A stretch of 64,000 bases of DNA from Talinum fruticosum (lineage: Eukaryota; Streptophyta; Magnoliopsida; Caryophyllales; Talinaceae). The notes under the pieces were generated by a model that worked only from the letters and a program-made list of their open reading frames with translations, made no database searches and had not been told where the DNA came from. How positions within the stretch are numbered: the first letter of the stretch is position 1; each line of letters opens with the position of its first letter. The translations under genes were made by a program, and so were the position numbers. The stretch covers positions 868,001 through 932,000 of the forward strand of contig JAITYX010000032.1 of the NCBI GenBank assembly GCA_021018815.1. The letters are read 5' to 3'. Positions 1 to 64,000 of this stretch are shown one piece after another.

Positions 1-3000
1 CCTGGTAATTCCGGAATACAAAAGGCTGTGCAGGAACCACACTGACAAGAGTTGATACCACAAAAACTTTAGGTATTCCTTTCACAGCAGAATCTATTAA
101 AAGGTTTCCATCCTCATCCGCGCACATCTCCTTCAATAACCTCTCAAACTGATCTGCACTGTGCTGCAAGAAAAATGTGATTTTATTTCCCCCAATGAAG
201 TTTCAAAATTTTCAGTACCCGAAGATAAAACTAGAGCAGTAGCACTTGATCCATACCTTTGCTCCATGAACGGCAACTCTGAACCTCTGAGATGAACTTT
301 TGTACAATTGATCCAGCTTCTCCCTCCAAGTTGCAGCCTCATTGTCTTTAGGAACAGGTTCCGCGAAGACAAGTTTACCTGATCAAGAAAGCCAAAGGAA
401 CAGAGGTTCAGAACCCAAAATTCCACTCAATGAACTACAGAGAAAGGAAATTGTAATGCAACATCTTTTATTGTGCATGCACTCACCAAGTTTCTTATAT
501 ATCTCCTCACACTTATCTAATGTCATTGACTTTATCCCAAGGGCAACGGCAAGCATACCACCAGTTGATGTACCACATATAAGGTCAAACATCTCATGTA
601 TCTGTTTCCCTGTTCCTTTCTCTATTTCTTTCAGGATTTTCACGGTTGCCAAACCCTTCATTCCACCCCCATCCATTGAGAGTATCCGAAGTCCTTGTCT
701 TGCAACTGGTCTCCCCGAATAGCACGCCGCAATATCTCATTTTCTCCTGGATAAAAGGGCAAGGGAAGAGTTACTATGTTGATGAATCTGAAAAACATAG
801 AAGACATTGGATCTATGAACGAACCAAGAATTGCCAAAGCCCGAGCTGCAGCTTTGTTCACCCGTGGCTCAGCTGTAGAAGTCAAGCGCATAAGAAGTTC
901 CCGCAGACTTTCGGAAGTAACCAGCTTTTGTCGGCTCTCCAAATAGAAGGCCAAATTTCCAACTGCCAATAGAGCTAATCTTTGGACCTAAGAGCAGGAA
1001 TACCAATCTACATTACAAGGAAATTAAAGACAAACCAATCAAAAGTAGCATAGTCCAGTCCACTGAAATACCTCGGGGTTCTTATGGGCACACAACAATT
1101 TCAACGACTTCCATACATCCTTGGACAACATCTTCTGAGCAACAGCACCAGATGCAAAAGCAAGGTGCTCGACAACTTGTAGCACAGAAATTAATTCTTC
1201 ATCAACAGCCGATCTCAGGACTGTTTCGATGGGTTTCATAATGTCACATTTCATTAATAGCATTGCAACAGATACATTGGCAGCAAGAGATGAAAGAGCA
1301 GAGCACGCTTGTTCTACCTACCAGAATAACAACACTTAGCCAGTTCCTGAGAAAACTATGAGAAAAGGAAAGGGATCACACTGACAGACATACCACATGC
1401 CGGTCATCACTGCTAATCATGCTAATAAGCTGACGAACTGCATTCTCATCTTTCCCAACAAACACACGATTATCCTCATCTTGGATGATCTTAGCCAATG
1501 CGGACGCCAGTAGAGGGTGATGACATGATGAAAAACGAAATATAAGGGAGAAAAAGGCACTCAGCTTGTGTCTAGATGCTCCAAAGTAGGATGTGGTCTC
1601 TGTCTATTATCACCATGATCACAGTGAGAAGAAAAAAACGTTATTGCCATTCAATGAATTTCAAAGATATTTGAGAAAAAATAAAGAAGAAATCATTATT
1701 ACCTCTATTTGCACATTCACTGATTTCAAGTTATCATCAGCCACAATTCTGATGTTGGCAAGAGACAAGTGTCTAAGTTTTTGCAATGGCAAAATCTCAG
1801 GAAGGAATTCAAGAGGATTGCCAAACAACCTTAAAACACGCAATTCAGCCATAGCCCTGCCATCAAAATGAAGACCCAAAATCACTAGTAGTACGGACAT
1901 TTCTCGCTTCATGATCATTTACGGAGAACATTAGAGTAGCTTAAAAATTTTGAGGTAGCAGGTGCTTTGACAATAGTTAAACAACCTGAAATCTAGCAGC
2001 GGTCGCACCAGCTTGTTGTGTTCCAAAGAAAGCTCCACCAGCCCAACACACTGTCTCAGTTCCACTGCTTCCAGATTCACAAAACAAGGAGAATAAGCAA
2101 TAACAACTTTAGACTGCCTATTTCTTTCTTGTACCCCCAAAGTCATACTCATATCATTAAAATGCAGATGACTGAAGGCATAGAAAAATATAAGCCTAAC
2201 CTGGCACAGAAACCAGCATGTTGTTATCTGCTCTTAGGACTTTCAGATTTTTCAGCTCACCAAGTTCAGGAGGCAGAACTGATAACTTGTTGTTGTTAAG
2301 ATAGAGCTTTTCAAGTGATCGCAGTTGTGTGACCTCTACAGGCAATACCTGTTTATTGCATGGAAAATTTCATCAAACAGCTAACAAAGAAAAATAGTCA
2401 TAAAACTATGTACAGTAGCAAAAAGTTATTAATGTTAATCAGGCAACACCATTATTCTGGGTTTTGAAGATGCTTGATAAAAAGAAAAGGACAAAATTGA
2501 TTTTATTCAGGCACTACTTTTCAAGGACATAACGTTAGTCTATAATGCAATCACATGGTTACATCTACCTTGCACAGAGATGTTGACTATTATGGAAAAA
2601 ATATAAGAGGCCCTCAGTTTTCACATCTTCGGCTCAACATAAGTTCCAACAGAAAGTTGTGGCACTCCCATTTTGCCCAATGTCCAGAAAGAGAAGCATT
2701 GTAGGGAATTTGCTAAACTCCTCAATGATTCAATAAAATAGAAACAATTTCGGGAAAATACAATAATTCTTCAAGTTTTAGCACACGTGTTGCACTTCAG
2801 AGCCTTTGAAGCCGAAGACTTCCCTCTCTCCACTGTCACATAGAGAAGTGCTATGAAACATCATGTGACAAGTATCACATGATTGTGGCCACAGATTTAA
2901 TTCTCATCTCTTCTTACAAGAACATGCACCTTGTTTTCTATAGAATTCTAGTTTCCTTATCAAATCCTACAAACCAAACAAAATTAGTTCCCAGCAACCC

Positions 3001-4434
3001 TTCAGACTTCCATATGAGAGCTGAGAAGGCTCTTGACCTCTCCAACGCATAAGTGAGAAAACTCTTGGCTTCTATTCAGTGTCGCCAATATACGTGTCCA
3101 ATTAGCCACATGAACTTTCTCAAGCAAAGGTTTCATGACCCTAAACTCAGTACACTGAAGACCATACAAAAGATATGGCTCGTCACAAGAAATGTCCCTC
3201 TTCCTAGGCACCAACCTCTCACAGGCTAAAGGGCTCCAGTTTGCACATCCTGAAAGCCACGTCTACATTTACTTCAGCTACCTTTATATGATGTTTCTTT
3301 AGCAATACTAAAATTCCTGAAAAGGGTCTGAACTTTTATCTGCCCTGAAAATTTCAGGAATTACTCTGAAATTAATTTCAGAGAAGGTTTTCAGAATAAA
3401 TGATAACATACAAGGTGAAGTGAATAGATGCTACATGCACAAATCGTTATGGCTGAATTCTTAGGGAACTAAAGGGTAAGAAAACAACCCTTGTTCCAAA
3501 CTAGCAATCTGCTTACCATGTACAACAGATAGCTTGTAGACAACCTAAACATACAGAAATAAAACACTCCAAAAATTGATATCAAATGACAAACTAACAC
3601 CCTGACCCCAACGGCCCATTTGAACCTCCATTTTGCACTTCAATAATAAACTTCAAGCACAATAATTCTGCAATTGCAACATGCCCATCAAGCAAATCCC
3701 ATTTCACCACTCATTTGGCCACATTTCAATAAATAGTGGGACTCCATATATTACTTTTTCCTTGTCATCACATATGATTATATAAGCAATAACTAATTCA
3801 ACTAAGGAATATAACAATCAAAAAGGGAAACTTTAAGCTTTGTGGATAAAGAAAGAAGGGAACTCACAGAGATACCACAACCAGAAAGGTTAAGAGCAGT
3901 GACACTATTCCATTGCTCAGCAAAGCTCAAACTCCCATTGCCCAACCCACCACCACCACCACCATCACCGCCGCCGCCGCCCTCTTTCATCGGAACCTTG
4001 CACTTCAGAAGTCTTGTCAGAACCCCAATGCCGTCGCTCTGCTGACCCGACCCCGCCGCCTTCCCGAGCGTGATCGCCCTCAACGGATCCCTCCGCCTCA
4101 CCACCTTCATATCCAACCTCACCCCGCCGCCATCGCCGTCGTCCTTGAACTCAACCAAGACGGTGTCCTCCGGCGGCGGCATCGCCACCATCAGCTTGGA
4201 CTGCAGCCTCAGCGCCACCTGATCCTCGTCGTCCCCCGCAGTCCAATCCATCTCCACCTTCCGGGACCCCTCGGAGCCGGGTCGGGGCGGGTCAGGGGAC
4301 CCAGGTAGAGCGTCGTCCAGTGGGGTTCCATTCTCCTGATTCGGCGCCGATTCGTCCTCGTCAGGGGTTTTGCCGAAGTGCAGAGACAAATGGAAGACTT
4401 CCGAGGGTCGTTTCCATCCTAATCCCCACGACAT
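1..4434 (-). CDS. PLA1: Patatin-like phospholipase A-I with LRR and ARM repeats (5' part; one apparent frameshift)
   Basis: Acyl hydrolase of the plant PLA-I type (Arabidopsis At1g61850 family), which releases fatty acids from glycerolipids and is linked to basal jasmonate supply and defence. Exons in transcript order: 4434-3868, 2348-2201, 2064-1986, 1856-1703, 1603-1394, 1317-1072, 987-825, 746-487, 378-257, 163-<1. The start MSWGLGWKRPSEVFHLSLHF is family-typical. Exon 1 is GC-rich with a Gly-rich stretch. Exons 2-4 encode leucine-rich repeats, exons 5-7 ARM-like helices (PEVQRLALLAVGNLAF), and exon 8 the patatin oxyanion loop DGGGMKG and nucleophile motif GTSTGG. The catalytic Asp and the C-terminus lie beyond base 1. 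In exon 8 the frame of ENEILRRAIRG and that of LRILSMDGGGMKG differ by one base. The break is at the C run 713-716, where one extra base would restore continuity. It is either an assembly error or a real inactivating indel. Splice phases elsewhere agree. Confidence 0.9.
3002..3262 (-). other. Exon-like open segment inside intron 1 of the phospholipase gene
   Basis: Intron 1 (2349-3867) is about 1.5 kb. Within it, a minus-strand stretch begins after a good acceptor-like site (ctttcag near 3262) and stays open for about 85 codons. It includes peptide pieces such as LLYGLQCTEFRVMKPLLEKV and ends at a TGA near 3002. Its composition is protein-like, but I recognise no family. It does not belong to the phospholipase, because exons 1 and 2 join in phase without it. 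A captured gene fragment or chance are both possible. Confidence 0.3.
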
Positions 4435-6277
4435 TATGGAGGGACGATCAAAATTGGATTGATTTGATAGGGTTTTGGAGTTTGTTGGGATGATCACAGA
4501 ATCAATTAGGGATTTTTGAGAGGAAGATGATGAATAAGTGAGGGATAGAGGAAATGCAAATGGGGAAAGCAAAATGGGATTAATCAATCAAGAAATGGGG
4601 AAAATTGAATGGGAATGGATTCGTGAAATTTTGATGTCTGAATCCAGAGAAGAGTTGAGTCTTCTCTTCTCTGCTCCTCTGTACTTCTTCGGTTCTTCCC
4701 TCCCCATTTATTTCTGAGGGTCTCTTCTCTGCTTCGGTCTTTGCCTCTTTCTTTGCCCATCAAACGACGACGTTTTATGCCTAAGTCAGAGTTCTTCTCG
4801 GGCTTGTTGCCTCCACTTTTCCTGAATTACTCGTAAAAACTCGCAGTTGCCTTTTTTCTTTTTTTGTTAGGGCTGCCTTTTTTTCCACTTTTCTTTTTTT
4901 TTCTTTTTTTTCTCTGTTGCATAAAAAACTTTTATTTGCATATGTTCAAAATAACTGTTATAATCATATGTTATAACTGTTATATCTAAAATAAATTAAA
5001 ATAATTAGTTATTATAATTATTATGAAGTAAAATAAGGTGAAATAGTTAGTTATTATATGTGAAATAAGTTAAAATAATTAATTATTATAACTCGCTATA
5101 GTATTTTAACGGTTATACCTAAAATTCACTTAAAATTGTTATACATGTCGATATAAATGTATTTCGAACATGCCCTCACAAACAGAAAAGAACCCCCAAC
5201 CACCATTTTTTAAATAGAAATACAAATAAATTAAATCGATGTTTTACTTGTAAAGATAAAATTATCTCTGTTTGACTTAAATACCTCTATATTCTTGAAA
5301 AAATAAAATTCACATACGAGATGTTGTCAAAATACAAATAAATAATCTAAATAATCACTTAAAAAATAGCTCAATTTCCGTTTATAATTTTTTGGTTAAG
5401 CTGATCAATCTCAAATTAATTGTATTCACATACGTTTATGTTTATATTCTCTCTTTAAATAAAATTTGTAAAATTTATGAGTAATGTTCTAATATTATGT
5501 CAAATATTGTTGGCGCATTATAAAAATACACAATATTATAGTTTTGTTATAATAGTAGACTCAAGAAAGGCTAGTGGTCTTTTTGTCTATGTTCAACGAT
5601 AGACCTAAAGAATCATCATGAGACAATTGTACTATTAATTTTAAGAGACTAAATCAAATTTCCTTATTTAATTGTCACCTACTTCATTATTTAGGACAAG
5701 AAAAACACTTCCAAATTAGGATCGGATAAAAGTCGCTCCAGTTTCCTCACCACCTATAAATTATATTATAAACACCTGAGTTTATAAACCCAAATTATTA
5801 TAAACAATATCTTATTTTCATATTTTTAAAATTCGCCCCTATTTTTATGGTCCCTTCTTAAAAAAAGTTACCGAATACCAAAATCAGAAGAACCAAAACA
5901 TAAGGCAAAAGATCACCAACTTAACAACCAAACCCACTTGCATTTTCAGCAAAGATCCTTGCCATAACACCCAAAAGGACAGGACTTCCAAATTCCAATA
6001 ACTACACCATTGACTTTGCATACTTTTCCTAACTTTGGTACAAATTGCCAATTTTTGACTAATCAAACACACAAGTTAGATTCAGTCATGGGTGAAGCAA
6101 GATACAGAATTCAAAACATGATACATGATATCGATAATCTCGTTTCTTATGAGAGCTAAACTGTTCTATGATTCTTCAGTTTAAGAATAAAACTCGCCAA
6201 CCGGTTCCACACAATATGATGTTCACATAAATCGTTTCATAACAATGATGTTTTGTGTAGTTGTAACATGTCAGTCA
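4435..6277. other. Intergenic spacer with phospholipase 5' UTR and promoter
   Basis: The first 250-300 bases next to the ATG at 4434 would be the 5' UTR and core promoter, which are pyrimidine-rich on the plus strand. From about 4900 to 5700 the DNA is very AT-rich with loose repeats of a TTATAATTATT-like motif. I see no credible coding region. The short ORF at 5884-6072 has no recognisable features. Confidence 0.5.
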
Positions 6278-9200
6278 TTATAAGCCATACTCTTCTGCTT
6301 TCAGATCGAAGACCTTTCTCAACTCTCTCACTACGTTTTCTTCTGCAAATGAAAATTCAGCTGCATTCCTTGCGAGCTGGAATATATCCTTCTTCCTGAG
6401 ATCTTTAGTGAAAAGCAGAAATAATCAGCTCAAAGAGTCTACACGATGATCATGTTGAATTTAAATTTCTGTTCCAAAGACAAGGGTACCTACCGAATGC
6501 AGCAGCAGCAATGGCGTATTCCTTGGATAAAGTGGTAGAGAATACCCCGTGTCATCAGTGCACAGAATTAGCGGATGCTCCACATTGTATAGATCAGCTG
6601 TCAAGTAAACAAATATGATGAGCAAGAGATCATGGGTTACCAGTGTAGCTGAAACGTGACCCTTTTTTTTTGAGCGGGGAGGGGGGAGAGATAATCAAGA
6701 TCATAAATTCAGGGAGGAGGATCCTAACCAAAATGATGAACATCAAGAGAAGAGATCGTGCTAGTTCGGATGTTTGATGTCAAACAAATCTCAACCTGCA
6801 AAATGTAATATTATCATCGTTAGTAATTCAGCACTCACCAGTGCCACTAATGCACAGCACCCCCCGGTATAAGTAGATGTAAATAGGTAAATTCCCTGGT
6901 TACCAATGAAAATGTGCAAAAGCATGCACGAAACCCAAACTTCAATCTTATTGTATGATAGCATCTCAAATAAACAAGCATGAATAAATAGTGAGCACAA
7001 AAAGGCATTCCTACTAGTCAGCTACAAGCATCCAACCTAGTTACGTTCATAGGTGTTCTACTATCTCGTTGTAATATTTGCATGTTTTAGTCCAAAAATG
7101 TTTCAAAATATTAGTTTTTAATGCTTATGTTTCCTTATGTGTTTCAACATGTTTTCAACTCTAAAAATGTTTTCTCAATTTTTTTATGTGGGTTTCTTGG
7201 AACTAGTCTCTTTGTGGACAAAGATACTTGTAGAGGTAAGACTGTCTACATCTAAATCTCCTCAAACCCTTGCAAGTAGAGCCCACACTAAGAGTTGTGC
7301 GCTTTAGCTAACGAGGAGTTGAGTATCCCTTACCGTGTAAAAGCATGGAGAGTTCAACAAGGATACTTGAGATTAAAATGAAGCATCAAAGTAATATAGG
7401 AAGGCTATCAACCTAGCAGAGGTAACATTAACAACTGAACATATTAGAGTTATAAGCCACAATACTGGCACCAGCCAATGTCAAACCAACCAAATCAGCT
7501 CCAAGGATTACTAGCTTTAAAATCATCAATGCAAGTGGAAATATCTTCAAGAACACAAATGACAGACAGATAGCACTACAACCACAAAACCAGCATCCAA
7601 AAATCCCACCTAGGGACAACGGAGGGGAGCTAGGGAAGGGATAAACAAATGCAGAGTCAACCATAGAACAAAGACGCCATTTTGTTGGACCCTAGATCTG
7701 AGAGGCACTGGCAGCCTATTTCAGAACAAATAGAAGTACAGGCAGTTTAATGAGAGATTTTTCTCAAGTCAATGTAGTCCACAGCTATAAAAATTGCCAT
7801 CTCATCTCATGGAAAGTGAAACTGGTCACACTCACAGAGACTTCAGAATTACAGGGCTCCAGAAAATGACCTATAATAGCTGCAAACAAGGATATGAGTT
7901 TGTGGCATAATACTGTTAAATGATGGTAAGTACTGACACATACCGGGATCTTGGACATTTTTAATTTTTTCCATGCATCCTCTTCCAGGCAACAAGCATG
8001 ACCAATCCTCTCTGGACGAAAGTCCAGCATTGCATGTATTTCCTCCTGATTAGGTACCTAGAAAGCACTAAGTTTATAGACATGCTAATCAGAGCAATTC
8101 AAGTCAGTAAAAAGGGGGGCAAAATAAAATGCTATTGTTCCAAGAAAAGCATCGCACACATACCTCTCCACAATGCAGTGTGACACGAAGACCTTGTTCT
8201 CTGGCAAATTTCAAAGCTGGCAAAAATGTTTCCCTACAAAAGGTTGCAATCATGTGTACAGGTATAACCTTCATACAGAACAGAACATAACGATTATTTA
8301 AGACAAAGATTAACTGGCAAGGAGATACCACTCTCCCACTTTTGGATGCCCAGATAGGTCAATACCAACAACCCCAACATCCTTCATCTCCAATGCGAGC
8401 TTAACCTATAAATGATATTTGAAATTCGTCACTCTAGATAGGTAGCTGGAGGCAATGAGCAATTCAAAAATCAAAATTCAACACTAGAATAAACTTTTCC
8501 TTGACTTGTTTGTTGGTTAACCAAGCCAATAGCTTGTGAGGAAGTAGGATCCTTACAGTTTCCATGGCAGCTTCAAGGGTCTCTCTTCGATCAATGCTGA
8601 GCAGAAGTCTAACATATATCTTCTTCCTAGGTAATCCACTACAGGTACCAGTACCACTCATAAGAGATGAGTTCACCATCGTCCCAACACCAATGTCAGT
8701 TGAAGTAAAATTAATATCAACAGCATCAACTCTTCTTAAACCCTCAAGGACAGCTTCCATGTAAGAGCATTTGGTCATACCTTTGGGGTCATTCCTCTGC
8801 AACCGTGAGTAAATATAGCACATCATACCACCCTCTTTTAACCAACTCAAACTCCTCACATTAGTCAGTCAGTTCTATTTAACCCAAAAACGTGAATTAT
8901 ATCTCTTTAGTACCTTTGGGGTAGTTCTTAATTCCAAATAGACAACATTCTCAGCAGCAAAGTCTTCAACAACCTAACTTTCACAAATCCATTAAGAAAC
9001 AGCAAAAGGAAACAGAATTTTACTAATTCATGAAATTGAAACTTCAAGCATATTTCACAAGGAGAGAGAAAACCCATCATACTTCTTTAGTGATTCTACT
9101 GACAGTAGCATGCTCAGTGGTGAGAACGTGAATCAAATCAAACAACTTGAACACTTCAGTCAGTGATCGATCATCTGGAAACATAATTACATATAAAGGG

Positions 9201-9597
9201 AAATCTCAAGCTAAATTTTGGCCAAAAATATCATGGGCATTCAAGATTATGACTATATAGGTCATCACGGCCAGAAGCGGAAGACATACCTTTAAGGATA
9301 ACGTGTTCAACATCAGAGAAAACAATGGTGCCCTTTTCACCTAAACCTCTGGCAAGCTCTCTGAAATTTCACATGGTAACCCGAAATTAGCAGTACAAAA
9401 TCGAAATTCACCCAAACCCACATGAGAAAATGCAGAAAACTAAATCTGGGTAAGAGTAATTCACAATAAATATGGAACTAAAAGCAAAAACTAAGTGTGA
9501 AGGAGAGATTATACAGTAAAGTGGAGTTCCTGGCTGAACCGTTGAGGTGGGCATGAAGCTCCACCTTTGGCATGGAAACCCACGAGTCTCTCTCCAT
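6278..9597 (-). CDS. MAPDA: Adenosine deaminase-like protein (N6-methyl-AMP deaminase, ADAL/MAPDA type)
   Basis: Family members hydrolyse N6-methyl-AMP to IMP, clearing nucleotides released from m6A RNA in the cytosol. Exons in transcript order: 9597-9515, 9360-9290, 9174-9083, 8973-8914, 8796-8557, 8405-8329, 8233-8164, 8057-7944, 6795-6729, 6597-6494, 6402-6278 (stop TAA 6280-6278). Visible motifs are the N-terminal metal-binding PKVELHAHLNG, VVEDFAAENVVYLELRTTPK, KKIYVRLLLSIDRRET, the catalytic HCGEV, the metal site RIGHACCLEEDAW, VEICLTSN and LILCTDDTG. All junction phases fit. One fault is seen: in the exon 6597-6494 the frame shifts by one after CTDDTG at the C run 6545-6548. One extra base there would restore the expected VFSTTLSKEYA-like continuation and also the phase into the last exon. 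The 8329-6278 part has a long intron (6796-7943). Confidence 0.88.
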
Positions 9598-9924
9598 AGA
9601 TATCACTGATTATCCGATTTCTCTCTCTTCCTGAAATGACCAACTGCTAGCTGATAATCATATGTCAACTCACGAATAGACTACGCCCAAATGCAGGAGT
9701 TCCTGGGCTTTACGCCTTCACCCCTGAGCCGGTCTGAGAGCGGTTGGCTCAGCTCGGACCATGCACTGGCGGGTTTGAACCGGTTTAGTGCATCCTTTTT
9801 TTCTTTTTTGTCTTTTTTTTTGGCAAAGGAGACACATAAAGAAAAACAAATGCCCCGCGAGAGCATTCTCTTTTTGCCTTTTTGGGCTAGATGATATGCC
9901 GCTCTGACTACTTAAGTTACTAAA
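9598..9924. other. Spacer upstream of the deaminase gene
   Basis: This would hold the deaminase 5' UTR and promoter. It is moderately GC-rich between 9710 and 9790, with a T-rich run at 9790-9825. I saw no gene and no clear core promoter motif. Confidence 0.4.
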
Positions 9925-10440
9925 CAGGAATGGACGTGTGGGGGTACCAGATGGGTATGTTATACCCGAATTCATGTTCATTTTTAAAAATTATCCTCAT
10001 ACTTATATTTATCGGGTTTCAAAATTTATTCTCATACCCATACCATCGAGTATTTCGGATGTATCGAGTATTATTCGGATATATATAAATATTAAATAAT
10101 AATATCTATCGGATAATACCCATTGGGTTTTATACTATTGTAATTTGGTATTAGTGATGAATGATTGCAAAAATCTCTTACCTCCGTCATAAATTAGTAA
10201 TTATACATCGTTAACACAAATAAAATGATAAAACATATTTAATTGGTCTAATGCTCACCCGCTGCCTAGCGAATTTTATTTAAAAAAACATTCGGGTATG
10301 GGTTCGGGTTCGGGCAAGTGAACCCTATATCTGTACCCGCCCCATACCCAAAATTTTCAAATTTTTTTATACCCATACCCACAAAAATCGGGACGAATTC
10401 GAAACGGATTGTTCAGGTTCCTGTTATACTCCCATCCCTA
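9925..10440. mobile_element. Non-autonomous hAT-like element, about 516 bp
   Basis: The left end reads CAGGAATGG and the right end CCATCCCTA, which are imperfect inverted termini. They are flanked by near-identical 8-bp direct repeats, TTACTAAA (9917-9924) and TTACTAAC (10441-10448). An 8-bp duplication and CAGGGATGG-like termini are typical of plant hAT elements. Inside, both arms carry many copies of GGGTAT or CCCATAC motifs in opposite orientation (for example 10050-10062 and 10290-10385), as expected of subterminal transposase sites. There is no transposase reading frame, so it would depend on one supplied in trans. Confidence 0.65.
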
Positions 10441-11270
10441 TTACTAACTTTAGTTATAGCATAAGACAACAACTAACTTGAAAGATTTCTTATTTTGTTC
10501 CTCACTATGGCATTCCCTTTAGTAACTTTATAAGTGTTCATTCACAAGATTGTATCTTTTTTAAAGTTGAAATGTGTGCTTTGGATAATGAATCTTAGTG
10601 AGCTATTTCCTTGAGTTATCTTCATATGAGGAATTGGTTTTTCAGAGTATCAGTTTTCTGGTGGTCTAGAAAACCATTATTTTATAAGTGTTCATTCACA
10701 AGATTAACATATCTAGTATCATGAAATCAAATCAGGCTATTTTTTGTTTGTCCAGCTCAAACAGATCGTTTGTTTGCAGTGATTTCAGGTCATATTGAAT
10801 TGCATGACTATTGTAAATTGGGTCTCAACGGCCACACCCCGCCGGGCCTTAGTGGCCGGTGAAACCCTAAGGTGTTAAATATATATATGCCTATTAAAGA
10901 TGTGCAGATCTCACACAGAAACTCTTGAGGTCTCATTCCCTCTCTATCCTTGAGTCTATCCATCAACCGTGACTCGGACTTAATTAGGCACGCGGCTAAT
11001 TCCAATGGCTCTATTAGCCACAAGGAACTCCTTGTTCTTGACTTTGTTTTGGGCACTTCATGGGCAGAAATAATAGTGCTAGTTAATCACTTACAGTATA
11101 TCACCACAGCCACCTAGTATGGATCCCATCACAACGTAGGGATTATGATTATGGACAACTTGATAAAAGATAGATAGTCATGCCCAACGTAGGCAATGGA
11201 ATTAGAATAGTTGTTCTTTCAGGTTTGGGCTAATTTTTACCACTATTAACAGATTATATTTTGGTGTGAG

Positions 11271-11318
<48 letters not shown>

Positions 11319-11474
11319 CTATTGTATATATGTCCTATCACAAAGCCTTTACATATTTTTGGGAGTTTTCCCCTTCTGAGGTGTACATATTGGTGTCAGT
11401 CCTTGGCTATTGTCGGGTTTCAGATAGTCTGGTTCAAAGTTACAGAAACCTAAAAGCAGCATAATCAGAAGTGT
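10441..11474. other. Intergenic spacer with a possible orphan first exon
   Basis: There is no established gene. On the plus strand a TATA-like TTAAATATATATA (near 10877) precedes a leader-like stretch and an ATG at 11005. That ATG opens a 22-codon hydrophobic peptide beginning MALLATRNSLFLTLFW and stopping at 11073. It resembles a signal peptide without a following protein: either a truncated gene remnant or chance. The (TA)n(CA)n tract at 11271-11317 lies in the same spacer, just past the 3' end of the beta-glucosidase gene. Confidence 0.3.
11271..11317. repeat. Compound (TA)n(CA)n microsatellite
   Basis: About 13 TA units run directly into about 11 CA units. Confidence 0.95.
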
Positions 11475-17442
<5,968 letters not shown>

Positions 17443-17511
17443 GTCTTTACTTTAGGGTGAGGAAGCTCAAGTGGCTGTACTTGCACTGCAGTTAGCCACT
17501 TTCCTCTCCTC

Positions 17512-17517
17512 TTTATA
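17512..17517 (-). promoter_or_regulatory. Putative TATA box of the beta-glucosidase gene
   Basis: The minus strand reads CCCTATAAAGAGG, about 70 bases upstream of the ATG at 17442. Position and sequence are plausible, but no transcription start is known. Confidence 0.45.
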
Positions 17518-20044
17518 GGGGAGCATTTTTGAGGATGGGGTGCCTGACAAGAGAGACAAAGATCAAATCACTCCCGAGTTCACTTCTTTTTTATTCCTAA
17601 AAGTCATTAAAAAAAACAGTAAATTATAATGGGAGAGCAGGACGAGGAAATCGAACTCGTTATCTAATATACTCAAGACCTTAATCTTGATTGTGTTAAT
17701 TAAGATTTTATTTGACAAAATTAATTGTTTGTATTGCCTGTAGTTGTTCATGTATGTTTTTTTAATTATTAGTAGATAGTTTTTTAAAGTAGTTTTTCAT
17801 TATTTTTTTAATTAATTATAAAATTAAGATCCTAAATACATTAAATTTTATATTTTTAACTACTTAAATACGTTAAGTGTTATGATTCTATTTGACAAAA
17901 ATAACTCTCTAAGAGTCATGAATATATTTTTAAGTAGTTTAATTTTATAGATATTATATATTATATATAGTTAAGCCATTGACATATTCATTAGTTTTTT
18001 ATTTAATTGATAAAATTAAGATCTGAAGTAGGTTAAGTTTCATAATTAATTTCCATTCTTCTCTTTTATATTATATTATAATTATATTATTGAATATGAA
18101 CTCGATCCGTACAACCCATCTTTGAGAGGTGCATGGATGGGATTTGCTTTTTAACCGATTTTTGTTTTCATCAGTAAATAGGAAAGCTTTGGTCATCATA
18201 TATATTTGACATATACCAGATTTTCTATTGTACACATGGAACCTTTTTCACGATATATATATATTAGCTCGAATATTATTTCTCGTAGCATAATTTTAAT
18301 AATAAATAACACTAATAAGTTCAAATCTTCACTCATAATAAGTTTTTTCTATTTTTATTTAGGTTATAAAATGTATATTTATAAAAAAGTAATCGATATC
18401 TGAATGAATTTTAAATCATTTTAAATAATATTTTACATTATTTTTATGCATAACGTTATAATTCTTTTTACATACGAGGTAAATCTAACTAGTATAAAGA
18501 AAAAAAGAGATCAAAGAGGTGGAAATTTTTATTTTTTAAAAAAATTTGTAACGTGTTGAAGTTAATTTATAAGATTATATGGAGTAAATGAAAATGGCCA
18601 ATGTGATCTCGAATGGGCAATACTGAATATTTAGGGTTAATTGTTGACTATAATAGTCAATCAATCAAATGAAGTGCAAAAATAGGAGTCAATTATTATG
18701 CTATTTTGGAACAATAATTACTCGACAGTGGAAATAATTATTTTGTAGGGTTTCTTCAAATTTCCCACGTGTGTAATTTTTCCAAGTCAATCTTTAAGGC
18801 TAAATTCTATTTCGTTGGGTCCGATCCAGTGTTTGTGTTCTTTCGTCTCTTCTTTATTCTAATCACACCAGAATTTAAATAAGATTATTACTTATCTTTT
18901 TATATATATGTACATATATAAGTAATGTCAAAAGACAGTCTAGAGACAATTACGGTCTAAAAACAACCGAATAGATCATTTAGAAAATTTGAATAGGACT
19001 ACTTACCCCTTATCACAAAAAAAAAATATAAGATATTATAAATTACGCCTTAAATTGGTGACTTATTTGTATTGTTTTTTTCTTGGTGCTTATTTATATT
19101 AACTAGTTGAATTAGTGAAGTTTTTAAAAGTTATTATCAAAAAGTCAAAACCAGCTCCCCTCACATTGATTTTTACGTCTCCAAGCGAAAAAATAAGCAA
19201 GTGATGACTTTTATGTATCTTTTCAGAGTGATGATAAACGTCACGCTCTTTAAATATTTTTGTTAGTAAGAATTGATATATTATATGATATAAAATTACC
19301 AAGTTATTAATTATCAATTATGAAGTTTTAGCATTTATTAACTACAATTATAAATGATATGTTAATCGAACCAATCTCATCAATTAATTTTATAATTCTA
19401 AAAATTATAGATGTAAAAGTAATGTTATTTAATGTATATAATTAATAACGTTCTTTTAGTATCCTATCATACCATCTTTTTATTTAATAGATAAAAAAAT
19501 ATTATTTTTAATCTATTAACAAGACACTTTTGAAATGTTGTGTCACAAACATTTTATCATTTTTGTCCCTTTTACTAATATAAAAAATTATACAACCTTG
19601 AAACTGAAGTTATGCTTGTCTTTTTATTATAAAAAAAAGGGAAAAAGTGATTTTTTCACCTTTTTTTTTTTTTTTGTCTTTTTTAAGAAACAATTTTCTT
19701 TGAAACATTGTGGATTCTTATACTTTTATCTAAATTAATCAACTTATATTCGTAAAAGAAACAAATTAATGATCCTCATTCTTTGGCTGAGAATTAATTA
19801 TACAAATTTCCCATCATACTTTTTGCAAGAAAATGGATGTCTTCATCTAAACTTTTCATCTTTTAACTAAAAGTCAAGAAATGCTTACTAAATATTACGT
19901 TTGTGGCTGCGCTTATTTGTTTGTATAGAAATCTAACACGAAATGTTCGGGATATCAAAGTTATGTTTTGATTATTTTTTTAGTATCGGTATTAGGTATA
20001 ATTTTAAAGAAGATAATATGACAAATGATTGAGATGTTTAATAA

Positions 20045-20195
20045 AATAAAAAAATGTTAGTTAAAGTGGCAATAACCTTATCCAAGTAAAGAGGAGAACA
20101 CAAGTCCGAATTTTCGAAAGCAGACTTATAAAAAGAGATTTTACGTTAAATATTTACGGTCTTAAAGAGATTATATCGTTTATTAAGCCCCAAAA
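20045..20195 (+). mobile_element. SINE-like dispersed repeat, copy 1
   Basis: Contains AACACAAGTCCGAATTTTCG, which resembles a decayed pol III B box, downstream of GTGGCAATAACCTTATCCAA, which could hold an A box. Its line-up with the segment at 21205-21350 runs through the same order of motifs (CTTATCC, GAGAA, GAATTTT, AAAGC, TTTTA, TTAAA, TATA), so both look like diverged copies of one family. Ends and target-site duplications were not resolved. Confidence 0.45.
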
Positions 20196-21204
20196 GAAAA
20201 TGACAAATGTGTGTCCACCATCATAACTACTTGACATATAGTAGAGGAGGGGAGAGGGGAGCAAGAAGGGTATCCAAGGAAAAAAAAATTTGTAAAATTT
20301 TAAACAATTTTCTCTTTTTCAAACTGAAAGAGAAAAAACGATCTGGGAGAATTCTTTTTCTTGTTTTGTCAAAAAATGTTTAAAAGGTCAGCCTAGGGTT
20401 TATATATTATATGAGTTTTACATAATGTAATAACAACGTAATATAATCATTATTATAATATATATAACTATGATCAGAATATTAAACATGATACTCATTA
20501 TAATATATATATATATATATATAAATGTGATTAAAATGTAATTCTCCGCTTCAAAATATTAAACATGATACCAAGCAATATCCAAGTAACCTATAAAGCT
20601 ACAACTAATGAATTATATAAGTAAATATTGACGATGTGAATTTCAAATTCTAATTTAGCTCATTGCAGAAATATCGAAATTGTCTTTTATTTTCGTTTCC
20701 ATTTTAAAGAGATAAATTATTTTTTTAATTAATTTAAAGGTCCTTTAAATTCAATGGCAAAAAGGTTGATTATTAATGGATTAATCCTATATTTTATACT
20801 AGAGAAGAATATGAATAATTTTTTTTAAAAAAATTATTTGTCAAAATAGTCAACTGGTCAGTAGCAATATTAATTTATGTATGGATAGCACGATAAGCAT
20901 GTGCTTTATTCGCATAATTATGAGCATTTTATGGTGGAGAATCCACCAAAGATATGCACATAATTAACAATAAATATTATAAAAATATTTCGAAATTGAA
21001 CATTAATTAATCCTTTGGTGCTAATCTACTTTTTCATTCTCTTGTACAGAATAATAGGTATTTAATGATTCCTCACTTCAAAAAAAGAAAAAGGGAAAAA
21101 TTTTGGGAGGAGGGTTTGGTTCGTTTTTTTCTAAACCCATATAAATTAGTGGAAGAAAAGAAAATTAATTTTTTTTATAAATTTAAGTTCTTTAAATTAT
21201 ATTA

Positions 21205-21350
21205 ACAAACTGTTGGTTGAGGTGATAACAACTTCATCCCCGATAAGGAGAAAAACACCAGTTTGAATTTTTAAAAGCGCACTTGTTATAAGGACTTTTA
21301 TCTTAAACGCTAACAATCTGAAAGGAATTATACCGATTAAACCAAAAAAG
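21205..21350 (+). mobile_element. SINE-like dispersed repeat, copy 2
   Basis: Begins GTTGGTTGAGGTGATAACAA, A-box-like, followed by CACCAGTTTGAATTTTTAAA, a decayed B box. It is collinear with the repeat at 20045-20195. Boundaries are uncertain. Confidence 0.45.
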
Positions 21351-23254
21351 AAAAGTTGCGCAAATTATGAAAGAAATCGAATATTTTAATCAGCATAAGT
21401 GCGATGCAAATAGCAAAAGTTGACCAATAGGATGTTAGTAATCCATGTTAGTGAATTTTTAGGTTATAAGTTTGATGCAAATTGCTAAAGTTTAGGATTA
21501 TTTCTCCCAATTATCCAATTATAGGCTTCGAAGTGACTCATTAGAAATCCACCCCATAAGTGCACACTTGATATGGATAACCTAATATTGCTGTTTTTGT
21601 TACCTCATAAGTGCACACTTGCTTTCCCACCAACTTACTTTTAGTATGATGGACGACATTGGAGTCGAATTTTATGCTCTTCACCCGAGTTCGGATCGTA
21701 ATATTTGAATCTATTTGTATTTGGGGCTTTCAGACTAGTATGTTTAACTCGTTGTACGAGTTAAAATACTCAGCTCGACTTCCCCCTTAGTAGAGTGTCC
21801 AATGGGGCCCTATTTTTTATATTTCCAACTTGCCGAGATAATATATAAGTCAGCATACTTGTTATATGTAAATACTGAACTAAATTATCGGTTGATATGT
21901 TAAGAATAACCGTTAGTATATTTTCTAAAATTCGAAAAGACAACATATCAAATTTTCTTATATAAGCCATTGCTTAATATTTTCCTTTTATAATGAAACA
22001 ATATTTTTGGTAGAAAGCATGCAACTTTGTGGAGTGAAAAATATAATTAAAGTGATTAGACAAAAGATGGTATATAAAATATGAGTACTTACTACTACTT
22101 GTTCCACAATCATGCATTTTAATTATACTTTTTATACTTCAAACTTGAAAAGGCATCACTTTGATTTATATGTGGTTTCTAAAAATTTTGTCGCCACAAC
22201 ATGAACAGGTAGACATTAGGCCCCTTTGAAAAGAAAAGCCATAAGTTTTGTGCTACCTTTTTGTTGGATTAATCATTTATTTTAGCAATAAAAACATTTA
22301 TTTTTATTGCAAAATCAATCCCTTTAGGGGGCTTTTCCTTTTTTTAAAAAAATAAAGTCATTTTTTTGTTTTTATTTTCTGTTTATTTTATCTACGAATA
22401 ATTTCTTTCTCGTAAGGAAAAAATCGATATTGTACATTCAGATTTTTCAATTTCAATTTCTTATTTATTTTTCCTTCAAATTTAAGACGAATGAAAAAAC
22501 TATAGGAGATATAAATAAAAATAATAGCTCTTATATTTGTACATGAACTACCCATGGCACCCTTGCCAAAAAAAAAGGCTCCAAAAATGAAATATCTTGG
22601 AATATCCAGTGCGAAATATGTTCGATATTAACAAAATGGATGGTTAATTACGGCCCAATTAATATGCAAATTAACATGGCATTAGAGCAGGCTGCTCTTA
22701 GCCTCTTAGGCTAGTTGCTAGCACAGTATGGCCGGTTCTGTAACGCATTGAGACTTGTTAATAGCCCACATGTCAGGGGTATATTGAAATATTAAGTGTT
22801 AGTTTGCCGATTTGTTTGACGCTGACAAAATATATGCCTTGAGTCTACATATAAGCTTGTGAATCCTTCAAAGATTGCCAATTAATTTCAGGATGGAAAC
22901 TTACTTTGCATGAGTTTAGTTAACCAGAGCAATTATATAAGATTTAACCATGCAAAACTGGATTTCTTTCATAATTTATTTGGTGCTCCCTGATAAATAT
23001 ATGCAGCTGAATTCAGCCATTCAGATAACACAGTAGCAGAACAGAGCATACATCTCCATTTATTTGAGTAAAAATTATAAGAAACAAAAAAAAAGAATAA
23101 TAATATCCACTAGCCTAGGTGTACAGATAATTTTCTCCTACAAAATATTTCATTAGAATTTATCAGCATCACTGATGTTAAATTAGAAAATTCTCATTTC
23201 TTATGCTCCCATTCTGATCCTCCATGTCTTTACAGCAGCTCAGTATACTCTTCT

Positions 23255-25908
23255 TCACTGTTTGGCCTGTTATCAAGTTAATCAAGACTTTCTTGTTAAT
23301 AAGGAAGAGCAAAAGCATAACAAATTCATTCTAACATTAGCCTTCAGCCATGATAAATGACACGGAAAAACTCAAAGCAACGATGGTTTTTGATGAAGAT
23401 TTTGAAACCTTGCTGCAAATTTGGAGTCATTTATTTTGTGTTTGGTGTGTCTAGAATCACATTTCCATCCATTTTTGCTCTGGTTGGATAATTTTGGAGT
23501 TGCAACTATCAATGCAGGAAGGTCGGGTTAGTTTCTTGAGGTTAACATGGATAAATGGAATACACGAGTTGGATGGCATACATGTTGGGATATCTTCAAG
23601 TTTTTCTAGGTCTAGATGTAAGTCCTCCATCTGGAAGATCGGGGAACAGGAGGAACGAGTTATAAGTGCAAGAGTAGTCTACTAAGAACAAGAGCATTCC
23701 TTTTTCCGGCGAAAACAAGGACAAGCAGCTTTCAAGTGCTAGTCTAGATGTAACTCTCCTGTCTTTGAGTTATAGCTTTATCAATAACTAAAATCTTGCA
23801 ACCAACTTCAATTATGCATTAGCCATAACATCTGAATGACAACCAAAAATGCTAAACTGGGCTTCTCCATGGGACAAAGTAATCAAAAGGCCAGGCAGAA
23901 TAATCCGAGATCAACTAAGAGAATCACAAAATCTATGCCCACTGACATATATATACACACACATACATGTGACACTAGAGTAGCAAAAATGCAAGTTTGC
24001 CCACTGGCATATGTATTTAGGCACTTTGGTCCATAAAGAAAGCTCAAGAGTCACAAAGTCTTGAAAAGATGAGTGTATAAGTTACCTGTGAATAGAGGAA
24101 GGTCCCTAGGATTGCTATAGCAGCACCGAGGGCATTAACTGGCTGGACCGGAGTGTGGAAGATGATTATGGAAGACACTATAACCGATATCCTTTTCATG
24201 GTGTTCCCAATGCTAAATGTTAGGGGAGAGATTTGATCCAATGACATGTATGATACTTGATTGTACAAGTGGTAGAATATGCTTTGTGCTGCTACCCACC
24301 TGTTCAGTTCCACACCCAAGTCAATCTCCATTGTTAGTGTGATCAAAACATGACAGTTAATTATCATTTAACATTAATCTCGGTAGACTAGATTTGCTGA
24401 TTGTAGTTATATTGTGATTACCAAATGAATTGAGGTCCAATCTGAGAAACAGCATTCTGCCAGCCAGCAGCCCAAACTTGGGGCCCCTCCATGGCAATTG
24501 CAAATGGGGTGAGAAGAAGGAGAGACAACATCGAGAGACATGCATAGTAGTTCATTCCACTGACAGATTTCCCATTCATCCCTTTCTTGGAGAATATGTT
24601 CCGGAACACAAATGCCAAATTTGATATCATCGCCCCCATAAAGCCTATGTATAACACATCACAAACTCTTAGCACCAATCAAGATAGCAGATCTAGGAAA
24701 CAAGTATTAGGATTCTTAGTATCTTAATTTATTTACTCACCAGTCAGGTTGAAATTGAGCTCAGTGACAGCAGAAAGTGCACAACCACCAATGATCGGAA
24801 GAAGTGACAGATAAACAGGCAGAGGGAAGGTTTCTCCTAGCAAGAACCTCGAGACAAGGACACTAAAAGCAGGTTCACCACTTTTGATGATATGAGTGAA
24901 GGAAACCGCCACTTTTGACATGCTAATTGTCGCGGCAACATGCCCAATTGTGTGAGCCACTGCTACCTACACAACCCAAAACCCGATCAGCTTATACAAC
25001 ATTTTCACAAAAGTTCTTCAAGAAACATAGCCAACCAAACAACAGAAATAGTTTCCTGAAATATCCAAAAAATGGAGAGGATCTTTTGTCCATTGAGACA
25101 GAAGAACTCAACATTAAATCCATAAATAGTCCCGCTTGGGCTTCGTGGTAGTAAGGTTAGATACAACCGGCTTACTAACTGTTTCTGGGTAGATCTTAGA
25201 TTAAAAATTGCCCAATGCAATTCAAGGGTTGTGTACATTGGGCAAGAACAACAAATTTTGATTTAGACATATGACGGTTTATATGAAGGATTAACAATCT
25301 ATAGGGCATCAACATTTATCACAATTCTAATTTATGAATCCACTAGAAGAACATAAAAATCAGGTTTGAAGATACGAGGGCTTGATATAACTTACTGGAA
25401 GCAATGTTTTCCAGAACTCCATGTCAGTCTTGGGGGCATCAGCAACCCGGGCGGCCCATGAAATGAGCATCATGAGTGAACCAGCAGCAAGGGAAAGGGT
25501 AGAGGTAAGCCAAGGGTAAGGGAAGGCATTCAAAACCTTCTTGTTGTAAATGTTGAAAACAACATTCAGAGCCCACCATGCTGCAAAATATACACCAATT
25601 TTTATCTTCTGGGCAGTCTCTGATTCAACACTAGGTAACTCAATGTTAATGCCAAGAGACGGGGCTCGGTTCGCCTCATAAGCATTGCACTCAGCTAAGG
25701 GCTTCCTGTACTTAACCAAAGAATTTGAAGAATCCAAAACAGAAGAAACATGCAGTGGCTTAGTGATAGAAAGATTAGAGCTTTCTGGTTTTGAAAAGGG
25801 TAGAGATGGAAGGGAGCATTGGTGGCCTGCTTTGTTGATTGCAGGTTTCTGCAGGCAGAAAGTCAGGCGGGATTGAGCTTGGATTGGTTGGCGCAATGTA
25901 GCGAACAT
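23255..25908 (-). CDS. GPT: Glucose-6-phosphate/phosphate translocator, tandem copy A
   Basis: Inner-envelope antiporter of non-green plastids that imports glucose-6-phosphate in exchange for phosphate, feeding starch synthesis and the oxidative pentose phosphate pathway. Exons in transcript order: 25908-25396, 24966-24741, 24644-24422, 24299-24086, 23266-23255, giving 395 residues with an intact frame. The N-terminal ~90 residues are a Ser/Pro-rich transit peptide starting MFATLRQ. The TPT/NST core follows, with AWWALNVVFNIYNKKVLNAF, HTIGHVAATISMSKVAVSFT, SGEPAFSVLVSRF, SNLAFVFRNIFSKKGM and SYMSLDQISPLTFSIGNTMK. The last exon encodes only Ala-Lys-Gln and the stop, matching the AKQ ending of Arabidopsis GPTs. 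The core matches the GPT subfamily better than the TPT, PPT or XPT subfamilies, from memory. It is paired with copy B downstream in the window, and exons 2-5 have identical lengths in both. Confidence 0.93.
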
Positions 25909-26096
25909 CTTGTGGGCGTTTATATTAGAATCAGAAAGGCAATCAAAAACACCAATTTGAATGATAATAACAAGCTGAATATTGTTATGGGTATGAGTTA
26001 AATTGCAAAAATATTCTAAAAATTGAGTCAATAGAAGAAAGTTAGCAAAATTTGAATGTGAATATTCTCGTGGGAAACCAGGGGAAGAAGGTTTTC

Positions 26097-26104
26097 TTTA
26101 TATA
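26097..26104 (-). promoter_or_regulatory. Putative TATA box of translocator copy A
   Basis: The minus strand reads CCCTATATAAAG about 190 bases upstream of the ATG at 25908. The same CTATATAAA core stands at a similar distance in front of copy B, which supports both. Confidence 0.6.
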
Positions 26105-27023
26105 GGGGTGATAATTTTGTCGAGGAGTCACCCTGTTGAACTTTGATTTTTTTGGTTTTTCCAACATTGTGGGATCCCAATTGGAATTTGGCTTTTGAGA
26201 AGTAACCTTGGGTGCTTCCTGTTGGTCCTAGTTTGATGCCAACTTCTTTGGTCGGCTCACCATTGGTTTCAAAGGGTTTGGTTGATATTGCTCTTACTTG
26301 TGGCCTAAATCTCATGTTCGATATGCGATGTATTATTAGGAGTTATGGGATCATAAAGATTGTTTGGACGATCTATTTGTTTTCATTTGCTTATGTATCA
26401 TAGTAGGTAGAATATACATCTATCGTTAATACAAGTTGTAAAAACGTTATAGTTGATCTACTAGTCTTATTTGTCGATAAATAGTTTGAACTTCTATGAA
26501 ACAAACTAGAATTTACCTTAGTATGTTACGCACTTTATTTATATCTTTTTTTCGTTAACCTTCCATTTTAATCAAAGTCAAGTTATTATTGGCCGTATAA
26601 ATTAGACTCCTTTCATTATTAATTTGTCATTCATAAAACTCGGACCTCATACCTTAAGAGAAACAACTATTGAACTATTTGAATCAATCCGAGGATTGCA
26701 ATTAGCGTTGAGAGAGATGAAAAGAAAATATAATGCCCAAGTAAATTTAGGGTCATGTACTCTACTCATATACAAGATGATTCAGTGTTGAATAAAATTC
26801 TGTAGTTGAAATTTAGCTCTCAGCTACCGTGTATTCTGGTAGATTTCATCAATGGACCACCAATTGGTCCTCTTGGAAACGTGTTGAATAGGGTTCTTGC
26901 ATTGGGGGAATTGAGGAGGCAAGACATTGATGCATAGGAAACTCTCTCCAAAGAATTTGGGGCCCTTCACTTGTGTTTAATTGATGACAATTTTGTCCTA
27001 TAGTGTTGAAAAAGGATGTCAAG

Positions 27024-27054
<31 letters not shown>

Positions 27055-30000
27055 GAAAATATAAAGATTTTAATAGTAAAACGTCAAACATTATATATTA
27101 TATGTACAAATTTTTGGCTGAAACCGTCTTATTATAGTGTTACTATGAGACGGATTCTTTAAGGGAAGATTCTTTAGAGTTTTAGGACTAACGAGTTACC
27201 CTTAGTATATATATCTCATGATCTTTCTTAAGTAAGACGGTGCCTTATATGAGACGATCATATAACAAAAATTGCATGAGCAATAGCAAATTGAAAACAT
27301 AAAATCCAAAATTTAAGTAATTAATACAAATCTTATTGATATTTGATTGGGAATACTATTCTCTAAGCCTTTTTCACATGAACAAGAAGGGAATATGTGA
27401 TAAATTGAAAACATCATGCTTACGAATATGCAAAAACTGATAACTTCCCTGCTTAATGCATTGATAGATTTTTTATTCAGGAGAGGGCAAAAAAATCTTC
27501 TCTAGGGATCAAAATTGAAAAGTTATGGGTAAAATATCTGGTCAATTGTCATAAGTAAAATGATTTTGAGGCACAAGACAAGACCTTCCTGTTCTTCTCA
27601 AACAATCTGATATTTTTGCATATAATTTCTTCCCTATTTTCATCACCGAAGCAAGAAGTTAAAAGATCTTAGATTTTAGAAGATCCGGTATCTGTTAACT
27701 TAACTAATAAAGTTTCGAAAGTTATTACCAAAAGTTTATGTTCGAATTTTATTTATATCGATCGGCCTTTACTCCTTCCTTCATACCATAAAAGGAAACA
27801 AATATAATGGAGATTTATTCGTACAACTTTTTCTTGTGCAAATTTTGGTCGACATGGAGCAACACCTGTATTTTTCTTTAATTTCTCAAAAATTACTTCA
27901 TGAGATTGCAATGATTAAACTATCAAGAACCTCGTTATAATAAGACTCATTAGGTATCATAAAGGTTTTAAAACCGTGTCAAAATATCAAAACTAAATTT
28001 ATTCATGCAGTAATAATGTCTAATTTTTTATGATTATATTAACTAAACTAGTTAAAATCTCTACTCTAAAATTAAGTGTAAAATATTATAGGAATATTGT
28101 TGTCTACTATTGATTTTTTTTTTTTAAATTCCTATAAAAAAATAGATTTATACTGAAAAATAGTTAATATTTATTATTTATACCAGTTTATAATGTGATT
28201 ATTTTTTATACAATTTATAATGTGATTTATCAATGAGCATAGCATTTTAAATTCTCCAAAAATCACCTGATATTTTGTCCGTTGGTTTGATTGAAGGAGT
28301 TTCCTTTCCTCACGTGAAAATCAAATAGCATGATGAAGATGATTGTTGATTGCCAAACGTACATTTCCACCGATCAATTCGACGGTCCAAATTGCACGAA
28401 TTTCACTCGTTAATTTGTTTGGACCAAATCAATTATTGTTGCCCTTCATTTTCAATCATGCCACTATATATTTTTTAGTTTCCATTGGTTGCCCTAGATT
28501 TGATTGGGCACCCCTTTCAAAATTAACGGTCATATATACTGAAAAATGGCGGGAAGGGTCGTTTTCAGTTTAGATGACTTGGGGAAAGGCCATAGGTGGT
28601 CCTTGATAATATTCATAGGAAGATTTTTAATGAATGGTGGAGGAATTTCCTAAGGCTTACAATTATGAGATACAAATGAGGAAGGTTTTTTATTTTTTTA
28701 TTTTTTATTTTAAGGGAATGATGCTTTGAGAATATTTTAAATCTTTATAAAAGTTTAAATTGATAGATCATCGGTTTAGAATAGAATAGATTGAACATAA
28801 AATCAGTGACCAAATCAATGTAGATTATGATAAGCTTATGGAAAGTATAAATCTTAGTTTAGGAGAAATTTGGATTTGATTATTTCATGATGGTCAATTT
28901 AGATTTAAGTCTAAATCAAATGGAAATTCTAAAATTACGATTGAATTTTATTTGGTCATATTATAAAATAATCATACGTGACTTAGTTCTTCTAGGTACC
29001 AACAAGCTGATATGTTTGCACTGTGTTGGAAAAGTAGGGTTGTTCGATATTGACAAATTAAAAGACAGGTGAGCATGTATCAAAACAAGGTGTTCGAGTC
29101 GGGACCTTGTTAGTAGCTTACACGTGATAGGAGTATGTTGGAATATATAAAGTAGAGTTGTCTCATGTTGACAAGTTAAAAGGTCGTGAACATGTATATA
29201 ACTAAAAAGAATCAATCTTTACCGAAAGTCACACTAAAGGTAAATTAAAGAGAGTTAATGTTTTATAATTACTTGAACTATTTTTTTGAACTCTTTAAAT
29301 GCCATTTTGCCCACAATTTTTTTTTTTTTGAATTTTAGGTTATCATGGACTGAGGGAAAACACCTCATTTGAGTTTGATGTTGTTATGGCCCAAGGGAAA
29401 ACACATCATTAATAGCAATATTCTTTACTTAACTCTAATTCTTTGGCTTTGGCTTGATTAATTTTAATCCGAGCCTCCTAGACTTGTATATACTACTCTG
29501 GACTATCGATTTGGTTCTATTTTGGTTGATTTTAGTATATACATAGGTGAGTGATCTTCTCAGATCCCTGTTGAACCGATTTCATCATAAACTGCGACTA
29601 GCCTCACTGATCTGTACTGCAGCTGACATTTTTCTTCTAATTGCCTTTAATTTGCTGAGGAACTTATGCTTCACAGTATATGACTTTGGATGAAGACATG
29701 AAACTTCTCTCGAGTCATAATCAGAACTTAAAATCAAAGCTTTATCACAATCTATATCTCATGATTTTATTGCAAAATCAGTATTGCACTTAATTTGATA
29801 TGCAAAGCAAAGCATTACATTTCTCCAGATAACCCGTGTAGGAGAGACTGAACAAGTAATTAAACAGATGGGATTATCTTCACAACAGAATTGCATTTTA
29901 GTCATCAAAAGTAGGAGAGTTTCTGAGAGAGAATCCTTTCAGAGTCCGGGCTTCCATATGATTGCTATCAATGGTGAGTTATGATCACAAAGAGAACATC

Positions 30001-30123
30001 GTTATGTCCATCAGTACCCGAAACCCAGACTGTTCTTTTGCTGCTTTCAGCCATTTTACTATCCTCACCCAGCTTTTACTAATTTACATTCGACAATAGA
30101 GCCTGCCTTATCATGTCCTTGTT
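26105..30123. other. Intergenic region between the two translocator genes
   Basis: Holds the promoter of copy A and the 3' flank of copy B. The rest is AT-rich with an (AT)n tract at 27028-27053. A pair of AGACGGT/ACCGTCT-like motifs at about 27123 and 27236 could be ends of a small element, but I could not define one. No gene was seen. The short ORF at 26849-27091 runs into the microsatellite and has no recognisable domain. Confidence 0.5.
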
Positions 30124-33100
30124 TTACAGTTTTGCCTGTCATCAAGTAAGACCAATGTCAACATACCTAAGCAATCAACAAAATGTCTTAAAGCTCTCAA
30201 GCAAGCAAACTAAGCATCACCATACTAGCGTTAAATTGACATTTAGCCATAATGACTTGAAATTGTAGATGATCATTCATGTATTGAAATACACCAATTA
30301 TGTACCCTCTTGATGATGTCGTAAAATATCTTTAATTTTGCAAGAAAAAACATTTGGACTGGTGAATCGAGTTTTCCCTGCCAAGTGCAGGGCAGCAGAG
30401 GAGCCAAAGATGGATAAGCTGAGGTCCACTAACAAGGTAGATGGATCAGTCGGATTAGATTTGATTTGGATCAATTTATTCGAATCACAATAAGCTTTTC
30501 AAACATCCACATTGAAATAGGCAGGGGTTGGGTCAATTTGGGTTCAGGTCATATTTGAGCCTGTAGATGGTTAGTGAGATACTGAGATTAGATATAAGCT
30601 TGAGAGAAAAATGCAACTAATATTGGCGAGGAAGCTTCAGTTCAATTAGCCTCGTTTTGGGTTGGGTTTGGTTGCCTTATTTTGGATGATAGTTAGGTAA
30701 AAGTAAGTTGTGCTAAGTCTCTAAGCACTCATTGGAAACATGGGAATGCCATAAATAAACTGATTGAATTTACCAGGCCAAAGGATGTAAATTTAGACCT
30801 CCAATATTGTATCAATATTTATGTAAAGTGACAAAAATCTTATTACCTGTGAGTAGACGAAGGTCCCAAGGATTGCAATGGCAGCTCCTAGAGCGTTGAT
30901 GGGTTGAACAGGAGTGTGGAAAATGATGATGGAAGAGACAATCACTGATATCCTCTTCATTGTGTTTCCGACGCTGAAAGTTAGGGGAGAGATTTGGTCC
31001 AGAGACATGTATGACACTTGATTATACAGATGGTAGAAGATGCTTTGAGCTGCTACCCACCTACTCACATCGACAGAAACATTTCAATCAGCACATAGCT
31101 ATAGGGAAAATAAAGACTTGCTGAGTTGGTTATAGCTGTGATATTAGTCCAAAGTTAAGCCATGGTTTTCACAGCAATGACTTTATACAGCAGGGAAGCT
31201 CCCTATTTACAAATATTACGATGGCCTTGGCGAGCCACAAATTTTTGCTTTTTTACCCTCTCATTGGGTGTCACTGGAGGCATAACAGCGAATATAGGTA
31301 GGACTTGAACCTCGGTCTCTGGCACCAAATGTCCAAGACTCGCCAGTTGAGTAGCTACCAGGCTCATGAAGTGACAAAATTTTCCTAGTCTAACATTTCG
31401 TCAACCATCAGCCCCAAAATTCCATTTGGTGAAGATCACTATCAAGTTATAATGTTCAGTCTAGGAGCCTAATCACTTATTTGATTTAAAATATGAAAGA
31501 TATTAATGTGCACAATCCAAAATCTCAATAGAACTGGGCTTGATAATAGGACAATTTTCAATCTCTATAAATTTGGATAAATCAAGAGAGACAAATAAGT
31601 ACCTTAAAAGTGAAGAGTGAAGTTAGGCTAAACAAATCATTGAAAGCTAGATTGTGTGCAATTACCATACAAAGTTTGGTCCAATTTGAGAAAGTGCCTT
31701 CTGCCAGCCAGCAGCCCAAACCAGGGGACCCTCAACGGCAATCGCAAAGGGTGTAAGGAGCAAGAGAGACAACATTGAGAGGCAAGCATAGTAGTTCATG
31801 CCACTAACAGACTTTCCGTTCATCCCTTTCTTTGAGAATATGTTTCGGAAAACAAATGCCAAATTTGATATCATAGCTCCCATAAACCCTATCATTCACA
31901 AACCACATCCAAGACCCCAAATTAGCTCAAAATTCAGTTGTCTAATTCACTCCACTGGAAACCATCAAGAAGCGTAGGAAAACTAATTCAAAGAAAAAAC
32001 ATGAACTTTTGGAAGTTAAGATGGTTAAACCCACCGGTCATGTTGAAGTTGAGCTCGGTGACAGCTGCAAGAGCACAGCCACCAATGATTGGAACCAGTG
32101 ACATGTAAACTGGCATAGGGAATGTTTCACCTAACAGAAATCTTGACACTAATACACTGAAAGCTGGTTCACCGCTCTTGATGATATGGGTGAAGGAAAC
32201 TGCCACTTTTGACATACTAACAGTTGCTGCTACATGCCCAATTGTATGAGCCACTGCCACCTACATAAACCGATCACAGATGACTTTAGCACCAACATTC
32301 TAGTACAAGTCAAAATAGTAACAACAACACTCCTTGTAGATCCTATCAATGTGATGATCGGGTGATCAAATTATGCAACCCTACCCTAAAGACCAGCGGA
32401 AGGGCTGAATTTAATAGATCATAATCAACCAACAAAAATACTACTATAAACTAGTAAAAACTTGTACTCGATTATGTGAGCTAAATGATACCAAAGTTGA
32501 TATAAGGCACCTAAATTTGATGCAGATTACAACTTTAACCCAAATCTAGCCCGATCGCTATTGATTGAGTATTCATCACAGGTTTATTAGACAAATTGAC
32601 AACACAGTGAGATTAGAGGAACACGAGCAACCCTTTTGACAAGTTTACCAGGAACTCATCAAAGTTTTAATGTTAATTTTGCATAAAAAGACAGGAAAAT
32701 GTTAAAAATGAAAGCTTACAGGGAGCAAAGTTTTCCAAAACTCCAAGTCAGTCTTAGGGGGATCAGCAACCCGGGTGGCCCATGAAATCAACATCATGAG
32801 AGACCCAGCAGCAAGGGATAGTGTGGAGGTTAGCCATGGGTAAGGGAAAGCATTCAAAACCTTCTTGTTGTAAATGTTAAAAACCACATTCAAAGCCCAC
32901 CATGTTGCAAAATAAATTCCAATTTTAACCCTCTGGGCAGTCTCAGAGTGCACACTAGGAAGCTCAATATTGATGTCGAAAGACTGGGCACGGTTGGCTT
33001 CGTAGGCATTGCACTCAGTCAAAGGCTTTCTGGGTTTCAACAAAGAAGAAATATGCAATTGCTTTGTAACTGAAATGTTGGAGATTTCAAGTTCAGAAGG

Positions 33101-33205
33101 CAACGGGGGAAGAGATCGTTGCTCTGCTTTTGGGATTCCTGGTTTATGGAGAGAGCAAGAGATTAATGAGTGACAGTGAGTTGCTTGACGCAATGTAGCG
33201 AACAT
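30124..33205 (-). CDS. GPT: Glucose-6-phosphate/phosphate translocator, tandem copy B
   Basis: Second plastid GPT antiporter. Exons in transcript order: 33205-32720, 32260-32035, 31888-31666, 31060-30847, 30135-30124, giving 386 residues with an intact frame. The transit peptide begins MFATLRQATHC and is shorter than, and poorly conserved with, that of copy A, while the membrane core is nearly the same (ATWWALNVVFNIYNKKVLNA, SGEPAFSVLVSRFLLGETFP, SNLAFVFRNIFSKKGMNGKS). The 12-base last exon encodes Ala-Lys-Leu-stop against Ala-Lys-Gln-stop in copy A. Exons 2-5 are 226, 223, 214 and 12 bases in both copies, so they arose by tandem duplication. A tRNA-derived SINE sits in intron 3. Both copies look functional, so different expression patterns are plausible (compare GPT1 and GPT2 of Arabidopsis). 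Confidence 0.93.
31225..31372 (-). mobile_element. tRNA-derived SINE in translocator B intron 3
   Basis: The minus strand carries GGTAGCTACTCAACTGGCGA, which resembles a tRNA A-box region, and about 45 bases further GACCGAGGTTCAAGTCC, a good pol III B box. The body continues for about 80 bases. Both boxes in the right spacing, with no tRNA fold completing the acceptor stem, fit a SINE better than a tRNA gene. The 3' end and target-site duplication are not clear. Confidence 0.55.
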
Positions 33206-33378
33206 CTTGTGGGCAACCTTAAATTCAATAGAAAGCCTTCGTTCAAAGGCAAAAACAGAGTTTTGAGTTAAAGATTGAAGCTGAGAAGGTTCAAGAATTG
33301 AACTTGGAGAGGTGAACTTTGCGGGATCTCAAGATGGGGTTTCTTGAAAATGCCCTGAAGAGCATTTAGAAGGAGTGG

Positions 33379-33386
33379 TTTATATA
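33379..33386 (-). promoter_or_regulatory. Putative TATA box of translocator copy B
   Basis: The minus strand reads CTCTATATAAACC about 175 bases upstream of the ATG at 33205, parallel to the box of copy A. Confidence 0.6.
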
Positions 33387-35434
33387 GAGGATTTTCTTGG
33401 GTTTTTAGCTCCGGGAAGTTATGTGGCTCCATATCTCGAGCTTTTACTTCACCTGCAGGCTAAAGAGTGAACTGTTGTATTTCATTTTCTTTTCACCGAA
33501 GAAGAGGGAGAGGGAGAACCCAGAGGGTACTGATTCTATAGACAGAAATAAAGTCGAAATATGATAATATGATCTAAAATAAATATGAAATTGATATGAA
33601 TTATAAATTTTGACCCAAAATAAATACGATATAAGATTGTAAGTTTCCTACATATCGATTTTCACGTAACTCATCAAAAGTAAAATTCATATAAGAATTT
33701 ATTATTGTTATTGTTATATGAATTAATTGTATTGTTTAATATTTCTATCTTGCATTAGCATTTCATATGTAGTTACTAAACTACAGGTTAAATGGCCAAA
33801 TTTCTCAAAGAAAAATGAAAAGAAAAGAGCCCAAATAGCACTGTTAACTCCCTCTGTGTTATTTTAATTTTATAATAATATTTGTTATTTTATAATTTTA
33901 ATTATATGTTAATGACTAATTTATTAATTTTATTCTTATTAATTTTTTTTATTAATTTTTTTCATTTCTAACAAAATCTTAGACAATATCGTCTTTTATA
34001 TAAATTTTATCATAAATGTTATGTTTACTTAATATTCTCTTATAATTAAAAATTAACAAATATTGTGAAATAAAAGATAATAAAATAATAAAGCTAATGA
34101 TAAATGTTGCCTTGAGGATAAGGGGGAAGAGACACGTATGTCGAGAGATGGGTGGCCATCCCAGGTTCAATTCTGGGTGGGTGTGAGAAATTTGTCTGAG
34201 GATAGTAAAGCTTGACATTTCTATCTAGTTAATTTTTGAACTTTTTTTTGAGATAGGGGTTCAAACGGAAGGGTCTACTTATCACTGCAAAAAGAGAAAA
34301 GGGGAAGAGACACGTACGCATTAAATTAGCTCCGACAGATACTAGTAGGCAAAATAATAAGAGCCACTAAGGAGCTTGTTGGTTTTCAATTAAGAAAACT
34401 AATCAATATACTTCTAATATTCCTTTTTATTTAATCGTAGGTTAAGAAAGAGACCTCCGGAATTTGTATAACTTTTTTGGAGAGAAAATTTATCTTGTAA
34501 TCCAAATTAAGAGTTGAAACTAATTGTAGATTGTATATTGCAATCAATTGATAATTTAATCCTCAGTGATCGGAAAATGTAAAATTGTAATGACAAAATT
34601 ACTTTAGGAGCAGGAGATAGTATCACCTACTTGCTACTAAAGAGAATACGTAAAGATTCTTAAGATTAGCTCCGACGAAACTTGGAACGTACCATTAAAA
34701 TAAATTACATAATAGCTTATAAAAAGTACAAAACAAATAATATATTTGAATTGAACCCCCTTAAAAAACAGAATTGGAGCCTATATAAACAGACGGCTCG
34801 AATCAACTATCATATCAACTTCAACAAGTATAAAAAATAATGAAATTACGATTTTCTAAAACACGGGTATCTTAACAAACTTGCATAATTTTCCAACACT
34901 AGGAAATATTAATGACATATGGATCACAATCTTACAATCCTACACTTGTATACACTATAAATACGAAAAGAAAGCAGTATTAATTGATATGCTAGGTAGT
35001 CCATCTTTGACCTAGTTCACCTAAAACCAATTTGCTACAATAATTACAAAAATACCTTGACATAGAAAGAGCCAAATAATTGAAAGAAATTATCGCAGCC
35101 TTTTTTTAACTATAAAAGTAAAAAATAACTATAAAAATTGAGTAACACAATATTAGAATCCGAATTCATGATATTAGCATCCAATAAATTTTAACAATTG
35201 ATGAACAAACTGTAACCTATGAGAAATTTATTTATTTATTTATGCCCAATATATGCATGCATGGAGATATACATGAAATTTGTAAAAATTGAAAGGGCAA
35301 TTCTTGTATACCTCAAGTTTATTTATTTAGTTAATTATGTTACCAGATATTTTTGGGTTGCTGAAAATCTTGGGATTGTTTCTCATCCCTTCACCAGGAC
35401 AATCAAGTTTTGCTGTAAAGATGATAAGTTTCAA

Positions 35435-35518
<84 letters not shown>

Positions 35519-36887
35519 CTGCTTGAGTTATATATATTCGATGATCAATTTTTAAATCCTTATTAATCATCAATCCTCGAAATACTAAATTTAATGTTAT
35601 TAAAATAAAATATATAAAAAAATATTTAGACAATCATTTTTTACTACAAGGATTTTGAGTAAGATATCAATTATAATAATCAAATATAAATATTTACCCT
35701 GAAAAATACAACACCATTATTAATAGATAAAATTTGAACAACAAAGTCCAAATTTTGGTCTGAGTTTTTGTTGTGGTGTGCACGGCAGCTCAGGCACATA
35801 CAGTGCAATAATAATTAGTCAGAAAATAAAAATTAAGAAAACTGAAAAACAAAACAAAACAATTACTATCAGTGAAATAGACGTGGGAATTAGCTGATCA
35901 GAGCTGTGAAGTGTGTGCCCTTCAGTTTTGGGGGACCTCTGCAAAGATTTTTCTTAGAAAATTAAATAATTTTTTTTTATGTATGTATCTTTGTATTTTA
36001 TACAGAACCATATATATTACGTATTTATATATTTTAGTCAAGTCAGATTTTTAAAATATCATGGTTTTTTTTCATTTCTAACAATATCAGGTGAATAAAA
36101 ATTGCCCTGAATATCTAATGATCTCTTGCTTCTTATGTTTCATTATTTTCTTTTTTTAAATAATATTTTCCCCCTTTTTTTCATAAAAAAATTTTTTCCT
36201 TTTGAAATCATATTTGTCTGGCTGATTGTAAAGAATGAATATATCCTTAAAAAAATTCAGAAATCAAATAATTATCTATCTGGATTAAAACTTCTATGAT
36301 AAACACAAATAAATTTATGTATTTTGTCAAGATGTAAATGTCGATATATAGATGGAATTTAAGCCCCATCTCTTGGACAATATGTTATTATTATGTATTT
36401 CTGGAAAGTGTGTACTTTTCATTTTTGTTTTTATTTAACCAATAATGTAATTCTTTTAGGATCGTGAGTATTTAAGGTAAAAATCTTTCCAATAAATATA
36501 ATTTTGAGGATCTAAACTTAAATTATTTTATTAACGGTATGAGACTGCTACTTATCTCAATCTTGAGTACATACTTATGTTCTCCTTACCGTGATATTCT
36601 TGTGCTCTCTTTACCGCGGGCGTGTACTTTTAAGCGTACAACATATTTTGTTGATCTGGGCTGTCCGAATCGTATAGTTGGCCTACATTTAAAAAAGCAG
36701 CTGCCCAAATTCAAAATCCAACTCTCATGGGTCATGGGCAGGGCTCCCAAATATGCCCCATTTTCTCCTAAATATGGGTCATGGGTCATGCGCACAGCTT
36801 CCAAGTTCCAACCAAAGAAGGCAAATTAATGTAAGATTGTGAACTCAGACCTGCAAAAGCAGTCAGTCCATTGAACCTCGAATAGCA
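33387..36887. other. AT-rich intergenic region between translocator B and the first mTERF gene
   Basis: No gene was seen. It contains the long (AT)n tract at 35437-35517 and a segment near 34130-34200 with CCCAGGTTCAATTCTGGG, a possible B box of a decayed SINE. The divergent promoters of the translocator (minus) and the mTERF gene (plus) must lie at its two ends. Confidence 0.5.
35437..35517. repeat. Long (AT)n microsatellite, about 40 units
   Basis: It is uninterrupted for about 81 bases, the longest simple repeat in the window. Open frames reading Tyr-Ile-Tyr-Ile through it are artefacts. Confidence 0.98.
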
Positions 36888-38051
36888 ATGTTCAAACTGT
36901 GCTCCAATGGGGGCATTTTCCAAACCCTTCTCTTTCCCCATTTCAAACGTCTGGTTCTCTATTCAACATCTTCTGCAGCTGCAGTGACCCCTCTCACATC
37001 GAGGAATTCATGGTCAACTCGCTGGGTTTCTCAAGGGAGGAAGCAATCACTGCGTCGAGAAAGGTGAGTACTGTAAGGAACAAAATGACAGCAAAACCTG
37101 ATTTAGTTGTTGAATTCTTGAAACAACGTGGTTTAAGCAATGCCCATATTAAAAAGGTTGTACATTCCATGCCAGATGTGCTATTGTTTAGGGTTGATAG
37201 AACCCTAGAGCCAAAATTTAATGCCTTGCAAGAATTTGGTGTGGTGGGTTCTGATTTGGTTCGTGTTATATCGTCGAATCCTTCGATTCTTAGAAGGGGA
37301 TTAAGTACCCGTATTGCTCCTGCCATAAGTTTTTTGAAATCAATTGTGGGCACTCATGAAAATTTGATCACTGTTTTGAGGAGGTCACACTGGTTTATGT
37401 CTTTTGATGTTGATACAATTTTACGGCCCAATCTGGATTTATTGCGGAGCCACGGGCTCTCCGATGAAAGGATCAAGAAAGTTGTAGTCTTTCATGCCGA
37501 TATTTTGGGGCATGATCCTGAAAAACTTGGAAATATATTGCATAGGGTTGAAGAAGTGTTTCGGATTCCTCGTGATACGTGTGCATATGTGGGGGCAACT
37601 GTTTTGCTAGCTTCCTTGAGTAAGAAAACTTTAGATTCTAAGTTTGAGATATTTAAGAGCTATGGTTGGACTGATTTGGATATCATGACCACGGTGAGGA
37701 CACTTCCAAAGTGTTTTCTGTTGTCAGAGGCGGTAATTCGCAGCCGGTTGGATTTTTCTTGAATGAGTTGGGATGTGAACCAGCTTACATAGCTTCCCGT
37801 CCTTATGTGTTGATATATAGCATGGAGGACAGGGTTGTGCCAAGAAATACCATTTTGCAGGTCTTGACAGAGAAAAACTTGTCAGTCCTCCTGGTATCTT
37901 AACAGCTGTATGCATAAGCGAGCGTCGGTTCTTGGAGCTGTATGTGCTTCCCTACAAGGACGTGCTGCCTGAACTATGTGAAGCCTACATTTGTAGGAAA
38001 AATGGTCGTTCTTCTGCTGAAGCAATTTGCCACGTGAGGGGTTCTACGTGA
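36888..38051 (+). CDS. mTERF family protein, single exon, broken by three one-base gaps
   Basis: Mitochondrial transcription termination factor family; plant members act in mitochondria or plastids in transcription, splicing or ribosome function. The start at 36888 (MFKLCSNGGIFQTLLF) gives a targeting-peptide-like N-terminus ending STSSAAAVTP. The body has repeated mTERF helices, e.g. FLKQRGLSNAHIKKVVHSMP, FGVVGSDLVRVISSNPSILR, HGLSDERIKKVVVFHADILG and YGWTDLDIMTTVRTLPKC, and ends near ICRKNGRSSAEAICHVRGST, about 388 residues in all. It resembles the At5g07900/At1g21150 group, which is typically intronless and clustered. The reading frame changes at the C run 36988-36991, the T run 37753-37757 and the A run 37873-37877. 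At each, one extra base restores a family-like protein. I favour assembly error over a pseudogene, because the conserved sequence continues cleanly on both sides with no stop codon in the corrected frame. Confidence 0.82.
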
Positions 38052-40314
38052 TCAAAGCATCTGCTTATTCATGGGATGTTATAGACAATTGTGAAGATAA
38101 GTTACTAGATGTTGCACTTTTGTTTTGACTCTGGTTGGAAAGAAGCCTTTGTAACTTGTTAAATCTTTAGAGTGATTACAATACATAGATTGTGCTGGCA
38201 ATTTTGATGAGACTAGTGGGTTGGTAACAGCAGCAACTATCACTCACCGGTGGTGGTGTTGCGCATCAGAAGGTTGTGTCGCTGACAGGGTACTAAGTAA
38301 GCATTTTTCTTTGTAGTCTTCCTTTGTTTTCAAATCTAGTGTCTGTTAACTTTTTAGTTTTTCAGCATTAAGCAGGTTTGTATTCACTAAACCTTCAGAT
38401 GAGATGATTTTGTGTTAGAGTAGCCTTGGTTTTCAGAATGTGAATATGTTTTAGTTCCCCTAGATACTTGGATGCAAGTGTTTTTCTCACAGAAGATGCT
38501 TTTATATATACATTGAGCTAACTGGATGCATCCTTTCTTCTTTTTGTGACAAGAATAGGCAGCATAGCTATCACCATAAGAAGTCATCATTGTGGAAAGT
38601 TGTGGTTATTGATGTGAGGTTATACATCCAATATTATGGCATAGCTTCTAAGGAAAGCAATAGGTTGAAGAGCAATGAACCGTAAATCTCCAGATTGGGT
38701 TTACACTGTTTTTAACATGCCTTGGATATGTTCTTTTGTATATTGATGGTTAATTTATAATTATATAACTCCTCTAGTCTCAATTATGCAATTGCACTAC
38801 AGATGCTATTAGTTTTCTGTTATATCTAGTTTTTGTAGATGTATTTTCAAAAGCTAAGGGTGACATGAAGCCAAGAATGATGATAAAGCAACAAATCCTT
38901 TGTAACCAACCCCATGCTTTGAGTCTCTCAAGCATCATGACATTACCCAATTTTGGTGTCCTCTTGGCAGGTATTAGGTTGCATATATCCTGATCAACCA
39001 ATATTCTGCTTGCTGGATTTACAAGTAGTTGTTTTCTCCCTCATCTTCATTTGTAGGCGGTCCTAGATGTCCGGTAATGGTTATTTCTCATTCTTGTAAG
39101 GTTGATTTATGATACGGCAGGTGACTTTTGGCTATCCTTTCCATGTTTACTGTGGCCTGATTTCTTTATATGACAAAATTAAACTTTCAATGAACATGTT
39201 ACCATCTCCTTAAAGCAGTTGATTATTGGTTGTTTCTTGAGTTTGTCAGAGTAATTGGATATACTGTTATGGATGAAAGTTATATATATGAGCAACTGAG
39301 GCAGTGGTGACATCCTCTGTGAGCCCCTGTTCTTCCCCCTCCGGCTACAGTTAAGAATGCCCCTTAGCCTGATAAAGTTGGGTATGTGAAAGCATATCCC
39401 AATTCGAGGAAGCTACTCGTGGCAGCAATTTTCCTCCTAAAGTCCTAATTCGCAGATCCTTTATTTTTGCTGCAGAAATTACAGCATAGTCATTGTTCAG
39501 GTCAGGACGTATTTTCCTTCCTTTTGTATTCAGATTGGTCACTTAATTTCTTTAGTTTTTGTTGTATTTCTGTTTTTGTTTGTGTTAGACCCCGTGAAAG
39601 TGGGACCGATACTGGGAGTTGTTGCTGTTGTATCTTTCGTTGTGTTAGTCTGTTTATTTTGGTGATGTGTATTGCATTTAGTATTTTACCAAACAAGACC
39701 TTTCTCTGGCCCAGCTCCTGAATATTTACTGTTTTTGAGGTATTAGATCTCAGTGCCATACCCCAGAACAACAAATTGCTGCTTTGTATGGAACTGTTCA
39801 TGATTTGAGGTAACCAATTATTTTAGTTTGCTTATGATTTCGTCAGTTTCTTACTATGAGTTGCAATTTATAGTACTGAATAGCTGAATAATGAATCATA
39901 TAGGCCAATTAAGCAGACTTGGAATCACCTTTTGGCTGATTTTGGTCAAAATAAGAGTCCATTTAGATCTTTTCTCTAGTTCCCAGAGACGCATGCAACA
40001 CTTCCTATGTTGAGGTGCCTTGAAGGCCAAAACTATTATCTAGTTCATGAACTGAAAGACAATACATGGTCCCCTGCCCTTTTCTCCCCTCTAGTATAGT
40101 ACTTTCATACATTTGATCATAAGAGCTTATATATATGTATAAACACACGCACACACGCGCACAAGTAACACCTAGTATCCCACCAAGTAGCATTGAGGGA
40201 GATCCAAAGCTATGGCGCCTTACCCTTACAAGCATAGATGGTCTTTCCTTGGTTAAGAAGTGTGCAATTCCATTATGTGAACATGTTTCAGTGACGGTAG
40301 ATTGTTTCTGCCCG
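38052..40314. other. Intergenic region downstream of the first mTERF gene
   Basis: No convincing gene. A short segment at 39590-39664 on the plus strand, after an acceptor-like TGTGTTAG, could encode PVKVGPILGVVAVVSFVVLV, a membrane helix, followed by a stop. No partner exon was found. From about 40010 to 40130 the DNA matches the segment at about 52460-52560, so the TrpB-like duplication includes the 3' flank. Confidence 0.4.
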
Positions 40315-43300
40315 TTATAGGGATGAGCTGGTTTCAATAACCGTGATTGAATCGTTGTCCCCCTGGCCACTGCAGTTGACTACAACCTTGGTTCCATGAG
40401 GTAAAGTTGGGCATAACTTCTCCAGGAAAGCCAGGGCATGACAGGCTTCGAGGGCCAGGAAGATTCCTTCTAATTTGCACAACCTCTTGTATGCTACAAT
40501 TAAGCACCAACATCGCAGTTTTGTCGTCAGTTTTAGGTCAGGATTAACCTTCCCTCCCCCATCCCCACCAAAAAAAAAAAAAAAACAAAGGATACTGAGT
40601 TTCTGTTGGAGCTTACCGTCTATGGCCTCTGCGTCTGTGATAGTGTAAAATTCTGCGCGCTTGCTGTCCTTCAGATAGCTGAGCTCAGGGCCAACAGCAG
40701 GGCATTCTAGTCTGCAGTTTCATGTCGGATGCAGTCTCAATTACTTTGTATCTGTTCCATAACAATCCAAAGTGGTTCTGGCTTAAGCTTGCCTAATTGA
40801 TAGTCGCTAATTATAATTGCTTGTGACATTGGTAACTATTGATCATAAGCATGGGTACTTGTTGGTAACTGTCATTCGTAACTATTGCTGACGGCTAACA
40901 ATTAATCATAACAGTTGGTAAATGTTAGTAAATACTAATCGTAACTGCTGCAAAATATTGTAATCGTTAATCATAACCATTGGTAACCATTAAAATTTAA
41001 CCAATAACCATTATTTATAGATGTTGAACCGAACATGTCCTTAGTTGACTTGATCAGTATATTAACTCAACCCTGAGAAAGGACAATCTGAACTTATTCT
41101 TAAACAAAGTTAGCTTATCCTAAAATGACTAGACATGATATGCTCTTTGATTTTTAAGAGTAACTTATTACACCACTCAATTGAAAACTAAACTTAACTC
41201 CACCTTCAATTAACTCAACTTGAAGACAGTGCTAGACATTCATTTGACTTAATCCAGTGATGATGCACCCCTAACCTCACTCGTAAGTTCATTAGGTTTA
41301 CACTATCAAGGAGGCTCAGTGAGTAGACTCACTTACCATTAACTCAACTTGAAGACAGTGCTAGACTTTCATTTGACTTAATCCAGTGATGGTACACCTT
41401 CTAACCTTACCCGTAAGTTCATCAAGTTTACACTCTATCGAGTAGGTTTAGGGAGTAAACTCACTTGCCATTGTTAAAAAATAAGTAAATAAAAATTCGG
41501 CCAACTTGAAACAGGTACGAGAATCTCACCCAGTTGCAACAGAATGTGGCTGAAGAATTTGACCTTCATCATCTTGCAACAAATAGCTCATGGTACCATG
41601 ATAAACACCCACATCTCCTTTAGCTAAGGCAGCTGAGTGCCTTCCACTGCATAACCCACAGCCTGCACCTTCAACTCCAACCAACCTCACCCCTTCATCT
41701 TCTCTAAACTCATGAAACAACCCCATTGCATTCGAACCACCCCCAACACAGGCAACCAGGACATCCGGCAACCCACCCCACTTCTCCATGGCCTGCCTCC
41801 TCACCTCTTTCCCTATCACTGATTGGAACTCTCTGACCATCGTCGGGCATGGGTGTGGCCCGATTACCGATGCTGGTGAGTAGTAGCTTGTCCCTGACTC
41901 TAAGCTACCGATCCATTCTCTGATTGCTTCTGAACTTGCATCTTTGAAGCTCCCATCTGTTGGCTTCACCTATAGGTGAAGATCAAGATGTATCAGTTAG
42001 TTGGCATTCATTTTGATGAGCACAAACCAAAAAAGCAGTTAAAACAAAAGAAAAAGATCATGAATATAAATTTCTTAGAAATCATAACAAAGAAAATAAG
42101 ATTTAATAAATAAAAAGTCATGTCCAATTAGCTAGAAAATAAATTTAAAAATAAGGGTATAAACGAAATTTCATCAATTATTTTTTCGGAGTAATTAACT
42201 TTACTAAATATATTATCTAAAAACACTTAACTCAAACAACTAATTCAAACAACTAATATAAATAACTAAAGCGTAACAGTTAATAATTGTTTACCAAATA
42301 AGGCCATAGAATTTATTCAATTTTGCAACTTTAATTTTCGGTATTTTATGTTTTGGATATGAAAATTTAAACATAAAGCTTATTTTTGGAGGTTTGTTTT
42401 GTTTTTGTAATGAAAGTCTGATGGGTGAGGCTTCATGGGGAGGGGGGATCAGGTTAATCCTGAGAAGAAAGTGTGAGTTTACTTGGGCTCCCAACAACTT
42501 CATAAGGCCGACAACGGATGGTCGCCTCTCAATATCCACTTGGCCCATGAAAACTATGCAATGAAGGCCAAGCTTGGCACATGTCGCAGCGGTGGCCAAC
42601 CCATGCTGGCCGGCCCCAGTGGCAGTCACAACGGTGGTGCAGCCCATTCTCTTGGCCATCATGGACTGTGCGAGGGCATTGTTTATGTTGTGACTGCCTC
42701 CGTGGTTGAGATCCTCTCTCTTTAGATATATCTTTGGACCTTGTCCTTCGACATTCTTGTAGTGCTCTGTTAACCTTTTGGCATAGTACAACGGTGTTTC
42801 TCTTCCTAGGTAATCCCTTAGACCCTCTGCTAACTCATTCTGTAACAAAAGATTCAAATTAACAGTTAAGGAATTCATAAGTTTAAGTTGTCGAGATATA
42901 AATTATGAGTAATAATTAGGTTTAAACATGTAAGGAATGAATGACGAATCCAAAGATAAGCTTATACTTGAGAAAGCACAACCGATTATTACTTGAAATT
43001 CGGGGTCGTCAAGGGCCTTGTAGAATTCATCTCCTAGACGTTCCAAGGATGAAATTAAGAGTTCGGACATGTATCTGCCTCCATACAACCCAAACCATCC
43101 AGCTTGGGTTGCAGTAAGAGTACACTTAGTTGAACGTCTAGGAGAACCGAAACCAATAGCCACCTTGGTTGAACCATTACGGTTACGTACTGGCTCGATC
43201 GAATTCGGCACGATAATACTCAAACATGATTTTCTTTCCCTTTTGTCATTGCACAAGCTTTTCCATGGCGGACCATGGAAAGCTGATTGAAGGAGATAGT

Positions 43301-43316
43301 TGCTTCCTGTTGTCAT
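40315..43316 (-). CDS. Tryptophan-synthase-beta-like protein lacking the PLP lysine, copy 1
   Basis: Exons in transcript order: 43316-42993, 42839-42483, 41969-41530, 40711-40617, 40493-40315, giving 464 residues with no internal stop. Residues 1 to about 70 look like a plastid transit peptide; the TrpB domain starts at WFGLYGGRY. In ordinary TrpB a lysine (K87 in Salmonella) binds PLP and condenses indole with serine. Here the motif reads [20 protein letters not shown], so the lysine codon is AAC (Asn). The catalytic Glu (E109) of AETGAGQHG is Ala in [10 protein letters not shown]. The phosphate loop [12 protein letters not shown], the GPHPCPTMVREF region and KRAEFYTITDAEA are kept. The GRGDKD C-terminal motif is changed to GQGDND, and a 5-base deletion relative to copy 2 shifts the last residues to a short tail. 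The COMM region is about 3 residues shorter than in plant TSB1. It cannot be a normal tryptophan synthase; the true role is unknown. Confidence 0.88.
41212..41471. repeat. 129-bp tandem duplication in an intron of TrpB-like copy 1
   Basis: Two units, 41212-41340 and 41341-41471, each contain AACTCAACTTGAAGACAGTG, differ by about 10-15% and end ACTTACCATT or ACTTGCCATT. They lie in the intron between exons 41969-41530 and 40711-40617. Copy 2 lacks them. Just downstream, 40795-41000 holds degenerate GGTAACTATTGATCATAA-like repeats. Confidence 0.9.
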
Positions 43317-43387
43317 TTTTAGAGAGAGAAGGGGGAGAGGAATGAATAGCTTCCTGAGATGAACTTACTGTTCGATGGGTACGTAGG

Positions 43388-43395
43388 ATTTATAA
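43388..43395 (-). promoter_or_regulatory. Putative TATA box of TrpB-like copy 1
   Basis: The minus strand reads GTTATAAATCC about 72 bases upstream of the ATG at 43316. Copy 2 has the same TTATAAAT core 111 bases upstream of its ATG. Confidence 0.5.
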
Positions 43396-43921
43396 CATAA
43401 TGAGGTTCACCAAAAAGACAAGCACCCAAAAAAAGTCACCAAAATCGTTTCCCAAATTCTAAGGTTAATTAATTAAACTAAAGGTTGTTTATATCATAGA
43501 TATCAACATATTCTAAGGTTAAATTAAATTAAAGGCTGACCTTGGCTAATAGATTTGGTTTTGATCAAGTCATTCTTGAATTGGATTGTCTTCATTTAAT
43601 TTCTAGGTCCAAGTATATCGTGTTCTTTTTGTGTGATTTTGATATTGTCCTAACTAGGAGAGTTGTTGTGTGTTAATAGTCATTTTGAATCTTGCTCTTG
43701 GGCTTATGTGAGGAGGGAGGGGAATAGCGTTGCCCATCAGCTTACTAAAAGCTCTAAAGTCGGCCCGGAACAAATTTAGGTTGGGGTTTGCCCACCCCAA
43801 ATTAGCTCTCGTGTAAGCTCTAATTCTACATTGAATTAATATATCAATGGTGGACTTCAAAAATAAAATAAAATAAAAAATAAAAAAGAGTAACTAGGAT
43901 ACATGTGTGTGCGCGGGCGCG

Positions 43922-43960
<39 letters not shown>

Positions 43961-45513
43961 TTAACCTCGTCATGCACTTATAGGGAGTGAAGTAAATCCC
44001 TATATCTATACAAAATTGTCTACGTTCCTACAAATATTACAAATGCTTTAAAAAAGAAAAACACAAATAAATTCAATATTAGAATGGACCAATAAATCAT
44101 GGCAATAATACTACCAAAATTCTAATTTTTAATATTGCATGCCAAAATTTGACAAAGGTTGATAATACTAACGTACACACATATGTTTAATAATGGATAT
44201 AAAAAATTTCAAAACATAAAAGAAAAGACCCTAATTTAATCAATCTTCAGTCCATACCAGTAGACCAAACCGGAAAGAAACGAAGACTGAATAACCAAAA
44301 TTTAAGAATTGAGGATCGGACAGTACTCCATCAATTTGATCCGATCCAGTTCGATCCAATCCATGCCGATTTTCGATCCAAAGACTGAGTAACCAAGATA
44401 AAAGATAATGCTGCATGTAAATTACCAAGTTGCTTTCAATTTTTTATTTACAAGAGTCCAAGCCAATATTAAATAAATTTTAGATTTTTGGATTAAAATA
44501 AATAATATTTTAGGGTATTGGACGTTTATATACCAAATTATAAAGTTGATTGATCATGCACTATAGTTTGGGGTGATTTTCTTTTCTAAACTACGACCTA
44601 CTTAAGAGGTGACAATTTAATTATTTTATGATCTGTCAAGTTGAGAATAATTGATTTAGTGGGTGTAGCACAGTAATTTTCCTTTTCTTAGCTTAACACA
44701 TCGTAAAACAGTCGAATTGATGTCCCTAAATAGTGGTGGTTTAGAAGAAAAAATCACCCCCAAAATACAATGGATGATCAGATCAACTTTATAGTTTAAT
44801 ATATAAACGTTCAATACCCTTAAAGTGCAATTTATTTTAATTCAAGGTATGGTTACACTCTTTAATATATTTTATTGGAATATGCTAATTTAATCTGGCA
44901 CAATTTGACGCAAACTTATATATTTGAATGTTCATGTCCCCACGCCCACACCGTATGCTATGTGTTACCCTATTTTAATTAACGTACGTATTCAGCTATA
45001 ATTTTCACAATATGGACCAAAAAATATGGACCAAATTTAATTTCTCAGTTTCCAATTAGTAAAGTATGTGGGCACCAAATCAACACACCGGTGACTTTTG
45101 ACTGAGTAGCTTTATTGATAAATAAAGATAGTTTAGTTTATAATTTTTTTAAAAAAATTATTATTTGCTGATATATGTGTTTGTTTGATAAATTTTTGTA
45201 CCATTGGATCGGGATAGTAATATTATTTTAAAACAACAAGTCATAATAATATTAATATCACTAGACGTTGATTTAACGACGAGCAAGTGGGATTTCCTTA
45301 CCCTATTCACATGTGTTTTATATGGTACACCTGATGTAAATATTATTTTTCAACATGGGATTTTTTTTTTTAATCAACCAACATGCATTTATTTATGAAA
45401 GATAGAAAAGGTAGATTTTTTTTTTTACATAATATGCATTATTTGTATGAAACTAATATCATTAAAAGAATAATAGTTGAATTAGAATCGGAAAGATTCA
45501 TTGTAACCTTTAG
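43396..45513. other. AT-rich spacer between TrpB-like copy 1 and the LINE
   Basis: No gene was seen. It holds a compound alternating purine-pyrimidine tract at 43900-43958: TG units, then CGCGGGCGCGC, then about 17 AT units. The rest is AT-rich DNA without recognisable structure. Confidence 0.5.
43900..43958. repeat. Compound (TG)n-CG-rich-(AT)n tract
   Basis: Alternating purine-pyrimidine sequence through ATGTGTGTGCGCGGGCGCGC followed by about 17 AT units. Such DNA can adopt non-B structure. Confidence 0.85.
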
Positions 45514-46593
45514 AAAAATAAAAGGGTAAGTTTCTACCTTTGTTCCTTGTTGGCTGCAACTGATTGAAAGATGACTTGCACTTCAAATCCTATAATAAGG
45601 ATTCTATTGTTGACATATATTCTCGTTGTTACTCACTTTACTTATGGTGATGACTATGTCCATAGTTCGTGGATGCTTGAATGGCACGTATATGTGCTTG
45701 TCCCATGGTAAGTATAGCTGCACTTTTTACCTACGAGTTGTCTAGTACTCGTGAAGGCATACCTCTTGATCTATGTTACCCCCTGGATGGGACGGAAGCC
45801 TAAAAGAGGAGTACCTCATAGTTACCACCGAATCAAGGATGACTTTCTCTTTTGTGCTTGAGATTCGTCCTATTGATCTACCTTCTTTCTTTGTTGTTCT
45901 TTCTCCCATTTGTCTCTTGGACCTCGGCTTTACTACTGCAACTTTTTATCTCTTTCTATTAGTTTCACTGAGTGATTTTTCAAAGCATGGCCGATCGATC
46001 TCTCCATTCTACTACGAGTCCATACGGATTAGTGGTTCTTTCATGGTTAATCCGATCTGTTGATGTTTCGCATGGCCTTCTCATGTGTCTTTACGAGTTC
46101 AAAGTCACCTACGGACTGGGTTGCTATCACTCTCGACATGACCCACTCGGACACAGAGCCACTGCAGGAAAATGCTTGGACACCGTTTCGGACTCGGGCT
46201 AAAGGTGGAAGTTCTATAGCGGTTTTATGTGAATGTATTTTGATGATCGGATACAAAATGCTATTTTTCCGAGTTTGACATTCTTTGCTACATTTGTAAC
46301 TTATTTACTTGGTGATTTTAAGGCGAGAGGAAATTTGGTTTTTTCCAAATTTCCCAAGGCTTTCCTTCCGACAAACCCCGAGGGGACTATCCCAAGTTAT
46401 GCAAGTGGTATAGCTCGACCTACGGTTATGCAATGAAAAAGCAGTTTCAGAATCCCCACTACTTTCGGTTGGGATTAGGATTCGCTTATTACAAGGATGT
46501 TGATAGTTTTATTCGAAACTACTAGCCCCTTGTTTGCACTAGGTGCCCTCAAAGGAGGTCGAATAAGTCATTTACATTCGTTAGTGATCTATT

Positions 46594-46971
46594 ATGAAAA
46601 TCATTAGCTGGAATGTACAACGAGTGAAAAGAGAGCGAATCTTGAGCGAGTTAAACTACATTAAGAATCTTCACCAGCCGGACATCTTATTTCTAATTGA
46701 AACTATGGTGAATGCTACAAACGCGGATAGAATTATACGTAAGCTAGGATTCGACCATTATGAAATGATCCCACCGGTTAACCATTCGGGAGGGATATGG
46801 GCATTATGGAACACAAAAAATGTTATTGTACACACATTAGCAAAAGAGGATCGAGCAATACACTTCTATGTTAAAGATAAAGTAGCTAACAAGGAATCTA
46901 TTATCTCGGGGTCTATGGTCCGACCCAAGAGCGTCATAAATCTGAGTTCTGGATTAAACTACCCCTTTTGA
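46594..46971 (+). pseudogene. LINE endonuclease N-terminal fragment
   Basis: An open stretch of 125 codons starting MKIISWNVQRVKRERILSEL. SWNVQ and LFLIETM are the first conserved motifs of the exonuclease-endonuclease-phosphatase fold used by L1 elements to nick target DNA. The frame is lost soon after SGSMVRPKS, so the catalytic His-Asp region is not continuous. Confidence 0.8.
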
Positions 46972-47657
46972 ATATTGTTTTTGATCTCCCGTGGTGTATA
47001 ATTGGGGATTTCAAGGAAATTTCAAGCGCTAATGAGAAAATAGGAGGAAACCGTCTTTCTCCGGATAAAATGGTCCGACTAAATCGTTTTATGAATTCCA
47101 TTAACTGAGCAGTACCTTACCACCGATTGGTAGGATCTTTACTTGGAAAAAATGTATTAGAGGCAATCTCATCTATGAACAGCTAGATAGAGCAATCGCC
47201 GGACACGATTGGCTCAACTCGCTACCCCGAAAGTAAAATTCTCCATGGCCCTTTTTCTTTCTCAAATCATTGTTATATCCTTATGGATACTAAGCCTCAT
47301 GATAACGAGACAAAAATTCCGCAGTTTCAGATTTCAACCGCATTGGGTTTCCTCCCCCAAAGTTGATAAAATTGTTCGGGATAACGAGGAAGAATGAGGT
47401 CGGAGGTACTTCATTGTTTCAAATTACGTGTAAACTTAAACGAATAAAAAGTCAGCTCAAAGATTGGAATAGAAAAACCAATCTAAATTTTAAAAACAAA
47501 ATGGAAGTTAATACTGAAAAATTCAGTATGTAGAAACCAATCTCATTAACCGACCCTTTAATTTCGGACTCAATCGGTGGCTTTGCAGATTAATTAGACA
47601 AAGAGAGAAGTTACTCATGTTTAATCAAAGGTACTGGGGAAAATTTTTCATAAAGAA

Positions 47658-49786
47658 ATGGTTAACGAAGGCGACAGGAACTCCAAGTTTTTTCATATCG
47701 TTGCTACGACTAGAAAACAAAGAAAGACAATTACCCGATTAAAAGATAGCTCAGGAATATGGATTGAAGACATGACATCCATTTGCGACAAATTTGTAAA
47801 TGATTACAAATGCCGATTCACAAGCAATCATAATAGAATAAAGATGCAACCATCATTTATTAATAAAATTAATGATGACCAAAGGAAGGATCTAACAAAA
47901 TTGGTCTTTATTGAAGAAATAAAAATGCGGTCTTCCGGATGGATGCATGTAAAGCCCCAGGTCCGGATGGTTTTGGCCCGGGATTTTTCAGAAATATTGG
48001 GATATCATGAGCCCGGATATTACTTCGATGCTCAATGATTTCCATAAGAAAGGGAAAATCCTTAAAGAAATAAACCACACGTTTATCACACTTATTCCAA
48101 AAGTCGATGACCCAGTCACTAGGAACCATTTCAAACCAATTAGCCTCTCAGTAACACGGTTTATAAGATTATTGCCAAGATTCTTGCCAATAGGCTTAAA
48201 GTTTGTTTAAATGATATCATCTCGCCTCTACAAAGTGCTTTTGTTCCTGGAAGACAAATCCATGACAATATTTTGCTCACCCATGAAATTATGAACAAAT
48301 TCAGACAAAGCAAAAGGGAAAACTGCTTGGGTGGCTCTTAAACTCGATATGGAAAAAGCTTATGATCAGGTTGAATGAGACTTCTTATTCGATTGCCTTA
48401 AAGGTATAGATTTCCCACCAAAGTGGATTAGTTGGATAAAGGAGTGTATATCCTCGGTCTCTTACTCTATCCTCATTAATGACCAACCTCAAGGGTTTTT
48501 CAATCCATCAAGAGGACTAAGACAAGGTGACCCACTCTCACCCTATCTTTTTCTTATCTCGTATGGAAGCCTTATCAGCAAGATTGATCCGTGCGGGAGC
48601 TGTTAGAAAACAAGGAATTGGAATTAAAATTAGTGCAAAGGGGATCTTATTCACCTCTGTTCTTTCGTCGATGATAGTCTTTTATTTTGCAAAGCAAGAA
48701 CACATGCTTTTGCAATCTAAAAAGATAATGGATGAGTTTTGTGCATCCTCGGGGCAACTGATTAATTTTCACAAATTTTCAATGGTGTTCACGCCTAAAG
48801 CGAGACGTAAAGGATAAGGAAATAGCTTCTACCATTTTCCATATTCCCATCATTGAATCTCTAGGAAGATATTTAGGTTGCTCAACTATCTATGGCAAAT
48901 TGAAAATTCCTTTATTCTCACCTCTTATTGAGAAAGCAAATAATAGCCTCGGTTCTTGGAAGGCAAATTGACTGTCAAAGCGGGTAGAACGGTATTAATT
49001 CAATCAAATCTAGAATCACTACCAGCCCATACTATGCAATGCTTTAAGCTCCCAAAACATATTTCCCACTCACTTGATAAAGTGAATAGGAATTTTTCCT
49101 GGAAGAATAATGGTAAAAAAGGTATGCCCATGATTGCTTGGGACCATATCTGCCGGCCAAAAAGCGAAGGTGGTCTAGGCTTACGAAAACCGATGATGTT
49201 AATTATGCCTTCCAATGTAAACTTATATGGAAGCTTTTTAAATAGCCAAATAATTTATGGGTCCGAATATGAAAGCGAAGTATGCAGGCCACGGCGATCT
49301 ATTCTCCGGACCCCAAAGCGAGGAGGACTCTTGGGTTTGGAAATCGCTATCTAAAAGCTACCCGACTTTCTCGTAAAGGGATTCGTTGGAAAATAGGTGA
49401 TGGATCTAACATTATATTCTAGACGGACTCGTGGTGCCACCACAAAAGTCTCCTTCAACTCACGAGCTTTGACCCACAATCTCTTGACCTACAATTAAGG
49501 GTCAATGCTTTCATTAACCAAGAAAATGATACCCCAAAACTTAGATTGGTTTTGCCAAACGAGCATATTGATATCATTACCGGTATCCAACTTTCAATGT
49601 TTACAAAACAGGACGAATCTCGTTGGGGATTAACGGGGAATGGTTTGTTCTCAACAAAAACGGCAACAAAGCTTGCCCGGAATGATCATAGGCATGACTC
49701 TTGGGAGGGTAACTGGATTTGGAACACGGATATACCCCTAAGATTAAGACCTTCCTCTGGCAATTTCTACAGGATGGACTACCTTT
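47658..49786 (+). pseudogene. LINE reverse transcriptase remnant in several frames
   Basis: The pieces, in order, are NEGDRNSKFFHIVATTRKQR, KAPGPDGFGPGFF, INHTFITLIPKVDDPVTRNH, QSAFVPGRQIHDNILLTHEI, LDMEKAYDQVE, SRGLRQGDPLSPYLFLIS, VDDSLLF and PAHTMQCFKLPKHISHSLDK. At least five frame changes and several stops separate them. Some frame changes again fall in short base runs (near 47993 and 48663). Confidence 0.85.
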
Positions 49787-50186
49787 GAAAGAGACCCTCG
49801 CAAAAAGGGTGTTCAATTAGACCCAACATGCAATATGTCCCATCATTATGAGGAATCAAGCGGTCATCTTTTCTTCAATCTGCTCAATAACCTCCCAAGC
49901 ATGGAACATGGCAAAAGCCACCAAGTGGATCCACTCTATTAATTTCGTCAATCCCCAATCTAATGGTATCTCTATCCTTAAAGCGACGCACAACTCCCTT
50001 TCAAAGGACCAGCTTTAACGATTCATCTTCCTCCTATGGAGTATTTGGAAGGAAAGGAACGCGGTTATCTTCAAACATGAGGATTTCCACCATATTAGAG
50101 TCCTCATTAGAACAAAGAAAGCAGCGGTGGAATGGAAATCAAGAAAAGCCTACTCCCCATCGGAGGTCTACTTAAAGGGAAGTACA

Positions 50187-50600
50187 TCAAGAGTTAAACG
50201 GCTTCATCCGGTAAAATGGAATAAGCCAAGCAATGGACATGTTAAACTCAATTTTGATGGTTCCTTAAGAAACAAAAGTGCAGCTATGGGCTTTCTATTG
50301 AGAGACAACTAGGGCAATCTTCTACTTTCGGGAGCAGCCAGGTTAGGGCACACGTCAATTTCGATCGCCAAGCGAGCGCACTTAGATTTGGAATTCAACA
50401 AGCAATCAAAGCGAATATTGGTAACATTGAAATTGAAGGTGACAACTTAATTATCATTGACGAGCATCGGAGGAAGGTACAAAACACCATGGGAATTTGA
50501 TTATATCATCCAAGACATCATACGGATGATGTCTACATTTCAAAGCTGCATCATCAAACATATCTACAGGGAAGCTAATACTGCAGACTAATTGGTTGGT
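50187..50600 (+). pseudogene. LINE RNase H remnant
   Basis: Contains VKWNKPSNGHVKLNFDGSLR, the usual start of the plant LINE RNase H domain with its first catalytic Asp. A TAG follows RDN near 50310, and later motifs are scattered in other frames. Confidence 0.7.
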
Positions 50601-50777
50601 TTACTATGGTTACAATGCAACGTCCCCAACCGTCCGGGATGAGAGCCCCTCCCCTTCCCTTTCATGTATTTTGGCAAATGATAATTTAGGCGGAACCCTT
50701 GTGAGAAGGGCTGTCTAAGTTTTGTTGCTTCCCTTCTTTACCCATTGCCAAAAAAAAAATAAAAGGGCAAGTTTACT

Positions 50778-51211
50778 AAGGTCATGTTCGCCAACAACGT
50801 TTGGAGTAGATTTTAACGTTTTGACCAAGTTAAAATACTAACCAACTAAATATTAGTGTTCGTTAAGATAGTGTTTCGACTATCACTTGCGGTAACTTAT
50901 AGCATTTCAAGTAGTGCTTATGAAAAGTTAAAAATATTAGTTTTTCACATTTAAAAGTAGTGTTTTATATTTTTTGACAAAACATCCCTTCATTAATTTA
51001 TATTTGACAAATTATCTATACCCTTTTATGTCAGTTTACAATAATCAACTAATTCAACCAATAGATTTATTGAACATATTTATTCAATCTGCTAAATTGA
51101 ACAATTATCTGCTAACAACTAAAATCGATAGATATTAGCTACCTAAACAGTATCGATTACGCAAACAACTATCACCTATTTAAACAACTCATTTTACCAA
51201 ACATAACCTAA
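50778..51211. mobile_element. Candidate MITE, about 430 bp, next to the LINE
   Basis: The left end TAAGGTCATGTTCG and the reverse complement of the right end TTAGGTTATGTTTG match at most positions, giving imperfect terminal inverted repeats. The interior is AT-rich and non-coding. It begins three bases after the LINE target-site duplication. A target-site duplication for this element itself could not be separated from the termini. Confidence 0.45.
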
Positions 51212-52653
51212 GTATAATAGAGTGATTTTTGTATGAACAAGTTTTCATTTAAGGCATATAAAATAAGAATATTAATATACTGAAATAAAAACTCAAATAC
51301 AGCAGGTCGTTTTTGACCCAAAACGAGTCATTGTTCAAAACATATGTTCAATTTTCCTTTCATGAAAACAAATTATATGGCACAATTTATTTGAAAAAAG
51401 AAAATTATACCATTGAGCCTGTGAGGAACGGCATTATAATTAGTTTTTTAACAAAATTTTCAGGCATACAATATTTTAAATTGGTGTTATAAAATAATTA
51501 TCTTTGGCTATAAAGTTACGTTATCTTGTAATATATAGGAAGTGCAAGCCCAAATACAAAAGTCTTTTTTGACTACTTATTTATTTATTATATGATATGA
51601 TATCATGACATTACCTCATAATATTATTTGGGACTTAGGGGAGGGAGGAGGATAGGATCAGTAGCCACTACATCATTGATCCCCTCGACATATTTATTTA
51701 CATATTTTGTCTCATTATATAGGTTAGACATAAAAATTAGTTAACTTATCTATTGATGTTTTCTCAATTGATATGATGAAGAGAAGATCCAACAAGTTTT
51801 TACTCTAAATTTCTGTCTACTTCCAAGGCACTAGTGAGTACACTTATGAGTACAATACGAGCGTGGCAAAGATCTCTGTGTATATCAAAAACTTATTCGA
51901 TCTGTTGCACACGAAGTGATTATTAAAATCTGTGGAAGAAGCAATTTTAATCCTATATAGAGGACTCAGAGTAATACTCTCACAGAACTCTTCTTCTAAA
52001 ACATCCCCAACATCACACATACACTATAGGGTAGGGACTAGGAGGGATACAAGGTTGCTGCTCTTGAGTTGTTGATGACTTCATTAGTACCCTTAGAACT
52101 TGTCTCTTGGCTAAGCGAGGATCCATTATAACAATGCATTCAATGGGCCCCTCAATCTCATCCTACAGATATGTCCTTGATAATTTCCTTACAAAGGTCT
52201 TTTATTATTGGACCCATAAAATTCTTTTCGTACTTTACATAATCCAACGATATCATTCTATTTTACAAGAACTCCTAAAGCGAATATGCATTTCTTCATC
52301 TCATAGGGTACACTATTTTGTGTTTCTCAATCTGAATTGTAGGTGTGTAATTATAAAATCTTCCAACTAGATGATAATAGATCTTTATTCAGCCAAAAAA
52401 ATGATAACAGTTATTTACAAGATCAATTGTTATGCGATTATTGTACTATCCACTGAAAACTTGTTTCTCTAGTTTATGAACTGAAGCCAATACATGCTAC
52501 CCCTACCCTAATCTTTTCTCCCCTCAAATATATATAGTAACTTTCATACATTTGATTATGTTATACTTAGTTTCAACCTAGTGCATTGCACATCGAGCAA
52601 GATGCAAATTTATGCAGCCTTACACTTGACAAGCATAGGAGCTCTTTCCGGGG
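51212..52653. other. Spacer between the candidate MITE and TrpB-like copy 2
   Basis: No gene was seen. The last part (about 52460-52650) is the 3' flank and probable 3' UTR of copy 2 and matches the flank of copy 1 near 40010-40310 (shared CATACATTTGAT and CTTGACAAGCATAG-like stretches). Confidence 0.5.
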
Positions 52654-54886
52654 TTAAAGAGCTTGCAAATCCATTACGAGAAAAATTTGTGGCAAGACTA
52701 GGCAGGGGGAGTATTGCTCTTCTCCGATCAGATCAGAGATACTTGATTGTTTCTGCTCATTACTTGAATGAGCTGGTTTAAATTCCTGAACTCTGGTTGC
52801 ATCCTTATCTCCCCGGCCACTGCAGTTGACTACAACCCTGGTTCCATGCGGTAAAGTTGGGCACAACTTCTCCAGGAAGGCCAGGGCATGGGAGGCTTCG
52901 AGGGATGGGAAAATCCCTTCTAATCTGCATAGCCTCTTGTACGCTGCAATTAAGCACCAATATTGCAATTTGGTGTCAGTTTTGCGTCAGGATTTTTCCT
53001 CCTTACTCAGTCACCCTTCCCCTTCCCACCCCCTCTTCCAGGAAAAAAAGAGACCGAGCTTGTGTTTTCGAGCTTACCGTCTATGGCCTCTTCATCTGTG
53101 ACAGTGTGAAATTCTGCTCGTCTACTATCCTTCAGGTAGCTGAGTTGGGGTCCAACCCCGGGACACTCTAATCTGTAGGTCCATGTCAATTGCGATTTAG
53201 TTAATGACAATCTAATGCGAATCTTACTTTAGCAGTATATATATAATATATACATGTTTTCTTGTAGTTTCTACTGGTTCCTTGGCACGAGGTCATAGCC
53301 TCACGGCCCAGTGACCTTTCGTTTGTGGGGTTGGGGAGAAGCGGTTAGTCTGGACATGGTTCGTAGTCCAAACAAACCAGGGTTGCTTATTTGTCTAAGT
53401 CGAGCATGTAATAGGATTAGAACTCACCCAGCTGCAATAGAATGTGACTGAAGAATTTGACCTTCATCATCTTGCAACAAATAGCTCATGGTCCCATGAT
53501 AAACACCCACATCTCCTTTAGCTAAGGTAGCTGAGTGTCTTCCACTCCATAACCCACATCCACCAGCTTCGACTCCAATCATTCTCACCCCTTCATCTCC
53601 TCTAAACTCATGAAACAACCCCATTGCATTCGAACCGCCCCCAACACAGGCAACCAGGACATCCGGCAACCCACCCCATTTCTCCATTGCCTGCCTCCTC
53701 ACCTCTTTCCCTATCACTGATTGGAACTCCTGGACCATCATCGGGCACGGGTGGGGCCCGATTACCGATGCCGGTGAGTAATAGCTGGTCTCTAAGCTAC
53801 CCACCCATTCTCTTATTGCTTCTGAACTTGCATCTTTGAAGCTCCCTTCTGTTGGCTTCACCTATAAATGAAGATGTATTATTATGATCATATTGATCAG
53901 CACAAATTTAAAAATGAAACAAGTTAAAACGAAAGATCCCTCTTTTGTCAAATGAGCATTTTTTAGAACTTCTAGTTTGTTTTTCGAGTAAAATCTTGAT
54001 TGGTGGGACTCGAGAAAAAAAAAAAGAAAGAAGATGTGGTTAATCATTAATTAACAAACAAAAACGCATGAGGATGTTTTATTCCCAAAAAAACACGAGG
54101 ATGAAAAGGAAATGTGTTTACTTGGGCCCCCAGCAACTTGATGAGGCCCACAGCAGATGGCCGTCTCTCAATATCTTCTTGGCCCATGAAGACTATGCAC
54201 TGAAGTCCGAGCTTGGCACATGTAGCCGCGGTGGCCAATCCATGTTGGCCGGCCCCGGTGGCGGTCACAACGGTGGTGCAGCCCATCCGTTTGGCCAGCA
54301 TTGACTGTGCTAGTGCATTGTTTATATTGTGACCACCTCCGTGGTTGAGATCCTCCCTCTTCAGATATATGTGTGGTCCTCGTCCATTTATACCCTTATA
54401 GTATTCCGTTAGCCTTTCTGCATAGTATAGAGGTGTTTCCCTCCCTACGTAATCGGTTAGCCCCTCTGCCAACTCATACTGCATCCAAAAGACAACGTTC
54501 GAATTATATACATGTCAAGGAACGAATTCACTCGAAAAATTGACCTTATATGTTTGAAAGAACAAATGAAATTGAGGGTCGTCAAGGGCGTTGTAGAATT
54601 CATCTTCGAGATGGTTCAAGCACGAGATCAAGAGCTCAGGGACGTATCTACCTCCATATTTCCCAAACCTTTCGGTTCTGGTTCGGGTTGTGGTAGTAAG
54701 AGTAGGATTGGTGGAACGCGTAGGAGAGACAAAACCAGTCGCGACTGAACCATTAGCTACCACCTTGGTTGAACTTGCCATAACAGTTCTGTAACATAGT
54801 TTTCTTCTCTGTCTGTCATCTGACACATTCTGCCGTGATGGACCAACGAAAGCTGATTGGATAAGGTGGTTGCATCCTGTTTTCAT
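52654..54886 (-). CDS. Tryptophan-synthase-beta-like protein lacking the PLP lysine, copy 2
   Basis: Exons in transcript order: 54886-54545, 54478-54122, 53861-53428, 53172-53078, 52943-52654, giving 505 residues with no internal stop. It has a plastid-type N-terminus, then [15 protein letters not shown]. The PLP-lysine motif reads [18 protein letters not shown], with Asn encoded by AAT (AAC in copy 1). The Glu of AETGAGQHG is again Ala ([10 protein letters not shown]). [37 protein letters not shown] and CSGRGDKD are kept. The first splice donor of copy 1 (CAAGTAATA) has no counterpart; the first in-phase GT lies 8 codons further (AAG/gtcaat at 54545), adding HLFFQTYK or so before YELAEGL. 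The C-terminus runs about 40 residues past the usual TrpB end and includes Ser/Gln-rich sequence. Exons 2 and 4 have the same length as in copy 1. Function is unknown; it cannot use ordinary PLP chemistry. Confidence 0.86.
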
Positions 54887-54889
54887 TTT

Positions 54890-54916
54890 GAGAGAGAGAG
54901 AGAGAGAGAGAGAGAC
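54890..54916. repeat. (GA)n tract in the 5' UTR of TrpB-like copy 2
   Basis: About 13 GA units (CT on the sense strand) lie directly upstream of the ATG at 54886. CT-rich leaders are common in plant genes and variable in length. Confidence 0.9.
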
Positions 54917-54996
54917 GATAGATGGGTTTTGCTCACTCTAGGAAGTAAGTTTTGCTTGAGATGAGAATGAGTTATGTTTGGCACTCCACCGGTAAA

Positions 54997-55004
54997 ATTT
55001 ATAA
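54997..55004 (-). promoter_or_regulatory. Putative TATA box of TrpB-like copy 2
   Basis: The minus strand reads CCTTATAAATTTT 111 bases upstream of the ATG. The TTATAAAT core matches the box of copy 1. Confidence 0.5.
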
Positions 55005-56222
55005 GGCAGAGGATGAGCGAAAGACAAGCACCGAAATTATTTTTAATTCTCAAGTTGTTAGGGTTGATAATCAGTACGGGTGAGCATGGATCGGTTAAGT
55101 TCATTTAATGAAATTTTTTAATATCGAAATTGGATAAATCAGTTGTTCACAGATTCATTATAAGTCTTTTCAGTTTAATTCATAATTAACAACTGAAAAT
55201 TTTCTCTTTCTTTTCAGATTAATATATTTGTAAAGTTTCCTATTATTTTTTTTATTGTCAACGGGAATGGGTGTTATATTAATTGATTGTTCATAAACTT
55301 ACACATATTTTTGTTGCCAAATTATATATAAGATTTGGCACTTCTTTCACCCATATTCTTTCCAAAAGATCGATAGCTAAAGGTGAGCAATTACATGAAC
55401 AAACGAATTACAACCCCTAAACGAAATAAATTATATTTTTAGTCAAAAGGTGAAGGGTTGTTTTAGTCACAAAGACAACCAATTACATTTATTCTGTTAC
55501 GAATAAATTATATCTTTTTCCTTTTTGCAATGTGGTGCTTGTTTCTGCTTGGTTGTATAAAAGTGCACGGTCCATTAATATCGATTTAATTAATTTTAAA
55601 CCGGTTAGATTAATCAAAAAATCGGTAAAAATTATCAATTTTAGTTTTATTTTATTTTTTTACTTGACAAATGAAGATTTGAATTTGGAACTAAATGACT
55701 TAATTTAAAATTTTCTATGAAATTATTTATTTTCATAAGATAAATTTATTGGACCAAATATAAATTGATTCGAATCGAAAATTATCTAACTTAAGTCAAA
55801 CCTTCATCAGCCCAAAATATGACTTGATTAGAGCTCAACCCAAACCATACAATCTGTTTGTTATATCGATTCTGATGGGCAATTTACTTATTGAATAAAG
55901 ACTCTATTGATATAAAACTTGACGCGTAAAAAAATTCAAAAAATCATAGTACAAAACTTATATGTATCTAAATTATTGAAAGTGTCCTAGTACAAGTTTG
56001 ATTTGAAAGATGTGTATGACATGTGATGGATAATGTGGCTGTTTATATCAACGCAAAACCCCTTTTACCAAAACATCTGCCGGCCATTTATAAAATTCAC
56101 GTTGGATGTTTACGTCACGCACCATACAACGTTTTTCATGTGGCTTTCTACGCCAAAACTTTCAATTTCGTGGGACATCATATCATTTTTTCCCTCTCTC
56201 TCTGTCTATATATATAGTAATG

Positions 56223-56259
<37 letters not shown>

Positions 56260-57097
56260 TCCTTTTTCTTTTTCTTTTCCTTTTCCGTTATTCTTAAAAC
56301 TTAAAAAAAAGGTGGGGCAGTTGCAATTGCACAAATATTGTTCTCCAACTTGAGTGCCTGCTTGCTTGGTATAATAAATAAGCCACGTTGATTGTTTTAA
56401 ATGAAATTTAACACTATTGAAAAGGTGGCTATCCACGTTTTGAGGTAGTGTAATGGTAGAATGACTAATTTTTATATAAGGAAGATTATGGCTTTATTTT
56501 TGAGATTGTGTGTGTTATACTTTGTCCATTTTTAGACCGACTTATTTATACTAATAAAGTCGAGGTAAATTAAGGGTCGACAAAAGGGCATACTAACCCT
56601 TCCTCTCCATTCTTTCTCTTCTTGCCAAGCAACTCATTATCTCGCTCTCTCTCAAACGTGCACACCAGTCGAAGACCGACTTCCCTCTCCACCTTTTCTC
56701 CTCCCCATCTATTGTCTCGCTTCCTTCTTCGCAGATCGCCACCACAACATTGTCGAATTTGACCTGAATTTCATCCTTTTTCCAGTTGACATAACCATCT
56801 ATTGTGTTTTGCTACCCCCTCTCTCTCATCCTCTCCATCTAAAACCCGTCTATCTGGTCCTTCTCAACCTCCTTTTATAAATCCACCTTCTTCTTTTTCT
56901 CCCTTCTACTATGTTATTTTGTTGTGTTTCACTCTTCTTCCTTTTTATTAATTTTTAAGTTTTCTAGTTACGTTCTTAGTAACTTTTTGGAACATTCTTA
57001 AATTTCTTTATTTTGCATGTATTATTTGTGCTTAAAAAAATTATGCTTTAAAAAAATCGAAAAACAATATTTACTGACCACAACTAACTTAAAAAAA

Positions 57098-57195
57098 GTT
57101 CTGTATGTAAGTTGGTGGGTTAGGCGGTGCAAGACAATTAAGTTCTAGCCGTCTCGTGTTCGAATCCCTCTATACACAAATTGTATGTTTTTTTT
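57098..57195 (+). mobile_element. Possible SINE fragment with pol III B box
   Basis: GTAAGTTGGTGGGTTAGGCG (A-box-like) is followed 32 bases later by CGTGTTCGAATCCCTC, a near-perfect B box, then by a T run. The spacing fits a tRNA-derived element, but no cloverleaf closes and no target-site duplication was found. Confidence 0.4.
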
Positions 57196-57689
57196 TTTCG
57201 CGGCGTTTTAATTGCCCCTCTCTTTCTCCTCAATCCCAAACCCTATCTTAGTTAGACTCTCTTCTCCCTCCCGACTCCCACTGCCACAACTGCACTCTAC
57301 CGCCCGTCGCCGGCGCCGCCCCTAGACCACCGCCACCCGGTGCCCGCCAGTAAACAACTCCGCCCTCTTTCCCTTGAAAACTTGGTATATATTGCAATTT
57401 TCTCCTCTTCTTCTTAGTTCTTATTTTGAGTTTTTGAATGAATTTTCTACTCTTCTTCTTAGTTCTTCTTAGCTCTCTGCCTCACCCTCTCTCCTCGCTT
57501 GACCGCCGTCTGTGAGGTTCACCAACCAACACCTGCTGCCTGCTGCTTGCTGCTGCCCATCCCGGTGTCTCCTCTGCCTGTGGCGCCCGGCGCCCTGCTA
57601 GCCCACTGTCCACAGTTCTCTCACAGAACAGAGGTGCAATTTTCTCTTCTTTCTTTAATTCAAGTAATGGTTAGACTAGGATTTTGATT

Positions 57690-57880
57690 CACATTTTGTT
57701 CCGTATAAGAATTCACATTTTGATTCGTAAAACATTCGTTCATATTTTAATTCAAATTTTGATTGGTATAAGAATTAACATTTTGGTTTAAGAATTCACA
57801 TTTTGATTCACATTTTGTTTGGTATAAGAATTAACATTTTGGTTTAAGAATTCACATTTTGATTCACATTTTGCTAATAA
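57690..57880. repeat. AT-rich tandem repeat with a 56-bp unit
   Basis: GGTATAAGAATTAACATTTT starts at 57765 and again at 57821, and the rest of the unit (ATTCACATTTTGATTCACAT) also repeats. Earlier, more diverged copies extend to about 57690. Confidence 0.9.
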
Positions 57881-59067
57881 TTCATTTTCTTGATGCTTTT
57901 ACCAAGCGAGGAACTAGGTGGAAGAGAGAATCGTTGGCGTGTACGTGATTTGAGGGGTGTTTTCCCTTTGGGAGAATGAAAATTAACTTATTTTGGTAGC
58001 ATAACATTAATGTAAGAGTGAGGGTTGACTTATGGATTTGGGAATTTGATAATGGAATTTGGGAAATTAGAGATAGAATTTTGTAAATTTTGGAGTTTGT
58101 CGTATTATGGGGAATTTGGGATTTTGATAGATAGTTGTATAAATTTAGCAAATCAAATGAAGGTAAAAAAATTATGAATAATTTTTCACTCCAGAAAAGG
58201 AGTTACCTTACCTAACCATTGGAGTCTAAACTCTGCATCCCAAAATTTATTGTTGAATGACGAAAATGACAAAGATGCCGCTTAACCACAATCTAATATT
58301 AACTTAATTCCGATCCCCCTCAATACAAATTTTGGATCCCCTATTGCACATGATGAATACAATCTATACATTTCCTCACCAAAAGTTCGGCAAGTTATTA
58401 TTAATTTTTTTATAGATAGGCAAGTGATTATTAGCAAAGCATTAACAAAATTATCCGAATCCGAAAACCTAACAAAATTCGGGTTCAAACGGGTTCGGTC
58501 TGGATTAAAATTTTAAATCATCGCTTGTAATTTCAACCCCATTCGGTTTGAGTTCTAGATCCGCCACTACTCGCCAGAATTAAGTTCAACAAGTGGTGGG
58601 TTTACTAAGCGAGTTTCTTTTTCATCTGATTGAAAAAGGCGAGACCTGTGTAAAATGTTAGTTTTGAATGGAGCTTGTGCAGAAGAATTTTATAACAAGG
58701 AGAGATCAAAGAAACCATCTTGAATTAGGGTATTTTGATGTGGCAAAAGGGTACTTTGAAACTAAGTTACTGAGAATAAATCTAAGTTCAGAAACTTGAT
58801 ATGAGAAGCATTTTAGCATCGTTATATATAGGCCTTCTCCTCTGGGCAAGTTTTTTCTAGGTGGGTCATAGGCGGGTTAGGGTTGGCTGGCCCCTGATCT
58901 CGCCCAGCCCATTTACCATTTTTTGGTTGACCCGCCCCGACCCTTTATAGTAATGGGCCCAGCTCTAATTCTCATTGATTAGTGTGTGAAACTTGTGTTG
59001 TTGGATTGTTGGATTTTGGCTAATATTTATGCAATAGTAAACTGAAAAGAGCTTGTCGCCCTTCCTT

Positions 59068-59181
59068 GCTTTTTTTTTTTTTTATGGATAAGTTATACGC
59101 ACACACAAAGCCTAGGGAGAATCGAACCCTAGTCTCTTTTTGGAAACCGGTCATTCTACCACTAGACTACCCCAAAGGGGA
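59068..59181 (-). mobile_element. tRNA-derived SINE with A tail and target-site duplication
   Basis: The minus strand starts near 59181 with GGGGTAGTCTAGTGGTAGAA, which resembles a tRNA-Gly-like A-box region. It continues with GACTAGGGTTCGATTCTCCC, a B box, and ends in about 14 A (plus-strand T run 59070-59083). Flanks TTGTCGCCCTTCCTT (59053-59067) and TTGTCACCCCTTCTT (59182-59196) form an imperfect direct repeat. The tail and duplication make this a retroposed element, not a tRNA gene. Confidence 0.75.
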
Positions 59182-62011
59182 TTGTCACCCCTTCTTTTTA
59201 GATGGATTTTTTTGGATTTGTTGAACTTAATGATGTTTCTGAGATGGAATTTGATGGGATGTTTTGTTAGATTTAGGGGATGGGATAATGTAGATTCTTT
59301 AGCTTGTTAATGGGAGATTGATGGACTCCATATGCATGGATTCTCTAGCCGTGTCCTATTGCCAGTTGCCTCAGTCTGCAGTTTGGAAGATGTTGTGGAT
59401 GTAGTAAAGCTCGTGGTGATTTATATGAAACAGGATAGAAAGTGGAATTTGGATGAGTGGAAGAATTATAAAGAACTCAGCATATACAGACATCAATATA
59501 AAGCGCCTATCCCTTAAATATTTGAGGCATAAATAGCTCAAAAAGTATCATATTTTGATGATATAGAAATATGTCCATAGTGCAAACTATCCCTGAAAAT
59601 TTAATACAAAAGGTGCGTGCTCATGCACACTAAAAAAAAAAAAAATTTAGCTGTAGCATTCCGTCAACACCAACATTACTCTTATTCATGTCTCCAGGTT
59701 GGCTTTGTTCATCAATCTTAAAGTAACTTTACATGGCTGTACTTTATTCTTTGTCATTGGTGCTAAACATAAATCATATCTGAATAAGAAGACCTAGGAA
59801 GTAATCTAAGGCTGCATTGTGCAATTTGATTCAAACAAATTTAAGAGATCTACTACTCCAAGCTTTTGGAACTAATGCCTGTTTTTCCATATGATGGAGC
59901 ATCTTGTAACTTGAGGTAAATTTGTGATGCTGGACTAGATTGTTGTATAACAAAATCATGTGAAATGTTAATTAAGTGAATTCCAGTATATACACCAAAT
60001 TGGGTACTTGGAACTATTGTTTGAGGAGTTGAAGCCATAGATTGTGGATTAGCATGTGCTTGTTCAAGGTTGACAGTTAGACGTGATTATCCTATCATCT
60101 GCCAAATAGTTATGAATGATCTTGAATTAACTTGTACTCTTATCAATTCAAATTGTCGTTAAGAAAACATTATTGTCGTTTCATAAGAAAGTAATTGCAT
60201 TAACAATGGATTGAACTTCACCTTAGGTTGTAGAGTGCAATCAGATACCACTCTTGCTACCACCATACTCTAGCACGATTACACATTGCAATGATTGTTG
60301 TACCATTATCATCTTTTAAAAGCCAAAGTCCAACTTGCTTTGAATGTCATGTACGAGTATAGGTTCATCCAAGAAAAGCTCTTACATGTAATTCTAGTTT
60401 GAACATTGATAACACATCAATATCAACATCTTCTTCTACTTGATAAGATCCCACCCCCACTTACCCTTATCTCGGAAAAAAAGGAACCTCCCACTTACCG
60501 TACATCACAGTCTCTTCGAGTTCTCCTTTATAAAACTTAAACACAAATAGGCCTATCTGGAATTACTTCAAATAAAAACCTGAAAATTTGTACAAACTAC
60601 TATGTCAAACTCCAGCACAATCACCGTGCTTTTGTGTTCTTTTAGACCCAGTACACAAATTCAAGCATTACATTTATCTCTAGCAAAAAGTATGGTAAAG
60701 TAGTTTTTGAACTAATATAACCTAGAAGCATATAGTTGTCAGTATGGAAAAACTTGTCAAAGTTTCAAATTGCTCAGAATTGCATAGCTGTGTGATGCCC
60801 TATTTTGATTTTTTCTACCTAATTGTCCTTCCACACATAAGAGCACAGGGATTGTAATTGTGTGATTTGAAGTCATATAGAATTTTCCACGAGTTCATTT
60901 AGAGCCGTAGTCAAGACTAAAATTTTATGCCGAATGTGAAAAGATTTTGACTATGTAGAATCGTCTAAACGCATCATCTTTAGGTTTATGCTCCAACTGG
61001 CTGGGAGTTGTATTCATGATCTATGAGTGATCCTAGCGGAAACTGCTGTATAAGTTTGGTTCCTTAATTTCCCATAAACAGTTGGGTGCTTCATAGTTCG
61101 TTTTTAACTTTTTGAATGATGTTATTGTTACTCTATTGCAATGAAGTACTTTGAATTACACATGGAAGACAATTATTGTAAATGTATTAAATGTGTAATC
61201 TCATTGTCATGACTAGTGCTAAAAAATAGTATAATATTTCAATTAAAATTTATTTAGAAAAGGTTGCTGGTGGATAGGATCTCTCAAGTGTGGAGTGGGC
61301 TAGATGCAGTGGCGAATTGAGAAAATTTTGATGAGGGTGCCCATGTATATTAAAAAACCATTGTATGGTATGAATATAACTTGTGAAGGAAAAAAAAGAG
61401 TAATTTTGCTGGAATATTTTATAGAACTTCCTAACTAACATTGTAAATCTATTTTAGTTAAGTACATATTTTTGCACTTTTATCTAACTAAATGATTTTA
61501 TAACAAAAAAGTTTAAATCTGTGTGTTACACCTTATGGTCCTTACTCATCTAATCAAATTAACCTATTAGGATGCAGTAACAAAAAAATTAGTGATTGAT
61601 ACCACTTAATTTAGAACAATAAGAAAAAATTGCCCCAAAAAAACTAAAAATGGAAAGAAAATATAAAAAGTAGTAGGTTAAGAAATCTTAAACTACTATG
61701 GAACAGCATGAAATGAAGAAGTGGTCATTTTTCTTGGTTGAAGCTCATTGTATTATTATATAAATAAAGTATTAGGGAGTCATACTGGTACTTGGATTGA
61801 AACTGGTCTATTTTGGTCCTTTTGCCTTTAGAAGAAACTAAAATGGTGGTGAATTAGACAAACATTTGAGACATTGAATATAGAAAAGGGAGTCATAATG
61901 ATCTATGGGTTTTACATAATGGTCTCTATTGATTTGTATTATTTTGCTGGAAGAGTTGACAATGGGTTTCGTTGTGGCCTTTGTCTGTCTTCTCCATGTG
62001 CAGATAACTAA

Positions 62012-63604
62012 ATGTCTGTCTTAAATCCGAGCGTGAACATTCGAGGTTGCATCGTTATCTCCAATCCCGGTTTCTCACTGCTACACCTGGACTTGCCTAC
62101 TCAAAGATTTTGCAAGCCGCACATCATTCCGACATCAACAGTCCTGCCGCCATGTGTTGACCAGAAAAGAGCAGGTTTTAGGCTTAGATTTCAGTATTCA
62201 GTGGCTGAAAGATGCTTTGCTTCGAACGCCCCAGCTGTGTGTGCATCTAAGACATACTCTGGTGAGATGATGAAGAAAGAAGCAAGTGCATCATCTTTGT
62301 ACAGTCGTCCTAGTTTACTGGAGATGAAGAAGCAGAGGCTGGAGAATCGTGCCCGTGTTTATGAGTTTCTGAGGGGGATTGGCATTGCCCCTGATGAGCT
62401 TGATGGACTGGAATTACCAGTGACAGTTGATGTCATGAAGGAACGTGTGGATTTCCTCCATAAATTGGGGCTTACAATTGAAGATATCAATAATTATCCC
62501 CTCGTTCTTGGATGCAGTGTAAAGAAGAACATGGTCCCAGTACTTGATTACCTTGGAAAATTGGGTGTTAGAAAATCTAGCATCACAGAATTCTTAAGAC
62601 GATACCCTCAAGTCCTGCATGCTAGTGTTGTTGTGGATCTTCAGCCTGTGGTTAAGTATCTGCAAGGGATGGATATCAAGCCTGCTAATATTCCTCGTGT
62701 TTTGGAGAGATATCCGGAGGTACTAGGATTCAAGCTTGAAGGAACCATGAGCACATCGGTGGCTTATTTAGTTGGTGTTGGAGTCGGAAGAAGAGAAATT
62801 GGTGGTGTTTTAACCAGATACCCTGAGATTTTGGGTATGAGAGTGGGCCGTATCATCAAGCCTTTTGTGGAGTACCTTGAATGCCTGGGCATTCCAAAAT
62901 TAGCTGTTGCTAGATTGATTGAAAAAAGGCCTCACATTCTTGGATTTGGATTGGAAGAGAGAGTGGAGCCAAATGTTAGGACCCTTTTGGAGTTTAATGT
63001 TAGGGAAAAGTCACTTGCCTCAGTGATTGCTCAATATCCTGAGATTATTGGCATCGACCTGAAGCCCAAGCTTTTCAAACAGAAGAGCTTGTTCAGTTCT
63101 GTAATTGATCTCGGCTCTGAGGACTTTGGGCGAATAATAGAGAGGATGCCTCAGGCTGTAAGCCTTAACAAAACAGCAATAGTAAAGCATTTGGATTTTC
63201 TGAAGGAATGTGGTTTCTCTTTACCACAGAGGACAAAAATGGTTGTTGGGTACCCACAATTGCTTGCTTTGAATTTAGATATCATGAAACTGAACTTTGA
63301 TTACTTCCAATCAGAAATGGCCAGGCCTTTGGACGATTTGGTTGATTTCCCTGCTTTCTTCACTTATGGGTTGGAATCCACAATAAAGCCAAGGCATCAG
63401 ATGGTTGCAAAGAAAGGGCTGAAATGTTCCCTTTCTTGGCTTTTAAATTGTTCAGATGAGAAGTTTGAACAAAGGATGGATTATGAATCTATTGACATGG
63501 AGGAGATTGAGCCTGAGCCTGCATTTGATATGAATTCGCTAATGGGTTCCAGAACTGACGATTCAGATTCTGAGGCTGATGATTATGATGATGAAGATCT
63601 ATAG
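62012..63604 (+). CDS. MTERF4: mTERF4-type organellar gene expression factor (BSM/RUGOSA2 orthologue)
   Basis: Plastid (and possibly mitochondrial) RNA-associated factor needed for group II intron splicing and ribosome function, essential in early development in Arabidopsis (BELAYA SMERT/RUGOSA2). Single coding exon of 530 residues. An in-frame TAA directly precedes the ATG, which fixes the start. Residues 1 to about 90 form a basic/Ser-rich targeting peptide; the conserved region starts SLYSRPSLLEMKKQR and VYEFLRGIGIAPDELDGLEL. About ten mTERF helices follow, e.g. VDFLHKLGLTIEDINNYPLV, YLGKLGVRKSSITEFLRRYP, ERYPEVLGFKLEGTMSTSVA, LTRYPEILGMRV and IAQYPEIIGIDLKPKL. The family-specific end (CSLSWLLNCSDEKFEQRM, then an acidic Asp/Glu tail) is complete. 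Unlike the mTERF at 36.9 kb, the frame is intact. A splice acceptor just before the ATG hints at a 5' UTR intron. Confidence 0.95.
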   Translation: MSVLNPSVNIRGCIVISNPGFSLLHLDLPTQRFCKPHIIPTSTVLPPCVDQKRAGFRLRFQYSVAERCFASNAPAVCASKTYSGEMMKKEASASSLYSRPSLLEMKKQRLENRARVYEFLRGIGIAPDELDGLELPVTVDVMKERVDFLHKLGLTIEDINNYPLVLGCSVKKNMVPVLDYLGKLGVRKSSITEFLRRYPQVLHASVVVDLQPVVKYLQGMDIKPANIPRVLERYPEVLGFKLEGTMSTSVAYLVGVGVGRREIGGVLTRYPEILGMRVGRIIKPFVEYLECLGIPKLAVARLIEKRPHILGFGLEERVEPNVRTLLEFNVREKSLASVIAQYPEIIGIDLKPKLFKQKSLFSSVIDLGSEDFGRIIERMPQAVSLNKTAIVKHLDFLKECGFSLPQRTKMVVGYPQLLALNLDIMKLNFDYFQSEMARPLDDLVDFPAFFTYGLESTIKPRHQMVAKKGLKCSLSWLLNCSDEKFEQRMDYESIDMEEIEPEPAFDMNSLMGSRTDDSDSEADDYDDEDL

Positions 63605-64000
63605 TATGTGTACTTAGGTTTAGTAATTTGCATGATTTTATGGCCATGTACTCGTGGTTACTGCAATTCTAATGTCTTAAAGGTACATACTCTGATCATC
63701 ACTGCTTCAACCATTTGTCATACATATGTTCATTATTGCCGCAGCTTCCAGCATAGGGAAAATTCTTATTCTCGTACCAAGTATGGAATTTTGCTAGTTT
63801 AATCTGATTTCCCTCTTGATAACAGATATCATAGGAGGTCCGTGAACTTGGGAACATACTTATTCACATGCTGTGGTGAAATGTTAACATCATTTACTAT
63901 TGTGCATTCCTGTAGAGCATATTGTATTATGTGATGAGATGCCTCGATAAATTTGGAGAAGACATGTGAATAAGTTGAAAGGGTTAGCTGTTAGCATATT
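63605..64000 (+). other. mTERF4 3' UTR and flank
   Basis: AT-rich sequence after the stop. Several short AATAAA-like or TGTAxx stretches could serve for polyadenylation. No further gene starts before the window ends. Confidence 0.5.

Follow-up and report, generated by a model that had tools for sequence, protein, structure and literature searches.

A duplicated pair of TSB-like genes in Talinum fruticosum with asparagine at the position of the PLP lysine

The window, a 64,000-nucleotide stretch of Talinum fruticosum DNA (contig JAITYX010000032.1), contains two TSB-like genes, A and B, both on the reverse strand; their models were built on open frames, splice sites and homology, and their assignment is based on TIGR00263 and a tree. 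Gene A (40315..43316, (-)) has five exons (42993-43316, 42483-42839, 41530-41969, 40617-40711 and 40315-40493) and is predicted to encode 464 aa, and gene B (52654..54886, (-)), also with five exons (54545-54886, 54122-54478, 53428-53861, 53078-53172 and 52654-52943), 505 aa. All introns are GT-AG and the frames are open throughout, which bears out the two open frames over five exons of the initial annotation, and its outer coordinates, 40315 and 54886, agree with the gene models. It had also described a tandem pair; two copies do lie on the same strand, but they are not adjacent, being about 9.3 kb apart with a reverse-transcriptase-like piece in between. The proteins are 77% identical across 469 aligned positions. 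Exon 1 of gene B extends 21 nt beyond the donor position of gene A, giving in this model an in-frame insert of 7 aa, and the C-terminus of B is longer than that of A. The TrpB fold appears to be kept, as had been claimed: A and B score 476 and 488 bits against TIGR00263 (NCBIfam trpB; cut-off 392), and residues 73-463 of protein B, the only one compared, align along TrpB of solved structures. Both models carry an N-terminal extension, which by eye resembles a plastid transit peptide. Putative promoters lie at 43338..43430 (-) for gene A, with a TTATAAATC box, and at 54940..55036 (-) for gene B, with a TTATAAATT box; their weak local alignment (score 42, against a best of 39 and a mean of 26 in 200 shuffles) is suggestive only.

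The replacement of HKIN by HNIN, noted initially in both genes, is confirmed at the codon level. The motif reads CAC AAC ATA AAC in gene A (42681-42692, (-)) and CAC AAT ATA AAC in gene B (54320-54331, (-)), so that the position of the PLP lysine (K87 in Salmonella) is occupied by Asn159 in A (AAC, 42687..42689, (-)) and by Asn165 in B (AAT, 54326..54328, (-)). A further HNIN-like match, at 58000-58011, is not covered by the tblastn hits of either protein and was regarded as a chance occurrence. The remaining PLP contacts examined (H86, Q114, the GGGSN loop, E350 and S377, in Salmonella numbering) are all present in both copies. Two more positions are changed in A and B alike and had been overlooked by the initial annotation. 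The position of E109 (TSB-like signature 1) holds Ala181 in A (GCC, 42621..42623, (-)) and Ala187 in B (GCC, 54260..54262, (-)), within the context TATGAGQHG, and that of D305 (signature 2) holds Glu376 in A (GAA, 40705..40707, (-)) and Glu380 in B (GAG, 53166..53168, (-)), within GLECP. R141, the partner of D305, is Arg in both. With Asn for K87 and Ala for E109, both copies lack these two residues of a catalytic TSB.

The two signatures are those of TSB-like, a catalytically dead TSB paralogue described by Florean et al. 2025 (PMC12727527). According to that study, TSB-like does not make tryptophan but purifies together with TSA, which it activates to release free indole, a defence scent; the proteins studied were those of A. 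squarrosa, L. galeobdolon, Arabidopsis, Populus and N. benthamiana. E190 of AsTSB (equivalent to E109) is replaced by Ala, or by Ser or Pro in Solanaceae, D386 (equivalent to D305) is replaced by Glu, and position 222 (equivalent to R141) is Arg or Lys. The loss of tryptophan synthesis is attributed there to E109A, and since A190E restores a little of it to AsTSB-like, the latter would have a working PLP lysine. The initial annotation knew of no described plant TrpB paralogue of such a kind; this has been overtaken by the publication of the TSB-like family in June 2025 (PMC12727527).

Three protein searches, covering near relatives, yielded 162 distinct relatives. The first two each took the best 120 of about 8000 scored. 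The third, whose query was just the 43 residues spanning HNIN, favours proteins with Asn there and matched 75 of 85 candidates. The TSB-like set was defined as the 157 relatives lacking E109, one of them with a gap at that place; the remaining five, one of them bacterial, keep E109. Among the 157 listed, the E109 position is Ala in 145, Ser in nine, Pro in two and a gap in one; the D305 position is Glu in 140, Gln in 12, a gap in three and Lys and Asp in one each; and the R141 position is Arg in 82, Lys in 74 and Glu in one. The tree, proposed in the initial annotation together with a search for homologues with Asn at K87, placed the pair in the TSB-like clade. In a careful tree of 38 rows, which covered near relatives rather than the TSB type II proteins or those characterised in PMC12727527, A and B are sisters (100/100) inside the TSB-like clade (100/100 against four canonical rows), within a nine-row group (100/100) that further comprises Amaranthaceae (Beta, Spinacia, Chenopodium, Bienertia and two Amaranthus) and Saponaria; the exact sister of the pair within this group has support of only 83/37. 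The pairing, the nine-row group and the TSB-like placement are all recovered in a quicker 67-row tree. On these sequences, A and B are almost certainly members of the TSB-like family.

Within this family the loss of the lysine is rare, 154 of the 157 TSB-like relatives (near relatives among the matches listed) having Lys at the K87 position. The three others, from Lithospermum erythrorhizon (P0151, Asn), Aristolochia fimbriata (P0159, Asn) and Bauhinia variegata (P0154, Gln), all came from the 43-residue search, which favours such rows. S377 is present in A and B and gone in these three (N, N and L). In the Bauhinia model part of the middle is missing, and in that of Aristolochia the C-terminus is unrelated; both may be broken genes or bad models. 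A canonical-type protein of Protea cynaroides (P0157) has Asn at the lysine position, with E109 and D305 present. When all lysine-less rows are put into the 38-row tree, parsimony requires five changes, four of them within TSB-like by placement. Judged from these sequences, the TSB-like family did not originate with the lysine loss, since 154 of the 157 relatives keep the lysine and PMC12727527 attributes the missing tryptophan synthesis to E109A. In the main text of that paper the word "asparagine" does not occur and "lysine" occurs once, concerning another position; no plant TSB-like without the PLP lysine but with the other checked PLP contacts was found in searches of open-licence PMC papers. 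The initial notion that no plant paralogue with this change is described does not hold for the family, which has been published; the lysine loss itself was not found in print. What is new here is the loss of the PLP lysine in a TSB-like that keeps the other checked PLP contacts; the TSB-like family itself was already known.

Selection on the pair was estimated as dN/dS between A and B (Nei-Gojobori type, kappa 2, bootstrap ranges). The ratio is 0.29 (0.21-0.41) overall, 0.19 (0.13-0.27) in the core and 0.66 (0.37-1.21) in the N-terminal part. Exon 2, where the Asn lies, gives 0.126 (0.06-0.23); segments of 41, 61 and 95 codons with the Asn in the middle have 0.17, 0.16 and 0.13. The four core quarters give 0.245, 0.087, 0.239 and 0.171; the Asn sits near the end of the first (0.12-0.46) and does not coincide with the strongest selection, which falls in the quarter that follows. 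At four-fold sites, exon 3 (9/59) is more alike between the copies than exon 2 (24/51; P = 0.0004), which may reflect gene conversion; the core without exon 3 has a dN/dS of 0.16 (0.11-0.24). Exon 3 does not include the Asn codon. Neutral evolution was simulated at 0.10, 0.15 and 0.20 changes per site per lineage, starting from today's sequences and without indels: at each of the three rates both copies remained stop-free in 0 of 1000 runs, and the pair was expected to accumulate a mean of 10.7 to 18.5 stop codons, against none observed. The pair is under purifying selection, and neither copy has the broken frame or the lost constraint of a pseudogene. The initial argument that open frames speak against simple decay is supported by both dN/dS and the simulation.

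The Asn codons differ silently (AAC in A, AAT in B), as do other silent sites nearby; for this reason the Asn most likely arose before the duplication and was then kept. Two other explanations were considered. An artefact of sequencing or assembly at the lysine codon could be invoked because a single assembly is available, but the Asn codons of the two copies are not the same, and neither are the silent sites around them, which makes it extremely improbable. Slow decay, in which the lysine was lost as constraint eased once another TSB-like copy had taken over, the open frames being a lag, would fit the long stem branch leading to A and B (0.50 in the 38-row tree), the 7-aa exon-boundary insert in B and the N-terminal dN/dS. 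Such decay is nevertheless unlikely: the core (0.19) and exon 2 (0.13) have been constrained over a time most likely following the lysine loss, the 10.7 to 18.5 stops expected under neutrality (with no indels simulated) are absent, and the fast N-terminal part resembles a transit peptide. Transit peptides usually evolve fast. Decay and read error are both made unlikely by purifying selection together with the silent difference between AAC and AAT.

Some of the evidence complicates the picture. Among 155 highly conserved columns, A deviates in nine and B in six, of which one may stem from the insert; the 157 relatives listed have a median of one such change, an upper quartile of three and a maximum of 16, and the excess in A and B would again fit decay. 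Both copies carry K87N and a Q to R change immediately following R141; in the COMM segment, at residues that other TSB-likes conserve, both have L to S and G to A. Copy A has in addition P to S, P to L, R379Q and K382N, and may be the weaker one. These changes fit a shifted function or a partial relaxation, and since the stem branch is long, constraint may already have been relaxed before the duplication. The COMM-segment and R141-adjacent changes might alter rather than preserve signalling. A changed function, with the PLP-freed pocket binding indole or another small molecule, or with TSA sequestered by a dominant inhibitor and no longer activated, would account for the COMM-segment residues unlike those of other TSB-likes in both copies and for the long stem. 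We consider it improbable, since the residue pair proposed to maintain the activating state (Glu at D305, Arg at R141) is intact in both copies, and nothing points positively to another ligand. Nor did any result speak specifically for the indole-binding protein or the dominant regulator suggested in the initial annotation.

The reading that we favour, and regard as probable, is that A and B, in a plant allied to Amaranthaceae and Caryophyllaceae, are tandem-duplicated TSB-like activators of TSA that form no internal aldimine and work either free of PLP or with PLP bound non-covalently. TSA binding and activation are known from the literature on other TSB-likes, from which we infer the same role, and an action without a Schiff base, for A and B. 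That at least one of the two activates TSA is likely; full independence from PLP is possible but doubtful. The initial proposal of a pseudoenzyme rather than simple decay, and of an allosteric partner of an alpha-type subunit, fits TSB-like as presented in PMC12727527. A and B would take the place of TSB on TSA, the plastid alpha subunit, and keep it in its active closed state, so that the product is free indole, serving defence or scent, and not tryptophan. The replacement of the PLP-anchoring lysine by Asn, most likely before the duplication, would then be a second step in this lineage, retained afterwards. PMC12727527 proposes that Glu at the position of D305 (E386) makes the active conformation permanent; in Salmonella, closure of the beta subunit is supported by the R141-D305 salt bridge (PMC9512447). 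D305E together with R141 would keep the beta fold constantly closed, and the internal aldimine would no longer be needed. In the Salmonella K87T mutant, external aldimines are shifted strongly towards full closure of the two subunits (PMC9512447), and the K87T structures contain bound PLP ligands (Rhee et al. 1997, as cited in PMC9512447). Given a fold already held closed by Glu at D305, and the closure seen with K87T in that account, the loss of K87 is plausibly compatible with TSA activation. A and B might dispense with PLP altogether, or they might bind PLP, or a PLP-serine adduct, non-covalently and without turnover. The TSB-like indole and tryptophan assays in PMC12727527 contained 0.2 mM PLP and 1 mM L-serine; these conditions, like the ligand-bound K87T structures, bear on a form with PLP rather than on activation by a PLP-free one.

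A stronger version, which we put forward tentatively, makes the pair a PLP-independent, permanently closed allosteric switch of TSA, with lysine loss as an adaptive second step in four scattered TSB-like lineages. The lysine loss would in that case lock the activating state or free the switch from PLP and serine levels. The four lineages are the window pair, Lithospermum, Bauhinia and Aristolochia.

The pair provides a natural test of the need for PLP, the Schiff-base lysine being gone while the rest of the checked site is kept under selection, and it is useful as such because the TSB-like assays of PMC12727527 included PLP and L-serine. If A and B activate TSA, beta-to-alpha signalling can run without an internal aldimine, possibly as a cofactor-free indole switch; if they fail to do so, they mark how a pseudoenzyme leaves its function.

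Regarding known systems, A and B share with TSB-like E109A, D305E, the TrpB length and a clade with signature-bearing relatives, and differ from it in having Asn for the PLP lysine, where 154 of the 157 TSB-like relatives listed have Lys. With canonical plant TSB (TrpB1 type) they share the family (TIGR00263) and the checked PLP contacts besides K87, but they lack K87, E109 and D305 and fall outside the canonical group (100/100, four canonical rows). A parallel at the lysine itself is the laboratory mutant K87T of Salmonella TrpB, in which, as in A and B, the same lysine is swapped for a small polar residue. E109 and D305 are reportedly intact in that mutant. It was engineered and, in the work considered here, studied with external aldimines bound, whereas A and B are natural and lack E109 as well.

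Exon 3 of the two tandem TSB-like genes (gene A, 41530-41969; gene B, 53428-53861; both on the minus strand) was compared at four-fold sites, where the copies differ at 9 of 59 positions, versus 44 of 111 in the remaining exons. Because the copies are closer in exon 3 than elsewhere, the sequence comparison suggests gene conversion in this exon. Between the genes lie broken plus-strand frames (46588-50500), three pieces of which were scanned for domains: one matched RVT_1 at 27.4 bits, slightly under the Pfam cut-off of 29.6, and the other two gave no domain match. From sequence, we read these frames as remnants of a LINE-like element. The window also contains mTERF-family genes at 36875-37762 and 62012-63604 (plus strand), and two adjacent phosphate-translocator-like (TPT) gene pieces at 25360-26097 and 32702-33328 (minus strand), apparently a second tandem duplication.

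In the residue table, the Ala + Glu signature of TSB-like proteins (E109 and D305 positions, Salmonella numbering) is found in eight proteins from Magnolia, Aristolochia, Cinnamomum, Macadamia and Stephania (P0014, P0032, P0048, P0103, P0104, P0115, P0030 and P0037). All eight cluster with TSB-like proteins in the quicker 67-row tree, as do seven, at 100/100, in the 38-row tree (all except P0032). The position of Macadamia differs between the trees.

P0157 of Protea cynaroides, a canonical-type TSB, has Asn at the PLP lysine, yet both E109 and D305 are intact. Among the near relatives examined, the D305 position is Gln in 12 of the 157 TSB-likes (P0050, P0052, P0062, P0069, P0072, P0077, P0078, P0082, P0094, P0111, P0123 and P0129). 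Ten read GLQYPG at this site (Eucalyptus, Corymbia, Rhodamnia, Syzygium, Juglans and Carya); in P0123 and P0129 the gene model seems to be broken around it. Glu at this position is described as universal in TSB-like proteins by Florean et al. 2025 (PMC12727527).
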